Assembly (NCBI RefSeq): GCF_004151235.1
Contig: NZ_JUIV01000003.1
Location: 186,001 to 250,000 of the forward strand
From: Flavobacterium anhuiense
Lineage (GTDB): Bacteria > Bacteroidota > Bacteroidia > Flavobacteriales > Flavobacteriaceae
Direction of reading: 5' to 3'
Length of the DNA: 64,000 bases
The number at the start of each line of letters is the position of its first letter. Positions within the stretch are counted from its first letter, which is position 1. Positions 1 to 64,000 of this stretch are shown here, in pieces. The notes beneath the pieces were generated by a model, which had not been told where the DNA came from, did not search any database, and saw only the letters and a list, made by a program, of their open reading frames with translations. Made by a program: the position numbers and the translations under genes.

Positions 1-538
1 TCATCCCTTCGACAAATCTACAATCACTAAATATAACTGGAACAAGTTTATCGCTTTCAGCAAGACACGCTTTGAATTTCCTTACACTTGTAACTTCCCC
101 ACAAAAGATATTATCGCCCAGTTTTCCTAATGTTTCAATTTTAATATTAGGCTTTTTATCGTAATGAGGGATAAGAAGATATCTTGAAAGCAGAGGAAAA
201 ATTTCTATTAGTTGTTCATAGCTAATGGAATCTGTTCTAGTTTTTATGAGCTCAGTTACTTTTTTACATTTTAGATCAAAATCTTCTAAATCTTCATTTT
301 CAGAAATTAGTAATATGTGTCCCGCCTCTAAATCTATTTCAATTCCAGGAAATACTTTTATTGGTAACTCCGACGAAATTTGTTCGAATTGTCCTTTATC
401 AAAAAGATTATGATTAGTTATTGCTATACAATCCAATTCTAGTTTTTCTGCATAATCTTTTAAAGAATTTAAACTAAAAAAGAATTCCTTGTCACTTAAA
501 GATGGTATTGTATGAATATGTAAGTCTACTTTTTTCAA
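1..538 (-). CDS. PHP-domain phosphoesterase, N-terminal part (runs off the left edge)
   Basis: Reading right to left from 538, an open frame runs to the window edge without a stop. It begins KKVDLHIHT and has ITNHN about 35 residues later. These are the first two metal-binding motifs of PHP (polymerase and histidinol phosphatase) domains. A third motif region (PGIEID) follows, and IPHYD lies further on. No ATG precedes the motif, and an in-frame stop lies 18 codons upstream. The TTG at 536-538 is therefore the only sensible start, placing the HxH motif at residues 6-8. In the TrlF-like family such a PHP domain is followed by an AAA-type ATPase, but that part lies outside the window. The mobilisation and restriction genes next to it make a defence role possible. 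The function is inferred. Confidence 0.7.
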   Translation of the reverse strand, partial: MKKVDLHIHTIPSLSDKEFFFSLNSLKDYAEKLELDCIAITNHNLFDKGQFEQISSELPIKVFPGIEIDLEAGHILLISENEDLEDFDLKCKKVTELIKTRTDSISYEQLIEIFPLLSRYLLIPHYDKKPNIKIETLGKLGDNIFCGEVTSVRKFKACLAESDKLVPVIFSDCRFVEGM

Positions 539-683
539 ATTACTTTGTATTTGGTTGAAATTAAAGACAACTATTTTTTCGAACTGCTATATCTCTTAAA
601 ATATATAAGTTTTGATTATATAATTTATAATGCATGAAATTAAACTATTATATCAAATAGATAACACGTATAATTACCTTTTT

Positions 684-855
684 TAAATATTTTAAAAAGA
701 AAAAAAGCAAAGCAAAGTATTGGACACAGTCAGAGAAGTGCACATAACATTTTCTTCGTTCCTCAAAAAATGCCCTTCGGGACTTATAGCACTTCAACTG
801 TCTGAATGTCCAATTAAAGACTGCTTTCTTTTTTCCCTTTTTCTTTTTTAAGCAT
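684..855. repeat. Long imperfect inverted repeat (about 65-nt arms)
   Basis: The left arm (about 684-750) and right arm (about 784-855) are imperfect reverse complements. Matching blocks include an A-rich segment with GCAAAG, then TTGGACA, CAG, GAAGTGC and ATAA, paired with their complements on the right. The loop of about 33 nt contains CTTCGTTCC. One stop-free frame crosses it on the minus strand, but its composition is low complexity and I do not call a gene. The repeat could be a decayed small transposable element, a bidirectional terminator or part of the transfer origin. Confidence 0.6.
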
Positions 856-956
856 TTATACATTGTAACAGCCTACAGCCATCATGACCATATTTTGATC
901 ATGATACATATAAATATTTTCCTTAAATTAGAAGCCTGCTTTTAAAAATCTCCAAA

Positions 957-1043
957 GATTGCCACGTTCCTGCAATCAGCAAGATGAACGGTTGTTTAAC
1001 AACCGCCTATCTTGCCACCCATTGCCTCGGAACTCGGCGGTGG
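957..1043. other. Putative oriT: stacked hairpins upstream of mobC
   Basis: Three dyads lie side by side. First, GATTGC (957-962) pairs with GCAATC (972-977) around a 9-nt loop. Second, a large stem has outer arms GCAAGAT (979-985) and ATCTTGC (1009-1015) and inner arms CGGTTGTT (989-996) and AACAACCG (998-1005) with a 1-nt centre. Third, CCACC (1015-1019) pairs with GGTGG (1039-1043). The position directly before mobC and the relaxase gene is where a mobilisable element usually keeps its transfer origin. The dyads are seen directly. The oriT role and nic position are inferred, and the stems could instead control mobC expression. Confidence 0.5.
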
Positions 1044-1086
1044 AGAAACTTAAAAGCAAAGAGTTTGATAATAATGAAAATGAAAG

Positions 1087-1479
1087 ATGATGAAAAGAGA
1101 AAATTCAAACAGAACACGAATCGTGGGACTGCGATTCACTCCTTTGGAGTATGCCGAACTAGAAAAAAGATTTAGAGCAAGCACCTGCCGAAAATTAAGC
1201 GACCACATCAGAAGCCACTTATTCAACAAACCAATTGTCGCCACCTACAGAAACCAGTCTTTAGACGATCTGATGGAAGAGACAGCTGTACTTACTTCCG
1301 AATTACGGGCAATCGGCAATAATATCAATCAGATTGCCAGAAAAATAAACTCGCTCAAAACAGTTCCCGATTTTAAAGGGCATCTTTATCTGTTCGAAAT
1401 CCAAAGAAAAAGGCTTTTTGATAAAATGGCGGAGGTCTCAGACCACACCCAGAAAATAGCAGAAAAATGGTTGCAGTGA
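1087..1479 (+). CDS. mobC: Plasmid mobilisation relaxosome protein MobC
   Basis: This is a 130-residue basic protein. The N-terminal part is ribbon-helix-helix-like (RTRIVGLRFTPLEYAELEKR), and GNNINQIARKIN near residue 77 is the hallmark of MobC accessory proteins, which bind oriT DNA and help the relaxase load. Two ATG codons stand in tandem at 1087 and 1090, and either may be the start. The gene overlaps the relaxase gene by 13 nt, so the two are translationally coupled. The hairpin cluster immediately upstream is the probable binding target. The assignment is good from motif and context. Confidence 0.85.
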   Translation: MMKRENSNRTRIVGLRFTPLEYAELEKRFRASTCRKLSDHIRSHLFNKPIVATYRNQSLDDLMEETAVLTSELRAIGNNINQIARKINSLKTVPDFKGHLYLFEIQRKRLFDKMAEVSDHTQKIAEKWLQ

Positions 1480-2711
1480 TAAAAACAAGCTCGTCCATAA
1501 GAAGTGTTCTGAATTACAACGAAAATAAAGTTGAGATCGGAAAAGCGGAATGCATAAGCGCTGTGAATTATCCTCTGGAGCTGGAAAAACTGAGTTTCAC
1601 ATCAAAATTAAACCGCTTTCTAAAACTGGCAGAACTCAATACCAATGCGAAGAGAAACACAGTGCATATCTCGCTCAACTTTGATCCCTCGGAGAATCAT
1701 TCGAAAGAAAAACTGGCTGAAATTGCAGACACTTATATGGAAAAACTGGGATTTGGCAGACAGCCTTATCTGGTATATCAGCATTATGATGCAGGGCATC
1801 CACACTGCCATATAGTGACAAACAACATTCAGAGAGACGGAAAAAGAATCGATCTGCATTTACTGGGAGTCAGAAAATCCGAACCTGCTCGAAAAGAAAT
1901 TGAAGAAATTTTCGGACTTGTAAAAGCCGAAGGAAGAAAACAGAAAGAACAATTTTCGTTAAATCCGATAGATGTCGGCAGAGTCCAATACGGAAAAGCA
2001 GAGTCCAGAAAGGCTATTAATTCAGTTTTAAGCAAGGTTTTATTTGACTATAAATATTCAAGCCTGCCTGAACTCAATGCCGTTCTGAACCTCTATAATG
2101 TTCATGCTGACAGAGGAAGCAAGGAATCGAGAGTTTTTAAAAACTACGGACTTCTTTACAAGATACTTGACCAGAATTCAAAACCGATAGGTGTGCCGAT
2201 AAAAGCCAGCGAATTCTACAGCAGACCTACACTGAAATTTTTGGAAGGAAAGTTTCGGTCTAATGAAGCAGAGAAAGAGTCTTGTAAAAAATATGTCAAA
2301 AATGCCGTAAAACTCGCTTTCAATCGTGAAAACATTTTTTCTCCCGAAAAATTATCCAAGATATTAGAAAGAGAAAGCATTCATATGATACTAAGAAAAA
2401 GCAATGAAGGACAGCTTTACGGAATAACTTATGTTGACCATAAAACCAGATCTATTTTCAACGGAAGCAGTCTTGGAAAAGAATTTAGTGCAAAAGGGAT
2501 TCAGGAAAGCTGTGCCATGAAAATTCTTGGATTTGAAAGAAAGCATAAAAACTCGATATCTACTAGTTCAGAGTACTTTCAAAATGTAGAATCAAAAGAG
2601 TATATAAAAGAAAATTTAGCTGATATACTTCTTCGTGGTGAAAAAATAAATGATTATGTATCAAAAAAATTTAGACAAAAAAAGAAAAGGAGAATTTACA
2701 GAGGAATTTAA
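1467..2711 (+). CDS. mobA: Relaxase / mobilisation nuclease (MOBP-like)
   Basis: The protein has 414 residues with a Relaxase domain in the N-terminal half. The motif LNYNENK puts the presumed nicking tyrosine at Tyr17. The metal-binding HxHxH triad is HPHCH at 111-115, inside YQHYDAGHPHCHIV. The C-terminal part is Lys-rich and lacks a helicase or primase domain, so this is a short mobilisation relaxase rather than a full conjugative TraI. It would nick oriT and lead single-stranded DNA into a mating pore supplied by another element. No coupling protein, T4SS gene or integrase is seen in the window, so the region looks mobilisable rather than self-transmissible. Confidence 0.87.
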   Translation: MVAVIKTSSSIRSVLNYNENKVEIGKAECISAVNYPLELEKLSFTSKLNRFLKLAELNTNAKRNTVHISLNFDPSENHSKEKLAEIADTYMEKLGFGRQPYLVYQHYDAGHPHCHIVTNNIQRDGKRIDLHLLGVRKSEPARKEIEEIFGLVKAEGRKQKEQFSLNPIDVGRVQYGKAESRKAINSVLSKVLFDYKYSSLPELNAVLNLYNVHADRGSKESRVFKNYGLLYKILDQNSKPIGVPIKASEFYSRPTLKFLEGKFRSNEAEKESCKKYVKNAVKLAFNRENIFSPEKLSKILERESIHMILRKSNEGQLYGITYVDHKTRSIFNGSSLGKEFSAKGIQESCAMKILGFERKHKNSISTSSEYFQNVESKEYIKENLADILLRGEKINDYVSKKFRQKKKRRIYRGI

Positions 2712-2861
2712 AAACAATTTTCTGAGATAAAAAATACACTTACCCTCATATTCAATCTTTCTGTATACATTATTAATAATCCCTCAATAAGTATTGTTTT
2801 TTTTCTATTTTTACCTTTCAGTTTGTCTTATAAAGAACTGCACTTACAATTCAAAAAAAAT

Positions 2862-4844
2862 ATGACCTCACACCAACACCATATAAAATTCATTTGGGAT
2901 ATAGCAGATTTATTACGAGGACCTTACAGACCTCCACAATATGAACGTGTAATGTTACCTATGACAGTATTACGTCGTTTTGATTCTGTACTAGAAAATA
3001 CAAAAGAAGATGTAGTAAACGAGTATAAGAATCTAAAAATTAAATATAACAATGATATTCCTGTTTCTATTTTAACCTCTAAACTGGCAAAAATTACAAA
3101 GCAAAAATTTTACAATACCTCACCTTTTACATTTGAAAAGTTAAAAGGTGCACCAGATAGTATTGCGCAAGATTTAGTAAGTTATATTAATGGATTTTCA
3201 CCCAACGTTAGACAAATATTTGAATTCTTCGATTTTGAGAAAGAAATATTTGCAATGAACGATGCTAATATTCTGTATTTAATTGTATCTGAATTTGCCA
3301 AAGTAAATTTGCATCCTACTATAGTTTCTAACCGAGATATGGGATTGATTTTTGAAAACTTAATTCGACGATTTAATGAGTTGGCAAATGAAACAGCAGG
3401 TGACCACTTTACTCCTCGCGAAATCATTAAGTTGATGGTGAATATCTTATTCATTGATGATGATAACTTCCTACAAGGCAAATCCGTTATTCGTGAAATT
3501 ATGGATCCTACTTGCGGTACAGGTGGTATGCTATCTGAAGCAAAAAATCATGTAAAAGAACTCAATGAAGATGCTATATTAGTAGCCTACGGACAAGACT
3601 ACAACAAAAGAGCGTTTGCAACTGCCGCTGCCGATTTATTGATTAAGAACGATACAAATGCTAAATTTGAAGATACCATAAAGTATGGTGATACTTTGAT
3701 AGACGATCAGTTTCCTGATAAAAACTTTGATTATCTTATTGCAAATCCGCCTTTTGGAGTGGATTGGAAAAAACAAAAACCACAAATAGACCGTGATAAA
3801 ACAGGGCGATTTACGGCAGGACTACCTAGAGTAAATGATGGTGCGTTATTGTTCTTACAGCATATGATTAGCAAATTTGAGCCTTACGCTCCTCAAGATA
3901 AAAAATACGGTTCACGTTTAGCTATCGTATTTAGCGGTTCGCCTATGTTTTCTGGTGGAGCCGGTTCAGGTGAAAGTGATATTCGCAAATGGATCATTGA
4001 AAACGATTGGCTAGAAAGTATCATTGCCTTGCCAGAACAAATGTTTTATAATACAGGCATTACCACTTATATATGGGTATTGACCAATAGGAAGAAGCAC
4101 GATCGAAAAGGTAAAATCCAATTGTTTGACGCACGAGATTTTTATATCTCAATGCGTAAAAGCCAAGGTAGTAAACGCCGTAAAATAGGAGAAGGAAATG
4201 TAGATGATGGTATTATACAGGTAATGGAGCCTGATCATATTGCAATGATTACCCAACAATACGGTTTGAATACGACTACCGAGCATTCTAAGATTTTTGA
4301 CAATGAAGATTTTGGTTTTACTAGAGTTACCATTGAACGTCCTTTGCGTTTAAAATATCAAATGAGTTTAGAAGCCAAAACTGCATTCTTAGACGCTTGT
4401 CCTCATTTATTAGTCGATTTACAAGCCATAGATAAAAAACTTGGTCGTGAACCTTTACTCGATTGGAACAAAACGCTAAAAGAAATCGGAAAGATCAATC
4501 AGCTAAAATGGTCTGCTAAAGAACTAAGTTTATTCCGAAGTGTATTTACGACCAAAGATCCAGAAGCCGAAAAAGTACTAAAAGGCAAAGACGACTATGA
4601 AACCGATACTGATTTACGTGATTTTGAAAACATCCCTTTAAAAATAGATATAGAATACTATTTTAAAAATGAAGTACTGCCTTTTTTACCTGATGCTTGG
4701 CTGGATCGTACCAAAGATAAAGTAGGCTACGAGATCAATTTCAATCGTTATTTCTTTACAATGAATGAAAATCGTTCGTTACAAGAAATAAATGAAGAAT
4801 TAAGTATAGTTGAGAATCAAATTTTGGATTTATTAAATAATTAA
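2862..4844 (+). CDS. hsdM: Type I restriction-modification system, DNA methyltransferase subunit
   Basis: The protein has 660 residues from the ATG at 2862, which gives the usual HsdM N-terminus (FIWDIADLLRG, then VMLPMTVLRR). A TTG at 2823 would add 13 unlikely residues. SAM-binding motif I is DPTCGTGG from residue 215, and catalytic motif IV is NPPF from residue 295, giving an N6-adenine methylase. With HsdS it forms the methylase, and with HsdR the restriction complex. It is the first gene of a tightly packed five-gene operon, with hsdS starting 2 nt after its stop. The 150 nt upstream contain TTG at 2794-2796 and TACCTTTC at 2812-2819, a poor promoter match. Confidence 0.93.
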   Translation: MTSHQHHIKFIWDIADLLRGPYRPPQYERVMLPMTVLRRFDSVLENTKEDVVNEYKNLKIKYNNDIPVSILTSKLAKITKQKFYNTSPFTFEKLKGAPDSIAQDLVSYINGFSPNVRQIFEFFDFEKEIFAMNDANILYLIVSEFAKVNLHPTIVSNRDMGLIFENLIRRFNELANETAGDHFTPREIIKLMVNILFIDDDNFLQGKSVIREIMDPTCGTGGMLSEAKNHVKELNEDAILVAYGQDYNKRAFATAAADLLIKNDTNAKFEDTIKYGDTLIDDQFPDKNFDYLIANPPFGVDWKKQKPQIDRDKTGRFTAGLPRVNDGALLFLQHMISKFEPYAPQDKKYGSRLAIVFSGSPMFSGGAGSGESDIRKWIIENDWLESIIALPEQMFYNTGITTYIWVLTNRKKHDRKGKIQLFDARDFYISMRKSQGSKRRKIGEGNVDDGIIQVMEPDHIAMITQQYGLNTTTEHSKIFDNEDFGFTRVTIERPLRLKYQMSLEAKTAFLDACPHLLVDLQAIDKKLGREPLLDWNKTLKEIGKINQLKWSAKELSLFRSVFTTKDPEAEKVLKGKDDYETDTDLRDFENIPLKIDIEYYFKNEVLPFLPDAWLDRTKDKVGYEINFNRYFFTMNENRSLQEINEELSIVENQILDLLNN

Positions 4845-4846
4845 GT

Positions 4847-6148
4847 ATGAGTAATTATTTAGATTGGCAAAATAAGATTTCATCAGACAGAAAGATTGTG
4901 CCACTTTTTTACATTGCTGATTTTTCGATTTCGCCAGTAGATAAAATAGTGAAGGAGGAAGAAGAAAAGGTTAATTTATGCAATTATACAGATGTATATA
5001 AAAACACCTATATTACCTCTGACCTAGAATTTATGGAAGGTTCAGCATCGGAGAATGAAATAAACCGTTTTCAAATATACGATGGAGATGTTTTAATTAC
5101 CAAAGACTCTGAAAGTTGGGATGATATTGGAATTCCTGCAATAGTAGTTGGAAATTTTCAAAACACAACACTTTGTGGTTATCATTTAGCGCTAATGAGA
5201 CCTAAGAAAAACTTAGTAAATCCAAAATTTTTATTCTACTGTTTCGAGTCAAAAAAACATAGAACTCAACTAGAAATTGAAGCCACTGGAGTTACTCGAT
5301 TTGGTATCCCTAAAGATGCTATTGGTAAATATAAAATTCCACTTCCATCACTCGAACTGCAAAACAAAATTGTAGAATATTTAGACCGCGAAATAGTAAA
5401 AATAGATTCCTTAATTGAAAAGAAAACAAAATTAATTGCGCTACTAGAAGAAAAGAAAAAAACCGTCATTAATGAAGCAGTGACTAATGGCTTAGATACT
5501 ACGGTGACTATGAAGAATTCTGGTATAGAATGGCTTGGAAAAATCCCAAAACATTGGGAAGTAGTCAAGTTGAAGTATTTTATTGATATTAATTATGGAT
5601 TAAGTCAACCCCCAGAATATTTCGATACTGGGACCCCGCTTATAAGAGCTACAAATATTTTTAGGGGAAAAATCTCTAAAAAAGACATGGTTTTTATTGA
5701 TGCAGATCAACTAAAATCGAATAAAAAAATTATTTTAAAAAAAGGTGATATTATAATTGTTAGGAGCGGAGCATATACAGCTGACAGTGCTATTATAGAT
5801 GAAGAATTTGAAAATAGTATTGCTGGATTTGATATGGTAATTCGATCTAAAAATGATTTATTTAGTAATTTTCTGGCATATGTATTATTATCAGATTATA
5901 TGTTAAATAGACAACTTATACCTATGAGAATCCGCGCTGCACAACCTCATTTAAATGCAGAAGAAGTTGGAAGTACTACATTAATAAAACCTTCATTAGA
6001 AGAACAAAAATTAATTGTACAAAAATTAGAAACTTTCTTTCAAAAAAATAAAGAGAGTATTAATCTTATCAATAATTCAATTAATTTATTAAAAGAAAAA
6101 CGAACTACAATCATATCTGCTGCAATCAACGGAGAAATAGCATTATAA
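4847..6148 (+). CDS. hsdS: Type I restriction-modification system, specificity subunit
   Basis: The 433-residue protein has the standard HsdS plan of two target-recognition domains (about 1-185 and 225-400), each followed by a helical spacer. The first spacer reads QNKIVEYLDREIVKIDSLIEK. The second half opens with the conserved GIEWLGKIPKHWEVVKL. It decides which bipartite site the HsdM/HsdR complex recognises. The first domain is atypical in lacking the usual GxIPxxW opening, so the two domains are of different lineages. The start lies 2 nt after the hsdM stop, and the next gene starts 3 nt after its own stop. Confidence 0.9.
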   Translation: MSNYLDWQNKISSDRKIVPLFYIADFSISPVDKIVKEEEEKVNLCNYTDVYKNTYITSDLEFMEGSASENEINRFQIYDGDVLITKDSESWDDIGIPAIVVGNFQNTTLCGYHLALMRPKKNLVNPKFLFYCFESKKHRTQLEIEATGVTRFGIPKDAIGKYKIPLPSLELQNKIVEYLDREIVKIDSLIEKKTKLIALLEEKKKTVINEAVTNGLDTTVTMKNSGIEWLGKIPKHWEVVKLKYFIDINYGLSQPPEYFDTGTPLIRATNIFRGKISKKDMVFIDADQLKSNKKIILKKGDIIIVRSGAYTADSAIIDEEFENSIAGFDMVIRSKNDLFSNFLAYVLLSDYMLNRQLIPMRIRAAQPHLNAEEVGSTTLIKPSLEEQKLIVQKLETFFQKNKESINLINNSINLLKEKRTTIISAAINGEIAL

Positions 6149-6151
6149 TTT

Positions 6152-7444
6152 ATGAAACTAAATACCCTAGAATTAACTAACGTTCGTGGTTTTACCTATG
6201 CAAAACTAGATTTTCAGCCTGGTTTTAATTTGATAGTAGGTATCAATGGAGTAGGTAAAACAACTGTATTGGAAAGTTTACGAATTGTGCTTTCTCATAT
6301 CCTTACTGAAATAAAAGCTCCCGTAATCACAAAAGAGAGTTTTAAAAAAACAGACATTAATATTAATACTGATCAACTTCAGGTTAATACTAATTTTTAC
6401 ATTGATGGCATTAGTTATGATTTTGTATATTCAAAATCATCCAAGGATTATAGTGTAATTACAGTAGATCAGAAAAAAAGAACTAACGAGAGTGATAGTA
6501 ATACTAGAGAAGAAGGAATTACTTTAGAAGATAAATCAGTATTTACTCCTACTATCTCTCGAAAAAATAAAAATAATCTTTTAGGTATTTTCTTTTCAAC
6601 AAAAAGGTCAGTTATTACCAATCAAAAAACAAAGGCGAAAAGCTCACTTGCTTTTAGTGCTCCAGCTTATGTTGAATCATTATCAGAAAATAGAGCTTTT
6701 AATACCAAGACTCTTGCAGAATGGTATCATTTTCGAAAAATTTTAGCGACCGAAAATCCTAATGACGTAAGATATTCAAGGATTGTTGAATTAATTCAAC
6801 AAACTATTTTAAGCTTTTTACCTGAATTTTCAGAATTGGATTTGATTGAAGATGAAATTACAAATGATTTAACGTTTTGTATAAAAAAAGGGAAAAAAAA
6901 GTTAAACTTTACTCAGTTGTCAGATGGGGAAAGAGGCATTTTAGCTTTAGTTTTTGATATTGCAAGACGATTGATTATTGCTAATAGTGATGCTGTAAAT
7001 CCATTGCACGGTGAAGCTATCATTTTAATAGACGAACTAGATTTACATTTACACCCTAAATGGCAACGAACAATCGTTCAAAAACTAAAAGAAACATTTC
7101 CTAAATGTCAGTTCATAGCTACTACGCATTCACCGCAAATTATATCTTCAGTACTCCCTGAAAACATTCAGATAATTAAAGATTTTCAAATTGATCATGT
7201 TGTAAAAAGTTATGGATTAGATATAAATTATGTACTTAAATACATAATGGAAGATGATGATCGTTTAGATGAATCCAAACAAGCCATAGCAACAGTTCAA
7301 AAGCTTATTGACGAAATTGAGTTTGAAAAAGCTAGAGATTTAATACAAGTGTATAAAAAGAATAATCTTGATTTATCTGAATGGGTTATTTTAGGAGCAA
7401 GAATGTCTCATCTTGAAATGTTTGATGATGAAGAGGATAATTAA
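6152..7444 (+). CDS. AAA/ABC-type ATPase, PtuA-like, embedded in a type I RM operon
   Basis: This 430-residue SMC/RecF-type ATPase has Walker A GINGVGKTT with Lys36, an ABC signature LSDGERG from residue 256, Walker B IILIDELDLHLHP with Asp294, and a sensor-like ATTHSPQ. The middle (about 65-230) is variable and probably helical. It overlaps the next gene, which encodes an HNH nuclease of the TIGR02646 kind. That ATPase-HNH pairing is the composition of Septu (PtuA-PtuB) and of the retron Ec78 effector. I infer that the ATPase senses or regulates and the HNH partner cuts. It is not an HsdM/R/S component, and its place between hsdS and hsdR is unusual. Other RecF-like ATPases found in RM loci, such as RloA, remain alternatives. 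Confidence 0.75.
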   Translation: MKLNTLELTNVRGFTYAKLDFQPGFNLIVGINGVGKTTVLESLRIVLSHILTEIKAPVITKESFKKTDININTDQLQVNTNFYIDGISYDFVYSKSSKDYSVITVDQKKRTNESDSNTREEGITLEDKSVFTPTISRKNKNNLLGIFFSTKRSVITNQKTKAKSSLAFSAPAYVESLSENRAFNTKTLAEWYHFRKILATENPNDVRYSRIVELIQQTILSFLPEFSELDLIEDEITNDLTFCIKKGKKKLNFTQLSDGERGILALVFDIARRLIIANSDAVNPLHGEAIILIDELDLHLHPKWQRTIVQKLKETFPKCQFIATTHSPQIISSVLPENIQIIKDFQIDHVVKSYGLDINYVLKYIMEDDDRLDESKQAIATVQKLIDEIEFEKARDLIQVYKKNNLDLSEWVILGARMSHLEMFDDEEDN

Positions 7445-8147
7445 AGGAAATGAGCCAGCTAGTTTTATCAAATTTAAACAGGATAATGCAAAAGCGGGGA
7501 TAACAATTCGCTATGATAATGGTTTAGGAAATGCAGAAAGAAAACCTATTAAAGAGGCATTATTAACTGAACAAGGTTTTATTTGTGCTTATACTTTAAA
7601 ACGCATTGATGAGGATTCTTGCCATATAGAACATTTAAAACCCGAGGAGCTTTGTCGAAAACTTATGGAAGAAGGCATAGAAACAGTTTCTGACTTAGAT
7701 TATTCAAATATGGTAGCTTGTTTTCCAAAAGATGCACCTAAAGGAACACCAAAGCAAAAATATTTTGGAGCAATCAAAAAAGATGCTAGTTGGGCAAATG
7801 ATGGAAAAGATTACATTTTACCTTTACAGGCAAATTGTGAAGATCATTTCCAATACTTTATCTCTGGAGAAGTTAAAGGAGTAACAACAAAAGGAAAAAA
7901 TACAGTTTCTTTGTTAGCTTTAGACCATTCTACTTTAATTAATGAAAGAAAAGACGCTATTGAAGCTTTTATAGGAAAAACAAATCCTATAAGAAAAGGA
8001 AAAACAATTCAAGCCATAGCAGAAATTGATAAGCGGTCAAATGGTAAATATGTGGAATTTTGTATTCCTCTAAAACACGCTTTAGTACAGCATTTAGCTT
8101 TTTTAGAAAAACTTGAAAATAAACTAAAGTACGCTAAAAAGAAATGA
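7428..8147 (+). CDS. HNH endonuclease, PtuB-like (TIGR02646-type)
   Basis: The protein has 239 residues. The ATG at 7428 gives MKRIIKGNEPASF, which matches the usual opening of the TIGR02646/PtuB family. An ATG at 7425 or a TTG at 7413 would extend it by a few residues. The HNH-like core runs from Cys53 (FICAYTLKRI) to HIEH at 66-69, whose histidines are the presumed metal ligand and general base. The gene overlaps the ATPase gene by 17 nt and hsdR by 4 nt (ATGA), so all are co-translated. It is probably the nuclease arm of the ATPase-HNH pair. The motif assignment is good, and the role is inferred from Septu. Confidence 0.77.
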   Translation: MKRIIKGNEPASFIKFKQDNAKAGITIRYDNGLGNAERKPIKEALLTEQGFICAYTLKRIDEDSCHIEHLKPEELCRKLMEEGIETVSDLDYSNMVACFPKDAPKGTPKQKYFGAIKKDASWANDGKDYILPLQANCEDHFQYFISGEVKGVTTKGKNTVSLLALDHSTLINERKDAIEAFIGKTNPIRKGKTIQAIAEIDKRSNGKYVEFCIPLKHALVQHLAFLEKLENKLKYAKKK

Positions 8148-11100
8148 GAAATATCCAAACCAAAGAAATAGCATTTGAAAAAAGTATAGAAACCGAATTG
8201 CTATCTAAAGGATTCGAGACTATACCCAGTATTAGTTACGACAAAGACAAAGCTATTTTTCCTGAAACAACGCTCGCTTTTATACAAGATACCCAGCCTA
8301 AAACTTGGGAAAAATTGCAATCTATTTTAGGGGATAATACAGGCAATCAAATTTTATATGATTTGACGAAATGGATTGAACTACACGGTATTTTGTTCAC
8401 CTTACGTCACGGCTTTAAATGTTATGGCAAACAACTGCAATTGGCTTATTTTAAACCTTCTCATTCTATGAATGAAGAGGTTTTAGAACGTTATCATAAA
8501 AACATATTTGGGATTACGCGGCAGCTATATTATAGTAATCGAAATCAAAATTCAATCGATGTTGTTTTAAGTGTAAACGGTATTCCTATGATAACCTTAG
8601 AACTTAAAAATCAACTATCACATCAAAACATAATACACGCCAAAAAACAATATTGCAACGATCGTGATCCACGAGAATTAATATTTGAATTTAAAAGAAG
8701 AACTTTAGTCCATTTTGCCGTAGATACTGATCTGGTCGAAATGACGACTCGTTTAGCTAAAGAAGCCACTTATTTTCTTCCATTTAATAAAGGAAACGCA
8801 GGTGGTGCAGGCAATCCTGTAGATATACAAGGATTGAGTTATAAAACTGCCTACCTCTGGAAAGAAGTTTTGCAAAAAGATAGTCTAATGGATATTTTAG
8901 GTAAGTTCATTCATTTGCAAGTAGAGGAAAGAATTACTGATGAAGGGAGAAAAATAAAAAAAGAAACCATGATTTTCCCTCGTTATCATCAGTTACAAGC
9001 TGTTCGCAGTATGATTGAAGCGGCATTAAAGGATGATGTTGGGACTAATTATCTAATAGAGCATTCCGCAGGAAGTGGTAAAAGTAATACCATAGCCTGG
9101 GTAGCGCATCGTTTATCTTCTTTGCATAAAGTAGATAATACCCGTTTGTTCGATTCGGTAGTAGTTATAACTGATCGTGTGGTCTTAGATAGACAATTAC
9201 AAGATACTATTTATCAGTTTGAACATAAAAAAGGCGTCGTTTTAAAAATAGATAAAGACTCTAAACAATTAGCAGAGGCTTTAGAAAATGGTGTTCCTAT
9301 TATTATTACCACCTTACAAAAATTTCCGTTTGTTACGGAACAATTACTAAAACTTGCTGAAGAACGAGGAGAAGAAACTACAGGATTACTAAAAACTAAA
9401 AATTATGCCATTTTAGTTGATGAAGCCCACAGCTCACAATCAGGAGAAACCGCTACTGATTTAAAAGAGGTACTTGGTGGTGAAACCTTAGCAAAAGAAG
9501 CGCAGGAGAAAGCGCAAGAGGAAGAAGCCTACGGTCTCGAGGCTCTTTACCGTAATATGGCAAAACGTGGACAACAAAAAAACATTAGTTTCTTTGCTTT
9601 TACAGCCACGCCCAAACATAAAACCATAAAATTATTTGCTACCAATGGCGAATCGCTTCATAAATACACGATGCGTCAAGCCATTGAAGAAGGTTTTATC
9701 TTAGATGTTTTAGAAAATTATACATCTTATGCTACTTTTTACAAATTGATTAAAGCTTCTGAAGAAGATCCTAAAGTAGAACGGAAGAAGGCAGCCAGAG
9801 CCTTAGGTCGCTTTATGCGTTTGCATCCGCATAACATTGCACAAAAAACAGAGGTAATGGTAGAACACTTTTACCAATCGACTAGGCATAAAATAGGAGG
9901 TAAAGCAAAAGCAATGGTTGTTACAGGTTCTCGTTTAGAAGCGGTTCGATATAAGCAAAGTTTTGACGAAGTAATTAAAGCCAAAGGCTATAACATAAAA
10001 TCATTAGTGGCTTTTTCGGGAGAAGTTAAAGATGATAAATTACCTGATACCCTTTATACAGAAGTTGAAATGAATAAGGGAATCAAAGAAAAAGATTTAC
10101 CGGAACATTTTGCCACTCCAGAATATAGTATTTTATTAGTAGCCGATAAATACCAAACAGGATTTGATCAACCGCTTTTGCATACTATGTATGTAGATAA
10201 ACGTTTGTCGGGTATTCAAGCAGTACAAACTTTATCACGTTTAAATCGTACCCATCCGCTTAAGGAAGATACCTTTGTACTTGATTTTGTGAATGACCGC
10301 GAGGAGATTCAAGCAGCTTTTAAAACCTACTATGAAGGTGCTGTACTAGGTCAGGAAGCAGACCCTAATAATTTATATCGTATTCAACAAGATTTATTAT
10401 TAGAAGATATATTTACTTTTGATGATATAAACCATTTCACTGAAATCTATTTTAAACCTAAGGAAAAACAGAGCAACAAGGATCACGAGGATATGAATCA
10501 TATCTTAGACACTCCTGTTGAAAATTTCAGACATTTTTTACAAGAGCAAGAAGAAGAAGCAGAATTATGGAGAGGTAAAATAACATCCTATAAAAATTTG
10601 TATGCTTTTTTAAGTCAAATTATACCTTATCAGGATTCTGATTTAGAGAAACTATTTATTTTCTTAAGGCATTTATCAAACAAATTACCCAAACGAAATA
10701 CAGGAGCAGTCTATAATTTTGATGATACAGTTCGTTTAGAATATTATCGCTTACAAAAAATTAGTGAAGGCTCTATAAGTTTAAAAACACCTAAACAATA
10801 CCAACTTGATGGTCCAACAGATGTTGCTACAGGAATGGTACGAGAAGAATATACCCCTATATCTAGAATTGTAGATGTAGTAAATGAACGTTACGGGACT
10901 GATTTTACCCAATCCGATCAATATTTCTTTGATCAAATTATTGAATCAGCCATTGAAAATGATGACATTGTACAAGCGGCACAATCTAATCCTCAAGATA
11001 AATTTACCTTGATGTTTAAAAATGTTTTACAACAACTATTTGTAGAGCGTATAGATCAAAATGAAGATATTTTTGCAAGGTATATGGAAGAAAAAGATTT

Positions 11101-11170
11101 TAATAAAACGGTGACTGAGTTGTTAGCTAAGGAGGCTTTTAATAAGATAAATAAATTACAGAACGAATAA
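8144..11170 (+). CDS. hsdR: Type I restriction-modification system, endonuclease/translocase subunit
   Basis: The 1008-residue HsdR has an N-terminal PD-(D/E)xK nuclease domain (SIDVVLSVNG, then TLELKNQ), an SF2 translocase with Walker A GSGKS (Lys313) and DEAH at 426-429, the FAFTATP motif, and RecA2 motifs TGFDQP and VQTLSRLNR. The C-terminal 250 residues are the helical HsdM-contact region. It cuts DNA after ATP-driven translocation when the site is unmethylated. Its start overlaps the HNH gene by 4 nt and it closes the operon. All main motifs are intact, so the enzyme should be active. Confidence 0.95.
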   Translation: MRNIQTKEIAFEKSIETELLSKGFETIPSISYDKDKAIFPETTLAFIQDTQPKTWEKLQSILGDNTGNQILYDLTKWIELHGILFTLRHGFKCYGKQLQLAYFKPSHSMNEEVLERYHKNIFGITRQLYYSNRNQNSIDVVLSVNGIPMITLELKNQLSHQNIIHAKKQYCNDRDPRELIFEFKRRTLVHFAVDTDLVEMTTRLAKEATYFLPFNKGNAGGAGNPVDIQGLSYKTAYLWKEVLQKDSLMDILGKFIHLQVEERITDEGRKIKKETMIFPRYHQLQAVRSMIEAALKDDVGTNYLIEHSAGSGKSNTIAWVAHRLSSLHKVDNTRLFDSVVVITDRVVLDRQLQDTIYQFEHKKGVVLKIDKDSKQLAEALENGVPIIITTLQKFPFVTEQLLKLAEERGEETTGLLKTKNYAILVDEAHSSQSGETATDLKEVLGGETLAKEAQEKAQEEEAYGLEALYRNMAKRGQQKNISFFAFTATPKHKTIKLFATNGESLHKYTMRQAIEEGFILDVLENYTSYATFYKLIKASEEDPKVERKKAARALGRFMRLHPHNIAQKTEVMVEHFYQSTRHKIGGKAKAMVVTGSRLEAVRYKQSFDEVIKAKGYNIKSLVAFSGEVKDDKLPDTLYTEVEMNKGIKEKDLPEHFATPEYSILLVADKYQTGFDQPLLHTMYVDKRLSGIQAVQTLSRLNRTHPLKEDTFVLDFVNDREEIQAAFKTYYEGAVLGQEADPNNLYRIQQDLLLEDIFTFDDINHFTEIYFKPKEKQSNKDHEDMNHILDTPVENFRHFLQEQEEEAELWRGKITSYKNLYAFLSQIIPYQDSDLEKLFIFLRHLSNKLPKRNTGAVYNFDDTVRLEYYRLQKISEGSISLKTPKQYQLDGPTDVATGMVREEYTPISRIVDVVNERYGTDFTQSDQYFFDQIIESAIENDDIVQAAQSNPQDKFTLMFKNVLQQLFVERIDQNEDIFARYMEEKDFNKTVTELLAKEAFNKINKLQNE

Positions 11171-11263
11171 TTCTACTCTCCCTTTTTTCGCAATAAACAG
11201 CTAAATATTTTTAAAATTAGCTGATCAAACGTAAAATCTAACAAGACACAAATGAACCTCGAT

Positions 11264-11271
11264 TAAATTTG
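11264..11271 (+). promoter_or_regulatory. Candidate -7 element upstream of mcrB
   Basis: TAAATTTG fits the Bacteroidetes -7 consensus TAnnTTTG exactly and would start a transcript near 11278, about 43 nt before the mcrB ATG. No clear TTG is found at the -33 distance, so this is only a candidate. It lies in the 150-bp gap after hsdR, which shows no other structure. Confidence 0.35.
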
Positions 11272-11320
11272 TAATTGAGATAAATTTAACTAGCATTAAA
11301 AAAAAATAATTACAAAAAAT

Positions 11321-13372
11321 ATGGTTGATTTTAAAATACTAAAAATTTCACACGGTACTTATTTTTTTTCTCTTGAAGATCATAAATTTATGCTTCAACA
11401 TCGTTTAGCAAGTGTTCATCCAAATACTTCTGCAATGGGGGTCTCAGGAACAACTCAATATGAGAATTTTATTAATGCGAAAAAAGGAGATGTTTTTTTT
11501 ATTTGTCGTTCCAATGAATCGGTTAATGTAATTGGAATGTTCAGAGATGAAAGACCTCTACATTCACTTATGAAAAACCATTATGAGGAATGGATAGACC
11601 GTGAATTTATTGTCTTATATGAACCACAAGATAAAAACAATTATGATAAAACCAAAGACAAATGGTGGTTGCCTGGCAATAATTCAACTTGTAATGAAGT
11701 AAAAAATAATGAATTTCATCTTTTTGAAGAAAAAATACTAATGCCAGCATTTGGCAAAAATATAGAAGAGTTAGAAGAAAAAAGAAGTCAGGAATTGAAG
11801 AAGCTTGAAATGTCTATTTCTGATATATCTAAAATCCAATCTGTATTTGATGAATTATCACAAAACGATTTAAAAATTTTTGAAATAATAAATAATTTAA
11901 GTCAAATAGAAAAACTCAAAATCTATTATGAATATAGTAGTAAAGGCGACATTGATAAACAACCTGTAGTTTCTCTAAGAAAAAAAAATATCCAGTATTT
12001 GGTTGAATCGAATTCTCCATTAACAAAAGAAAAGGTTGAAGAGTTAAAAAAAGAAGTTGCAAATCAGTTTGACAAAAATGTCTTCCAATCATGGAGTTCT
12101 TATTTCAGAATTTTATACCCTATCTATTACCATCAATATAAAACTGATGTTGTTCGATCAATAAAAAATCTTATCAATGATACAAGAAAAGATTTAGATA
12201 TTGAAAGTTTTACAAAATCAAACTTTGTACATTTTGACGGAGCGCAAAACCAAGGATTTAATAGAGTGTGGTTTGCTATCTACAATTCTAGTCATAAAAA
12301 TCAAAAATCAGCTAAACAACTATTTTTTAACATTTATAATGGTGGGTATGAGTTTGGATTACTTTCTCATAAAAATCCATCTATAAATAAACTAATTAGC
12401 TCACAGAATTTTGATTACCAAGAATTACTTGAGGTTTATAGAAAATTTATCCCTGAAATAAAAGAAGATGATAACACTAAATATACAGAAATGAACGATT
12501 TAAAAGAGTTATTAGAATATAAAAAACAAATTATACTACAAGGTCCTCCCGGTACTGGAAAAACCTATACAGCTAAAGATCTAGCAGAATTTATTGTAAA
12601 CGACACAGTCAGTATAAATAAGAAAGAACAAGCAGAATATATTTCAAAATGTAATCAAATAGATATCATTCAGTTTCATCCTGCTTACACGTACGAAGAT
12701 TTCATTAGAGGAATTATCACCGAACCATTTGGAGATAAAGTTATCTATACTTCGAAGGATAAATTGTTTTTGGAAATGGTAGAAAAAGCGTCAAGGAATA
12801 GTAATCCACATATATTAATTATTGATGAAATAAATAGAGCAAATTTATCTTCAGTTTTGGGAGAATTGATTTATGCTTTAGAATACAGAAATGAATCTTT
12901 CAAATCGATGTACGCCAACAAACAAGGCATTTATGAAATTACTATTCCTGAAAATTTATACATTATTGGAACTATGAATACAGCTGACCGAAGTGTAGGT
13001 CATCTAGATTATGCATTAAGAAGAAGATTTGCTTTTTATGATATATTACCTAAAAATTTTGAACAAGAAGAAGCCTTTCAATCAGAACTATTCCAATTAG
13101 TATCTCGTTTATTTGTAAAAGAAATAAAATCATCTACTGCTGAATTAGAAGCATCAGAACATTTAAGTTTAGAGTTTCAAGATAGACCGCAAGACATTTG
13201 GCTTGGGCATAGCTACTTTTTCAAGAAAGAAAATATGGATTTTAGTCTACAATTAAAATATGAAATTGTTCCCATATTACAAGAATATGTTAAAGATGGT
13301 ATTTTAAATAATACTGAAGCAGTAGCGCAAATAATTAAAGATTTACTAAAATATCAAGATGTCAATTCTTAG
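11321..13372 (+). CDS. mcrB: McrB-like AAA+ restriction protein with a reader-like N-terminus
   Basis: This 683-residue protein has Walker A GPPGTGKTY from residue 408, Walker B IIDEINR with Asp502, and GTMNTADRSV followed by LDYALRRRF. This is the exact signature of McrB-family AAA+ motors. The first 130 residues (WWLPG, IDREFIVLY, FINAKKGDVFFI) resemble an EVE/YTH-like pocket that could recognise a modified base, unlike the DUF3578 domain of E. coli McrB. A helical linker follows at about 140-280. The gene overlaps mcrC by 14 nt. The pair should restrict modified incoming DNA, and the reader identity is inferred from weak similarity only. Confidence 0.9.
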   Translation: MVDFKILKISHGTYFFSLEDHKFMLQHRLASVHPNTSAMGVSGTTQYENFINAKKGDVFFICRSNESVNVIGMFRDERPLHSLMKNHYEEWIDREFIVLYEPQDKNNYDKTKDKWWLPGNNSTCNEVKNNEFHLFEEKILMPAFGKNIEELEEKRSQELKKLEMSISDISKIQSVFDELSQNDLKIFEIINNLSQIEKLKIYYEYSSKGDIDKQPVVSLRKKNIQYLVESNSPLTKEKVEELKKEVANQFDKNVFQSWSSYFRILYPIYYHQYKTDVVRSIKNLINDTRKDLDIESFTKSNFVHFDGAQNQGFNRVWFAIYNSSHKNQKSAKQLFFNIYNGGYEFGLLSHKNPSINKLISSQNFDYQELLEVYRKFIPEIKEDDNTKYTEMNDLKELLEYKKQIILQGPPGTGKTYTAKDLAEFIVNDTVSINKKEQAEYISKCNQIDIIQFHPAYTYEDFIRGIITEPFGDKVIYTSKDKLFLEMVEKASRNSNPHILIIDEINRANLSSVLGELIYALEYRNESFKSMYANKQGIYEITIPENLYIIGTMNTADRSVGHLDYALRRRFAFYDILPKNFEQEEAFQSELFQLVSRLFVKEIKSSTAELEASEHLSLEFQDRPQDIWLGHSYFFKKENMDFSLQLKYEIVPILQEYVKDGILNNTEAVAQIIKDLLKYQDVNS

Positions 13373-14669
13373 AATAAGAGAAAATTTTGTTTCCAGCATT
13401 CACGGATTAAACTCGATCATAAATTATGAAGCGAATTGGAAACCTCATTTATTAAATTGCCTCACAAATAAAACAGAATTCAAAATAAAGTGTGATAAAA
13501 TTGATGCCGAAATCAATTGTATTGAACTTAAAAAAAATGGTGATGACATTCACTTAAATACTTCTTATTTAATAGGATTAGATTACTTAGAAAACAATAT
13601 ACCATTCGTGGTTGAGCCAAAGTTTGAAGATGATAAAAAAGAATTTTCAATTAACTTTTATGACATATTATTCAAAAGTTTACCTTTTGTAAAAAGTACA
13701 GAAGACATTTCGGATCTATACTTTGTCGATTTTTCAAAACCAACAATAGAAATTAATCAGCAAGATGATTATTTAACCCCTATATTGATTATTCAGTTTA
13801 TAATATATTTAGATAAAATCTGTCATTCAGGTCTACAAAAGGGATATTATTGGGTAGAAGAAAATTTAGATAATAAAATAAAAGGAAAAATTTTAGTAAA
13901 AAACACTGTTAAATTTAATCATTTAAAATCAAATTACACAAAAACATATTGTCGTTATCAAGAATTTGGAATTAATACACCTGAAAATCAATTTTTGAAA
14001 TACACTCTTCATTTTTGCTTAAGTTATCTCAATCAATTTAAAAAGCTAGAACTAGTTAATAATTTAGAAAGCAAACTAGGCTTTATAAAAAGCTCATTGC
14101 AAAATGTAGATTTAAAACTATCATTAAGAAATGAAATTCTCATTAAAAAAAATCCACTTTTTCCACTCTATGAAAATGCATTAAAGCTTTCAAATCTTAT
14201 ATTAAAAAGAAACTCTTTTAATATTACCAATACAACCAAAAACATAGTAAACACTTATCCGTACTGGATTAATATGAGCAAATTATTTGAAATTCATGTT
14301 TTAAGATTGCTTCGTACAACTTTTAAAGAAGGAATCTATTTTCAAAAAGAATACGCTGGTCGAATTCCTGACATCATAATAAATCAAAAAGATCTTAAAG
14401 CTATAATCGATGTTAAATATAAAGCTTATGCAGAAAAATTAATAGAAATAGAAGATATCAGACAAATAGCTGCTTACGCAAGGATGAAACCTATTTTTAA
14501 AGAATTAGGTCTGCAAGCACACGAAATTTTAGATTCTATTATTATATATCCAAAAGTAAATAGTGAAAACTTAGAATTAAACCAAGAGGTTCTCGATAAA
14601 AAAATAGAAAGTAATTACTATAATATCTATGCTTTAGATGTATCCATTCCAACTATAAATAAATATTAA
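13359..14669 (+). CDS. mcrC: McrC-like nuclease subunit of a type IV restriction system
   Basis: The 436-residue McrBC 5-methylcytosine restriction component has a PD-(D/E)xK catalytic centre near the C-terminus. RIPD ends at Asp338, and after 12 residues comes DVK at 351-353. The N-terminal half is the variable part that docks on the McrB hexamer. It starts inside the last codons of mcrB, so the two are coupled. It is the last gene before the tRNA-like repeat at 14824, which suggests the McrBC genes form the right edge of the left-hand mobile segment. Confidence 0.9.
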   Translation: MSILRIRENFVSSIHGLNSIINYEANWKPHLLNCLTNKTEFKIKCDKIDAEINCIELKKNGDDIHLNTSYLIGLDYLENNIPFVVEPKFEDDKKEFSINFYDILFKSLPFVKSTEDISDLYFVDFSKPTIEINQQDDYLTPILIIQFIIYLDKICHSGLQKGYYWVEENLDNKIKGKILVKNTVKFNHLKSNYTKTYCRYQEFGINTPENQFLKYTLHFCLSYLNQFKKLELVNNLESKLGFIKSSLQNVDLKLSLRNEILIKKNPLFPLYENALKLSNLILKRNSFNITNTTKNIVNTYPYWINMSKLFEIHVLRLLRTTFKEGIYFQKEYAGRIPDIIINQKDLKAIIDVKYKAYAEKLIEIEDIRQIAAYARMKPIFKELGLQAHEILDSIIIYPKVNSENLELNQEVLDKKIESNYYNIYALDVSIPTINKY

Positions 14670-14823
14670 AATATTATTTTACGAACAAGAAACTGAATTT
14701 AAAAGTAAAGGCGTCAAGTCCTTTATAATTTATTCAAAGTAAAAACTTTTTTAAACTACCGAAAATTTTAAAGAAACTATAAATTCTAAATTGGACTTAA
14801 AATTTTTAAATCGTCAGTAAAAT

Positions 14824-14855
14824 GGTTCGAGAATTGTCCCGTTAGGGCTACTAAG
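14824..14855 (+). repeat. Direct repeat copy 1, tRNA 3'-end-like (putative att site)
   Basis: This 32-nt sequence begins GGTTCGA and ends TAGGGCTACTAAG. It matches the copy at 30210-30241 at 31 of 32 positions, and about 20 nt of weaker similarity precedes both (both have TTTTTAAATC). GGTTCGA is the T-loop signature of tRNA genes, and GTCCCGTTAGGGCTA reads like the T-stem and acceptor strand of one, but no tRNA body precedes it. Displaced tRNA 3' ends of this kind mark the far end of integrated elements. The att role is inferred. Confidence 0.6.
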
Positions 14856-14867
14856 TAAAAATTAAAA

Positions 14868-14898
14868 GCCGAGAAATCTAGATTTCTCGGCTTTTTTT
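14868..14898 (+). terminator. Rho-independent terminator after att-like repeat 1
   Basis: A perfect 11-bp stem (GCCGAGAAATC, loop TA, GATTTCTCGGC) is followed by seven T. It sits 12 nt after the tRNA-like repeat, as a native terminator would follow a tRNA gene. Confidence 0.85.
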
Positions 14899-15001
14899 GT
14901 GGTTCGAAAAATCTCGTTTCATTTTTTTTAAATAAAAAAACCACCAAAGTTTTCAAGGAAAATTGGTTCGAGTCCTGTTTAGTCAAATAAAAGACTCAAA
15001 T

Positions 15002-15655
15002 TCAAAAATAAATCTTCAAAACAGCAGTAAAAACAGCTAAACTTTTGCTAAAACAGATTGTACGTCTGTTGAGTCTTTTCAGATGGGTTCTGAGCGTCAG
15101 ATTCTTTCTTTCAATATGATTTGTCCCGAAACGTTTTGCTGAATGCATTTTCTCATCAATCAAATACCTGTAGTTTTTAAGCCTGTCCGTAAATATCTTT
15201 TTTGCTTCTGCCAATTTCAGAGTTTCCAAAACACGGTTTAGAGTTTTATTAGTTCGTTTGCCTACATTAAAACTAACCACATTTTTAGAATTCTTTTCCA
15301 AAGCATAAACCAGCCAGATATAATTTTTCTTGTGTCTGATATAAGTACACAGTTCATCTACTTCATACGTTTTGCCTTTGCTGACTATTGGCCTGGTTAT
15401 ATTTCTTACAATGGAGACAATTCTTTTCAATAATGTTGTCGCTGATATTTTTAATACTCTTGCCGTGCTTCTTATTCCTATAGCTTCTTTGGTGAACAGC
15501 ACTATCTCCTGATTGAGATCTCCTTTGTAAGCTTTGTACCTATAGTTAATCTGCTGTCGCTTTTGACAAATAGTACATTTATAACGCTGATTACCTTTAG
15601 ATTAAAATCCATTCTTTATGCATTCACCATTGCAAAAATTACATTTTATTTTCAT
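15002..15655 (-). pseudogene. IS1-family transposase with an in-frame stop
   Basis: The frame starts at the ATG at 15653-15655 with a zinc-ribbon (CNFC, later CTIC) like InsA, and continues into an InsB-like catalytic domain with VDELCTYI, FTDRLKNY and HIERKNLTLRTHLKRL (the IS1 D, D, E region), ending at 15002. Codon 18 is TAA where related proteins probably read Gln (one C-to-T change). The remaining intact frame from 15502 gives 166 residues and lacks the zinc-ribbon. The transposase is therefore probably inactive unless readthrough occurs. I could not define terminal inverted repeats. The IS lies at the left edge of the RiPP island, next to the att-like fragments. Confidence 0.8.
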
Positions 15656-15721
15656 GACCTAATTTGAAACACGAAGGTAAGGCAAAAGCATTTTAAGGCT
15701 TATTAAAAGACAAAAAACGAG

Positions 15722-15750
15722 AGAGACGACCTGCTGGCCGTCTCTTTTTC
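15722..15750. terminator. Rho-independent terminator between the IS remnant and the RiPP exporter gene
   Basis: AGAGACG (15722-15728) pairs with CGTCTCT (15739-15745), with a CC/GG extension inside, followed by a T-run on the plus strand. The minus strand also has a T-rich flank, so it may terminate the RiPP operon reading leftward. Confidence 0.6.
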
Positions 15751-15883
15751 TATTCAACAATTTAACTTTAACACTCTTTTTCAGTTAGTTACATGCGTAT
15801 GTTATCAAAACACCTAATCTGTAACACTACCAATTGTTTTCAAAATTAAGCAACTTTCTTAAGGGATCGTAAAAGACTAAAAA

Positions 15884-18076
15884 CTAATTTCCTAATTCCA
15901 ATTGATTTTTAACCAATTTAAAATAATCAGACTGTTTTTTAACCAATTGCTCATGATTTCCTATCTCGGAAACTTGACCATTTTTAAGAACTACTATTTG
16001 GTCAGCATTTTTAACAGTACTTAAACGATGTGCTATAATTAAAACGGTTTTTCCTTTAAAGAATTTTTGCAAATTATTATGAATAATTTTTTCGTTTTCA
16101 GCATCTAGAGCAGATGTTGCCTCATCAAAAAAAATGTAATGCGGATCTTTATAAATAGCTCTCGCAATAAGGATTCTTTGCTTTTGGCCTCCAGACAATC
16201 CATTTCCAGAAGCTCCAATTTTAGTTTTATACCCTAACGGTAAACTTTCTATAAAATCTTCAATATTTGCTACTTTAACCGAATTTTCTAATTTTTCTAC
16301 ATCTATTTTCTCATCACCACAAACTATATTTCTTTCTATTGTATCAGAAAATATAAAACCATCCTGCATTACAACACCACAATTTTCGCGCAAATTTTTA
16401 GGCGAAAGAATTTTTATATTCTCTGAATTGAACAGTACATCTCCTGCTGTTGCCTCATAAAATTTTAGTAGTAATTTCATAAGTGTGGTTTTCCCGCTCC
16501 CACTTGCCCCCACTATGGCAGTTACTTTTCCTTCTGGAATTATAAAATCGATATTTTTTAATACATAAGCTGATTTAGGCCCTTCATATTGGAATGAGAC
16601 ATTTTTCAGAAATATTGCCGAATTCTCGTTTTTAACTAAGGATAATTGTTTTTGATTTTTCTTTTCTTCCGTTTCATGGTTTTGAACTTCATTCAAACGT
16701 TCTAAACTTAATTTTGCATCTTGCAGCGAACGAAAAAAATTAACTAATTGACTAACAGGAGAGTTTAACTGACCTACTATATAAGAAACACTTAGTAATT
16801 CTCCCAATGTCATTTTACCTTTTACTACCAATGTGGCAGCTAAAAAAGTTACAACGATATTTTTTATTTGATTTAAAAAATCAAAACCAGATATTTGAAT
16901 TTGGTCTAGTTTCAAAACTTTAATATTTGTCTCGAACAATTTTTTTTGAATGATTTCCCATTGATTGCGTTTAAAGTTTTCAAACTGATTGATTTTCATT
17001 TCTGTTACTCCATTGATTATCTCGAATATTGATTCCTGATTTTCACTACGTTGCTGAAATTTTAAGTAATCTAATACTCTGCGTTTTTTTAACCAATAAA
17101 ATGACCAAGAAACAGATATTATAGTTAGAAGAAAATAAACAGTTAATATGAAAAAATCATAATACCATAACACTCCAAAAAAAACAGAAAAAGTAATAAT
17201 TGAAAAAAAAGTCAATAGGCTCTGCGAAGTCAAAAAGTATTCTATTCTTTCATTATCTTGTATTCTTTGATTAAAATCTCCCATCAATTTTGTTTCAAAA
17301 AAATTAATTGGCAACTCTAATATTTTTTTTAAAAAACTTGAGATTATAGTAATACTTATTTTGGTTCCTATAATTAACATTAACCAATTTCGTATTATAT
17401 CAATTACAATTGAACCCAAAAACACTAACAATTGTGAGAGCAAGATAATGCTTATAAAATTTAAATCTTTTTTGTTTACTCCTTTATCTATTAAGTTTTG
17501 AGTCAGAAATGGAAAAATTAATGTCAAGACACTTCCTAATAAAAGAAGGAAAAACATGTAAAAAATTTGTTTCTTATAAGGTTTTAAATAACTTAAAATA
17601 TATTTTAAATTTAAACCTTGACTTTTTGGTGGTGTCATATTAAAAAATAATTCTGAAGGCTTTAAAAATAACAGTATCCCATCCTTTTCATCAGTAATCC
17701 ATGATTTTTTAAAAATTTCTTCCCGTAATTTAATACATCCATGCGCTGGATCGGCAATATAAAAAGTTCTGTTTTTTGAAAATCTGCTTTTTGATATCTT
17801 ATACAAAACGACAAAATGATTTTGATTCCAATGAAGAATTATGGGCAATGCTTCTTGTTCCGCAAGCAACTCTTCTATAGATATTTTTGCAGCAAAACTC
17901 TTCAAGCCAATAGTATTTGCAGCTTCAACAATTCCTAATAAAGAAACTCCTTCACGCGTAATAAAGGAGTTTTTTCTAAGATACTCTAATTCATATTTTT
18001 TTCCATAAAAACTTGTTATCATTGATAAGCAAGCTGGACCACAATCCATCTGGTCATTTTGTTTAACAAATTTCAT
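15884..18076 (-). CDS. Peptidase-containing ABC transporter (C39 leader peptidase plus exporter)
   Basis: The 730-residue protein has three parts. An N-terminal C39 cysteine peptidase carries Gln6, Cys12 (MDCGPACLS), His87 and Asp109. A transmembrane ABC domain spans about 160-440. The ATPase has Walker A GASGSGKTT, signature LSGGQKQR and Walker B IFFDEATSALD. Such exporters cut precursors after a Gly-Gly motif and secrete the core. Four precursors ending their leaders in KxxGG lie upstream on the same strand, so they are the likely cargo. Its ATG overlaps the stop of the radical SAM gene by 1 nt (TAATG). All catalytic residues are present. No membrane-fusion protein or outer-membrane factor is encoded nearby. 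Confidence 0.92.
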   Translation of the reverse strand: MKFVKQNDQMDCGPACLSMITSFYGKKYELEYLRKNSFITREGVSLLGIVEAANTIGLKSFAAKISIEELLAEQEALPIILHWNQNHFVVLYKISKSRFSKNRTFYIADPAHGCIKLREEIFKKSWITDEKDGILLFLKPSELFFNMTPPKSQGLNLKYILSYLKPYKKQIFYMFFLLLLGSVLTLIFPFLTQNLIDKGVNKKDLNFISIILLSQLLVFLGSIVIDIIRNWLMLIIGTKISITIISSFLKKILELPINFFETKLMGDFNQRIQDNERIEYFLTSQSLLTFFSIITFSVFFGVLWYYDFFILTVYFLLTIISVSWSFYWLKKRRVLDYLKFQQRSENQESIFEIINGVTEMKINQFENFKRNQWEIIQKKLFETNIKVLKLDQIQISGFDFLNQIKNIVVTFLAATLVVKGKMTLGELLSVSYIVGQLNSPVSQLVNFFRSLQDAKLSLERLNEVQNHETEEKKNQKQLSLVKNENSAIFLKNVSFQYEGPKSAYVLKNIDFIIPEGKVTAIVGASGSGKTTLMKLLLKFYEATAGDVLFNSENIKILSPKNLRENCGVVMQDGFIFSDTIERNIVCGDEKIDVEKLENSVKVANIEDFIESLPLGYKTKIGASGNGLSGGQKQRILIARAIYKDPHYIFFDEATSALDAENEKIIHNNLQKFFKGKTVLIIAHRLSTVKNADQIVVLKNGQVSEIGNHEQLVKKQSDYFKLVKNQLELGN

Positions 18077-19374
18077 TAACTTATCGCATACATAAATTTA
18101 TCCTTAATAATTTCAATTTTTTTACTTTCATCAAAATTGTGAATACAATATTCTATGCCCTCATGTTCTATTGCTTGTTGTGAGCATCCTCCATTACAAA
18201 TAGGTAGTATTTTACAACTTAAACAAGGTGGATTCTTAAATTTTGAATTCATCCTTCTTTCGTACTTTTCATTCCATTCAATTTTGCCATCTTGATTTAA
18301 AACTCCTTCTTTTGATGCAGATTCGAAGTCACGCGCCGTACATTTGTAAACCTCACCATTGTAGTTAATAGTTGCGTGGTTATTTTTGTCAGCATAACAC
18401 GAATTACGAACTGTATCCAGATTTACCCCTTTATAAATAGAATTGAATCCTTTTTCTCTAAACAGATTAACAATCTTCTGTACATCATCGTTAATATCTT
18501 TTTGTTCTTGCCAAACCTCGTGAAACGAAAAATTTAAATACTTTTTATCTTCATCATCTAAAATGATAAAGTCATCAATGATTAAATGTAATTTCTCTAT
18601 TGTTTCCTCAGAAATATTCAATCGCACACTCACTTTAAATTTATTCTTTAAACATAGATGTATATTATTTACTATTTCGTCATAAGAGCCTTTTTCTTTA
18701 GAAACGTATCTTACCTGATTATGTCTTTCTCTATGTCCATCTAATGTAATTTGAAAGAAGTTTACCCCATTTATCCTGCAACTATCTAACATTTCTTGAT
18801 TAATAAGTAATCCATTAGTGGTAAAGCCTGATGAAAAATTGACATTCCTCTCTTTCATTTTAGGATAAATATCTTCCAATATTGGCTTAACTGTTTTGTC
18901 AAAATATAATAACGGCTCACCTCCAAACCAGCTTAAATGAAATGTTTCCAGTTTTTTTCTTTCAACAAGAATATTTTCAATTAATTTCACAACAGATATT
19001 AATGTTGTATTGGTCATTTTAGATGCTTTGATATGAGTTTCATAGCAATACCAGCACTTAAAATTACAATTCATTGTCGGATTAATGGTAAGTTGGTAAA
19101 AAGTCTCATTGCCGAAATCTACTTTTCTTGACAATTCTTTTACTTTTTCAATTTCGTCTTCGTCGATATTTACCAAAAAACCTTTTTCAATCAGATGTGA
19201 ATAAAATTCAGGATGGATTTCATTTAACTCTCCAAGATTATTTTCTCTCACTGCAGCCTGCAAAATTTCATATAATTCAGGATCCAAAATTGTAAAATCG
19301 TTGGCAAATGCATTATACCCGATTTTTCTATCTTCATAGTTAAAAAACGAATTAAATTGACTAAATTTCATCAT
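18076..19374 (-). CDS. Radical SAM/SPASM peptide maturase
   Basis: This 432-residue protein has the radical SAM cluster motif C103-x3-C107-x2-C110 (MNCNFKCWYC), the SAM-contact region SWFGGEPLL, and a C-terminal SPASM domain with CYADK, VYKCTARD, CLSCKILPICNGGC and CIHNF binding auxiliary Fe-S clusters. The first 90 residues are a winged-helix-like peptide-recognition region (LDPELYEILQ, HPEFYSHLIEKGFL). It is encoded between the precursors and the exporter, so it most likely modifies their Cys-rich cores, for example by forming thioether bonds. The chemistry is inferred. It has two possible start Met codons in tandem. Confidence 0.9.
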   Translation of the reverse strand: MMKFSQFNSFFNYEDRKIGYNAFANDFTILDPELYEILQAAVRENNLGELNEIHPEFYSHLIEKGFLVNIDEDEIEKVKELSRKVDFGNETFYQLTINPTMNCNFKCWYCYETHIKASKMTNTTLISVVKLIENILVERKKLETFHLSWFGGEPLLYFDKTVKPILEDIYPKMKERNVNFSSGFTTNGLLINQEMLDSCRINGVNFFQITLDGHRERHNQVRYVSKEKGSYDEIVNNIHLCLKNKFKVSVRLNISEETIEKLHLIIDDFIILDDEDKKYLNFSFHEVWQEQKDINDDVQKIVNLFREKGFNSIYKGVNLDTVRNSCYADKNNHATINYNGEVYKCTARDFESASKEGVLNQDGKIEWNEKYERRMNSKFKNPPCLSCKILPICNGGCSQQAIEHEGIEYCIHNFDESKKIEIIKDKFMYAIS

Positions 19375-19439
19375 AATCTTTGAAAAGTTGGTGGTTATAA
19401 TTCAATAACCACCGTTTTTAAATTATTAATTATATAATT

Positions 19440-19634
19440 TTATGTACATTGTATTTTGTTAGTACAATCTCCATTATTACCAGTACAAATTCCATTTAAA
19501 CAAGTGTCATTAGAATTTTCAGCATCTTTTTGTCCTCCTTTAATTTTACTTAACTGATCATCAGTTAATGACGAGAACCCTCCTGCAAATTTATCGTTAT
19601 TGGCAATCAGCCATGATTTTTTAAAATTTTCCAT
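19440..19634 (-). CDS. GG-leader RiPP precursor 1
   Basis: This 64-residue peptide has leader residues 1-34, containing GGFSSLTDDQLSKIKGG, and a 30-residue core starting QKDAE. The core has four Cys (TCLNGICTG, GDCTN, QCT) and ends in Thr. The leader pattern GGFxxLxxxQxxKIxGG is shared with the other three precursors and matches the double-glycine leaders of Bacteroidetes natural-product precursors. It is the precursor nearest the radical SAM gene (65 nt upstream). Cleavage by the C39 exporter after Gly34 is inferred. Confidence 0.85.
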   Translation of the reverse strand: MENFKKSWLIANNDKFAGGFSSLTDDQLSKIKGGQKDAENSNDTCLNGICTGNNGDCTNKIQCT

Positions 19635-19653
19635 TCTTCTTTGTTTTTAGTTA

Positions 19654-19854
19654 TTAACAACTCCCACTATTATTACATATACCGCCATTTCCACTTTTAG
19701 TACAATCGTTTTCGTTTGTACAAACTGCGTTCGTGTCGGCAGCATCTCTTTGACCTCCTTTGATTTTCAATATTTGATTGTCACTTAAGGATTCAAAACC
19801 TCCTCTAAATTTATTCTCAAAAATCTGCAATTTTAATTTTTTAGAATTTTCCAT
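19654..19854 (-). CDS. GG-leader RiPP precursor 2
   Basis: This is a 66-residue peptide from the ATG at 19854 (MENSKKLK), which aligns with precursor 1. A longer reading from 19884 would overlap precursor 3 and add ten basic residues without a counterpart in the paralogues. The leader ends KIKGG at residue 34. The core starts QRDAAD and has four Cys (VCTN, DCTK, ICNN and a C-terminal Cys). It is Gly/Asn-rich, as are its siblings. Confidence 0.83.
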   Translation of the reverse strand: MENSKKLKLQIFENKFRGGFESLSDNQILKIKGGQRDAADTNAVCTNENDCTKSGNGGICNNSGSC

Positions 19855-19870
19855 TTTTCTTTTTTTATTA

Positions 19871-20068
19871 CTAACAGCTACCATTTACGCAAGATCCAAC
19901 ATTAGTTTCTCCTGGACACGAACCATTTAGACAATTTGTATTTTGACAATCGGCATCTTTTTGACCACCATTAATTTTCTTCATCTGTTCTAACGATAGT
20001 GAAGAAAAACCACCTTTTAAAGCAAACTCATTGTTTCCTTTAGAATAGATTAATTTCGTTTTTTTCAT
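19871..20068 (-). CDS. GG-leader RiPP precursor 3
   Basis: This 65-residue peptide has a leader ending KINGG at residue 35 and a core starting QKDADC. The core has five Cys, more than its siblings: DCQN, NCLNGSC, GSC and the terminal GSC. A repeated NGSC/VGSC pattern suggests evenly spaced crosslinks. It lies 16 nt upstream of precursor 2 on the same strand and is clearly a paralogue. Confidence 0.85.
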   Translation of the reverse strand: MKKTKLIYSKGNNEFALKGGFSSLSLEQMKKINGGQKDADCQNTNCLNGSCPGETNVGSCVNGSC

Positions 20069-20222
20069 TTTTTAATCAGTTTAAATTTATATTTAATAAT
20101 TATTTACATGACATCACATACTTTATTACGATACATTGTTTTATAACAATCATTATTCGTAAATCCAATTACATTTTATTTCATTTTTATTAATAATTTT
20201 AATTTGATCTGTTAGCTAAGAA

Positions 20223-20405
20223 TTAACACCAAACTGCATTTGAGCAGTTTTCACAATTTGTATTGTGATCTACCTGACATACGTTTGATTCTTTATCTTT
20301 TATTCCTCCCTTAATCTTAGTTAATTGTGATGTACTCAAAAAGTAGAAACCTCCTATTAGTTTTCCATCGTTTTCAGTCAATTTAATTTTTAATTTTTTT
20401 TTCAT
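20223..20405 (-). CDS. GG-leader RiPP precursor 4
   Basis: This 60-residue peptide is the most divergent of the set. The leader ends KIKGG at residue 34 and keeps GGFYFLSTSQLTKIKGG. The 26-residue core starts IKDKES and has four Cys (VCQV, NCENC, terminal WC). Two more changes set it apart: Ile instead of Gln after the cleavage site, and an aromatic Trp before the last Cys. A 154-nt gap without a gene separates it from precursor 3. Confidence 0.8.
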   Translation of the reverse strand: MKKKLKIKLTENDGKLIGGFYFLSTSQLTKIKGGIKDKESNVCQVDHNTNCENCSNAVWC

Positions 20406-20433
20406 AATTTTCTTATTTAGTTATTTGTAAAAA

Positions 20434-22842
20434 TTAGTTTACCCTTTGTATTTCTTCTTGATTTCCCAGTTTTCGTTGTTTTACACCAATTTTGTTGCTC
20501 CCAAATTTATATAGCAACGAAAGCCTTATACTCTGAGTATCATAATATTGTCGAAAACTTTGGTCGATATTATTTGAAGTATAACTCATGGTTACCCTGT
20601 CAGATTTCAAAATATTAGTAAATAATAATGTTAACTGTAATTTCTTATCTAAGTAAAAGTACTTAAACGAGATATCAAGACTGGAAGCAGGTGCTTTTTT
20701 TACTTGCATTGACATTGATTGAAAATCATACCAATAAGCTCCTTCTATAAAAAATGTTTTTGCTTTGTTTGCAGTAAACGTATGGCGAGTTTCAAAACCT
20801 CCCCCTGCTCCTGAACCTGTAGCCTCTATTTCAGGTATATGACTTTTATATTCTACATAATAAAAATAAATGCTAGAAACTGTAGACCATCGTTTATTAA
20901 AATCAAAATTTATAGATTCATCAAGATTCACTCTATTATAGTCGGCATAATTTTCCCATGTGGCTGTTTGAGTATTATCTAATTGCGGAATGTTAATTTG
21001 ACTAATATTATTTTTACCTATAGTATAACTAGCGGAGCTAGTAAAGATGCTTTTGTAACTATGTTTGATTTCTGCATTGTATACGAAAGATGGCTGTAAA
21101 AAAGGATTACCAAATACGTAACTATTTATGGAACTATATCTTCTCGCTGGATTTACATAATCATATCCCGGTCTATTAATTCTTCTGTTCAATGAAAATG
21201 AAAATGAATTATTTTCATTTACTGTAAATGTTGTAAACAATGTTGGAAAAAACTTTGAATAGTTTTTTCGATTAGTTATATTTTCACTAAAAACGGCTCC
21301 CTTAGTTTGTGTGTTTTCGAAACGCAAACCAACTTTAAATTCCCATTTTTTTATTTTTTTGTTTGCTGAAAAATAAATAGCCTGAGTATTTTCTTGGTAG
21401 TCGAATTGAGTTTCCTGATTCAAAACATCTTCATTTGCTATATTATCATAAAAAAGAAGATTCACTGCACTATTGGTATTAATAAAACTTAACTTACCGC
21501 CATATTCATAATTTGCAAAATGACTTGGAATAATAAAGTCGATTTTACCAGCATAATTTTTTATTTCTAGATTACCTTTATTAATGACATAATTATCAAG
21601 AATGACATTATTTTCTTGATCAAGAATTATCGAATTGAATGGATTTATTTTGTTATTCTTATATGTCAGATAATCTAAGTCAAAAGTCATTAATTTTCCT
21701 TTTTCATTTAACTTAGTAACTCCATTTACATTTAAAGAAGATCTCGAATAGTCTATTTTAGAATTACCATTTGAAGTATAAATATTTTCCAGATCACCTG
21801 TTTCTTTATTAGTCACAATAGAGTTACTGTAATCATAAATTGTTGGCTTATTTGTCGTGCCAATGTATTGTACTCCAAGAGTAGTTTTATCGGTTACTTT
21901 ATAATTAAAGATAATTGTAGGCGTAATAAATGCTGTATTATTCACATTGTGTAAATAAACATTCCAGAAAGATGAAGGATAATTATAGGTAATATCGTTC
22001 TCATAAATTGTTTTTGATTTATTAAAACCTATATCTGCTAAAAAACTAATTTTCTTTTTTTGAAATGAAAAATTTGCTCCCATAATATCTGAAAAATATG
22101 TTGCTTGTTTCATTGTATTTCTCAGTGTTACATTCCAGCTGTCATTTTTAGGCCTTTTTAATTTTATATTAATCAAACCACTATTTCCTTCTGCATCATA
22201 TTTAGCTGGAGGAGTTGTAATGATTTCTATAGATTTTATATTATCTGATGAAATTGATTTTAAATAATTCACTAGATCATCTCCAGAAAGTTGAATTAAT
22301 CTATCGTCTACCATCAACCCTATACCACTTTTTCCTATCATAGATACAGTTTCATTTTGTACGCGTATTCCAGGAGCAACTTTCAGTGCATCCAAAGCAT
22401 CACCTCCTGATGCAGCAACACTATTTTCTACATTAAAAACAAGTCTATCTACTTTTCGTTCAATAAGCTTTTTTTTGGCAGTTACTACAACCTGCTGTAA
22501 TTGTTTTTCCTCTTCTATTAACTGAATGTCTCCCATGTCAATATCCTTATCAACTGTCAAATTTCTAGTATAAGTTGATTTTCCAATTTGCCTTATTTGT
22601 AAAATATAACTGCCCGATTTAACTTCAATTTGAAAATATCCTTTTTCATTGGAAAACGAGCTTTTTTCTGCAATACTATCTTTTGTCAGAACAATTGCTT
22701 CAGCAAGTTCTATTGGTCTGGAATTTGATTCAGTAATTTTACCTGTAATTTTTATTTGAGAGAATAATGCTATTGGCAATAATATTAGTATTAAAAAAAT
22801 TAGTCTTTTAATTTTATTCTGTTTTTTCAATTTTTGATTCAT
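20434..22842 (-). CDS. TonB-dependent-receptor-like outer-membrane beta-barrel protein
   Basis: The 802-residue protein has a signal peptide (LIFLILILLPIALFSQ), a carboxypeptidase-regulatory-like domain (about 30-110), a TonB plug region (GGDALDALKVAPG, IEIITTPPAKYDAEG) and a long beta-barrel of the outer_membrane_beta-barrel_3 kind ending in a C-terminal part rich in Tyr. It is the first gene of the minus-strand RiPP operon, 28 nt upstream of precursor 4. A role in passing the mature peptide across the outer membrane, in re-uptake or in self-protection is possible. The sequence alone does not decide. Confidence 0.85.
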   Translation of the reverse strand: MNQKLKKQNKIKRLIFLILILLPIALFSQIKITGKITESNSRPIELAEAIVLTKDSIAEKSSFSNEKGYFQIEVKSGSYILQIRQIGKSTYTRNLTVDKDIDMGDIQLIEEEKQLQQVVVTAKKKLIERKVDRLVFNVENSVAASGGDALDALKVAPGIRVQNETVSMIGKSGIGLMVDDRLIQLSGDDLVNYLKSISSDNIKSIEIITTPPAKYDAEGNSGLINIKLKRPKNDSWNVTLRNTMKQATYFSDIMGANFSFQKKKISFLADIGFNKSKTIYENDITYNYPSSFWNVYLHNVNNTAFITPTIIFNYKVTDKTTLGVQYIGTTNKPTIYDYSNSIVTNKETGDLENIYTSNGNSKIDYSRSSLNVNGVTKLNEKGKLMTFDLDYLTYKNNKINPFNSIILDQENNVILDNYVINKGNLEIKNYAGKIDFIIPSHFANYEYGGKLSFINTNSAVNLLFYDNIANEDVLNQETQFDYQENTQAIYFSANKKIKKWEFKVGLRFENTQTKGAVFSENITNRKNYSKFFPTLFTTFTVNENNSFSFSLNRRINRPGYDYVNPARRYSSINSYVFGNPFLQPSFVYNAEIKHSYKSIFTSSASYTIGKNNISQINIPQLDNTQTATWENYADYNRVNLDESINFDFNKRWSTVSSIYFYYVEYKSHIPEIEATGSGAGGGFETRHTFTANKAKTFFIEGAYWYDFQSMSMQVKKAPASSLDISFKYFYLDKKLQLTLLFTNILKSDRVTMSYTSNNIDQSFRQYYDTQSIRLSLLYKFGSNKIGVKQRKLGNQEEIQRVN

Positions 22843-23158
22843 TTATTTATTCTGTATTGTTTTAAAAATCTAAATTAAGATTGCCCATTTTTAAACATTT
22901 TGTTAATTCAAAGACTTCATAAATCTTTACAGTAAATAAATTAGAAACAACCTTAATTATTAGCTGAATTGAATAGAATGCTTAACAAAATACTACTAGT
23001 GATTTTTATAAAATGGTCTTTAGACTAAAATCCAAATTAATTATCTCATTATTTTATAGTCTTACTTTTTTGTCTTTAGTAATGTATTATTAAAAAAAGC
23101 ATTTCAGGTAACCGGAGTCAAAACTAGAGAAACATCTAACTGATAACAAATGTTGCTT

Positions 23159-23180
23159 CTCGAAATTCTTGAATCTCGAC
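23159..23180. promoter_or_regulatory. Operator-like dyad, copy 1 (upstream of the regulator gene)
   Basis: This 22-nt imperfect dyad begins CTCGAAATTC and ends CGAC. It is identical at 19 of 22 positions to the site at 25084-25105 before the lanthipeptide precursor. The centre is ATTC-T-TGAAT. It lies 112 nt upstream of the regulator's -7 element, in the shared divergent control region. Binding by the AraC-type regulator encoded next to it is inferred. Confidence 0.6.
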
Positions 23181-23291
23181 ATTTAATTCAGGAATTTAGT
23201 TTAAAAAAAATCTTAAAACACTAAAAACAAACACATTAAATTCGACCAAAAAAACATCCCTTTTAATGATGAAGTTTTAAAAGACATACCT

Positions 23292-23299
23292 TATGTTTG
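23292..23299 (+). promoter_or_regulatory. -7 element of the TPR-AraC regulator gene
   Basis: TATGTTTG fits TAnnTTTG. Transcription would begin near 23306, 14 nt before the ATG at 23320. An ATG at 23293 lies inside this element, which argues that 23320 is the true start codon. No matching TTG was found at the -33 distance. Confidence 0.45.
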
Positions 23300-23319
23300 T
23301 AGGAAATTATTTTTATTTC

Positions 23320-25047
23320 ATGAAATACAGTAAATTCATAAAAGTCCTATTTTTTACACTTACCCCTATTTTCTTTCTAGCTCAAAATAAAAACGAGGAT
23401 CTTACCAAATTATCATATGATGCTTTACATGATTTATATTTTGCCAATAGTGAAAATCAAAAACGACAATTCGAAATTGTGAAAACTTATTTGAATAAAG
23501 CTAATATTGAAAATATAGATATTAGAAAAGCAAAAGCATATTATCATTTTGCTATTCTGTATTATAAGAAAGATTCAGATAAGGCAATTAAATATTTAGA
23601 CAGTGTTATTAAATATTCACAAAATACAAAAGATCATTTTTTTCCCGCAGTTGCTTATTGTGAAAAAGCAGATCTTCTAAAAAGGAAGTATAAGTTTAAA
23701 GAAGCTATGTTAAATTATAATTTAGCTGAAAAGATAGCGATTAAAAACAATATTGATTATTATTATATTGTACGGGAATATATAGCAATAACTAAATCGG
23801 AAGATTTAGGTGATTATAATGAAGCACTCGATATTTTCAAAGAATGCTATGGATACTATAAACATAAAGATACCAGAAGCCCTAAATATGCTGGAGAATA
23901 TCAAAGTATCATTTTTGGATTAGCAGATTGCTATAAATCTTTAAAAAATATTGATTCCACAACTTATTATAATAATTTAGGATACCAAGAATCAAAAGCA
24001 ACTAATAATGAAGAATACAAATACCTCTTTGTCTTAAATGAAGGAGCAAACCAAGCATTAAAAAAAAACTACAAAATAGCATTAGACAGTATCGAAATAG
24101 CCTTACCAAAGATGATTTTTTACAACAATACTGGCAATGTGCTGGCAGCTTACTACTACCGTGGAAAGATATACGAAGGACTTGGGAAAAAGACACTTGC
24201 CGCACAAAACTTTATTAAGGTAGATTCTATAAATAACAAGACTGGAGTATACAGTGGAGAATTTATTGATGGCTATTCATTTCTTATTTCATACTACAAA
24301 AAACTCGGCAATAAAGAAAACCAATTAAAGTACATTATTACTTATATGAGTATAGATAGTACTTTACAAAAAAACTATAGAGCATTAAATAAGATTGTCA
24401 ATAAAGAATACGACATGCCTCATTTAATTTCGGAAAAAGAGGAATTAATTGATTCTCTTCATAATAAACAAACAAAATTTTATTGGGGGTTATGGATTTT
24501 TTTTCTAATTATTATTCTTAGTTCAGGATTTGGTTTATATCAATATGAACTCAAAAAAAGGTATCGTCTTAGATTTGAAAAAATAGTCAGTAATACGATA
24601 GAACTGCAGGAAAGCAAAATTAAAAATAGCCATATTGAAAAATTGAGTGCCAATTCAAAAAATGATGACAACATTGGAATTACAGAAGAAGTTGTAAATC
24701 AAATTTTAGAAAAACTCACTCATTTTGAGAATGAGAAAAAATATCTTGAAACTAATATTACAATACAAATTCTATCTAACTCATTTGAAACAAATAGCAA
24801 GTATATATCTAAAATAGTAAATACATACAAAGGGAAAACATTCATTCAATATATAAATGATTTGAGAATTGAATATGCTATTTCAGAACTTAAACAAAAT
24901 AGTAAAATAAGAAAATATACAATTCATGCTCTTGCATTGGAGTTTGGTTTTAACAATGCCGAGTCATTTTCTAGTGCCTTCTACAAAAAAACAGGCATAA
25001 AACCATCTTATTTTATCAAGGAATTAGATATGCAATCAGAAAAATAA
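23320..25047 (+). CDS. TPR-containing, membrane-anchored AraC-type transcriptional regulator
   Basis: This protein has 575 residues from the ATG at 23320, which gives a proper signal/anchor (MKYSKFIKVLFFTLTPIFFLAQ). Roughly residues 30-370 are TPR-like helices (ALLNYNLAEKIA-type repeats). One transmembrane segment lies at about 388-408 (LWIFFLIIILSSGFGLY), and a cytoplasmic AraC/XylS HTH pair sits at about 465-570 (ILSNSFETNSKYISKIVN, HALALEFGFNNAESFSSAFYKKTG). The layout suggests sensing of a periplasmic or envelope signal and direct DNA binding. It sits between the two RiPP operons with matching dyads upstream of itself and of the precursor at 25186, so it probably controls the island. Confidence 0.85.
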   Translation: MKYSKFIKVLFFTLTPIFFLAQNKNEDLTKLSYDALHDLYFANSENQKRQFEIVKTYLNKANIENIDIRKAKAYYHFAILYYKKDSDKAIKYLDSVIKYSQNTKDHFFPAVAYCEKADLLKRKYKFKEAMLNYNLAEKIAIKNNIDYYYIVREYIAITKSEDLGDYNEALDIFKECYGYYKHKDTRSPKYAGEYQSIIFGLADCYKSLKNIDSTTYYNNLGYQESKATNNEEYKYLFVLNEGANQALKKNYKIALDSIEIALPKMIFYNNTGNVLAAYYYRGKIYEGLGKKTLAAQNFIKVDSINNKTGVYSGEFIDGYSFLISYYKKLGNKENQLKYIITYMSIDSTLQKNYRALNKIVNKEYDMPHLISEKEELIDSLHNKQTKFYWGLWIFFLIIILSSGFGLYQYELKKRYRLRFEKIVSNTIELQESKIKNSHIEKLSANSKNDDNIGITEEVVNQILEKLTHFENEKKYLETNITIQILSNSFETNSKYISKIVNTYKGKTFIQYINDLRIEYAISELKQNSKIRKYTIHALALEFGFNNAESFSSAFYKKTGIKPSYFIKELDMQSEK

Positions 25048-25083
25048 CCTATTGATTTACAATACAAATAAAAATCAAACAGA

Positions 25084-25105
25084 CTCGAAATTCATGAATT
25101 CCGAC
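25084..25105. promoter_or_regulatory. Operator-like dyad, copy 2 (upstream of the lanthipeptide precursor)
   Basis: This 22-nt dyad starts CTCGAAATTC and ends CGAC. Its centre AATTCATGAATT (25089-25100) is a perfect 12-bp palindrome. It is 19/22 identical to the copy at 23159. It ends 18 nt before the TTG -33 element, the position of an activator site. Confidence 0.62.
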
Positions 25106-25123
25106 TATATAATCTATTTTTTA

Positions 25124-25158
25124 TTGCTTTTGTGATTAAATGCAAATATATATTTGCA
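25124..25158 (+). promoter_or_regulatory. Promoter of the lanthipeptide operon, overlapping a perfect palindrome
   Basis: The -33 element TTG (25124-25126) and the -7 element TATATTTG (25149-25156) are 22 nt apart, within the Bacteroidetes range. The -7 element lies inside an 18-bp perfect palindrome (25141-25158: TGCAAATAT then ATATTTGCA), which could hold a second regulator. Transcription would start near 25163, 23 nt before the precursor ATG. Confidence 0.6.
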
Positions 25159-25185
25159 TCTCAAATAATTTAAAAAAATAAAATA

Positions 25186-25347
25186 ATGAAACGTAAAAGC
25201 GAAAAAAAGGAAAGCCCTAAATTTGGATTAGAAAGATTTGAAGTAGCAAGATTAAAAAATCTGACAGTATTAAAAGGAGGAGGCGATGATCCCGTTGACA
25301 CAAATAATACTACTAAAAAGCCATCTAATATCGACTGCGGTAAGTAA
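25186..25347 (+). CDS. Class I lanthipeptide-like precursor peptide
   Basis: This 53-residue peptide was read directly from the sequence. It starts MKRKSEKKESPKFGLERF and has FEVARLKNLTVLKGGG at 18-33. The LKNLxxLKGG block resembles leaders of Bacteroidetes lanthipeptide precursors. After GGG the core (about 34-53) holds four Thr/Ser-rich positions (DTNNTT, PSN) and one Cys (DCGK), so at most one lanthionine ring could form. A consensus promoter and an operator-like dyad precede it. The LanB-type genes downstream make it the probable substrate. A lone Cys and the absence of LanC leave the final structure open. Confidence 0.72.
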   Translation: MKRKSEKKESPKFGLERFEVARLKNLTVLKGGGDDPVDTNNTTKKPSNIDCGK

Positions 25348-25390
25348 CTGATAATTCTAGATTTAAAAATATATTAATTACAATATAAAC

Positions 25391-27082
25391 ATGAAACCCC
25401 ATTTCCTTATTATTTTTCTTTGTTGCTTTGTTGCCTGTAAATCCATACAAAAATCAGGTAATACTTCTTCTTTTAAAAGTGAATTAACGTCACAGGAACA
25501 GAGAAACTGGTATCAGAAAGATAAGGTTTTAGAGGGAATACCCGGCATATCATTGGATAAATGGTATGCCTCGAATAAAAAGAAACCCAAAAGCAAAAAC
25601 ATTATAGTAGCCGTAATTGATACCCAAATTGATATAAATCATGAGGATCTGCAAGGGCAATTTTGGACAAACAGCAAAGAAATTCCAAACAACGGAATTG
25701 ATGATGACAAAAACGGCTACATAGATGATATAAATGGGTGGAGTTTTACAGGGACTAAGAGCGGAGGTTACGTGGTTTGGAATAGATACGAATATGTCCG
25801 CATTATACAAGAATGGGGACCAAAGTTTAAAGATAAGACCAAATCCCAAATCGATCCTAAAGATCTTCCTAAATTTAACGAATATCAAAGAGCTCTAAAA
25901 AAATTTGAGGAAAAAATGCCATATTATAAAAGATGGTTTAAATCCTTAAATTACAAAGTCGCACTTTATCCAACCGCAAAGGACACTTTAAAACATTTTT
26001 TTCCTAAGGAAGATTACACTTATGAACAATTGGACAGCCTATACAAAAAGTATAAGATTAATGACAAAGAATTTTGGCAAAGACGAGATGATGGCGATAA
26101 AGATCTTGGAGCATTAATTGGCTGCATGATGGCTAATCTCGTTATGGATCAAAAAAAATTAAAAGATATTCAAGACATGCAGACCCAGCTGGACTCAATT
26201 GTAAACAAAAACCTGAACATAAACTACAACGAACGTCTATCGATTGGTGACAATCCTAATATTTTAGAAAAAGGTTATGGCAATAATAAAATTAGTAACA
26301 CCATAAAAGGCGTAAGAACAATTCAAGATCACAATACCATGGTCTCGGGAATTATTGCAGCTAACAGGAATAATAACATCGGAATAAAAGGCATCACAGA
26401 TGTAAAAATTATGCCTTTAAATATTTCTCCTTCTGGAGACGAACATGATAAAGATATTGCAATGGCAGTTCGTTATGCCGTTGATAATGGAGCTAAAATA
26501 ATTAATATGTCTTTTGGAAAAGAATTTTCCATGCATAAAGATTGGGTATCAGATGCTTTTAAATATGCCGAGGAGCATAATGTTCTTTTAGTACACAGTG
26601 CAGGAAACGACAGTGAAGACTTAGATAAAGCATTTCACTATCCTAATGATCAAAACTATGAGGGCATTAGAGGAATCTGCAATAATTTTATTAGTGTTGG
26701 CTCAACTACTAAGAATTTAGGAGAAAAATTAGTTTCTGATTACTCTAATTATGGCAAAGAAAATGTAGACTTATTTGCTCCTGGAGAAGATATTTATACC
26801 ACAGGAGCAGGAAACATATATAAAACAGATTCTGGAACTTCATTTTCAGCGCCTATGGTATCTGGAACTGCTGCAATAATTTGGTCTTATTATCCAAATC
26901 TTACAGCAGCTCAGGTCAAACAAATTATTATGGATTCTGGAACTGCATATGATTTCGAAGTTATATTACCGGGTACTGAAGACAAAAAAGTTCCATTCTC
27001 TGAATTGTCTAAGTCAGGAAAAGTTCTAAATGTCTATAATGCAATGCAACTCGCAGAAAAGGCCAGCAAGAAAAAGAAATGA
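25391..27082 (+). CDS. Subtilisin-like (S8) lipoprotein protease, probable precursor protease
   Basis: The 563-residue protein has a lipoprotein signal ending FVAC at Cys16, so it is probably anchored in the periplasm or outer membrane. The subtilase triad is complete: Asp77 (AVIDTQID), His314 (DHNTMVSG) and Ser484 (GTSFSAPM). A long insertion lies between Asp and His (about 110-300). In class I lanthipeptide loci an S8 protease (LanP) removes the leader after export. Its position between the precursor and the LanB genes supports this. The stop overlaps the LanB start by 4 nt (ATGA). Confidence 0.85.
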   Translation: MKPHFLIIFLCCFVACKSIQKSGNTSSFKSELTSQEQRNWYQKDKVLEGIPGISLDKWYASNKKKPKSKNIIVAVIDTQIDINHEDLQGQFWTNSKEIPNNGIDDDKNGYIDDINGWSFTGTKSGGYVVWNRYEYVRIIQEWGPKFKDKTKSQIDPKDLPKFNEYQRALKKFEEKMPYYKRWFKSLNYKVALYPTAKDTLKHFFPKEDYTYEQLDSLYKKYKINDKEFWQRRDDGDKDLGALIGCMMANLVMDQKKLKDIQDMQTQLDSIVNKNLNINYNERLSIGDNPNILEKGYGNNKISNTIKGVRTIQDHNTMVSGIIAANRNNNIGIKGITDVKIMPLNISPSGDEHDKDIAMAVRYAVDNGAKIINMSFGKEFSMHKDWVSDAFKYAEEHNVLLVHSAGNDSEDLDKAFHYPNDQNYEGIRGICNNFISVGSTTKNLGEKLVSDYSNYGKENVDLFAPGEDIYTTGAGNIYKTDSGTSFSAPMVSGTAAIIWSYYPNLTAAQVKQIIMDSGTAYDFEVILPGTEDKKVPFSELSKSGKVLNVYNAMQLAEKASKKKK

Positions 27083-29283
27083 AATCACAGTTTAAAATTT
27101 CATTCTTTTCACAATTTGTACTGAGAACACCTTTGTTTCCTATTTCATTTTATTTGGATCTTCTCAATAATTACAATTGTGAAAAGGCAATTGCTATTTA
27201 CCAAAATGCATTAATCAAAGAAGCGTTAAATCTAGCATCGCCAGAACTAGTAAATGAACTTAACAAATGGAAGACTTTTAAAGCTGATTCTTTTAATGAA
27301 AAAAAATTAGCTTTAGAATTTACTTTACTCAAGTACATTGCAAGAATGTCTTCAAGATGCACACCTTTTGGGCTGTTTGCTGGATGTTCTGTTGGAGAAA
27401 TTAATACTGAAACTAATGTAATACTAGATTTGCCTGAAAAATACAAACGGTTTACTCAATTTGATATGCAATTCTGGGTAGCATTACTTCAAAATATTGC
27501 CAAACGAAAAGCAGCAATTTTTCACTTAAAATATTACCCTAATTCTTCTATTTATGAATTTGGTCATTTTTACAGATATATTGAATACAAATACTTAAAA
27601 ACTAAACGCGAACACAGTATTACATCTTTACGGAAGTCTGATGCTTTAAAAGAAATAATGCTGCAAACAAAATTAGGATTAACTATAGATCAAATGGTTT
27701 CTATTTTAGCAGAAAATGATTCTGAAAAGAAAGAAGCCTATGAGTTTATTAAACACCTTATAGACTTCCAGTTTTTAGTAAGTGAAATAGACGCCACTGT
27801 AACCAGTAATAATGAATTTGAAAGGGTTCTATCTATTCTAAAAAATATTCCAGATCTAAAAAAAGAATATCACTTTTTAGAGAACATAAATAAACAAATT
27901 TTAGATTTGGATATTTCTTTAATTCCATCCGAAAACCAATACAAAAAAATCAAACAAAATATATTGGAAGAAGGATTTGAATATGATGAAAAATATCTGT
28001 TTCAAACCGATTTAACCACAACCGCTCTATCAAATAGTTTAAATGCAAGTGTTACAAAAAAAGTAACTAAAGGACTTCATTTTTTAAATGGCATACAGCC
28101 TAAAAAAGAATCTAATAATCTTAAGGCATTTATTAAAGCATTCTCTAAAAGATATGAATATCAAGAAATGCCGTTAATGACGATTTTAGATACAGAATCT
28201 GGATTAGGTTATCCGATAAATCATGATATGAATGATTCGCACGAAATATTGGAGACTTTCTCTTTTAAACAGAAAAGAGATAAAAACGAAAATCAAGTTT
28301 GGACCACCTATGATTTTATTTTAGAGAAAAAACTTCAAGAATGTCTTTCAAAAAATCAAATGAAAATAGAATTATCAGAAAGCGACTTTCCTGATTTTGA
28401 TGCTAATTTTGATTATACTCCCGTCACATTTTCAGCACTGATTGAAATTTACAGTAATGAAAAATTAACCATTGAATCTTCAGGGAATATAAGCGCCGCG
28501 AAATTTTTGGGGCGATTTTGTAATGGAAATTCTGAGATCCATAAGCTGACCCAAGAAATTATTCAAAAAGAACAAAACTATCACCATGATAAAATTTTAG
28601 CTGAAATTGTTCATATACCTCAGTCCAGAACGGGAAATATTTTGCGAAGACCTGTTTTAAGAAATCATGAAATTGCCTATTTAGCAAATTCAGGTGTTGA
28701 AAAGAAAAACACTATCAATTTAAATGATTTATTTGTGTCTATTAGAAACGATAAAATTATACTACGTTCTAAAAAACATGATAAAGAAGTTATTCCTTGT
28801 CTCTCAAACGCTCACAACTTTTATAATAATTCTTTACCTGTATATCATTTTTTATGCGATTTACAGTCACTAAATACAAAGCCAATATATAGCTTTAATT
28901 GGGGAATTTTAGAATCACATTATAATTACTTTCCGAGAGTTGAATACAACGAAATTATACTGTCAAAAGCAAAATGGACTATTACAAAAGAAGAAATAGC
29001 TTCCTTTTTAAAATTAAGTGGCAAAGATTTGTTTGAAGCATTCTCAAATTGGAGAATCAGTAAAGATATTCCTTATCTCGTTAATTGGGTCAATTCTGAT
29101 AATACCTTGTTATTAGATTTTCAAACAGAACTTGGAATTCAATTGTTTTTAAAGTCAGTTAGAAATAGAGACAAAATTGTTTTAGAAGAATTTCTATTTA
29201 CTGACAAATCTATTGTAAAAAACAGCAATGGAGAAGATTTTAGCAACCAGTTTATATTATCATTTTTTAAAGAACAACTATAA
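27079..29283 (+). CDS. Lantibiotic dehydratase, N-terminal (glutamylation) protein of a split LanB
   Basis: This 734-residue protein has the Lant_dehydr_N hallmarks: FVLRTPLFPISFY near the start, YIARMSSRCTPFGLFAG around residue 94, and later SRTGNILRRPVLRNHEIAYL. It corresponds to the tRNA-Glu-dependent glutamylation half of LanB enzymes, which activates Ser/Thr of the precursor. The elimination half is a separate protein encoded directly after it (next ATG right after the stop). Split LanBs are known for Bacteroidetes lanthipeptides such as pinensins and for thiopeptides. Confidence 0.85.
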   Translation: MKSQFKISFFSQFVLRTPLFPISFYLDLLNNYNCEKAIAIYQNALIKEALNLASPELVNELNKWKTFKADSFNEKKLALEFTLLKYIARMSSRCTPFGLFAGCSVGEINTETNVILDLPEKYKRFTQFDMQFWVALLQNIAKRKAAIFHLKYYPNSSIYEFGHFYRYIEYKYLKTKREHSITSLRKSDALKEIMLQTKLGLTIDQMVSILAENDSEKKEAYEFIKHLIDFQFLVSEIDATVTSNNEFERVLSILKNIPDLKKEYHFLENINKQILDLDISLIPSENQYKKIKQNILEEGFEYDEKYLFQTDLTTTALSNSLNASVTKKVTKGLHFLNGIQPKKESNNLKAFIKAFSKRYEYQEMPLMTILDTESGLGYPINHDMNDSHEILETFSFKQKRDKNENQVWTTYDFILEKKLQECLSKNQMKIELSESDFPDFDANFDYTPVTFSALIEIYSNEKLTIESSGNISAAKFLGRFCNGNSEIHKLTQEIIQKEQNYHHDKILAEIVHIPQSRTGNILRRPVLRNHEIAYLANSGVEKKNTINLNDLFVSIRNDKIILRSKKHDKEVIPCLSNAHNFYNNSLPVYHFLCDLQSLNTKPIYSFNWGILESHYNYFPRVEYNEIILSKAKWTITKEEIASFLKLSGKDLFEAFSNWRISKDIPYLVNWVNSDNTLLLDFQTELGIQLFLKSVRNRDKIVLEEFLFTDKSIVKNSNGEDFSNQFILSFFKEQL

Positions 29284-30156
29284 ATGCAGAGAAATTTTTG
29301 CTTAGGAAGTGAATGGTTGTATTATAAAATTTATACAGGAGTTCAAACAACTGATTTAATTTTGCTTGAAAAATTATATCCTGTTATTTTGCAATTAAAA
29401 AAGAAAAAAATCATCCAAAAATGGTTCTTCGTTCGATACAAGGATGCTGACACACATTTTAGAATCCGATTTCTAATAGAAAACAAAAAGGATTTAGCAA
29501 AAGTAATTCAAATGCTTTATCGCCCAATAAATAATTTACTTCAAGAAAATTTGGCATGGCAAATTCAAACTGATACTTATAAAAGAGAACTGGAAAGATA
29601 CGGTGAAACCACTATTGAAGATTCTGAATTTTTGTTTTGGAAGGATAGCGAATTGGTAATTCAATATCTTTCGCTAAAAAAAACATTTGCCAAAAAAGAA
29701 ATGGAACTGTTGTTCAGTTTCTGTTCTATTGATTCTTTTTTAAATTCTTTTTCTTTGTCGATTTTAGATAAGTATAATTTAATGGATAGATTGCAGCAAT
29801 CTTTTAAAGAAGAATTTGGGGCAGATAAAATATTAAAAAAAGAACTAGATAAAAAATACAGAGAACTAGATGATGAACTTGGATGCTTTTTAAGAGAAGA
29901 AACTAAAAAAGATTTTGTTGATTTTTTCGAAATCATTGAAGAAAAACAAATTCAAATCGCAGAAAAGGCATTAGAAATAAAAAATGCAATCCAAATTGAT
30001 CTTTATAGCTTTTTAGCTAGCCATATCCACATGATGATTAACAGGCAATATACGTCTAAACAAAGAATGTATGAGCTAATTATCTATAATCATCTATACA
30101 GATATTATAAAACATTAAAGTATGAAAAAACGAATTCTCTTAAGTTAACACTGTAG
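29284..30156 (+). CDS. Thiopeptide-type / LanB C-terminal elimination protein
   Basis: The 290-residue SpaB_C-like protein has the opening SEWLYYKIYTG, then FFVRYKDADTHFRIRF, and near the end HMMINRQYTSKQRMYELIIYNHLYRYY. This is the glutamate-elimination partner of the split LanB, producing dehydro-residues. It starts at the base following the stop of the N-terminal protein. It ends 54 nt before the att-like repeat at 30210. No cyclase (LanC), dedicated transporter or immunity gene follows before the island boundary. Confidence 0.85.
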   Translation: MQRNFCLGSEWLYYKIYTGVQTTDLILLEKLYPVILQLKKKKIIQKWFFVRYKDADTHFRIRFLIENKKDLAKVIQMLYRPINNLLQENLAWQIQTDTYKRELERYGETTIEDSEFLFWKDSELVIQYLSLKKTFAKKEMELLFSFCSIDSFLNSFSLSILDKYNLMDRLQQSFKEEFGADKILKKELDKKYRELDDELGCFLREETKKDFVDFFEIIEEKQIQIAEKALEIKNAIQIDLYSFLASHIHMMINRQYTSKQRMYELIIYNHLYRYYKTLKYEKTNSLKLTL

Positions 30157-30209
30157 CAAACATTCTAAAATTCACAAGCTGTTCATCCTTTTTAAATCAT
30201 TACAAAAAC

Positions 30210-30241
30210 GGTTCGAAAATTGTCCCGTTAGGGCTACTAAG
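30210..30241 (+). repeat. Direct repeat copy 2, tRNA 3'-end-like (putative att site)
   Basis: This matches the repeat at 14824-14855 in 31 of 32 bases: GGTTCGA at the left and TAGGGCTACTAAG at the right. The pair is 15.4 kb apart and encloses the IS remnant and both RiPP systems. It is followed at once by a terminator of the type that also follows tRNA-Glu in this window. This suggests that the right flank is the native downstream region of a tRNA gene. Confidence 0.6.
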
Positions 30242-30247
30242 AAAAAA

Positions 30248-30275
30248 AGCTTCAGATTTCTCTGAAGCTTTTTTT
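30248..30275 (+). terminator. Terminator after att-like repeat 2 (AGCTTCAGA type)
   Basis: AGCTTCAGA (30248-30256), loop TTTC, TCTGAAGCT (30261-30269) and a T-run. The same stem recurs at 31919-31944 and 34978-35005. Confidence 0.85.
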
Positions 30276-30301
30276 GTTTTCTAAACTTTTATATTAATTA
30301 T

Positions 30302-31780
30302 TTACAGTAGTTCTTTCAATACCTTTTTACCATTTTCATTATCTGGATTTAATTCAACAGATTTTTGATACATTTTAATTGCCTCCTCTTTTTTACCACT
30401 TTGAAGCAATGCCTCTCCATAGCTATCATATACATTTGAGCTATTTGGAAAAATTAATGCTGCTGAGGCGAATGTCAGTAAAGAGTTGTCTGTTTTTTGA
30501 GATCTAAGAAATTGATATCCTAATCTATTAAAGTCTCTTTCTGACGCTTCGTAACTGTCTGGCTTTTTTAAATATTCTTCAATTAACTGATTTGCTTTTT
30601 CTTTATTCCCGCTTTCAAGCAAACTGCCATAGACTCTCGAAAGACTCTGCAGAGGCATTTTATAAGGCTTATTTTCAATTATTTTTAAAGCTTCATTAGC
30701 CGTAACGAAAACCGGACTTGCTGTATTGGACAACATAATGACAGTATTGTTTCTAGTGATATTGTACATTAAAATTGATGTAAGTCCAGTATTGAGCCCA
30801 TCGTGAAAAACTATTTTTTCATTATTATCATTAGTATAAGTCTGCCAACCCAAACCATAGGCTATTTCTTTTTCATACGCACGATAAGAAGCAAATGTTC
30901 CGTTATTAAGTTTTGCTGGAGTCAGCGCTTCTTCTAATTCTTTCTTGCCTAAAAGCTTATAGCTAAATAATGCTTTTTGATATTTCTGCAAATCTTGAGC
31001 TGTACTTACAATACCTCCAGGACCGTAAAAATTACTTTTCTCATCTATTAAAAAAGTTTCATTTAAGGTTTGAACATTTACTACGTTTGTCGAATAAAGG
31101 TTTGGATAAGTATACAACTCTACCTGATTTGGCGTTTTAAGCCTTCTATTCTTAGGCAGAAATGAATCTTTCATTTTTGCGGGTTCGAAAATATTTTTTT
31201 CCAAATAATCTCTAAAAGCAATTCCAGCTATTTTTTCTACTATCAAAGCTGCAAGACAGTAATTAACATTATTGTATTCCCATTTGTCTCCTGGAGCAAA
31301 TGAAAGCTGCACTTTATTTTCAATTAATGCCGATATAATATCCTCATTCGAAAAGATTTTTTCTGGCTTTTCTTTTATTGCTTTATCAAATAAACGATAA
31401 TAAGGAACCACTCCCGAAGTATGGCTGAGCAAATGTCTAATGCTAACATTTGGATAAGGAAAATTCAGAAGATACTTTTGGACTGGATCATCAATATTCA
31501 ATTTCCCTTTTTGTTTAAGCTGCAGTATGGCAACTGCCGTAAACGTTTTTGATACCGATGCAATTGTAAATTGAGATTTTTCATTGATTTTTTCTTTCTT
31601 CTCGATATTAGAATATCCATAAAAAGCAGAAAAAACATTTTCTCCTGATTTAGAAATTAATACACTGCCATTAAAAAGGTCTTTTTTAGCAAGTGTTGAA
31701 AAGAAATCTTTTATCTCTTGCGCTGAGATATTACTTGTAAAAAGTAAAACTGTAAAACAAAGAATGATTTGTTTTTTCAT
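30302..31780 (-). CDS. Serine hydrolase of the beta-lactamase/penicillin-binding family with C-terminal TPR
   Basis: The 492-residue protein has a signal peptide (ending ISAQE) and a class C beta-lactamase-like domain with SxxK at Ser75-Lys78 (ASVSKTF), a YNN motif (WEYNNVNY) as the YxN box, and HDGLNTG as the HxG-type third box. The last 100 residues form TPR-like helices (AIKMYQKSVELNPDNENGK). It is probably a periplasmic D-Ala-D-Ala or peptide/ester hydrolase rather than a resistance enzyme. Upstream, six TTGA units abut its start codon. Confidence 0.85.
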   Translation of the reverse strand: MKKQIILCFTVLLFTSNISAQEIKDFFSTLAKKDLFNGSVLISKSGENVFSAFYGYSNIEKKEKINEKSQFTIASVSKTFTAVAILQLKQKGKLNIDDPVQKYLLNFPYPNVSIRHLLSHTSGVVPYYRLFDKAIKEKPEKIFSNEDIISALIENKVQLSFAPGDKWEYNNVNYCLAALIVEKIAGIAFRDYLEKNIFEPAKMKDSFLPKNRRLKTPNQVELYTYPNLYSTNVVNVQTLNETFLIDEKSNFYGPGGIVSTAQDLQKYQKALFSYKLLGKKELEEALTPAKLNNGTFASYRAYEKEIAYGLGWQTYTNDNNEKIVFHDGLNTGLTSILMYNITRNNTVIMLSNTASPVFVTANEALKIIENKPYKMPLQSLSRVYGSLLESGNKEKANQLIEEYLKKPDSYEASERDFNRLGYQFLRSQKTDNSLLTFASAALIFPNSSNVYDSYGEALLQSGKKEEAIKMYQKSVELNPDNENGKKVLKELL

Positions 31781-31804
31781 TTGATTGATTGATTGATTGA
31801 TTGA
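31781..31804 (-). repeat. (TTGA)6 tetranucleotide repeat against a start codon
   Basis: There are six perfect TTGA units on the plus strand (TCAA on the coding strand), directly adjoining the ATG of the serine hydrolase gene at 31780. The tract occupies the place of the ribosome-binding region. A change in copy number would alter leader length by four bases and could change translation. Confidence 0.9.
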
Positions 31805-31918
31805 TGATTTTCTTAAACGAAAATAATAAAATATTATTACTACAATATATTTTCAAAAGTATATTATAACTATATATTTTTCTTAACCTGAAAATACAGT
31901 TGCATTACTAAAACAAAA

Positions 31919-31944
31919 AAGCTTCAGAGAGATCTGAAGCTTTT
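31919..31944. terminator. AGCTTCAGA-type terminator
   Basis: GCTTCAGA (31921-31928), loop GAGA and TCTGAAGC (31933-31940) are flanked by A-run and T-run, so it can act on both strands. On the minus strand it would end the transcript of the NTF2-like gene. Confidence 0.75.
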
Positions 31945-31997
31945 CTGTTTGGATTTTCGCTGTAACTATATATTAGCTATATTTTAAGTACATTAGA

Positions 31998-32378
31998 TTA
32001 CTCTTTTATTTCCAATTCTGTTTCGGTATGCATTACACATGCCCATTGGTTATCTTCTTTAACCCAAGTAGAAGTGCAGACACATTTCACAGGTGCTTTT
32101 TGACTTTGATCTGCTATCTCAAAATCGAGACGATATCCTAGTACGGCGGTATTTTCGGCAATTAGCTTTTCTTTTACATCATAGATGTTCAGCACTTTTA
32201 TTTTATTGGTTTGTCCAGAGTCGAACATATTTTTGAACTCAGTCTCGCTGATGCTCTGAATACCATTTTTTCCAGCAACTATGCAAGGAAAAAATGTCAA
32301 ATTTCTTACCGTTTCATAATCATTATTTTCAACTCCTTGCCAGTATTTTTTTTCCAATTCTATAATTTGTCCTTCCAT
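31998..32378 (-). CDS. NTF2-like / SnoaL-like small protein
   Basis: This 126-residue cytoplasmic protein has the order helix (ELEKKYWQGVENNDYETVRNL), then a beta-sheet with a late TSTWVKEDNQWACVMHTETEL. That is the pattern of the NTF2-like (DUF4440/SnoaL) fold, where the W-x6-W block near the end is typical. No catalytic set can be named. It stands alone between two minus-strand genes and is followed by a terminator. Confidence 0.6.
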   Translation of the reverse strand: MEGQIIELEKKYWQGVENNDYETVRNLTFFPCIVAGKNGIQSISETEFKNMFDSGQTNKIKVLNIYDVKEKLIAENTAVLGYRLDFEIADQSQKAPVKCVCTSTWVKEDNQWACVMHTETELEIKE

Positions 32379-32471
32379 ATTATCTCGTTGTTAATTAGAC
32401 ATTTCACAAATTTCACATTAATATTAAAACAAAATCGTTCTTTTAACATAGATTTAATTCTAGCTTCTTAA

Positions 32472-33275
32472 TTATAAATCAGGCTTTGAACCTTTTGAAA
32501 TTATAGATCTCATCACTCCAGGAAACCATCTATGCAACCAGACAGCCAGTTTGCCATGACCTGTAAAAATGTAATTTCTCTTTCGTTTCAAAATAGCACT
32601 TATCATCACCTTCGCCGCTTTATCTGTCGGCCACATTAAATTTGATGGTCGTGGATCTTGTTGTTCAGGATGCCAAATTCCGTCATTATCAATTCGTGCA
32701 ATTTCTGAAACCACAAATCCAGGATGCAAAGTAGTGCAACTCACGCCTGTTCCTATTAATTCAACCTGCAAAGTCTGACCAATAGAATTTACAGCCGCTT
32801 TTGAAGCGCCGTACGCGCCCACATTAGGATTAGGAAGATAAGCAGCAACACTTCCAACCAAACCAATTCGTCCTTTGTTTTTCTTTAAATATGGCGATGC
32901 ATATTTTACCGTTAGGGCTAATCCCGTAACATTGCCTTGCAATTGCCTATTCCAATCTTTGGCTGTTAAGTTTTCGATGCTTCCAAAAACGCCAAAACCA
33001 GCATTGGCAACAACTATATCCAATCGCCCCCACTCTTTAATGATTTGTTGGACTGCATTTTCAATAGAGGTTTCTTCCATTATATCACATGGAATTACTA
33101 ATGCTTGTCCACCTGAATCTCTAATTGCGTCGGCAACTTTATCCAACATCTCTTTACGCCTTGCAGAAAGAACTACTTTATATCCTAATCTTGCCCATTC
33201 AAAAGTCATTGATTTTCCAATGCCAGATGAAGCACCTGTTATCCATATTACGTCTTCTTTTGCTTTTGTCATTTT
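32472..33275 (-). CDS. Short-chain dehydrogenase/reductase (SDR)
   Basis: This has 267 residues from the ATG at 33275. Two upstream in-frame ATGs at 33287 and 33296 would add up to seven residues. The NAD(P)-binding motif is TGASSGIG at 12-19, NAG is at 90-92, and the catalytic set is Ser141, Tyr154 and Lys158 (YGASK). The C-terminal 40 residues are basic and hydrophobic (YIFTGHGKLAVWLHRWFPGV), as in SDRs that act on lipophilic substrates. The substrate is unknown. Confidence 0.85.
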   Translation of the reverse strand, partial: KMTKAKEDVIWITGASSGIGKSMTFEWARLGYKVVLSARRKEMLDKVADAIRDSGGQALVIPCDIMEETSIENAVQQIIKEWGRLDIVVANAGFGVFGSIENLTAKDWNRQLQGNVTGLALTVKYASPYLKKNKGRIGLVGSVAAYLPNPNVGAYGASKAAVNSIGQTLQVELIGTGVSCTTLHPGFVVSEIARIDNDGIWHPEQQDPRPSNLMWPTDKAAKVMISAILKRKRNYIFTGHGKLAVWLHRWFPGVMRSIISKGSKPDL

Positions 33276-33405
33276 TGCAACATTCATTTCAAACATCTAA
33301 TTTACTCATTACAAACTAGATAAACAAAATAAAGACTTTTTATAATTGCATATTTACGAGCAGTAAGTTTACCTTATTTATTTCTCTAAATTCGATATCT
33401 TTACA

Positions 33406-33924
33406 ATGAAAAATCCTAAATCAATGCTCACTATCTATCAAAGTCCAAAAATAATTATTCGCGAATTTTTACCTCAAGAGAAGCAGACATTCTTAGACCT
33501 TTTTAAAGACGATCAGGTTACACAATATCTTCCTGAAACTTCGCCTGAACGATATGTCGAAATGTTTAACGAATTGCTGGAAAATTATGAAAAGAAAAAT
33601 CTCAGCAGATGGGCAATATTTAGTGCTATAGACAATGATTTTATAGGAATGTGTGTTGCACGTGTTTTTGCGCACAACACAAACCAGATAGAAATCGGAT
33701 ATGTATTAAGCCGAAACTACTGGGGAAAAGGTATTGCTACAGAAGTATGTAAGGCTCTCACGCAGTATAGTTTTGCAAATACAGATACCAAGGAAGTTGT
33801 AGCCATAACAGATCTTGATAATACAGGATCGCAAAATGTATTGCAAAAAGTTGGATTTGAACGATTAAGCAATTTGATAAGAAATCAAGAAGAGCTGGCT
33901 TATTTTAAGATAGAAAAGGTGTAA
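33406..33924 (+). CDS. GNAT-family acetyltransferase (RimJ/RimL-like)
   Basis: The 172-residue protein has the Acetyltransf_3 pattern: IIIREFLPQE at the start, IEIGYVLSRNYWGKGIATEV as the acetyl-CoA-binding stretch with the (R/Q)xxGxG-like GKGIA, and NTGSQNVLQKVGFE near the end. It could acetylate an N-terminal amine or a small molecule. An alternative ATG lies six codons in (33424). Confidence 0.85.
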   Translation: MKNPKSMLTIYQSPKIIIREFLPQEKQTFLDLFKDDQVTQYLPETSPERYVEMFNELLENYEKKNLSRWAIFSAIDNDFIGMCVARVFAHNTNQIEIGYVLSRNYWGKGIATEVCKALTQYSFANTDTKEVVAITDLDNTGSQNVLQKVGFERLSNLIRNQEELAYFKIEKV

Positions 33925-33977
33925 TTTTGATAGCACAATTTATGCAGTCTCCCTAAAAATTTGAGAGATAATGTTAA

Positions 33978-34391
33978 TTACCTGTCAAAATTCCATAAAT
34001 CCAGTCTAGTGATGTTTTTAATTGTTCCTCCAAACATTCCCATATGTCCTCTCGAATTCATATCAAAAGTTCCCACAATTATTACATATTTTTTATTGTA
34101 TTCGTTCAAGTTTTTCTTTTGAGAAATTTGTTTTGAAAAATTGACCCAAAAACCATTATCAGATATGCCTTTTGAAAAATCTTCTTTATGCAAATAAATT
34201 GCGTCTCCTTCAAATTCCAAATTCAAATACCCTATAACTTGAATTTGTTTTCCATCATATTTTTCTGGAGTTGAAATTAGCCTTATTAACGATATGTCAT
34301 ATTTGTGAAAAGATATAGCTTGATCTTTCTCGCTTTTTGATTTGTTAGGAGTTTTTTTATTCTGCGAAAAAGCATTTAATGAGAATGTCAA
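33978..34391 (-). CDS. Small secreted protein of unknown function, start disrupted by a frameshift
   Basis: The open frame gives 137 residues from a TTG at 34391, with the tail of a signal peptide (TFSLNAFSQ) and a domain reading KYDGKQIQVIGYLNLEFEGDAIYLH. An ATG at 34414-34416 lies one frame off. If its A-tract had one A fewer, the frame would read MKYIVLILL straight into TFSLNAFSQ, a perfect signal peptide. There is thus either a one-base insertion in the genome or a sequencing error. I do not recognise the family. The text resembles OB-like or nuclease-accessory folds, but not enough to name. Confidence 0.6.
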   Translation of the reverse strand: MTFSLNAFSQNKKTPNKSKSEKDQAISFHKYDISLIRLISTPEKYDGKQIQVIGYLNLEFEGDAIYLHKEDFSKGISDNGFWVNFSKQISQKKNLNEYNKKYVIIVGTFDMNSRGHMGMFGGTIKNITRLDLWNFDR

Positions 34392-34891
34392 TAAAATTAA
34401 AACGATATATTTTCATGCTTCAAACTTATTTTATCAAGCAGACATTATTGCTGACTTTTAAATAATAAATATTTTTACCTCACATATTGACCCCATATAA
34501 AAAGGTCTAGCAATACTACACAAAAAAAGCAAACAGTCACTACGGTTTTTCTATAAACTCAGAATTATTTTTCAAAAAATCCTACTTTCCAAAAGCAATA
34601 TGATTCTTTTCTATTAGGATTACCCCTTAAATACTATAAAAATATTCTTTCAAAAATAAAATCATTCAATATTTCTAAAATTATTTTCTTCTTAAAAAAA
34701 CAAACATTTTCTCCGCATAAACATAAAACAACAAATTATTAATCAAATAAATACAAATACATTAACTCGATTAAAACTGAAAAAATCATCCTGTAAAACA
34801 ATTTTCAATCAAAAAAAATCAAAAAGTTTTTTCCAAAATGCTTTGTACATCTCAAAAATAGTTGCATTTTTGCACCCGCAATAGCAAACTA
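34392..34891. other. AT-rich gap before tRNA-Glu
   Basis: No gene is seen. The right end holds the tRNA promoter (34843-34872). The rest is AT-rich with scattered A-runs and no stable long stem that I could find. Confidence 0.6.
34843..34872 (+). promoter_or_regulatory. Promoter of tRNA-Glu
   Basis: TTG (34843-34845) and CATTTTTG (34865-34872, near the TAnnTTTG consensus) are separated by exactly 19 nt, and the tRNA begins 20 nt later. Confidence 0.6.
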
Positions 34892-34963
34892 GGTCCGTTC
34901 GTCTATCGGTTAGGACGCCAGGTTTTCATCCTGGTAAGGGGGGTTCGATTCCCCCACGGACTA
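34892..34963 (+). tRNA. tRNA-Glu (anticodon UUC)
   Basis: A full cloverleaf is seen. Acceptor GGTCCGT pairs with ACGGACT. The anticodon stem CCAGG/CCTGG (34918-34922 and 34930-34934) has loop TTTTCAT and anticodon TTC at 34925-34927. The T-arm is GGGGG, TTCGATT, CCCCC. A73 is the discriminator, and CCA is not encoded. It is a different tRNA from the one whose 3' end recurs at 14824 and 30210. Confidence 0.97.
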
Positions 34964-34977
34964 CTTACTAAGACAAA

Positions 34978-35005
34978 AGCTTCAGAGAAATCTGGAGCTT
35001 TTTTT
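34978..35005 (+). terminator. Terminator after tRNA-Glu (AGCTTCAGA type)
   Basis: AGCTTCAGA, loop GAAA, TCTGGAGCT (one G-T pair) and seven T. It is near-identical in stem to the terminators at 30248 and 31919. Confidence 0.85.
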
Positions 35006-35069
35006 GTTTATATTTACTCCATTAAATGTTTTAAAAAAGACAATCAAAAAAATCAACCCAAATCTTAAA

Positions 35070-36269
35070 ATGAAACACAAATTAATAGCCCTTTTATTTG
35101 TATTCGCCTTTGCAAATATGTCTGGACAAGCGCCCGCCAGCAAAACCAATTATTCTAACAGCAATTTACCTGCAGAAGAAGCTGTTACCAACAAATCTTT
35201 AAAACCTCTAAAAAAGATTTCTCTAGACGACACTTCTATGTTAATTTATGATTACGACGGATCGCTTTTTTCATGGGATTTAGAAGTCGAAAGTATTGTT
35301 TGGACCGTAAAAGCTTCGGATGCTCAAACCGAAATGTGCGCCAACAAAATAACAATCCATGACGGAGTAGTATATATTCCGTTTATTAATGGTGAAATTT
35401 ATGCTGTAGATAACGGAACAGGAACTATTTTCTGGAAATCCAGAATAGGCAATATTAAAGACCAGATTGTTCTAAAAGACCAAACTCCTGTAATAAGCAA
35501 CGGAAAATTGTTTATTACTGCTCAAAATCAAAATCAGAGCAGTAATTTATATGCTTTGGATTTAAAAGATGGAAGTTTGTCTTGGAACTACAAATTAGAC
35601 ACGCCAAATAACAACATTGAGCCACTTGTTTTTGATAATAAGGTTTTTATTCAAAGTGCAACAAATGTATATTCGTTTGAAGTCAATACAGGAAAGCTAT
35701 TGAATCAGAAAAGCTTTGATGAAACCATGAACGGAAAACCTGTTACAGATGGTGAAAGTATTTTTATTGCTGGCGACAAGAACTGGCTTTACGCTCTTAA
35801 GCCAAACAGTTTGGATGTTTTATGGCAGTTTAAAATAGAAGAAAACCAAAACAATGTTAAGGAACGCATAGTGTGCCACGACAAAAAACTATATTTTGCA
35901 GCACAAGGACCGGAGGTTTCATCTATTTATGCTGTTGATTCTAAAACAGGAACTCAGCTTTGGAAAACTGACTTTAAAGGTGATAATGTAGAATATATTG
36001 TCAAAGAGGTTGACAATCTTTGGGGATATACGCGCAACAAGAAACTTTTTGAATTAGACTTATCAAACGGCGAAATCGCTTTTGAAGAAAAACTAACTAC
36101 GCTACCTATTTCAAATATTGAATTTCCTGCCGACGATAACTTGCTTTACTATTATTGCGATGCAGGCTTAATTCAGTTTGATTTAAAAGAAAAAGATGAA
36201 AACGTATATTATATGCGTACTTCCCTTACAGACAACCCCTATAGTGCTTTTATCAAGATAATTCGATAA
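35070..36269 (+). CDS. Secreted PQQ-binding-like beta-propeller protein
   Basis: This has 399 residues from the ATG at 35070, which opens with a signal peptide (KHKLIALLFVFAFANMSGQ). A longer frame from 35004 begins inside the tRNA terminator and is unlikely. Repeats of the form YAVDNGTGTIFWKSRIG, YALDLKDGSLSWNYKL and YAVDSKTGTQLWKTDF identify PQQ-like propeller blades. Such proteins act as scaffolds or binding proteins. No dehydrogenase residues are recognisable. It is followed by a hairpin terminator at 36294-36322. Confidence 0.8.
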   Translation: MKHKLIALLFVFAFANMSGQAPASKTNYSNSNLPAEEAVTNKSLKPLKKISLDDTSMLIYDYDGSLFSWDLEVESIVWTVKASDAQTEMCANKITIHDGVVYIPFINGEIYAVDNGTGTIFWKSRIGNIKDQIVLKDQTPVISNGKLFITAQNQNQSSNLYALDLKDGSLSWNYKLDTPNNNIEPLVFDNKVFIQSATNVYSFEVNTGKLLNQKSFDETMNGKPVTDGESIFIAGDKNWLYALKPNSLDVLWQFKIEENQNNVKERIVCHDKKLYFAAQGPEVSSIYAVDSKTGTQLWKTDFKGDNVEYIVKEVDNLWGYTRNKKLFELDLSNGEIAFEEKLTTLPISNIEFPADDNLLYYYCDAGLIQFDLKEKDENVYYMRTSLTDNPYSAFIKIIR

Positions 36270-36293
36270 TAGCTTCTCGCTTCTCAAATAAAA

Positions 36294-36322
36294 AAAAGAC
36301 CATTTTTTCAAATGGTCTTTTT
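36294..36322. terminator. Bidirectional terminator between convergent genes
   Basis: GACCATTT (36298-36305), loop TTTC and AAATGGTC (36310-36317) are flanked by A-run and T-run, between the convergent genes ending at 36269 and 36343. Confidence 0.85.
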
Positions 36323-36342
36323 TATGCTGTTTTTAGAAAAAT

Positions 36343-36648
36343 TTATGCTCTAAACAAAGCATATTTATTGTAGTTAAACAAAACTTTATCATAAGGAACA
36401 TAAAGCGAAACTATTTTCTCTGTTGATTCATTGAATTTGATTCCGTTGTGTTTTCTAAACAAGTAGATCTCTTTTAAACAATTAGAAAGACTTTGGTGAA
36501 TTTCGCTTGTAAAAGTTGGCAGTTTCTTATCTCCAACCAAAAGATCAATCTGATAGTTTGAACTACTTTTTGATAAGTTGTTCCCAATAATTCTAAGTGT
36601 AAAAGTTGTTGGTTTTCCGTATTGTTCTCCCTGATATTGCAGTGTCAT
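36343..36648 (-). CDS. Hypothetical protein, 101 residues
   Basis: The protein starts MTLQYQGEQYGKPTTFTLRI and ends YNKYALFRA. It has no signal peptide, no transmembrane segment and no motif I know. Alternating beta-type residues (TTFTLRIIG, YQIDLLVGD, KIVSLYVPYDKVLF) suggest a small beta-rich fold. It stands alone, with a terminator just downstream, and its codon use looks like the neighbours. Confidence 0.6.
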   Translation of the reverse strand: MTLQYQGEQYGKPTTFTLRIIGNNLSKSSSNYQIDLLVGDKKLPTFTSEIHQSLSNCLKEIYLFRKHNGIKFNESTEKIVSLYVPYDKVLFNYNKYALFRA

Positions 36649-36792
36649 GATTTCTTCTTATTAAATGATTAGTAATACCGCCTGTTAAATGGCTTTTGGT
36701 TCTCTAGATACTTTTATTAAAATTATAAAAATTTAGGCAAACATAAAAAATTCCGTTCTAAATTATAGGTTATTTTTCAAGAAACCTTTAAG

Positions 36793-36828
36793 TCTAAAAA
36801 AACGAAAACCGTAAGAAATTACGGTTTT
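36793..36828 (-). terminator. Terminator of the LRR gene
   Basis: AAAACCGTAA (36805-36814), loop GAAA and TTACGGTTTT (36819-36828). On the minus strand the stem is followed by a T-run (36793-36804), 56 nt after the LRR stop. Confidence 0.75.
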
Positions 36829-36883
36829 AAATAATTAACTAAATGTAAAATTCATTCATAAGCATCGATTAATTTTGGGTAAA

Positions 36884-37726
36884 CTATTGTAATTTATTTT
36901 CTTGGTTTATTTCTAATAAAAATGGATTTCCGTTTTCATCCATCATCGTCATATTTAAAGCATCTAATAATGCTATTTTTTTCGAAACTTCGCCTGTAAA
37001 TTTATTGTACGAAAGATTCAATTCTTGCAACTTGCTAAGCTTTTCGATTTCTAGAGGAATTGCGCCTGTAAAATCATTATCAAACAAACTAAAATTCTGA
37101 AGTGAGTTCAGATTAATAATATCATTTGACAAATTTCCTGAGAATTTATTATTGTTTAACAGCAACACCTTCAGTCCAGAAATCTTATAAATTGAAACAG
37201 GCAGTTTTCCGTTAATTTCGTTATTAAAAACAGCTAAAGTTTCTAACTGATTCAACTTTCCAATTTCCGCTGGAAGCTCTCCTGAAATGTTATTCATAAA
37301 AAGCTGTAAATCTTTCAATTTTACCAATTGGCAAATAGAAGACGGAATTGCACCCGACAATTTATTATCAGCTACATTTAGCAATTCTAATTCCTTCAAA
37401 TTAAAGATTGATGAAGACAAACTTCCTTCAATTTTATTCTTTTCAAGATTTAGCGATTCTAAATTTATAAGATCGTAAAGAGCTTCTGGCAATTCTCCCT
37501 GAAGATTATTATCTGCCAGATTCAGCGCCACAACTTTTCCATTTTCAGCTTTAACACCGTACCAAGTAGAAACAGACAGACTTAAGTCCCATTTGTTTTT
37601 CCATTGCAAACCATTTGTTGCATAGTACAATTTTATAAGCGCCTCTTTTTCTTTATCCGAAACGGTATCTGCCAAAACATTTAGCGAAAAAGCAAATAAT
37701 AAAGAAAGGGTTACTAAAATTTTCAT
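36884..37726 (-). CDS. Secreted leucine-rich-repeat protein
   Basis: This 280-residue protein has a signal peptide (LVTLSLLFAFSLNVLA), an N-terminal cap with WKNKWDLSLSVSTWYGV (the plant-type LRR cap seen in bacterial LRR proteins), and about eight 24-residue repeats of the form LxxLxxLxLxxNxxxGxLPxxI. It is probably a periplasmic or surface protein-binding module. It has no C-terminal type IX secretion domain that I can see. Confidence 0.85.
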   Translation of the reverse strand: MKILVTLSLLFAFSLNVLADTVSDKEKEALIKLYYATNGLQWKNKWDLSLSVSTWYGVKAENGKVVALNLADNNLQGELPEALYDLINLESLNLEKNKIEGSLSSSIFNLKELELLNVADNKLSGAIPSSICQLVKLKDLQLFMNNISGELPAEIGKLNQLETLAVFNNEINGKLPVSIYKISGLKVLLLNNNKFSGNLSNDIINLNSLQNFSLFDNDFTGAIPLEIEKLSKLQELNLSYNKFTGEVSKKIALLDALNMTMMDENGNPFLLEINQENKLQ

Positions 37727-37906
37727 AACAGATTTGGGGATTTGTTATTAGCGTAAAAATATGCAATTCGCAGTTAAAACACACTAAATATCGACAAAGT
37801 GTTGAAAAAAATTTTACATGTAAGATTTATATTGCTTTTAATTATTTTCTAAAATCTGCACTTTTTTTGATTACATTTGATCAACTAATTCTAAAAACCT
37901 CATATC

Positions 37907-38395
37907 ATGCAAATTAACTTCGCCGCTTTATTTATTGCAGCAATTGTTACACTCGTAACTGGTTTTATCTGGTACAGCCCAAAAGTATTTGGAACAATCT
38001 GGATGAAGGAAAACAATCTTACTCAAGAAGAGTTAAGAAAAGGAAATATGCTTAAAATCTTCGGACTTACGTATATTTTCTCTTTAATGATCACCATGAC
38101 TTTAATGTCGCTTACCATTCATCAATCTGGCGCAATCGGAATGGTTGGCGGACCTCCTTTAATGGATAGTGCAAAACCTTCATTTGCAGCCTTTATGGCA
38201 GATTACGGAATGGCATACAGGACTTTTAAACATGGTGCACTTCATGGTTTTATGTCTGGATTATTTTTCGCTTTTCCATTAATAGGAATTAATGGTTTAT
38301 TTGAAAGAAAATCTTGGAAATATATTTTTATTCATAGCGGATACTGGATCCTTACTCTGACTCTTATGGGCGGAATCATTTGTGGATTTGCTTAA
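37907..38395 (+). CDS. DUF1761 integral membrane protein
   Basis: This 162-residue protein has four hydrophobic segments (about 5-24, 50-72, 118-135, 142-160) and the DUF1761 landmark GFIWYSPKVFGTIWM after the first helix. The function of the family is unknown. A -7 element TACATTTG lies at 37872-37879, 28 nt before the ATG. A terminator (38408-38444) follows, so it is monocistronic. Confidence 0.8.
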   Translation: MQINFAALFIAAIVTLVTGFIWYSPKVFGTIWMKENNLTQEELRKGNMLKIFGLTYIFSLMITMTLMSLTIHQSGAIGMVGGPPLMDSAKPSFAAFMADYGMAYRTFKHGALHGFMSGLFFAFPLIGINGLFERKSWKYIFIHSGYWILTLTLMGGIICGFA

Positions 38396-38407
38396 TAATC
38401 TTCTTAA

Positions 38408-38444
38408 AAACCCGTTTGAAAAACTTATCTCAAACGGGTTTTTC
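38408..38444 (+). terminator. Terminator after the DUF1761 gene
   Basis: CCCGTTTGA (38411-38419) pairs with TCAAACGGG (38430-38438) around a 10-nt loop, followed by TTTTT. Confidence 0.88.
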
Positions 38445-38513
38445 TTAATATTAACTTAAAGCAGATAAGTTATTACAAATATTATCTAATTTTGAAGAAA
38501 TTAGCTCACTCTT

Positions 38514-39659
38514 TTGAATACAACATATTCTTTCCAGATTTACAAAAGCGCATCTTTACTGCCTGTAGAATGGAACTCGCTTGCTGAAAACAACATCTTT
38601 TTGACACGAGAATATCTCGAAGTGCTGGAAAATTCTTCTCCAGTCAATATGACTTGTCATTTTATCGGCCTTTTTGAAGAGAAAAAATTAATTGGAATTG
38701 TATTAACTCAGTTCTTATTTGCAGAAAAACTCGAATCTTTTGGAGAGCGTGACAAATGCTTAAAAACTTCGGTACGTAATTTTGCTTTAAAGAATTTTGC
38801 CTCACACGTTTTATTTGTTGGAAATAATATGCTCACGGGACAAAATGCTTTTATTTTTGACAAAAGTGTCAAAGAGTCAAAAGCTATAAAAACGCTTCAC
38901 AAAGCTATTAATCAGCTAAAAAAAGATTTAAAAGAAAGTGGAAAAAAGGTTCACATTACCAGTATTAAAGATTTTACAGCAAAAGAAATAGAATCGCTTC
39001 AGGCTGAATTCAAAAACAATTACACGTTTTCGACTCAGCCTAATATGATTTTCGACATCAAAGAAAACTGGAAAACAGAACAGGATTATATTGATGCCTT
39101 GTCAAAGAAATATCGTGATCAATACAAACGCGCACGCAAAAAATCGGAAGGAATTGTAAAACAGCAAATGTCGCTTTCAGATATTAAACAATATGAAGAT
39201 GTTATTTATGATCTTTATTTTCATGTTGCTAAAAATGCACCTTTCAACACTTTTTTTCTAGCTCGTGACCATTTTAGCTTTTTTAAAGAAATAATGGGCG
39301 ATAACTTTCTTCTCTATGGCTATTTTTTAGAAGGAAAATTAATAGGCTTCAATACTTTGATCAAAAATGGCGAAGTAATGGATACTTATTTTTTGGGTTA
39401 TGACGAAAGCATTCAGCGCGAAAAAATGCTGTATTTAAATATGCTTTACGACATGATTGCCTATTCTATCAAAAAAGGTTTCCGTGAAATCGTCTTTGCC
39501 AGAACTGCTCTTGAAATTAAAAGTTCTGTTGGAGCAAAACCTGTTAAAATGTACGGTTTAATCACACACAGCAATTCTTTGATTAATCACAACATTTCAA
39601 GATTTTTCAATTATTTGGAACCCAAAACAGAATGGCAGGAACGCAATCCGTTTAAATAA
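38514..39659 (+). CDS. GNAT/FemAB-like acyltransferase, peptidogalycan-type
   Basis: The 381-residue protein starts at a TTG (38514). The frame has a stop four codons upstream and no ATG near. A -7 element TAATTTTG (38487-38494) would place the transcript start only about 13 nt upstream. The layout of two GNAT-like halves and the segment YIDALSKKYRDQYKRARKK (about 195-215) fit the peptidogalycan biosynthesis/recognition and BioF2-like acetyltransferase group. The C-terminal half has FARTALEIKSSVGA. The exact substrate is unknown. It converges on the lipid kinase gene with a 2-nt gap. Confidence 0.7.
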   Translation: MNTTYSFQIYKSASLLPVEWNSLAENNIFLTREYLEVLENSSPVNMTCHFIGLFEEKKLIGIVLTQFLFAEKLESFGERDKCLKTSVRNFALKNFASHVLFVGNNMLTGQNAFIFDKSVKESKAIKTLHKAINQLKKDLKESGKKVHITSIKDFTAKEIESLQAEFKNNYTFSTQPNMIFDIKENWKTEQDYIDALSKKYRDQYKRARKKSEGIVKQQMSLSDIKQYEDVIYDLYFHVAKNAPFNTFFLARDHFSFFKEIMGDNFLLYGYFLEGKLIGFNTLIKNGEVMDTYFLGYDESIQREKMLYLNMLYDMIAYSIKKGFREIVFARTALEIKSSVGAKPVKMYGLITHSNSLINHNISRFFNYLEPKTEWQERNPFK

Positions 39660-39661
39660 AT

Positions 39662-40531
39662 CTACGGAACTGCAATTTTCATCTGCTTGTGCAAAATATC
39701 AATTTCTAACGAAGTCTGCGCTCCGCAATATTCTCCATCAATTTGAAAATTAACAGGATAATCCGTTTTTATAGTTGCTTTATTGGTTGAAATAATTACA
39801 ATGTCATCAGAGTCAATCGGCATATTTCCGGTAATTATTTTTCCAATTAAAAGCAGATCAAGACTTTTTAAAATCACCAGTTCAAACTTTCCATCATTCA
39901 TCGCGCCATTCGGATTAATGATAACTCCTGTTCCGTATTTCTGCGAATTGGCAATTACAATCATTCGCGCTACATGCTCAACGGTTTTATTATTTGCTGA
40001 AATTGTTGCCACAAATGGCTCTTCAGATTCTTTAAGCGTAGTAAAAGCTTGGAGCGCGTAACCCCAAAATCCGCGAACATCACTTTGCTCATAATTTTTA
40101 ACCAGATTGGCATTCAAGCCAAGATCACTCAGATGAATACTTTTTTTTCCGTTGATGCAAATCATATCCATTTCGATATAATGGTGCAAAAAGGCTATTT
40201 TAAGGTTTTCCTCTATTCCTGCAGGAAGATTCAAGTCCACCGAAAGTCCGTTTGCAGAACCTGCTGGTAAAATTCCGATTATCACATCATGCTCTTCCAC
40301 AGCTTCGGCGACCATTTTTATCGTTCCGTCGCCTCCAGCAACAATAATTCGTTCTGGAACAGATTCATTATATAAAGATTGTATTGTTCTTAAATCATTT
40401 TTTCCAGTTGTTTCATACACTTCCAAATCAAAATAATTAGTTGCCGCAAACTCTTCAACAGCATCAATCAAATCAGATTTATCCAAATCTCCAGAAATCG
40501 GATTTACAACAAACAGAATATTCTTTTTCAA
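39662..40531 (-). CDS. Diacylglycerol/lipid kinase family protein
   Basis: This 289-residue protein has a DAGK catalytic domain. Nucleotide-binding GGDGT is at 66-70, and PAGSAN at 89-94 is followed by the conserved acidic stretch. The opening is KNILFVVNPISG. Members phosphorylate diacylglycerol or related lipids with ATP at the membrane face. It is divergent from the App1-like gene at 40593 with a 61-nt gap, so the two may share a control region, and both would act on phospholipid-like metabolites. Confidence 0.88.
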   Translation of the reverse strand: MKKNILFVVNPISGDLDKSDLIDAVEEFAATNYFDLEVYETTGKNDLRTIQSLYNESVPERIIVAGGDGTIKMVAEAVEEHDVIIGILPAGSANGLSVDLNLPAGIEENLKIAFLHHYIEMDMICINGKKSIHLSDLGLNANLVKNYEQSDVRGFWGYALQAFTTLKESEEPFVATISANNKTVEHVARMIVIANSQKYGTGVIINPNGAMNDGKFELVILKSLDLLLIGKIITGNMPIDSDDIVIISTNKATIKTDYPVNFQIDGEYCGAQTSLEIDILHKQMKIAVP

Positions 40532-40592
40532 AATTTTAGCTTTAAAATCAATTAAATTAAGTAAATTACAGTTACATAAATATACGTAATTA

Positions 40593-41555
40593 ATGAAACC
40601 AATTCTACAATTATATCGCGGTTATGCAAATGAACAAGAGCTAATTGTAATGGGACACGTTTTAAAAAGAGAAAACAAATACAATTTTGAGAAAAGGAAA
40701 TTAAAAAATGCCACTTCTATTCTCCGATTGTTCCGAATAAAAACCATTAAAAATTTTGATGTTTATCTTCATTACAATAACGAAGTAATTCATACCAAAA
40801 CATTAGATGATGGTTATTTTAATTTCTGCATTCCGTTAGAAAAAGAAACTCATTTTGGATGGATGTCTTACGAAGTCAGCTTAAAATACAAAAACGAAAT
40901 TATATCTTGCAAAGGCAGTTTTATACGACCTCATAAAGGAAAACTCGGAATCATATCGGATATTGACGATACATTCTTGATTTCGCACACCAATAATTTC
41001 TTTCGAAAACTTTACATTCTATTGTTCAAAAATGTAAATGACCGAAAAGTTTTCAAAGATGTCGTACCGCATTATCAAGCTTTAAGTTCTGCGGGAAGAG
41101 ATAATGTAGAAGAAGTAAATGCCTTTTTTTACATTTCTAGCAGTGAATGGAATTTATACCGATTTATTGCCAAATTCACACGAATTAACAAATTGCCCAA
41201 AGCGGTTTTTCTTCTAAAAGACATCAAAAGAGGAATCACCGATTTCTTCATGAGCGGAAGAGGAAATCACGATCATAAATTTGAAAAAATCAAACATGTT
41301 GTAGAATTTTATCCAACCTTAAAATATGTTTTAATGGGCGATGATTCTCAGCACGATCCTATTTTATACGAACGCATTTGCAAAATATTTCCAGTTACTG
41401 TGATTGCCGTTTACATAAGACAGACGGGAAAATCTCAAAAAAATGAGGTAAAAAAAATCTTGAAGAATTTAGAAAACCTGAATGTGTCAGTTTGCTATTT
41501 TAAAGAAAGTAGTAAAGCCATTGAACATTCTAGATCGATTGGGATTATTAAGTAG
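40593..41555 (+). CDS. App1-like (DUF2183) phosphatidate phosphatase-type protein
   Basis: This 320-residue protein has the HAD-type catalytic motif SDIDDT (Asp123-x-Asp125-x-Thr127), then VPHYQALSSAGRDN, SSSEWNL, LKDIKRGITDFFMSG and MGDDSQHDP. This is the complete signature of the App1/DUF2183 family, whose yeast member is a phosphatidate phosphatase. The first 110 residues are a beta-rich domain. Together with the neighbouring lipid kinase it suggests phospholipid turnover. Confidence 0.85.
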   Translation: MKPILQLYRGYANEQELIVMGHVLKRENKYNFEKRKLKNATSILRLFRIKTIKNFDVYLHYNNEVIHTKTLDDGYFNFCIPLEKETHFGWMSYEVSLKYKNEIISCKGSFIRPHKGKLGIISDIDDTFLISHTNNFFRKLYILLFKNVNDRKVFKDVVPHYQALSSAGRDNVEEVNAFFYISSSEWNLYRFIAKFTRINKLPKAVFLLKDIKRGITDFFMSGRGNHDHKFEKIKHVVEFYPTLKYVLMGDDSQHDPILYERICKIFPVTVIAVYIRQTGKSQKNEVKKILKNLENLNVSVCYFKESSKAIEHSRSIGIIK

Positions 41556-41582
41556 TTTTTTAAACTTAAATAATTTGGGCGA

Positions 41583-41750
41583 GACAACATTAGAAAAAGT
41601 GGGCCAACATACTTTGTCTTTATTTGCCCACTTTCTCTAATGCTGTCGGGCTGTACGCTCCGCCGCGACGGATTGCTCCCATCCCTCTCGCGACCAATCT
41701 TTGTCGAGCTACTTACGGAGATCCCTCGTTCCTCGGGATGACATACTTTG
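41583..41750. repeat. Palindromic GC-rich intergenic element
   Basis: The arms begin GACAACATTAG and end CTAATGCTGTC, with a 21-nt loop. Up to about 41745 follow GC-rich blocks (CGCCGCGACGG, CTCTCGCGACC, CCTCGGGATG). The combination looks like a dispersed intergenic repeat of flavobacterial genomes. I infer this from its composition and from its lack of relation to the flanking genes. Confidence 0.5.
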
Positions 41751-41811
41751 TGGAAAATGAGTAACTTTCATCAGCCTAGATTGATCCGAAAAACTGAATT
41801 AGCTCGTGAAA

Positions 41812-41854
41812 ATCAAAAAACCTTTATCAAAATTTGAAACTTTGACAAAGGTTT
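41812..41854 (-). terminator. Terminator of the ABC-F gene
   Basis: AAACCTTTATCAAA pairs with TTTGACAAAGGTTT (41841-41854), with one mismatch. On the minus strand the stem is followed by a T-run, 50 nt after the ABC-F stop. Confidence 0.75.
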
Positions 41855-41903
41855 ACATATATTTTCAAGTACTGTGACTGTGACCGAGACTGCGACTTAA
41901 AAA

Positions 41904-43826
41904 CTAAGCATTAAAACTATCAATCTCTTCTGAAACCACTTCCCAATCAATTAGCAATTGCTCTAAATCTTGTTTCTTTTTATTGTAAGCCGTAAAAAAT
42001 GAAGCATCTTCGATATGTTTGTCGTAATTAGTTTCCAACATTTTATCGTCGTGCTGGATTTGTTTTTCTAACTGCTGAATCTGACTTTCAATCTTACTTA
42101 ATTTGTTCTGAAGCGCTTTTCCTTTCTTCTGATCTTCGTAAGACAATTTACTCGCTTCTTTTTCTTTTGGAGCTGCTGTTGGTTTTACAACATCTTTTTT
42201 CTCCACTTCGCGCATATTTTCCATATTACGCTGCTCTAAGAAAAAGTTGATATCTCCAAGATATTCTTTAATTTTTTGATCTTTAAATTCGTAAACGATG
42301 TTCGACATTCCTTGAAGAAAATCCCTGTCGTGAGACACCAATAATAAAGTTCCTCCGAATTTTTGAAGCGCTGCTTTTAAAACGTTTTTAGATTTAATAT
42401 CCAAGTGGTTCGTAGGCTCATCCATCAGCAAAACGTTAATTGGCTGCAACAACAATTTACAAAGAGCTAAACGGTTACGTTCTCCTCCAGAAAGCACTTT
42501 TACTTTTTTCTCAACATCATCTCCACGGAAAAGAAAAGAACCTAACATGTCTCGAACTTTCATTCGGTTTGTGTCGGTTGCCGCATCTTCCATTGTTTGA
42601 AGCAAAGTGATTTCTCCGTCTAAATATTCAGCCTGATTTTGAGCAAAATATCCTAATTGCACATTGTGTCCTAATTTGATATTTCCTTCATATTCAAATT
42701 CATTTACCAATGCTTTTATAAAAGTAGATTTCCCTTGTCCGTTTTGTCCAACAAAGGCAATTTTACTTCCTCTTTCTACCAATAAACTAATATCTTTTAG
42801 AATCGTTTTGTCTCCATAAGCTTTTGTTACATGTTCAGCCTCAATAACTACTTTTCCTGGCTCTTTAGAAACTGGAAAAGAGATATTCATAACAGAATTA
42901 TCGTCTTCGTCAACTTCGATTCTTTCTACTTTATCTAATTTTTTAATCAGCGATTGCGCCATTGAGGCTTTTGAAGCTTTTGCACGGAATTTCTCGATTA
43001 ATTTTTCAGTTTCTTCAATCTTTTTCTGCTGATTTTTTTGCGTCGCCAATTGCTTTTCGCGAATCTCATGACGAAGCTCTAAATACTGAGAATATGGTTT
43101 ATTGAAATCGTATGCTTTTCCTAACGAAATCTCGATTGTTCTATTCGTCACATTATCCAAAAACATTTTATCGTGCGATACAATTACCACAACTCCAGGA
43201 TAATTTCGAAGGAAATTCTCCAACCAAATAATACTCTCAATATCTAAGTGGTTGGTTGGCTCATCCAGAAGCAATACATCATTAGACTGCAATAAAAGTT
43301 TTGCCAATTCGATACGCATTCTCCATCCTCCAGAAAAAGTCTCGGTTTGGTTATTAAAAACTTCTCTTTTAAAACCTAGACCTAAAAGAATTTTTTCTGT
43401 ATCTCCGACATAATTATATCCACCAAGAAGATCAAAACGGTGCGTATAGTCAGATAGATCTTCTATAATCTTAGCATACTCTTCGCTTTCATAATCGGTT
43501 CTAGTCACCAACTGATGATTGATTTCTTCCAGTTTTTTCTCAACAACTTTAATTTCTGTAAAAGCTTCATACGCTTCTTCCAAAACGGTTCTTCCTTGTT
43601 CAAAATCAATATCCTGACGCAAGAAACCCATTTTAATATCTTTCTCCTGAGAAATTACTCCTGAGTCAGGTTTAAAATCGCCTGCTAGCATTTTTAGCAT
43701 TGTAGATTTACCTGCTCCGTTTTTACCAACAAGACCTACGCGGTCGCCGGCACCCAAACGAAAAGTAACTTCTTCAAATAAATAGGTTCCTCCAAAAGAA
43801 ACGGAAAGATTGTGTATATTAAGCAT
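41904..43826 (-). CDS. ABC-F family ATP-binding protein (Uup/YheS-like)
   Basis: This 640-residue soluble protein has two ABC ATPase domains. Walker A GKNGAGKS ends near residue 41, the signature FSGGWRMR belongs to the first domain, and LSGGERNR to the second. Both have LLLDEPTNHLD or LLMDEPTNHLD. The linker (about 235-320) is helical, and a charged coiled-coil tail follows (about 530-640). It lacks transmembrane parts, so it is a ribosome-acting ABC-F factor, not an exporter. A candidate -7 (TACTTTTG on the minus strand, 43924-43931) lies about 100 nt upstream. Confidence 0.92.
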   Translation of the reverse strand: MLNIHNLSVSFGGTYLFEEVTFRLGAGDRVGLVGKNGAGKSTMLKMLAGDFKPDSGVISQEKDIKMGFLRQDIDFEQGRTVLEEAYEAFTEIKVVEKKLEEINHQLVTRTDYESEEYAKIIEDLSDYTHRFDLLGGYNYVGDTEKILLGLGFKREVFNNQTETFSGGWRMRIELAKLLLQSNDVLLLDEPTNHLDIESIIWLENFLRNYPGVVVIVSHDKMFLDNVTNRTIEISLGKAYDFNKPYSQYLELRHEIREKQLATQKNQQKKIEETEKLIEKFRAKASKASMAQSLIKKLDKVERIEVDEDDNSVMNISFPVSKEPGKVVIEAEHVTKAYGDKTILKDISLLVERGSKIAFVGQNGQGKSTFIKALVNEFEYEGNIKLGHNVQLGYFAQNQAEYLDGEITLLQTMEDAATDTNRMKVRDMLGSFLFRGDDVEKKVKVLSGGERNRLALCKLLLQPINVLLMDEPTNHLDIKSKNVLKAALQKFGGTLLLVSHDRDFLQGMSNIVYEFKDQKIKEYLGDINFFLEQRNMENMREVEKKDVVKPTAAPKEKEASKLSYEDQKKGKALQNKLSKIESQIQQLEKQIQHDDKMLETNYDKHIEDASFFTAYNKKKQDLEQLLIDWEVVSEEIDSFNA

Positions 43827-44264
43827 AATGTATTGCTGTAAATGTAAAGGCTAGAAAACCTTTTTATTCATTAAATAAATAGATTGCAAACAAGCGAATT
43901 ATCCTGTTACAATTTTGAAAGTGCAAAAGTATAACTTTTAATTGAAGTTTTTATACTGAAAAACAATAGCTTTTAGAAAATTCAAAAACTAAAAGTCTTG
44001 TTTAATTCTAGACTTTTCTTCTTTAAATAGTTCGAAAATCATTGAATTGAAAATATACTTTTAAATGAATTTTAGAAAAAAAAAGAAACATCTAATAGTA
44101 AACATTATACTCAAATCAAACCAAAATAAGATGTAAGTTTTTATCCTAATTAAATAGCTTAAAGCCTGAAAATACCTTATATTTGCTTTAAATAATTACT
44201 CCAAATTCACACTTGTATCCAAATACAATCGAGGTGAATTAAAGACTATAAAAATTTACTTAAA
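43827..44264. other. Divergent intergenic region
   Basis: No gene is seen in 438 AT-rich bases. A -7 element TATATTTG (44178-44185) suits the DUF983 gene starting at 44265, with a leader of about 73 nt. CAAAAGTA (43924-43931), the complement of a -7 element, suits the ABC-F gene. No matching -33 element is clear for either. Confidence 0.5.
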
Positions 44265-44648
44265 ATGTTCAAAAGAGGCTCCAAACTAAACAGCATAATA
44301 ACAGGAAGTTGTCCAAAATGCCAAAAAGAAAGCATGTATGAAGACAAAAATCCGCTTCATTTAAGTAAAGTTCTCAAAATGAATGACCATTGCAGCCACT
44401 GCGGATTCAAATACCAGATTGAACCTTCATTCTTTTATGGCGCGATGTATGTTAGTTATGCTTTAAACGTAGCCGTAGGTGTTGCTGCTTTTATAGTTTC
44501 TTTTGTATTTTTTAATACCACAATAGAGCAGTCATTTTTGGCAATCATTATAACGCTAGTGATATTATTTCCGTTCGTTTTGCGTCTCTCAAGAAACTTA
44601 TACATCAATATGTTTGTTTCTTACGATCCTAAGGCTGGCCAAAAATAA
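44265..44648 (+). CDS. DUF983 protein: zinc ribbon plus two membrane helices
   Basis: This 127-residue protein has a zinc-ribbon-like pair CPKC (about 16-19) and CSHC (about 44-47), then two transmembrane helices (about 62-86 and 91-110) and a short cytoplasmic tail. This is the DUF983 pattern. The function is unknown. Its last 20 bases overlap the end of the convergent FAD oxidoreductase gene. Confidence 0.82.
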   Translation: MFKRGSKLNSIITGSCPKCQKESMYEDKNPLHLSKVLKMNDHCSHCGFKYQIEPSFFYGAMYVSYALNVAVGVAAFIVSFVFFNTTIEQSFLAIIITLVILFPFVLRLSRNLYINMFVSYDPKAGQK

Positions 44649-45702
44649 GACCTTTCAAATATCTTTTATGAAATCGCTTAATGTCTGCTTCTCTATCTAG
44701 CGGAACATTATTTTCTATATGATCGTATAACGCTTTTGCCATTGCAGGACCAAGCATTACACCACGTGTTCCTAATCCGTTAAGAATGTGCAGAGACTTA
44801 TGTTCTTCATGAGTTCCAAGCAAAGGTCTTCGGTCCGCAACTGTTGGGCGGACTCCAGCAAAGTGCTTTACTATTTCAAAATCGCAGTTAATGATTTCTC
44901 TTATACGCTCCAAAAGCTCTTGTTTACCTTCTTCTGTAGGCTCAGCAGTTTTATCATGCCAATTGTAAGTGGCTCCTACTTTGAACAGATTGTCGCCTAG
45001 AGGCAAGATAAAAACGCTTGTATTTACAATTATATCAAGATTTAAATCTGGCGCTTTTATAATAAACAATTCTCCTTTTGTCCCATCTAATGGGAGATAG
45101 TTAAAGAAAGGATTTTTATGCATTCCAAATCCTTCAGCAAAAATGATATGACGAGCCTGAATATCTTTGTATTGAATTCCTGAATCTAAAAACTCAATGC
45201 AACTGAAATCAAAAGATTCTTCTCTCAACAAATCATTCTGAAGCAAATATTGTTTATAGGTGTCTAGCAATAGAGCCGTATCGACATAACCTGTATGCAA
45301 AACTTCTCCGTAGTCAAATGGAGAGTCAATGCTGTTATACTTTTTTGAAATTAACTTAGTAGACAAAAAAGGAGCTAGATTGATTTTATCCGAAGCTGCA
45401 AACCAATTGTTCTGTTCTTCAATTGAAAAGAACTTTCTTAAAACTGGCATTTTAAAGTTGAATTTCTCTTTGAGCTTCTCTTCTACTTTATCATAAAACT
45501 CGTTCATTAATACAAGCTGCTCTTTTGCATTCCAGACTTCACTAAAGCGCTTCAAGATTACAGGATTATACAAACCGCCAGCAACTCTAGAGGAATTCTG
45601 AGATTTGTCATCTAAAAGTAAAATTGATTTGTTGTTCTTAAGGGCGACTTCGGCAAAAGAAATTCCAGCCAATCCAGATCCGACAATTAAATAATCAAGC
45701 AT
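44629..45702 (-). CDS. FAD-dependent oxidoreductase (DAO family)
   Basis: The 357-residue protein has the FAD-binding GxGxxG at Gly8-Gly13 (IVGSGLAGISFAE) and the DAO C-terminal block VRPTVADRRPLLG, then LNGLGTRGVMLGPAMAK. It resembles glycine oxidase-like or MnmC C-domain-like enzymes. The substrate cannot be told. A terminator hairpin at 45727-45759 separates it from gldO upstream. Confidence 0.87.
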   Translation of the reverse strand: MLDYLIVGSGLAGISFAEVALKNNKSILLLDDKSQNSSRVAGGLYNPVILKRFSEVWNAKEQLVLMNEFYDKVEEKLKEKFNFKMPVLRKFFSIEEQNNWFAASDKINLAPFLSTKLISKKYNSIDSPFDYGEVLHTGYVDTALLLDTYKQYLLQNDLLREESFDFSCIEFLDSGIQYKDIQARHIIFAEGFGMHKNPFFNYLPLDGTKGELFIIKAPDLNLDIIVNTSVFILPLGDNLFKVGATYNWHDKTAEPTEEGKQELLERIREIINCDFEIVKHFAGVRPTVADRRPLLGTHEEHKSLHILNGLGTRGVMLGPAMAKALYDHIENNVPLDREADIKRFHKRYLKGLIFGQP

Positions 45703-45726
45703 TGTGAAGTATATAGATAAAATAAA

Positions 45727-45759
45727 AAAACTCTTACTACAAAGGTAGCAAGAGTTTTT
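45727..45759. terminator. Terminator downstream of gldO
   Basis: ACTCTT-A-CTAC, loop AAAG, GTAG-C-AAGAGT with A-run and T-run on the two sides. The stem differs by one base from the hairpin after gldN at 46890-46925, so terminator and gene seem to have duplicated together. Confidence 0.85.
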
Positions 45760-45779
45760 CTTATTATGAGTTTATGGAC

Positions 45780-46772
45780 TTAGTAATTCCACATATCTTC
45801 TTCAAAATTACGAATCTTCTCTTTTACTCTTTCCGATTCTAACAATTGGCTTTGCGCATTGTCTTTAATGTAATCTTTGATTTCACGATCGCCATACACA
45901 TTTTCTTCTTTGTATATCACAGAATTAAAACGTCTAGAATTTAAGATCTGATCAAATGAAATTGGTGCGGCCGAATTTTTATCATTAAAGGCTTTTGCTT
46001 CATGCAATACCTCTCTCGCATTAGGAAAGAAAACCCAAAATAACTCTATATAATCTTTTTCATCGCTATTCATGGTATATACGTCAGGAGTAACTGGGCA
46101 AATTCCAAGAAGACGGTACTTTAAATCACCTTGCCTTTTATCAAAATACCAAAATCCCTTAATTTTATACTGACTCACATCGGCAGATGTAAGATCTTGT
46201 TTTAGAATATATTCGGCAGGAACCGTTCTTGTTGGCCCAACTGTTTGGTCAACATAATTTACTTTTTTATTCTTTCCTGTACCTGTAACCACTTTTTTCT
46301 TTACCACACGCGTTCTATAGTCGTCAGGATATTGGTTGATAAGCTCACGGCCCGCATCTGTTGTATCAACACGAGATAACGCACCTTGAATATCTTTTAA
46401 AGTCTTTTTTGTATTAAAATAACTATCTGTATAAACTTCTGTAATCCTTCCATCTCTAATGCCTTTCGTTAAAACATCATAAAGAGAACGCCTATCGGGA
46501 CCTATGTTAGCAGTATCTACCGGAAAATATAATGGAAAATTGATCTTTTCATTCAAATCAATAATTTCCCAAACTGTTTTTCCCATCAAAATATCCCTAT
46601 CATTTACATAACCATATTCTAAAGGTTTATCATTATCAAATATTCTTTGGGCTGGCGTCTTAACTCCGATCTGATCGGCAGTTTTGGCATTAAGTAAATT
46701 AGACTGAGCATAAGAAGATAAGCTTCCGAGAACAGCAACAATAGCAACTAATAAATTTCTTACTTTCATCAT
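45780..46772 (-). CDS. gldO: Gliding motility / type IX secretion protein GldO (GldN paralogue)
   Basis: This 330-residue secreted protein has a signal peptide ending SSYAQ. It is nearly collinear with GldN at 46949, with most residues identical over the whole length (for example WEIIDLNEKINFPLYFPVD and TMNSDEKDYIELFWVFFPN). In F. johnsoniae gldO lies directly downstream of gldN and is partly redundant with it. It belongs to the periplasmic ring of the type IX secretion system with GldK. Differences cluster at the N-terminus and in loops. A 176-nt gap with its own terminator separates it from gldN. Confidence 0.93.
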   Translation of the reverse strand: MMKVRNLLVAIVAVLGSLSSYAQSNLLNAKTADQIGVKTPAQRIFDNDKPLEYGYVNDRDILMGKTVWEIIDLNEKINFPLYFPVDTANIGPDRRSLYDVLTKGIRDGRITEVYTDSYFNTKKTLKDIQGALSRVDTTDAGRELINQYPDDYRTRVVKKKVVTGTGKNKKVNYVDQTVGPTRTVPAEYILKQDLTSADVSQYKIKGFWYFDKRQGDLKYRLLGICPVTPDVYTMNSDEKDYIELFWVFFPNAREVLHEAKAFNDKNSAAPISFDQILNSRRFNSVIYKEENVYGDREIKDYIKDNAQSQLLESERVKEKIRNFEEDMWNY

Positions 46773-46889
46773 GATAAATTTTACAGAACATTAAACGAAA
46801 TTTTATTACAAATATTGTTATTTTTCTTACATAATCAAAAAGAAATCAAATATTAATCTACATCACAGCCTTGTTAACTTTTTGACATA

Positions 46890-46925
46890 AAAAAAACTCT
46901 TACTACAAAGGTAGTAAGAGTTTTT
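46890..46925. terminator. Terminator after gldN
   Basis: A perfect 11-bp stem ACTCTTACTAC / GTAGTAAGAGT (46896-46906 and 46911-46921) with loop AAAG, flanked by A-run and T-run. It lies between gldN and gldO, so some transcripts of the gldKLMN operon should end before gldO. Confidence 0.87.
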
Positions 46926-46948
46926 CAATTATTGTACTATGTATCAAC

Positions 46949-47938
46949 TTAGTAGTTCCACATATCTTGCTCGAAGTTGCGAATTTTCTCTTTCACTCTT
47001 TCAGATTCTAACAACTGATTTTGAGCGTTGTCTTTCATATAATCGCTAATTGCTCTGTCTCCGTAAAGGTTTTCCTCTTTGTAAACAACAGCGTTAAAAC
47101 GTCTTGAATTTAAAATCTGATCAAAAGAGATTGGAAGAGCTGAGTTGTTGTCATTGAAAGCTTTTGCTTCATGCAGTGCTTCTCTGGCATTTGGGAAAAA
47201 TACCCAAAACAATTCAATATAATCCTTTTCGTCGCTATTCATTGTGTAAACGTCTGGTGTTACTGGACAAATTCCTAGTAAACGATATTTCAATTCACTT
47301 TGACGTTTATCAAAATACCAGTATCCTTTAATCTTATATTGGCTAACATCAGCAGCAGTAAGATCTTGTTTCAAGATATATTCAGCCGGAACTGTTCTTG
47401 TTGGACCAACTGTTTCTTCTACGTAAGAAACCGATTTGTTTTTACCTTTACCTGAAACTACTTTTTTCTTCACAACTCGTGATTTATAGTCATCAGGATA
47501 TTGGTTAATCAATTCTCTACCAGCATCTGTTGTATCAATACGAGATAAAGAACCTTCGATGTCTTTCATAGATTTTTTAGTGTTGAAATAACTGTCAGTA
47601 TAAACCTCAGTAATTTTTCCACCTTTAATAGCTTTAGTTAAAACGTCATAAAGAGAACGTCTGTTAGGACCAATATTAGCTGTATCTACTGGAAAATATA
47701 ATGGAAAGTTGATTTTTTCATTCAAATCAATGATTTCCCATGTTGTTTTCCCCATCAAGATATCTCTATCATCTACATAACCATAAGCCAAAGGCTTATC
47801 ATTGTCAGATATCAATTGAGCAGGAGTTTTAAGTCCAATCTGAGCAGGAGTCTTTGCATTTAGCAAATTAGATTGCGCATTAGAAGCAAAACCTCCAGCG
47901 ATAGAAACAATAGCTATTAAAAAATTTCTTACTTTCAT
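46949..47938 (-). CDS. gldN: Gliding motility / type IX secretion protein GldN
   Basis: This 329-residue secreted protein has a signal peptide ending ASNAQ. It forms the periplasmic ring of the type IX secretion system with the lipoprotein GldK and is needed for gliding and for export of adhesins such as SprB in F. johnsoniae. It is the fourth gene of the gldK-gldL-gldM-gldN operon, 44 nt after gldM, and is closely similar throughout to the following gldO. Confidence 0.95.
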   Translation of the reverse strand: MKVRNFLIAIVSIAGGFASNAQSNLLNAKTPAQIGLKTPAQLISDNDKPLAYGYVDDRDILMGKTTWEIIDLNEKINFPLYFPVDTANIGPNRRSLYDVLTKAIKGGKITEVYTDSYFNTKKSMKDIEGSLSRIDTTDAGRELINQYPDDYKSRVVKKKVVSGKGKNKSVSYVEETVGPTRTVPAEYILKQDLTAADVSQYKIKGYWYFDKRQSELKYRLLGICPVTPDVYTMNSDEKDYIELFWVFFPNAREALHEAKAFNDNNSALPISFDQILNSRRFNAVVYKEENLYGDRAISDYMKDNAQNQLLESERVKEKIRNFEQDMWNY

Positions 47939-47982
47939 CGTGGTATCGTTATAAGATATTGAATGTAGTTTACACTACTTTA

Positions 47983-49524
47983 TTATTGTATTTCGTAAAT
48001 TACAGGAGCAGTTCTTGGTAATAAATAACTACCAGCTCCAACAAGTTTAGTTTTAATTTCAGAAATAGTAACTTGGTCTCCTTTACCTGCTCTTGAAAGT
48101 ACTTGTTTACATTGTGCATTCATTTTGTTTCCTGTAACAACAACTGTAGGCTGTCCAGCAATTTTCATATTGAATCCAACAACATCTAAACCAACTTCAA
48201 AATCAAAATCAAGAAGTTTAGCTCCAATAGTAGCAATCTCTAAGTTAGATTTAGGACCTTTAACAACTCCCATCTCACCTCTAATTGTTCCTGTTGGACC
48301 AGGAATACCTTTAATTCTGAATGTTTTCTTATCAGTTACTTTGTCACCGTTTGGCAAAGTACCAGTTACAGAAATTGTAGTTTCAGTACCTTGACCTGGG
48401 CTCATGTTATATTTTCCTGGTTTTCCAGCAGAAGATAAACCTGGAGCACTTGCAACAATTTTGTTAGCATCAACACCAGCGAAAGATACAGAGATTGGGT
48501 TAACAACACCTCTATATACTACGTTCATTTTGTCTGCAGAAATTGTAGCTGCGTTTGGTCTTGGAACAACAACATATTTACCAGAGAATTTTAATGGAAT
48601 ATTTTTTCCATCCTCTAAGAAAGTAAATTGTCCATTGATGTCTTGTTCTCCAACTCCACCTGCAGTTAAAGAGATAACAGCTTGTCCGTTAACAATTTGT
48701 CCAGGACCTTGGAAAGAAGTTGGTTTAGTGTTTTCGTCATAACGACCTAAAACAACTTTACCTGTAACTTTTTCTCCTTGGAAATAAGCATTTTTATCTA
48801 AAACAACGATTGCTTGGTAGTTGCTGTAAGAAGCAGCAGCAACTGCAGCTTTACCTAAAGCACTGTTGTAAACGTCAGTTTCTACTTTTTTAACGTCATT
48901 CTGCCAAGCTGAAAGTTTTGCAGCTGTAGCAATTGCAGGGAATCCTTTAAAGTGGTACGCTAGGTATTTCTCTTTAATTCCTTCTTTGTTTTTAACATCA
49001 GAAACATCAAATTTCTTTTCAACCTCAGCTATAATTGCTGCGTATTTTTTGTCTGTTCCTAAAGCAGCTTTAATATCAGCTTTATATTTTTCGATTTTAG
49101 AAATAATTTCGTTACCTTTTTTAGTGTAACCGTCTCCTGTAAACCAGTCGTCGATATTATCTCCTCTATCCATAGACTCATAAGGCATTTTTCCTGTTTC
49201 CTTATCAACTTCGAAACCTTTAACTGCCTGAGCTTTTAGAGTAGCTATATAATCATAAAAATCTTTTGTAATTGTTTCAACTTTGTGAGCTGTAACTGCA
49301 GCAATAGCAAATTCTCCTTTTGCCTCAGCAGCTTTTTGATCTAAAGAGCTTAATAAACTAGCATTTGACTCTGTAGAACTAGTGTTTGCACCTTCGAATT
49401 TTTCATTCATCAAACCAAAAGCAGAAATAACTTCTTTTGATACGTTCATTGCTAACATTGCGATGAAAACCAGGTACATCAGGTTAATCATCTTCTGTCT
49501 AGGGGTTAATTTTCCTCCTGCCAT
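47983..49524 (-). CDS. gldM: Gliding motility / type IX secretion motor protein GldM
   Basis: The 513-residue protein has one N-terminal transmembrane helix (MINLMYLVFIAMLAMNV, residues 11-27) and a large periplasmic part of helical then Ig-like domains (from about 220, TGKVVLGRYDE, GKYVVVPRPNAATIS). GldM dimers pair with the GldL ring to form the proton-driven motor of the T9SS. It is 51 nt after gldL. The sequence shows no oddities. Confidence 0.96.
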   Translation of the reverse strand: MAGGKLTPRQKMINLMYLVFIAMLAMNVSKEVISAFGLMNEKFEGANTSSTESNASLLSSLDQKAAEAKGEFAIAAVTAHKVETITKDFYDYIATLKAQAVKGFEVDKETGKMPYESMDRGDNIDDWFTGDGYTKKGNEIISKIEKYKADIKAALGTDKKYAAIIAEVEKKFDVSDVKNKEGIKEKYLAYHFKGFPAIATAAKLSAWQNDVKKVETDVYNSALGKAAVAAASYSNYQAIVVLDKNAYFQGEKVTGKVVLGRYDENTKPTSFQGPGQIVNGQAVISLTAGGVGEQDINGQFTFLEDGKNIPLKFSGKYVVVPRPNAATISADKMNVVYRGVVNPISVSFAGVDANKIVASAPGLSSAGKPGKYNMSPGQGTETTISVTGTLPNGDKVTDKKTFRIKGIPGPTGTIRGEMGVVKGPKSNLEIATIGAKLLDFDFEVGLDVVGFNMKIAGQPTVVVTGNKMNAQCKQVLSRAGKGDQVTISEIKTKLVGAGSYLLPRTAPVIYEIQ

Positions 49525-49575
49525 TTTTCTTTAATTAGTTCTTATTAATAAATTTAATATTTAGTTAAAAACTAA

Positions 49576-50223
49576 TTATCCTTTGTTACTCATTGCAGAA
49601 AGCATACCACCATAAACGCTGTTTAAAGAAGCGATGTTTGCAGTCATAGAAGCCATTTGCTCTTTTAATTTAGAAGCATTTTCAGCGATTTCTTTGTTAG
49701 CTTCAGCGTTTCTAGAAGCACTTTCTAATTGTACTTTATATAAACTGTTTAATGATTCCATTTGAGCAGCAGCAACAGATAATTCTTCTGAATATTTCTT
49801 TTGTCCCGCGATTGAATCTACAGTTGGAGCAATTCCTTTAGCAGCAGATTCGAAGTTTTTGATGCTGTTTCCTAAACTTGACATTAATTCACCGTCAATT
49901 TTAGCTTCTTTTAATAATGTGTCTAATTTTTGAGATAATAATCCTTGAGCGTCAGTTGGAGTTTCTGCTTTAGCTTTTTTCTCTCTAGCTTGTCCGTTAG
50001 CTAATTCTGGGTAAACTAGTGTCCAATCTAGTTCTTCTTCAACTGGTTCGAAAGCAGAAAGCGCGAAAATTAACGCCTCAGTAACCAATCCTACTGAAAG
50101 CATAACTGTACCTGTTAAAGGTCCAATCTCGAAGTGAGTAATTTTGAATAACGCTCCAACGATTACCACTGCCGCTCCCATACCATAAGCGAAATTCATT
50201 GCTTTTTTACTTAATAATGCCAT
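49576..50223 (-). CDS. gldL: Gliding motility / type IX secretion motor protein GldL
   Basis: The 215-residue inner-membrane protein has two N-terminal transmembrane helices (about 10-27, AYGMGAAVVIVGALFKI, and 33-55, GPLTGTVMLSVGLVTEALIFAL) carrying the motor's conserved Glu region, then a cytoplasmic helical tail (about 95-215) with Ala/Ser-rich coiled coils. It powers the T9SS together with GldM. The operon order K-L-M-N is kept. Confidence 0.96.
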   Translation of the reverse strand: MALLSKKAMNFAYGMGAAVVIVGALFKITHFEIGPLTGTVMLSVGLVTEALIFALSAFEPVEEELDWTLVYPELANGQAREKKAKAETPTDAQGLLSQKLDTLLKEAKIDGELMSSLGNSIKNFESAAKGIAPTVDSIAGQKKYSEELSVAAAQMESLNSLYKVQLESASRNAEANKEIAENASKLKEQMASMTANIASLNSVYGGMLSAMSNKG

Positions 50224-50278
50224 AATACTTTTTTTTTAGGTTTAAAATAGATTTGTTGGATATTGAATTAATTATAAA

Positions 50279-51673
50279 TTACTTTTTTCTGTTTCCTGTA
50301 ACTTGAGTACCCATGTAATCTTGTACAGTTCTGAATCCGATGTAACTTCTAGCTGAGTCAGCATATTCGTGGTCACGTGTACTTACCTGTAGGAAATAAG
50401 CAACGTCTTTCCAAGAACCTCCACGAACTACTTTTCTTTGGTTTTTACCATCGATAACGTTTGGATTCATTGTTGATACATATTCGTAAGCGTTTGGATT
50501 GTAAGCTGAATCTGTCCACTCAGAAACGTTTCCTGCCATGTTGTATAATCCGTAACCGTTTACATCGTATGATTTAGCTTCAACTGTATAAAGCGCTTCG
50601 TCAGCAGCATAATCTCCTCTGCTTGGTTTGAAGTTTGCTAAAAAACAACCTCTATCACTCTTAGTGTAAGGACCTCCCCATGGGTAAGTTGCAGACTCCA
50701 GACCTCCTCTAGCAGCATACTCCCATTCTGCTTCAGTAGGTAATCTGAAAGCATTTACTAAGTCACGTCCTTTTTTCTTAGATTTAATGTAGCTGTTTTT
50801 GTTTAAAGTTCTCCAAGCACAGAATGCTTTAGCTTGTTTCCAAGTAACACCCACTACTGGATAATCTCCATAAGCCTTGTGCCAGAAGTAATCATTGTGC
50901 ATTGGCTCATTATATGAATAAGCGAAATCTTTAATCCAAACTGCAGTATCAGGATAAACATTAACCTGCTCAGTTTTTACGAAATCACTTCTTTTTCCAA
51001 CTTTTGCTTTTGCAGCAGCTTGAATATCCATCCAAGAATAACGGAATTTCAATTTATTCACATCAATTGTTCTTAAACCATTGTATGATTCTTCAATTGG
51101 CAAATACATAGAATCCATTACTTCAGCGTAATACTCATCTGGATATGCTTTTGTATCTTTAATTAACTTAACTTTTCTGTTTAATTTTCTTCCAGCATAT
51201 GGATCATCTTTTGTACCAACACTATAGTAGTTGTCGTACATGTATTTGTCATAAGCTGTCATTTTTTCTGGATCAGAATCATTAAAAGCGTAGTCAGCAA
51301 TGCTTCCGCCTTTTTTACCTTTTCCATCAGTAGCTTTTTGCCCTGTTTCGTCAGCTAAAATTGCTAAACGAACTCTCATTGTAGAGTCTTTTACCCACTC
51401 CACAAATTGACGATACTCACTATTTGTAATCTCAGTTTCATCCATGTAAAACGAACGAACGGTTACAGTTTTAGTTGGAGCATCTTCTACGTTAGCTAAA
51501 TCAGCATCTGATTTACCCATAATAAAAGATCCACCCGGAACTAATGTCATTCCATAAGGCTTCTCGGGATGCCATTTCCCTCCTGTAACACCAACTAATT
51601 CACCTTTGTCACCAGACTTACCACAGCCGATTACTAGTGTTAACATTGCTGCAAATGCAATAAACTTCTTCAT
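50279..51673 (-). CDS. gldK: Gliding motility / type IX secretion lipoprotein GldK
   Basis: The 464-residue lipoprotein has a lipobox at LVIGC (Cys17) and a formylglycine-generating-enzyme/sulfatase-modifying-like domain (GMTLVPGGSFIMGKSDAD, EITNSEYRQFVEW, FRLPTEAEWEYAARGG, GNVSEWTDSAY, VVRGGSWKD, IGFRTVQDY). It forms rings with GldN on the periplasmic side of the outer membrane. It is the first gene of the gld operon. A weak -7 match (CAAAAATA, minus strand TATTTTTG) is at 51769-51776. Confidence 0.96.
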   Translation of the reverse strand: MKKFIAFAAMLTLVIGCGKSGDKGELVGVTGGKWHPEKPYGMTLVPGGSFIMGKSDADLANVEDAPTKTVTVRSFYMDETEITNSEYRQFVEWVKDSTMRVRLAILADETGQKATDGKGKKGGSIADYAFNDSDPEKMTAYDKYMYDNYYSVGTKDDPYAGRKLNRKVKLIKDTKAYPDEYYAEVMDSMYLPIEESYNGLRTIDVNKLKFRYSWMDIQAAAKAKVGKRSDFVKTEQVNVYPDTAVWIKDFAYSYNEPMHNDYFWHKAYGDYPVVGVTWKQAKAFCAWRTLNKNSYIKSKKKGRDLVNAFRLPTEAEWEYAARGGLESATYPWGGPYTKSDRGCFLANFKPSRGDYAADEALYTVEAKSYDVNGYGLYNMAGNVSEWTDSAYNPNAYEYVSTMNPNVIDGKNQRKVVRGGSWKDVAYFLQVSTRDHEYADSARSYIGFRTVQDYMGTQVTGNRKK

Positions 51674-51935
51674 ATAAATTTGGGATTATCTATTCATTAT
51701 TAAAAGTCCGTAAACGTATTTATTATTTATCTAAAAAACAATACTACTTGCGAATTTATTTTACCGTTCAAAAATAATGTTAAATAAAATAAAAAAAAAA
51801 TATTTTATCGATAAACTGTTTCAAAAAATCGATGTAAAACGTTAATTTTTATATATTATATATATTTTCCTACTAATTAATTTTAACCTTTTTTAAGGGG
51901 TTTTAAAAATTTAAGATTTCACTTAAATTTTTGAT

Positions 51936-53087
51936 CTATAAAGCGTTTTTTCTTTGCGCTTTCCACCATCTTTCTGGCAATTCTTGATTGCAAGCCGACA
52001 AATATTCATCGTAAGAACACGGTAATAACGTATTTCTTTTTAATTTATTGTTGCCGTTTGATTCGTATGGAATTTCAATCCACCAACGGTCCGTTTTATC
52101 ACTTTTATAGAATATCAATTCTTCATCATCCAACGGAACTATATACTTTAAATAATTAGCCCTACTTCCAAATGGATATTCTTTTGAACGATAGTGATAA
52201 CCTTCAATAAAATACCATACAATCTGAGCAATAATAACTGATTCAGCTAGTGTGCTATTATGATTAAACACTCCAAAAGAAGAAACTTTATCACTAATTC
52301 CAGCATATCTAGACAAAGCACAAATTTCTTTTCCGTTGAATCCGTTCGGCTCAAAAGTCACCATATTCCCTGAGGCAGAAGACTTTACAGAATTCAAATC
52401 TATACTAACCAAGTCTGCATCTCTGAAAACCGGTTCAGCCAATGTAATTTTATTTGAAATCTCGCCCAAACGATAAGCATCAAAAAATAGCTTTTCTATC
52501 AAATCGATTTCTTCTTGCGAATTATAATAGGTTTGATATCCTATATTACAATAGTTGAAAAGATTATTTGGTTCATCAATAATAATTTTCGTTAAATAAG
52601 AATTAGCAGAAACCGACTCATTCTCTTTACCAAAATCAAATTTATTATCAACAGCAACCAAGTTTACCATTTGTTCTAAATCGTCGTAAGCACGATACAA
52701 AGCATAGGTCAAATCCTGAGAACCTCCCAGGACTATAGGAATGACTTTATTCTTGATTAATGCCGCTGTAACTTTCTTTAACGCAAAATAAGTATCCTCT
52801 ACAGAATCTCCTGCAAGTATATCTCCCAAGTCTGCAATTGAAGCATCCCAATTGCCTGGAAACATACTATAAAGTTTTTTACGCACAGCAGAAAGATTAA
52901 CTTCGTTAATCATATTGATGTTTGTACGGTCTTCCAAAACACCAATTATAGCAATGCTAATCTGTGCAATATCAGGAAACTGATCTTGAGTATGAAAAAC
53001 AACTTTACTTCCAAGCTCTTGTGAAGACAGTGCTCCGACGAATTTTACAATTCCATCATTAACTGGTTCTAGAAAATCAAATTCCAT
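51936..53087 (-). CDS. Arginase-fold protein (formimidoylglutamase-like) lacking metal ligands
   Basis: This 383-residue protein has the ureohydrolase fold. The three metal motifs sit in the right places but are changed: GGSQ at 121-124 where GGxH is expected, DNKFD at 147-151 where DxHxD is expected, and SIDLNSV at 228-234 where SxDxDxxDP is expected. At least three metal-binding residues are lost, so hydrolysis of a guanidino or formimino group is unlikely. It ends 8 nt upstream of topA's reading direction and precedes gldK with a 262-nt gap. It may be a structural or binding protein in the motility neighbourhood. This is inferred. Confidence 0.75.
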   Translation of the reverse strand: MEFDFLEPVNDGIVKFVGALSSQELGSKVVFHTQDQFPDIAQISIAIIGVLEDRTNINMINEVNLSAVRKKLYSMFPGNWDASIADLGDILAGDSVEDTYFALKKVTAALIKNKVIPIVLGGSQDLTYALYRAYDDLEQMVNLVAVDNKFDFGKENESVSANSYLTKIIIDEPNNLFNYCNIGYQTYYNSQEEIDLIEKLFFDAYRLGEISNKITLAEPVFRDADLVSIDLNSVKSSASGNMVTFEPNGFNGKEICALSRYAGISDKVSSFGVFNHNSTLAESVIIAQIVWYFIEGYHYRSKEYPFGSRANYLKYIVPLDDEELIFYKSDKTDRWWIEIPYESNGNNKLKRNTLLPCSYDEYLSACNQELPERWWKAQRKNAL

Positions 53088-53094
53088 TTATATA

Positions 53095-55623
53095 CTATTT
53101 CTTTTTAGCAGCTGTTTTTTTAGCTGTCGCTTTTTTAGCCGTTGTTGTTTTAGCTGCCGTTTTCTTTGCAGGCGCTTTTTTAGCTGGGGTTTTAGCCGCA
53201 ATCATTTCTTGAACTTGTGCCAATGTTAATTTTGAAGCATCAACATCTTTACTTAATTCAATTTTGACTTTTCCTTTCAGAATCACAGAACGTCCCCAAC
53301 GGGCTTTTTCTACTACAATCCCTTCTTCTTCCCAGTTATGAATAACCTTATCGATGTTTTTCTGAAGTTTTTCCTCAATCAGTTCTTCAACATCAGCTTG
53401 AGAAAGATTATCAAAATTGTATTTTTTGTTTACGTTTACAAAAAGTCCGTTCCATTTAATGAAAGGCCCAAAACGTCCTACTCCTTTTTGAACAGCTTCT
53501 CCTTTGTAAACTGCAATTGGCGCATCAGCAAGTGCTTTTTCGTCAATTAATTCTTTAGCTCTTTCTTTAGAAACATTAAGCGGATCTTCGCCTTTAGGCA
53601 ACGAAATAAAAACGCTTCCGTGACGTACATAAGGCCCGTAACGGCCATTGTTCACTTCCACTTCTTCTCCTTTATATTCTCCTAAACTTTTTGGAAGCAA
53701 GAATAAATTCAAAGCTTCTTCCAAGGTAATGTTTCCTATATTTTGGTCTGCCATTAAGCTGGCAAACTTTTTATCTTCATCGTCAGCTTCTCCAATTTGA
53801 GCCATTGGTCCAAATTTTCCTAAACGAACTGAAACTTGTCTTCCGTCAGCATCTTTTCCTAAGATTCTTTCACCGCTTTCACGTTCTGCATTTGCCTCAA
53901 CCTCTTTTACATTTGGATGAAACTGATTGTAGAAATCCTGCATCATTTTTGCCCAATCAATATTTCCTTCGGCAATTTCGTCGAAATCCTGCTCTACTTT
54001 TGCAGTGAAATTATAATCTAAAATGTTTCCGAAATTCTTTACCAAGAAATCAGTCACAATTGTTCCGATATCTGTTGGAACTAATTTTCCTTTATCAGAA
54101 CCTGTATTTTCTTTCAGAACTTTCTCCCCTACTTTACTATTTTGCAAAGTAAGCTGTGTATAATTACGTTCTACACCTTCAAGAGTTCCTTTTTCAACAT
54201 AATTTCTATTGATAATTGTAGAAATAGTTGGTGCGTAAGTCGAAGGACGACCAATTCCAAGTTCCTCTAATTTTTTAACCAAAGATGCCTCAGTATAACG
54301 TGCAGGCGGTCTTGAATATCGTTCTGTGGCTGTAATATAGTTATTAGCCAGTTTTTCGTTTACTTTTAAAGCTGGAAGCATTCCTTCTTGCTCCTCTTCA
54401 TCATCATCGTGACCTTCTAAGTACACTTTTAAGAAACCTTCAAAAAGCAATACTTCTCCTGAAGCTGTAAAAACTTCATCATGATTATCTGCCTCAATTT
54501 TTACGTTTGTTCTTTCCAACTGTGCATCGCTCATTTGCGAAGCCAAAGTTCTTTTCCAGATCAAATCGTATAAACGAGCTTGGTCACGATCGATATTTAC
54601 TGTATGACGAGACATATCTGTTGGACGAATTGCTTCGTGCGCTTCTTGAGCTCCTTTGTTTTTATTAGCAAAAACTCTCGGTTTAGAAAATTCTTTTCCG
54701 TAAGATTTAATGATTTCTGCCTGTGCAGCATCCATTGCTTCTTTAGAAAGATTCACAGAATCGGTTCTCATATAAGTAATAAGTCCCGCTTCGTAAAGAC
54801 GCTGTGCCAACTGCATTGTGATTCCAACTGGCAAATACAATTTTCTCGCAGCTTCCTGTTGAAGTGTCGAAGTTGTAAAAGGTGCTGTTGGAGATTTTTT
54901 GGTAGGTTTAGTTTCTAAATCGGCTACCTTATATTTAGAACCGATATTTTGATTTAAGAAATCTTCGGCTTCTTTTTTAGTGTTGAAGTTTTTTGGAAGT
55001 TTTGCTTTGAAAGCTTTTCCAGCTTCGTTTACAAATTCCGCAACAATAGAATACGTTGCAACTGCATTAAAGCTTTGTATTTCGCGTTCTCTTTCAACAA
55101 TCAAACGTACAGAAACAGATTGTACACGACCAGCAGAAAGTCCGCCTTTGATTTTTCTCCATAAAACAGGAGACAATTCATAACCCACCAAACGATCCAG
55201 AACACGACGTGCTTGTTGCGCATTTACTAAGTTATAATCAATTTCTCTAGGATTATCGATTGCTTTAAGAATCGCAGATTTTGTAATCTCGTGAAAAACA
55301 ATTCGTTTAGTTTTTTTTGTATCCAGTTTTAATTCTTCCGCCAAGTGCCATGAAATAGCCTCTCCCTCGCGGTCCTCATCGGATGCTAACCAAACCGTTT
55401 CGGCATTCTTAGAAAGTGATTTTAGTTTCGTTACCAAGGCTTTTTTATCCGGAGAAACTTCATATTTTGGTTTAAAACCATTCTCTACATCTACTCCTAT
55501 TTCCTTTGATGGTAAGTCCGCTATGTGACCATAACTTGACTCCACCTGAAAATCACTCCCAAGAAATTTCTCGATCGTTTTCGCCTTTGCAGGTGACTCC
55601 ACTATTACTAAATTCTTTGCCAT
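53095..55623 (-). CDS. topA: DNA topoisomerase I
   Basis: This has 842 residues from the ATG at 55623 (MAKNLVIVESPAKAKTIEK, the usual start). A longer frame from 55644 adds seven doubtful residues. It has the TOPRIM domain (WLASDEDREGEAISWHL), the catalytic region with LYEAGLITYMRTDS (active-site Tyr), and repeated C-terminal zinc-less modules (GRYGPYVRHG, GRFGPFIKW). It ends in a Lys/Ala-rich tail (AKKxAAK repeats) that binds DNA. The minus-strand -7 TACTTTTG (55642-55649) gives a leader of only about 12 nt. Confidence 0.95.
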   Translation of the reverse strand: MAKNLVIVESPAKAKTIEKFLGSDFQVESSYGHIADLPSKEIGVDVENGFKPKYEVSPDKKALVTKLKSLSKNAETVWLASDEDREGEAISWHLAEELKLDTKKTKRIVFHEITKSAILKAIDNPREIDYNLVNAQQARRVLDRLVGYELSPVLWRKIKGGLSAGRVQSVSVRLIVEREREIQSFNAVATYSIVAEFVNEAGKAFKAKLPKNFNTKKEAEDFLNQNIGSKYKVADLETKPTKKSPTAPFTTSTLQQEAARKLYLPVGITMQLAQRLYEAGLITYMRTDSVNLSKEAMDAAQAEIIKSYGKEFSKPRVFANKNKGAQEAHEAIRPTDMSRHTVNIDRDQARLYDLIWKRTLASQMSDAQLERTNVKIEADNHDEVFTASGEVLLFEGFLKVYLEGHDDDEEEQEGMLPALKVNEKLANNYITATERYSRPPARYTEASLVKKLEELGIGRPSTYAPTISTIINRNYVEKGTLEGVERNYTQLTLQNSKVGEKVLKENTGSDKGKLVPTDIGTIVTDFLVKNFGNILDYNFTAKVEQDFDEIAEGNIDWAKMMQDFYNQFHPNVKEVEANAERESGERILGKDADGRQVSVRLGKFGPMAQIGEADDEDKKFASLMADQNIGNITLEEALNLFLLPKSLGEYKGEEVEVNNGRYGPYVRHGSVFISLPKGEDPLNVSKERAKELIDEKALADAPIAVYKGEAVQKGVGRFGPFIKWNGLFVNVNKKYNFDNLSQADVEELIEEKLQKNIDKVIHNWEEEGIVVEKARWGRSVILKGKVKIELSKDVDASKLTLAQVQEMIAAKTPAKKAPAKKTAAKTTTAKKATAKKTAAKKK

Positions 55624-55894
55624 TGCTCTATTTTTCTGCAACAAAAGTATTTATTTTTTTTAAATATTAACCTTACGAATGCATTTTTGAGGTATTTTGA
55701 TATTATGAAACTTAAAATTGCAGATTTATCTGTAATAATCTCGATAATATATATAGGTATAACTTTTAGTGATTTCTGACCGAGAAATGTGCTTTTATTT
55801 TAGATTCTAGATTAAATAATAATTTTTTTTATAAGTTTAGAATGCCTTAAAAGAATAATTCCATTTTTAGTTTAAACATTTCAACCATCTAGCA

Positions 55895-57943
55895 ATGAAT
55901 AAATATGACCTTTTATTACACAAGTCAGAACAACTTGATTTTAGCGATTATTCTTTATTCAATGAAGAAGAATCTATTCAAATATTACCAAACTTTAATA
56001 CAATAAATATTTTTGTTGGATCAAACAATAGCGGAAAAAGTAGATTTATAAGAGCGCTAATGAAGCAAAAAACTAATTCTGGAATATTCAATTTGAATAT
56101 TTTAGAAGAAAAAATCACGAGTTATAATACAATCCTCTTGGATTTAGATATTGATTGGCTTAGAAAGCCAAATCTTTCATCCAATTCTATCCTCCCTTTT
56201 GTTACAGAAAACACTATGGTCGAAATATTACCATTAAATATGTCGAAGGAAGAATATTTCAAAACAACGTTTATAGGAAAGCTTGAAAATCACAAAAAAC
56301 TATTGAATGGTATTCAGACAACACCAACCCATATTATAAGACATTACTACATTAATCGAAAATACAATACTCCTATTGGATTTCGTTCTAGTTTCAATCA
56401 GTTAATAGCTGACATTATTTTACTAAACGAAGAAATTACAAATTTTTACAAATTTAAACTCATAGGCACCAAACTAAATTATTTAATCCCAACACTAAGA
56501 ACTGCTCACTCTCTTTTTGAAGAAAAGGAATTTGGCAATAACGATTATTGCAAGATTAAAAAAAATATTTTTTTAGATACAATTACCAAAAATTACAATT
56601 TAAGTTCTTTTAAAAGCATAGAACCAACTATTAAAGAAGAACAAGAATCTTCTGAAAAAAAAATATACACTTTTACAGGATTAGATCTTTACAATCAAAT
56701 TGTTAATGCCCGAAATGGCTTAAAAGAAGAGCGAAAAAGATTTGATGAATTTGAAAAATTCATAGGAAAAGAATTTTTTAATAGTGAACCTATAGATATT
56801 GTAGCACAATTCAATATTAATGAAAAACATGAAAATAATGACAAAAATGAAATTATAAATATTCATATAAAAGACAAAAGCAACTATCTACACGATCTAG
56901 GAGATGGTATACAATCTCTGATAGTATTAATGTATACGATATTTATCGCTCCTGAAAACACAATGATTTTTATTGATGAGCCTGAATTGAATTTACACCC
57001 AGGAATGCAACGATTATTTCTCGAACAAATAACAAACAATCAAGTCTTAACGAAGAAAAAACTAACCTATGTAATTGCTACTCATTCTAATCATTTATTA
57101 GATTTAACAATAGAAAAAGACAATATTTCTGTTTATTCATTTTCCAAAAAAGAAAATGGTAAATTCCAAATCAAAAATGTTAATGCAGGAAACAATGAAA
57201 TAATAAGAGAATTAGGCGTTAACAATTCTTCAGTATTTCTTGCCAATTCAAGTATTTGGGTTGAAGGTATATCAGATAGAAATTATATTAAAGCTTTTCT
57301 TATTGCTTATTGCAATTCTGAAAAAAGGTCCATGCCACGTGAAGATATTGACTTTGCCTTCCTTGAATATGCTGGATCAAATTTAGTTCACTATGAATTT
57401 AGCTATGAAGACAACGACAACATCAAAGCTTTTGCTTTAAATAATAAGATTTTCATTCTTGCTGATAATGATTCTGGCAAAGAAGAAAAACATGAAAAAC
57501 ATAAAGAACTTTGTGAATTAAATCCTGAAAATTTAAAATACAAATCAACGAGTCCGTATAGAGAAATTGAAAACTTAATAAGTGTCGAAATATGGTCAAA
57601 AGCAATGATCGAATTATGCAATAAGAATAAAATTAAAAAAGAAGAAGAAAAAATCTCAGTCCAAGAATCGATAAGTAAAAAAATCTCGAAAATTAACATT
57701 GAAGACTATAATGACAAATATATTGGAGAGTACCTTAAAGCATTAAAAATACCTGAATTAAACGATGTTTTTGAAACTTCCGGAAGAACTCCTAAATCAC
57801 TTAAAAGTGAATACAAAGCTTATTTAAGTAAAATAATATTAGATAAAACAATCAACAAAGAAATTACTTGGGAAGATTTTTCAAAAAATGAAACCGTAAA
57901 AAGCATAACTGAGGAAATCTATGAATTTATATTAAAGAAATAA
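55895..57943 (+). CDS. OLD-family ATPase/TOPRIM nuclease-like protein
   Basis: The 682-residue protein has an ABC-type ATPase with Walker A GSNNSGKS (Lys48), a signature-like DLGDGIQSLIV, Walker B MIFIDEPELNLHPG and an H-loop ATHSNHLLD. Then comes a TOPRIM-like domain with Glu457 (VEGISDRNY) and Asp524-x-Asp526 (LADNDSG). This is the architecture of class 1 OLD nucleases, often defence proteins. It is a solitary gene inserted between the housekeeping genes topA and miaB on the opposite strand from topA. Its function is inferred from family. Confidence 0.82.
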   Translation: MNKYDLLLHKSEQLDFSDYSLFNEEESIQILPNFNTINIFVGSNNSGKSRFIRALMKQKTNSGIFNLNILEEKITSYNTILLDLDIDWLRKPNLSSNSILPFVTENTMVEILPLNMSKEEYFKTTFIGKLENHKKLLNGIQTTPTHIIRHYYINRKYNTPIGFRSSFNQLIADIILLNEEITNFYKFKLIGTKLNYLIPTLRTAHSLFEEKEFGNNDYCKIKKNIFLDTITKNYNLSSFKSIEPTIKEEQESSEKKIYTFTGLDLYNQIVNARNGLKEERKRFDEFEKFIGKEFFNSEPIDIVAQFNINEKHENNDKNEIINIHIKDKSNYLHDLGDGIQSLIVLMYTIFIAPENTMIFIDEPELNLHPGMQRLFLEQITNNQVLTKKKLTYVIATHSNHLLDLTIEKDNISVYSFSKKENGKFQIKNVNAGNNEIIRELGVNNSSVFLANSSIWVEGISDRNYIKAFLIAYCNSEKRSMPREDIDFAFLEYAGSNLVHYEFSYEDNDNIKAFALNNKIFILADNDSGKEEKHEKHKELCELNPENLKYKSTSPYREIENLISVEIWSKAMIELCNKNKIKKEEEKISVQESISKKISKINIEDYNDKYIGEYLKALKIPELNDVFETSGRTPKSLKSEYKAYLSKIILDKTINKEITWEDFSKNETVKSITEEIYEFILKK

Positions 57944-57960
57944 TTTTCCATTATATAATT

Positions 57961-58105
57961 CCTAGCCCAGATTGCAATGGAAAGCCCGGAGTAAAAAAAG
58001 CAAAAGTTTCTTGTTTTAAAAAAGCGACCAACGGAAGCTTTTTTATAACATTAGAAACTTTGCTTTTTTTATGAGGACTTGGAGTGGAAAGCTGGAAATA
58101 GCTCC
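57961..58105 (+). ncRNA. Structured RNA-like element (possible Flavo-1-type motif)
   Basis: There are two conserved-looking flanks, CCTAGCCCAG with GGAAAGCCC (57961-57987) and GGAAAGCTGG with AATAGCTCC (58086-58105). They enclose a long nested hairpin: an outer stem of AAAAAAAGCAAAAGTTTCT (57993-58011) with AGAAACTTTGC plus T-run (58053-58070), and an inner stem AAAAAAGC/GCTTTTTT (58018-58044). I recall elements with such flanks as frequent in flavobacterial intergenic regions. The match to the Flavo-1 RNA family is from memory and unchecked. It could instead be a plain dispersed repeat. Confidence 0.45.
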
Positions 58106-58228
58106 TGATAATTCTAAATTGTGAATTGTTAATTATGAATTTCTCTTTATATTTTTTCCTCACTAAAGTCTGCAAATGAATGCTCTATTAATAATTCTCA
58201 AAACATTGTTAATTCTTTATCTGACATC

Positions 58229-58260
58229 TTGTCATATTCATTTCAATTACCCTATCTTTG
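58229..58260 (+). promoter_or_regulatory. Promoter of miaB
   Basis: The -33 element TTG (58229-58231) and the -7 element TATCTTTG (58253-58260) are 21 nt apart, matching the Bacteroidetes consensus. The start codon follows at 58278. Confidence 0.65.
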
Positions 58261-58277
58261 CACTTTGAATTTTTACA

Positions 58278-59723
58278 ATGGAAAAGATTATTGAAGAAAG
58301 CAAACAGGGCGAAAGTCTTGTTTTGGAAAATAAACCTGAGAATACTAAAAAACTTTTTATAGAGAGTTACGGCTGTGCGATGAATTTTTCGGACAGTGAA
58401 GTCGTAGCTTCCATTTTGTCTGACGGAGGATATAACACAACTTCGGTTCTTGAAGAAGCCGATTTGGTTTTGGTGAATACATGTTCTATTCGTGACAAAG
58501 CTGAACAGACTATTCGTAAACGTTTGGAAAAATATAATGCTGTAAAACGTACCAATCCGAAAATGAAAGTGGGCGTTTTGGGCTGTATGGCCGAGCGTTT
58601 GAAAAGTCAGTTTTTGGAAGAAGAAAAAATAGTTGATCTTGTTGTTGGTCCAGATGCTTATAAAGATCTTCCAAATTTATTGGCAGAAGTTGAAGAAGGA
58701 CGTGACGCCATTAATGTAATTTTATCAAAAGAAGAAACGTACGGAGATATTTCGCCTGTTCGTTTAATGAGCAACGGAATTACTGCTTTGGTTTCGATTA
58801 CTCGCGGTTGCGATAATATGTGCACGTTTTGCGTTGTGCCTTTTACACGCGGTCGTGAACGTAGCCGTGAACCACAGAGTATTATGAACGAAATTCAGGA
58901 TTTGTGGAATAATGGCTATAAAGAAGTTACACTTTTGGGTCAAAACGTTGACAGTTATCTTTGGTACGGCGGCGGTTTGAAAAAAGATTTTGTAAACGCT
59001 TCTGAAATGCAAAAAGCAACTGCAGTAGATTTCGATCAATTATTAGAAATGGTTGCCGCTGGCTTCCCTAAAATGCGTATTCGATTTTCTACTTCAAATC
59101 CGCAGGATATGCACGAAAGTATTTTGCATGTTATTGCAAAATACCCAAACATCTGCAAACATATTCACTTGCCAGTGCAGTCCGGAAGCAATAGAATTTT
59201 AAAAGAAATGAATCGTTTACATACTCGTGAAGAATATATGGCACTGATTGATAAAATCAGAGCGATTGTTCCCGATGCTTCGATTTCGCAGGATATGATT
59301 GCCGGTTTCCCAACTGAAACTGAAGAAGATCATCAAGATACTTTGAGTTTAATGGAATATGTAAAATATAATTTCGGTTATATGTATTCATATTCCGAAC
59401 GTCCTGGAACTCTTGCCGGAAGAAAAATGAAAGATGATGTTGAAGAGGAAACAAAAGCCAGAAGATTACAAGAAATTGTCGATTTACAGCAAAAACATGC
59501 TTGGTTTAGAAGCGAGGAATTTGTTGGAAAAACAGTTGAAGTTTTAGTAGAAAAAGTTTCTAAAAAATCTAAAGATGAATTTTCTGGAAGAAATTCTCAA
59601 AGCATTACGGTAGTTTTCCCAAAAGAAAATTACAAAATTGGAGATTTCGTAAATGTAAAAATCACAAGCTGTACTAGTGGAACTTTAAAAGGCGAAGCTG
59701 TTGGTTTGAGTAGCATGAATTAA
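58278..59723 (+). CDS. miaB: tRNA-2-methylthio-N6-dimethylallyladenosine synthase
   Basis: This 481-residue methylthiotransferase has an N-terminal UPF0004 domain with Cys33 (SYGCAMNFSDSE) and the conserved CSIRDKAE and GCMAER. The radical SAM cluster is Cys178-x3-Cys182-x2-Cys185 (RGCDNMCTFCVVPFTRGRERSR), followed by HLPVQSGSNRILKEMNR and a C-terminal TRAM domain (VEKVSKKSKDEFSGR). It adds the 2-methylthio group to i6A37 of tRNAs reading UNN codons. The first 25 residues are an unconserved extension. Confidence 0.95.
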   Translation: MEKIIEESKQGESLVLENKPENTKKLFIESYGCAMNFSDSEVVASILSDGGYNTTSVLEEADLVLVNTCSIRDKAEQTIRKRLEKYNAVKRTNPKMKVGVLGCMAERLKSQFLEEEKIVDLVVGPDAYKDLPNLLAEVEEGRDAINVILSKEETYGDISPVRLMSNGITALVSITRGCDNMCTFCVVPFTRGRERSREPQSIMNEIQDLWNNGYKEVTLLGQNVDSYLWYGGGLKKDFVNASEMQKATAVDFDQLLEMVAAGFPKMRIRFSTSNPQDMHESILHVIAKYPNICKHIHLPVQSGSNRILKEMNRLHTREEYMALIDKIRAIVPDASISQDMIAGFPTETEEDHQDTLSLMEYVKYNFGYMYSYSERPGTLAGRKMKDDVEEETKARRLQEIVDLQQKHAWFRSEEFVGKTVEVLVEKVSKKSKDEFSGRNSQSITVVFPKENYKIGDFVNVKITSCTSGTLKGEAVGLSSMN

Positions 59724-59732
59724 TTTTTTTTA

Positions 59733-59763
59733 GCCACGAATTCCATAAATTTACACGAATTTT
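59733..59763 (+). repeat. Left inverted repeat flanking the GxxExxY gene
   Basis: It begins GCCACGAATT and contains AAATTTACACGAATTTT. The reverse complement of 60185-60216 starts with the same GCCACGAATT and keeps AATTTCAC and AAATTTT. The two copies frame the GxxExxY gene in opposite orientation, like the ends of a small mobile cassette. Confidence 0.6.
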
Positions 59764-59803
59764 CTTTCAATATTTTCTATAGATTTGCTTAAAAAGTAAA
59801 ATC

Positions 59804-60175
59804 GTGGAATTATATAGAAAAGAAGAATATTATAAAATTGTTGGAATTTGCATGGAAGTTCATAGAATATTAGGTGGTGGCCTTTTGGAAATTGTTTACA
59901 AGGATGCATTAGAATATGAATTTAGAAAGCACAATATTCCTTATGAACGTGAAAAAGAATATGACATTCAATATAAAGAAATTGTTTTAGCGCATAAATT
60001 TTATGCCGATTTTGTAGTATATGACGAAATCATATTAGAAGTGAAAGCATCAAAAGAAATAGTTGATGAATATATCGCTCAAACAATAAATTATTTAAAA
60101 TTAGCTGATAGTGATTTAGGAATTATCGTTAATTTTAATAAAAAGACATTACAACACAAAAGAGTTATTCATTGA
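59804..60175 (+). CDS. GxxExxY protein (PDDEXK_3-type putative nuclease)
   Basis: The 123-residue protein starts at a GTG (59804). It has the eponymous motif GLLEIVY after VHRILGGG (residues 20-35) and a PD-(D/E)xK-like core YADFVVYDEIILEVKA (about 67-82: Asp, then Glu-x-Lys). Members of this family are small proteins of unknown function that sit as isolated single genes in many genomes. Here it is inserted between miaB and the sigma54-type activator gene, with similar inverted repeats on both sides. Confidence 0.82.
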   Translation: MELYRKEEYYKIVGICMEVHRILGGGLLEIVYKDALEYEFRKHNIPYEREKEYDIQYKEIVLAHKFYADFVVYDEIILEVKASKEIVDEYIAQTINYLKLADSDLGIIVNFNKKTLQHKRVIH

Positions 60176-60184
60176 CCACTTTTT

Positions 60185-60216
60185 CAAAAATTTGTGAAAT
60201 TCGAGAAATTCGTGGC
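60185..60216 (-). repeat. Right inverted repeat flanking the GxxExxY gene
   Basis: It ends ATTCGTGGC, the complement of the left copy's GCCACGAAT, and contains CAAAAATTTGTGAAATTCG. It lies 10 nt after the GxxExxY stop and 17 nt before the start codon of the following gene, so an insertion here would have replaced that gene's original leader. Confidence 0.6.
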
Positions 60217-60232
60217 AAAAGAAAAAATATAC

Positions 60233-61492
60233 ATGGAAACAGTTCAAGCAATAAAACAACGATTTGAGATTATTGGTAACGATCCAAAGTTAAATCGTGC
60301 TATCGAAAAAGCCATTCAGGTTGCTCCAACTGATATTTCGGTTATGGTAACTGGGGAAAGTGGTGTTGGTAAAGAAAATATTCCAAGAATTATACATTCG
60401 CTTTCACATAGAAAGCATGGTAAATATATTGCCGTAAACTGCGGTGCAATTCCGGAAGGAACTATTGATAGTGAACTTTTCGGACACGAAAAAGGCGCTT
60501 TTACAGGTGCAACAAGCACACGTGAAGGTTATTTTGAAGTGGCAGACGGCGGAACAATTTTCCTTGACGAAGTTGGTGAATTACCTCTAACAACTCAGGT
60601 AAGATTACTTCGTGTTCTGGAAAATGGAGAATTTATTAAAGTAGGTTCTTCTCAAGTTCAGAAAACCAACGTGAGAATTGTTGCCGCAACCAACGTGAAT
60701 TTATTCAATGCAATAGAAAAAGGTAAATTCCGTGAAGATTTATATTATCGTCTAAGCACGGTCGAAATTACTTTACCACCTTTACGTGAAAGAAACGATG
60801 ACATTCATTTGTTGTTTAGAAAGTTTGTAGCCGATTTTGCTCATAAATACAAAATGCCACCTTTAAGACTGGATGATGATGCTATACAGCTTTTGCAAAA
60901 ATTTAGATGGAGCGGAAATATCCGTCAGCTTCGAAATGTTGCTGAACAGATTTCTGTTTTAGAAACCAATCGCGATATCAGTCTTGCTACTTTACAATCT
61001 TACCTGCCAGCCGAAGGAAGCAATTTGCCTTCTGTTATTAGCGACAGCAAAAAAGAAAGTGATTTCAGTACCGAGAGAGACATATTGTACAAAGTGCTTT
61101 TTGATATGAGAAGCGACTTGAATGACTTGAAGAAACTGACTTTAGAATTGATGAAAAATGGCACTTCTAAAGTGCAGGATATTAATCCGAATTTAATTCA
61201 GAAAATATACGGAAATCAGCAAAACGACAGCGAAATTGATTTTGAAGAAGAACCAAGAACCGCTGTTATGACAACACCTGCAGTTCGTGATGATAACTAT
61301 CAAATGCAGGATGATAATTATTTATTTGCTGAAACTATCGAGGAAGAAGAAGTTTTACGTTTGGAACAAAAAGAAATCGAAATGATCAAAAAATCACTAG
61401 AAAAAAACAAAGGAAAACGTAAAGCCGCAGCAGATGAATTGGGTATTTCTGAAAGAACTTTATACCGTAAAATCAAGCAATTCGATCTATAA
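60233..61492 (+). CDS. Sigma54-type AAA+ transcriptional activator without a receiver domain
   Basis: This has 419 residues from the ATG at 60233 (METVQAIKQRF). A longer frame from 60194 would start inside the inverted repeat. The AAA+ domain has Walker A GESGVGK (41-47), the sigma54-contacting GAFTGA at 88-93, Walker B GTIFLDEVGEL and REDLYYRL. The C-terminal Fis-type HTH is KGKRKAAADELGISERTLYRKIKQF. No receiver or sensory domain precedes the AAA+ part, as in PspF-like activators. Its targets are unknown. It is followed by lptE, TPR and secG genes as in other Flavobacterium genomes. Confidence 0.9.
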   Translation: METVQAIKQRFEIIGNDPKLNRAIEKAIQVAPTDISVMVTGESGVGKENIPRIIHSLSHRKHGKYIAVNCGAIPEGTIDSELFGHEKGAFTGATSTREGYFEVADGGTIFLDEVGELPLTTQVRLLRVLENGEFIKVGSSQVQKTNVRIVAATNVNLFNAIEKGKFREDLYYRLSTVEITLPPLRERNDDIHLLFRKFVADFAHKYKMPPLRLDDDAIQLLQKFRWSGNIRQLRNVAEQISVLETNRDISLATLQSYLPAEGSNLPSVISDSKKESDFSTERDILYKVLFDMRSDLNDLKKLTLELMKNGTSKVQDINPNLIQKIYGNQQNDSEIDFEEEPRTAVMTTPAVRDDNYQMQDDNYLFAETIEEEEVLRLEQKEIEMIKKSLEKNKGKRKAAADELGISERTLYRKIKQFDL

Positions 61493-61594
61493 AATAATTA
61501 AGTTATAATTTCTAAATTCCAAATCCCAATCATTATATTTGATCGCAATTGGAATTTAAAACTTTAAACATTGGATTTTTTCCAATAGACATTT

Positions 61595-62098
61595 ATGAAA
61601 AAAATATATTCTCTTTTCGCATTATTAAGCCTTTTCATGTTGAGCGGCTGTTCAGTTTATAACTTCACAGGAACTGGAAAAATCGACGCCAAAACATTTC
61701 AAGTTAACTTTTTTCAAAATAATGCCGATTTAATTGAACCTGGAATCGATAGAACTTTCACGTTAGCTTTACAGGATTTGATTATGAATCAGACCAACTT
61801 AAACTTAGTTAGCAATGGCGGTGATTTGGTTTATGAAGGAGAAATTACAGACTACAGAATCACTCCGATGACTGCAACAGCAGATCAGCAGGCGGCTCAA
61901 AACCGTTTATCGATTCGTGTTAATGTGCGTTTTATGAATAAAAAGAAAGAAACAGATGATTTTGAGAAATCATTTGAATTCTATTACGATTTCCCAGGAA
62001 GAGACTTGCCAACAGGATCTGTTTTAAATGAAGCAATCAGAGTTATTTTTGAAAGAATCACACAGGATATCTTTAATCAGTCATTGGCAAAATGGTAA
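61595..62098 (+). CDS. lptE: LPS-assembly lipoprotein LptE
   Basis: The 167-residue lipoprotein has lipobox LSGC (Cys19), then SVYNFTGTGKIDAKTFQVNFFQN and later VNVRFMNKKKETDDFEKSFEFYYDF. This matches the Bacteroidetes LptE family, the plug of the outer-membrane LptD translocon. A -7 element TATATTTG is seen at 61534-61541, 53 nt before the start. It lies between the sigma54-type activator and a TPR protein, the usual flavobacterial order. Confidence 0.9.
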   Translation: MKKIYSLFALLSLFMLSGCSVYNFTGTGKIDAKTFQVNFFQNNADLIEPGIDRTFTLALQDLIMNQTNLNLVSNGGDLVYEGEITDYRITPMTATADQQAAQNRLSIRVNVRFMNKKKETDDFEKSFEFYYDFPGRDLPTGSVLNEAIRVIFERITQDIFNQSLAKW

Positions 62099-62198
62099 TT
62101 TTGCTGTTTGTTGAATCGTTTAACCGCACAACCGTTTAAGCGATAAAAACAAATAAACGATTAAACAAATTAACCGAGTAAACCCAAAAAAATAAAGA

Positions 62199-63902
62199 AT
62201 GAACGTTAGCGATTATACCTACTTAATGAATAAACCCGATGCTATTACTGAAAAGCAAGCGGATGCATTAGGCAGTGTTTTGAATGAATTTCCATATTTT
62301 CAAAGTGCTCGTGCATTGCGATTAAAAGGGCTTTACAATCAAAACAGTTTTAAGTATAATTATGCTTTAAAGGTAACTGCTGCACATACGGCAGATCGTT
62401 CTGTGTTGTTTGATTTTATTACTTCAGAAGCTTTTACTTCTATTCAGAATGATTTCTACGAACAAAAATTGAGAGATCTTCTTGAAATCGCTGTTTTTGA
62501 CAGCGAGATAATTTCACCAGAACAGATTCAGAAAGCTATCGAGATAAAAACAGATTCTGAAGAACAGCCTGTTCAAGATACAATTAAAGAAAGTCCAATT
62601 TCTTCAATTGAAATTCCTTCGGTTACAAAAATCGAAGAACCAATAAAAACGCAGGAACCTATAATTACTGAAGAACCTAAAAAAGTTCCTGAAATTGACC
62701 CTTCTATTTTCTTAGCCATAAAGGAAGCACATTCGGTTACTTTTGAAAAACCAGTAACAGTCGAAGAGCCAAAAAAACTTCCAGAAATAGATCCGTCTAT
62801 TTTTCTCGCTATCAAAGAAGCACATTCAGTTACTTTTGAAAAACCAGTAATTGAAATAGAAAACAAAATTGATTCTACAGATTCAATTTCAAATATTAAA
62901 AAAGAGGAAGAAGAAACTAAAGCTTTAATAGAAGAAATAGAAGAAGAAACAATAATAAAGGAAGAACCTAAAATTGACCGTGTTGAAAATTCTATTTTAA
63001 GTTCTATAAAAGTTTCTGAAACACCTTCTGTTCCAAACCCAATAACTTTTGAAGAACCTAAAAATGAGCGTATTGAAAACTCTATTTTAAGTTCAATTAA
63101 AGAAGCAGAAGCTGTAAATGCTGAACAATCTGTAAAAGTTGAAGAAATAAAAGCAGAACCTATCGCAGAAGAACCTGTTTTAAATTCGGTTGAAGATGAG
63201 GAAGATGATAGTGTTATCGAAGAAATGATCATTCCGGAATTTAAAATGAATTCTGTTGAACGATCTATTCTTTCTTCTATTAAAGAAGCTGAAACAAAAG
63301 CACCTGAAGAACCAAAAGAAGAAATTCTCGAAGTTCTGCAATCTGAGGATAAAGACGAAGAGGAAATCAAAGAAGAAAATGACGAGCCGATTGAAGAAAT
63401 AATCGAAGAAGAAGAGCCTAATGAGCCTGCAAAAACAGCTGCAGAACATTTAGAAATTGGGAAGCCTTTGGATTTTTCTCTTAATGAAAAACACTCATTC
63501 CAAGAATGGTTGCAATTATCTAGAACCGAACCAATTGATCGTTCAAATGATATGTCTCCAGAGGAAAAAGCGGAGAAAGAAGCGGCAGAAAAAGCAAGAC
63601 TAGAAGAAGAAAGACAGAAAAAAGCTGAAATTATCGATAAGTTTATTGAAAATAATCCGAAAATTTCTCCAATTAAACCTGGAAACAGCACTCCAATAGT
63701 TCCAATTGAAAGCCCTCCAGAAGACAATTCATACCTAATGACGGAGACTTTGGCTAGAGTTTATCTGGAACAAAAGAAATATACAAAGGCAATTCAGGCA
63801 TATGAAATATTAATTTTGAAATATCCAGAAAAAATTACTTTCTTTGCAGACCGCATATCGGATATAAAGATTTTACAACAAAATAACAATAACAATAATT
63901 AA
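62199..63902 (+). CDS. Acidic, repeat-rich TPR-containing protein
   Basis: This 567-residue protein has an N-terminal folded part (1-115: NVSDYTYLMNKPDAITEKQAD), a long Glu/Lys/Pro-rich low-complexity middle (about 130-430) and a short TPR-like C-terminus (TLARVYLEQKKYTKAIQAYEILI). Two nearly identical copies of a 32-residue unit (PEIDPSIFLAIKEAHSV) lie at about 163-220, and a related unit (IENSILSSIKEAE) recurs three or four times after it. It precedes secG by 3 nt and is probably an envelope-linked scaffold. The role is unknown. Confidence 0.7.
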   Translation: MNVSDYTYLMNKPDAITEKQADALGSVLNEFPYFQSARALRLKGLYNQNSFKYNYALKVTAAHTADRSVLFDFITSEAFTSIQNDFYEQKLRDLLEIAVFDSEIISPEQIQKAIEIKTDSEEQPVQDTIKESPISSIEIPSVTKIEEPIKTQEPIITEEPKKVPEIDPSIFLAIKEAHSVTFEKPVTVEEPKKLPEIDPSIFLAIKEAHSVTFEKPVIEIENKIDSTDSISNIKKEEEETKALIEEIEEETIIKEEPKIDRVENSILSSIKVSETPSVPNPITFEEPKNERIENSILSSIKEAEAVNAEQSVKVEEIKAEPIAEEPVLNSVEDEEDDSVIEEMIIPEFKMNSVERSILSSIKEAETKAPEEPKEEILEVLQSEDKDEEEIKEENDEPIEEIIEEEEPNEPAKTAAEHLEIGKPLDFSLNEKHSFQEWLQLSRTEPIDRSNDMSPEEKAEKEAAEKARLEEERQKKAEIIDKFIENNPKISPIKPGNSTPIVPIESPPEDNSYLMTETLARVYLEQKKYTKAIQAYEILILKYPEKITFFADRISDIKILQQNNNNNN

Positions 63903-63905
63903 GTA

Positions 63906-64000
63906 ATGAGCACATTTTCAATTTTTTTAGTTTTAATCACAATAGTTTGTTTTCTATTGATCGTAGTTATCATGGTACAAAACCCTAAAGGAGGCGGATT
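63906..64000 (+). CDS. secG: Protein translocase subunit SecG, start only
   Basis: The first 31 codons are present and the gene continues past the right edge. It begins MSTFSIFLVLITIVCFLLIVV, one transmembrane helix, followed by MVQNPKGGG, the conserved SecG turn (V-x-Q-x-PKGGG). SecG sits beside SecYE in the inner-membrane translocase. It starts 3 nt after the stop of the TPR gene. Confidence 0.9.
   Translation, partial: MSTFSIFLVLITIVCFLLIVVIMVQNPKGGG

Follow-up and report, generated by a model that had tools for sequence, protein, structure and literature searches.

A predicted ranthipeptide-like RiPP family of Bacteroidota with Cys-x-Asn core modules and an operon-encoded outer-membrane barrel

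The 64,000-nucleotide stretch of Flavobacterium anhuiense DNA analysed here (the window) carries on its minus strand a seven-gene operon encoding an outer-membrane barrel protein, four Cys-rich precursors with GG leaders, a radical SAM/SPASM enzyme and a C39 exporter. It represents a real, conserved SPASM-RiPP family of Bacteroidota for which we found no name, and which would work most like a ranthipeptide system. We hold with moderate confidence that the family makes ranthipeptide-like peptides with Cys-Asn thioethers and encodes its own outer-membrane transporter. This reading makes a residue-level prediction, namely that the modified Asn lies at Cys+2 or Cys+4 depending on the enzyme lineage; its bold parts are this shift of register and the operon-encoded barrel.

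Gene content and surroundings of the operon

All genes listed by a preceding sequence-only reading are present at the positions it gave and on the minus strand (Table 1), and domain searches confirm its view of a RiPP operon with a single SPASM enzyme and a single C39 exporter. From barrel to exporter, successive genes are separated by 28 and 154 bases, overlap by 14, are again separated by 19 and 65 bases, and finally overlap by one; such short gaps and overlaps suit expression as a single transcript. The ORF of precursor 3 overlaps the neighbouring precursor gene, and its true start is probably the internal Met11 (19854). The hairpin found by a consensus scan 3′ of the operon is terminator-like and is its putative terminator; the interval 15500-23400 contains five terminator-like sites, compared with 2.0 (sd 1.6) in shuffled sequences. 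Flavobacterial promoters follow the consensus TTTG-N17-22-TANNTTTG, which is matched five times in the window versus 6.25 by chance, and sigma-70-like sites are likewise at chance level (48 versus 46.4); no promoter is therefore claimed for the operon.

Table 1. Features of the operon and of the adjoining regions (window positions)
Feature	Positions	Strand	Description
Outer-membrane beta-barrel protein	20434-22842	-	First gene of operon; PF14905 (Pfam 261 bits) and CarboxypepD_reg-like N-terminal domain
Precursor 1, 60 aa	20223-20405	-	Core 20226-20303 (after second GG), 4 Cys, module CSNAVWC
Precursor 2, 65 aa	19871-20068	-	Core 19874-19963, 5 Cys, modules CQNTNC, CLNGSC, CVNGSC
Precursor 3, 76-aa ORF	19654-19884	-	Core 19657-19752, 4 Cys, modules CTNENDC, CNNSGSC
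Precursor 4, 64 aa	19440-19634	-	Core 19443-19532, 4 Cys, modules CLNGIC, CTNKIQC
Radical SAM/SPASM maturase	18076-19374	-	Pfam PF04055; N-terminal RRE-like unit (predicted)
C39 peptidase-ABC transporter	15884-18076	-	Pfam PF03412 (115 bits), PF00664, PF00005
Terminator-like hairpin	15722-15745	-	3′ of operon; 10-pair stem, then CTCGTTTTTT
TPR-repeat and AraC HTH regulator, membrane type	23293-25047		Divergent from barrel gene
Class I lanthipeptide-like block	25186-30156		Small GG precursor ending DCGK, S8 protease, Lant_dehydr_N and Lant_dehydr_C as two proteins
Island-like stretch	1087-15502		MobC, relaxase, type I restriction system with Septu-like (PtuA/PtuB-like) pair inside, McrBC, IS1 transposase

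The divergent TPR-AraC regulator was considered as a further operon member and rejected, a homolog being found in 9 of the 80 related loci described below, in seven of them beside a barrel gene. In F. tagetis (L007), no AraC regulator was recognised in the 2.6 kb preceding the barrel gene, where an HTH_3 regulator is found instead; the operon there adjoins genes which resemble, by eye, those at window positions 30302-33296, and both the AraC gene and the lanthipeptide block are absent, indicating that this block is separable from the operon. In the window itself, the LanB pair (27079-30156) is separate from the operon, no LanC was recognised among the ORFs, and neither LanB nor LanC, the enzymes of a class I lanthipeptide cluster, is among the seven operon genes. 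The region to the left of the operon is defence-rich and probably variable. In L010, a TPR-AraC copy with 60% identity occupies the same place as in the window, and is followed by a similar-looking small GG peptide (L010 306-476).

Relatives, leaders and divergence of the precursors

When genome contigs were scanned with the enzyme, 97 relatives emerged and 80 were retained; going by the titles of their records, nearly all belong to Bacteroidota, with one labelled Beijerinckiaceae. Precursors were listed by pattern (GG leader, at least two core Cys, proximity to the enzyme), which misses Cys-poor peptides such as those of L020; L002 had been excluded beforehand as a weak match. The resulting 142 rows come from 74 of 85 loci, namely L001, L003-L006 and 69 of the 80 hits, a few of them duplicates of others. 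Same-kind precursors were recognised by pattern in 69 of the 80 enzyme-bearing loci, so that the operon represents more than a chance assembly. An exporter homolog was found by clustering in 75 of the 80, and the presence of at least two precursors in 40 of the 74 precursor-bearing loci shows that several per operon are common. Nine loci (L027, L029, L031, L032, L035, L039, L040, L042 and L050, several of them Chitinophaga) contain an extra gene of about 286 aa together with an HlyD-like gene, and seven of these, plus L045, have Cys-free GG peptides with FKEYKPP; the nine represent a different operon layout. A Cys-free acidic GG peptide is also present beside an AraC gene in L060.

The distribution of the family is patchy. 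Counting the genome under study, the enzyme is present at E 1e-20 in 5 of 397 genomes from the taxonomic family; at E 1e-80, the figures are 10 of 395 for the order and 3 of 395 for the phylum. The F. anhuiense genome itself has a single copy and one further, weak match with 28% identity (E 9e-6). Among 72,556 plasmid records, only two carry the enzyme at E 1e-60, the Flammeovirga plasmid p1 and a mobilizable 30-kb Rhizosphaericola mali plasmid. The latter encodes five precursors, publicly annotated as hypothetical proteins, and a PF14905 barrel truncated at the record start. Among the papers listed in searches of the open-access literature, none dealt with this SPASM-RiPP family.

The leader GGFxxLxxxQxxKIxGG is matched exactly by all four window precursors, and the cores, counted from the second GG, comprise 26, 30, 32 and 30 residues with 4, 5, 4 and 4 Cys, three of the four ending in Cys, in full accord with the sequence-only reading. 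The strict double-GG motif occurs in 22 precursors from ten loci (the window, L007-L012 and L014-L016), and a looser double-GG pattern in 72 of the 141 unique precursors; GGF is found in 123 of the 141, the more permissive GG-[F/I] in 132, and the GG shared family-wide is the first one. It is the second GG which agrees with the canonical double-glycine consensus, and from sequence the leader is probably cut there rather than at the first. No NCBIfam family scored above its cut-off for the window precursors, and three proteins compared with PHROGs had no match. GG-leader RiPP precursors of the TIGR04149/Bacteroid_pep type likewise adjoin SPASM enzymes in Bacteroidetes (PMC8939145), but when 66 of the 141 precursors were scanned, no more than 4 matched TIGR04149 even at E 0.1, and no ATP-grasp gene is present in the window operon.

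Compared with F. tagetis, the four precursors have diverged to different degrees. Precursor 1 evolves the fastest (dN 0.22, dS 0.25; all values are uncorrected proportions), followed by precursor 3 (dN 0.097, dS 0.31), while the changes in precursors 2 (dN 0.013, dS 0.23) and 4 (dN 0.026, dS 0.35) are mostly silent. The F. tagetis enzyme gene (L007 6001-7296), 95% identical to that of the window, contains an in-frame stop, a point against the reading favoured here; the frames of the four precursors and the exporter at that locus are open.

One fast-changing core, with dN near dS, would be expected if the peptides were narrow-spectrum bacteriocins directed against relatives, with the barrel providing immunity or serving as a kind of target, and C39 export, the defence genes nearby and the patchy spread with one copy on a mobilizable plasmid point in the same direction. 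At the same time, no immunity gene was recognised within the operon, and two of the four cores are nearly unchanged relative to F. tagetis. We regard such a role, which is compatible with a ranthipeptide-like product, as a serious possibility, albeit not the probable one; antimicrobial action and different targets for the individual peptides, as raised in the sequence-only reading, are not supported by any evidence.

The maturase and the Cys-x-Asn modules

The gene content fits a ranthipeptide locus, in which a radical SAM/SPASM maturase adjoins a Cys-containing precursor. Across 62 aligned enzymes (that of the window and those of 61 of the 80 hits), the radical SAM Cys 103, 107 and 110 and the SPASM-region Cys 326, 345, 384, 387, 393, 397 and 410 are each conserved in 61-62; the Pfam SPASM match of the window enzyme lies below the cut-off (15.6 of 21.5 bits). 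Its closest curated sequence families are TIGR04463, CefB (Cys-every-fifth) and Clo7bot, each of which is matched by all 62 enzymes at E 1e-30, but the window enzyme falls below their cut-offs (165.9 bits versus 525 for TIGR04463, the best curated family; 153 of 600 and 141 of 600 bits for CefB and Clo7bot, respectively). It also falls short of the PapB family NF047865 (121 versus 340 bits) and of the SCIFF/six-Cys family TIGR03974 (70 versus 425 bits), the window cores having four or five Cys. Since it stays far below every cut-off among the curated NCBIfam maturase families, its chemistry could differ from theirs.

The nearest solved proteins are 5wgg and SuiB, both by profile (E 4.6e-23 and 1.6e-14) and by single sequence (3e-16 and 7e-9); the 5wgg entry, presumably CteB, has a title concerning thioether bond formation. 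In an AF2 model with a pLDDT of 91.3, for which 5why/5wgg, SuiB and TigE are the top Foldseek matches, the enzyme most closely resembles SPASM peptide maturases that form thioether or C-C bonds, and the element list of its N-terminus reads as strands followed by helices in an RRE-like order. Domain, profile and fold searches place the enzyme in a thioether-type lineage outside every curated family, in keeping with the thioether-bridged class suggested in the sequence-only reading.

The cores were compared by counting Cys gaps of four and five residues only, with hits taken in list order, which follows score roughly but not strictly. In the close set (the window and hits 1-20, giving 43 cores from 19 precursor-bearing loci), Asn occupies Cys+2 in 17/17 C-x4-C and 48/48 C-x5-C gaps, and this 65/65 total does not represent 65 independent events, as the loci are related. 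In calling the cores different, the sequence-only reading misses the common rule underneath. In the distant set (hits 21-80; 51 loci with precursors, 88 cores), by contrast, Asn is found at Cys+2 in 6/50 C-x4-C and 7/42 C-x5-C gaps (13/92, eight of the 13 being in six loci that had earlier been added by eye), and at Cys+4 in 40 of the 50 C-x4-C gaps, typically as CxGGNC. L003-L006 are mixed, with Asn at +2 in three of eight gaps and both registers present. The Asn register changes with enzyme distance, from close to distant relatives.

When Cys were fixed and the other residues shuffled, C-x-N-x2/3-C was found to exceed expectation in the window cores (8 versus 1.7), in the 51 cores of a hand-chosen near set (79 versus 14.9) and in all 136 cores (88 versus 30); 19 near-set cores thinned to less than 55% identity contain 31 modules, compared with a shuffle mean of 5.9 and a maximum of 13 in 3000 shuffles. 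The near set consists of the first 20 hits and six loci picked by eye after the cores had been seen; the list-order counts are preferred, and with a recount by list order alone, the enrichment of Asn at Cys+2 in the close set holds. Nine of the 43 close-set cores have no module at spacing 2-3; cores in L011, L016 and L022 retain Cys-x-Asn with a longer gap to the next Cys, and one core each in L007, L008 and L017 has no Cys-x-Asn at all. What is near-invariant in the close set is Cys-x-Asn, the distance from Asn to the next Cys being variable. The five R. mali plasmid precursors, found later, have Asn in nine of ten modules and Asp in one; being 44-65% identical to those of L019, they provide an only partly independent check, and the Asp replacement fits an Asx acceptor.

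We propose that the conserved GG leader recruits the SPASM enzyme via its N-terminal RRE-like unit, as its fold suggests, and that the enzyme would then cross-link each core at the Cys-x-Asn modules. The link would most likely be a thioether between a Cys thiol and an Asn side-chain carbon, in ranthipeptide-like chemistry, with the thiol contributed either by the preceding Cys (i to i+2 in the window, i to i+4 in more distant relatives) or by the following one (Asn-x2-5-Cys).

Freyrasin contains Cys-Asp S-Cbeta and thermocellin Cys-Thr S-Cgamma thioethers, and their respective systems combine, as here, a radical SAM/SPASM enzyme (PapB and CteB) with a Cys-rich core; the CX3D spacing of freyrasin equals that of Asn at Cys+4 in our distant relatives. 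The present system differs in that the close relatives have Asn at Cys+2, the operon includes a TonB-dependent-type barrel, and the bond is a predicted one. The motif of a streptococcal Cys-Asn ranthipeptide is reportedly NxxC, whereas here it is Cys-x-Asn that is fixed and Asn-to-next-Cys that varies, in a different phylum. We know of no natural product built on such a short Cys-Asx separation. The CX3D link made by PapB connects Cys with the Asp beta-carbon, and in vitro the enzyme tolerates separations of zero to six residues between Cys and Asp (PMC9413430), which makes a C-x-N ring chemically possible. Peptides with a Cys-Asn S-Cbeta thioether made by a radical SAM enzyme are known from S. 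orisratti and S. porci (PMC11002830).

It is also conceivable, though on the whole unlikely, that the SPASM enzyme performs alpha-carbon sactionine formation, epimerisation or C-C linkage, with the Cys pairs forming disulfides outside the cytoplasm and Asn shaping a tight loop; Asn at the module could be structural (turn or disulfide loop) or an epimerisation site. SuiB forms a C-C bond and SkfB is of the sactipeptide type, and the presence of both among the neighbours of an enzyme which is below all curated cut-offs, along with the variable Asn-to-next-Cys distance, speaks for such a reaction. The split in register (65/65 versus 13/92), however, is more in keeping with a residue that the enzyme reads than with a passive loop, and the count of seven SPASM-region Cys equals that reported for CteB, Tte1186 and QhpD (PMC10352776). 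Two lineages with two registers would offer a natural comparison of ring-size choice by SPASM enzymes.

The exporter and the outer-membrane barrel

With its N-terminal Peptidase_C39 domain, ABC membrane and ATPase domains and GG-leader partners, the exporter has the composition of a C39 transporter, and by analogy with its family would cleave off the leader at one of the GG sites (probably the second) and export the peptide. The barrel would act as a TonB-dependent-type transporter serving the mature peptide; recognition and uptake by the producer are slightly favoured over export, because most TonB-dependent-type proteins do so. In an AF2 model (pLDDT 84), it has the overall fold of TonB-dependent transporters, with PhuR, FhuA and FoxA as top Foldseek matches, and judging by their titles, all 50 listed matches (query-normalised TM 0.44-0.56) are import-type TonB-dependent receptors or transporters; the Pfam Plug match reaches only 14.2 of 23.9 bits, and TonB dependence is putative.

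The sequence-only reading had considered a receptor unusual beside bacteriocin genes, which did not hold up for this family: a barrel was found in 68 of the 80 loci by clustering, and Pfam adds L047 and L052, bringing the total to 70 of 80, so the barrel normally belongs to the system and is no oddity. In 65 of these 70 loci it is encoded upstream of the enzyme in the same orientation; it follows the enzyme in L059, L063 and L066, and is on the opposite strand in L023 and L076; the distance between an upstream barrel and the first detected precursor is at most 400 bases in 53 of 56 loci. Among the ten barrel-less loci, the sequence of L009 and L067 starts shortly upstream of the enzyme, a different PF14905 protein is encoded at a greater distance on the opposite strand in L062 and L064, and in the remaining six no barrel was recognised in the fetched flank. 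A TonB-dependent transporter (ItfF) also occurs together with a radical SAM enzyme (ItfD) and a C39-ABC protein (ItfE) in the itf cluster of Bacteroides thetaiotaomicron (PMC11002830), and with this precedent the barrel is the less novel. The itf cluster has a YcaO amidine enzyme and an Ile-Thr-Phe core with a Trp-Ile C-C link, none of which is found in the window operon; without a YcaO enzyme, it is not of the itf amidine type.

A barrel tree was built from the window barrel and 63 of 74 clustered barrels longer than 650 aa (the 11 under 650 aa were dropped), with 34 controls, two of them partial (five own-genome paralogs and 29 from other genomes). All 64 operon barrels group with a single control, the own-genome paralog L089, with a support of 0.26, and together with three controls with a support of 1.0, a result flattered by the controls being from one taxonomic family only. 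L089 (L140 5553-7931) is a lone barrel that follows an AraC-like gene; no RiPP genes were recognised in its surroundings, and it is a possible orphan receptor.

Pearson correlations between distances in 58 loci are 0.68, 0.68 and 0.67 for the enzyme, exporter and barrel pairs, enzyme-barrel being 0.68. Spearman values are 0.63 for enzyme-exporter, 0.42 for exporter-barrel and 0.27 for enzyme-barrel, each above all 1000 permutations, indicating a coherent unit to which the barrel is bound most loosely; leaving out the few closest pairs, the barrel-enzyme correlation is 0.45. Co-divergence as proof of a dedicated barrel was rejected in view of the drop from 0.68 to 0.27 for enzyme-barrel, which also slightly lowers our confidence in the favoured reading. 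In 49 loci, the rank correlation of core distance, others being fixed, is 0.20 with the barrel (0.204, a value reached by 1 of 500 permutations), 0.28 with the enzyme and 0.03 with the exporter. Co-evolution of core and barrel as proof of binding was likewise rejected, since the leader correlates more with the barrel (0.321), and linkage of neighbouring genes suits this pattern as well as binding does.

The barrel could alternatively be the outer-membrane exit for the peptide, standing in for an HlyD/TolC pair. In the window operon no membrane-fusion or TolC gene was recognised, an HlyD-like gene cluster is present in only 10 of the 80 loci (one member is Pfam-confirmed), and the barrel gene is upstream and on the same strand in 65 of the 80; moreover, a TonB-dependent protein of Myxococcus is said to be required for protease secretion. 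Set against this is the import kind of all 50 listed structural matches, and we consider an exit function doubtful. That the peptides are metallophores, like the copper metallophore methanobactin, and the barrel their reuptake receptor appears very unlikely: the peptides are Cys-rich and predicted to be secreted, and the modelled barrel fold is most like haem and siderophore receptors, but no metal-related gene is found among the seven operon genes, and the thiol ligands would be lost if all Cys were cross-linked.

In its most extended and rather improbable form, the ranthipeptide-like reading would have the window clade naturally making a C-x-N thioether, a very small ring, and distant relatives C-x3-N, with the enzyme lineage setting ring size and the system's own TonB-dependent transporter recognising the peptides in a circuit of making, exporting and receiving. 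With the barrel encoded in the operon, the way in which RiPPs of Gram-negative bacteria cross the outer membrane becomes a testable question. Finally, the barrel proteins of F. tagetis (L007 2632-5007) and the window (20434-22842) are, by eye, strongly different in their N-terminal domain and otherwise similar, as if this domain had been exchanged by recombination.
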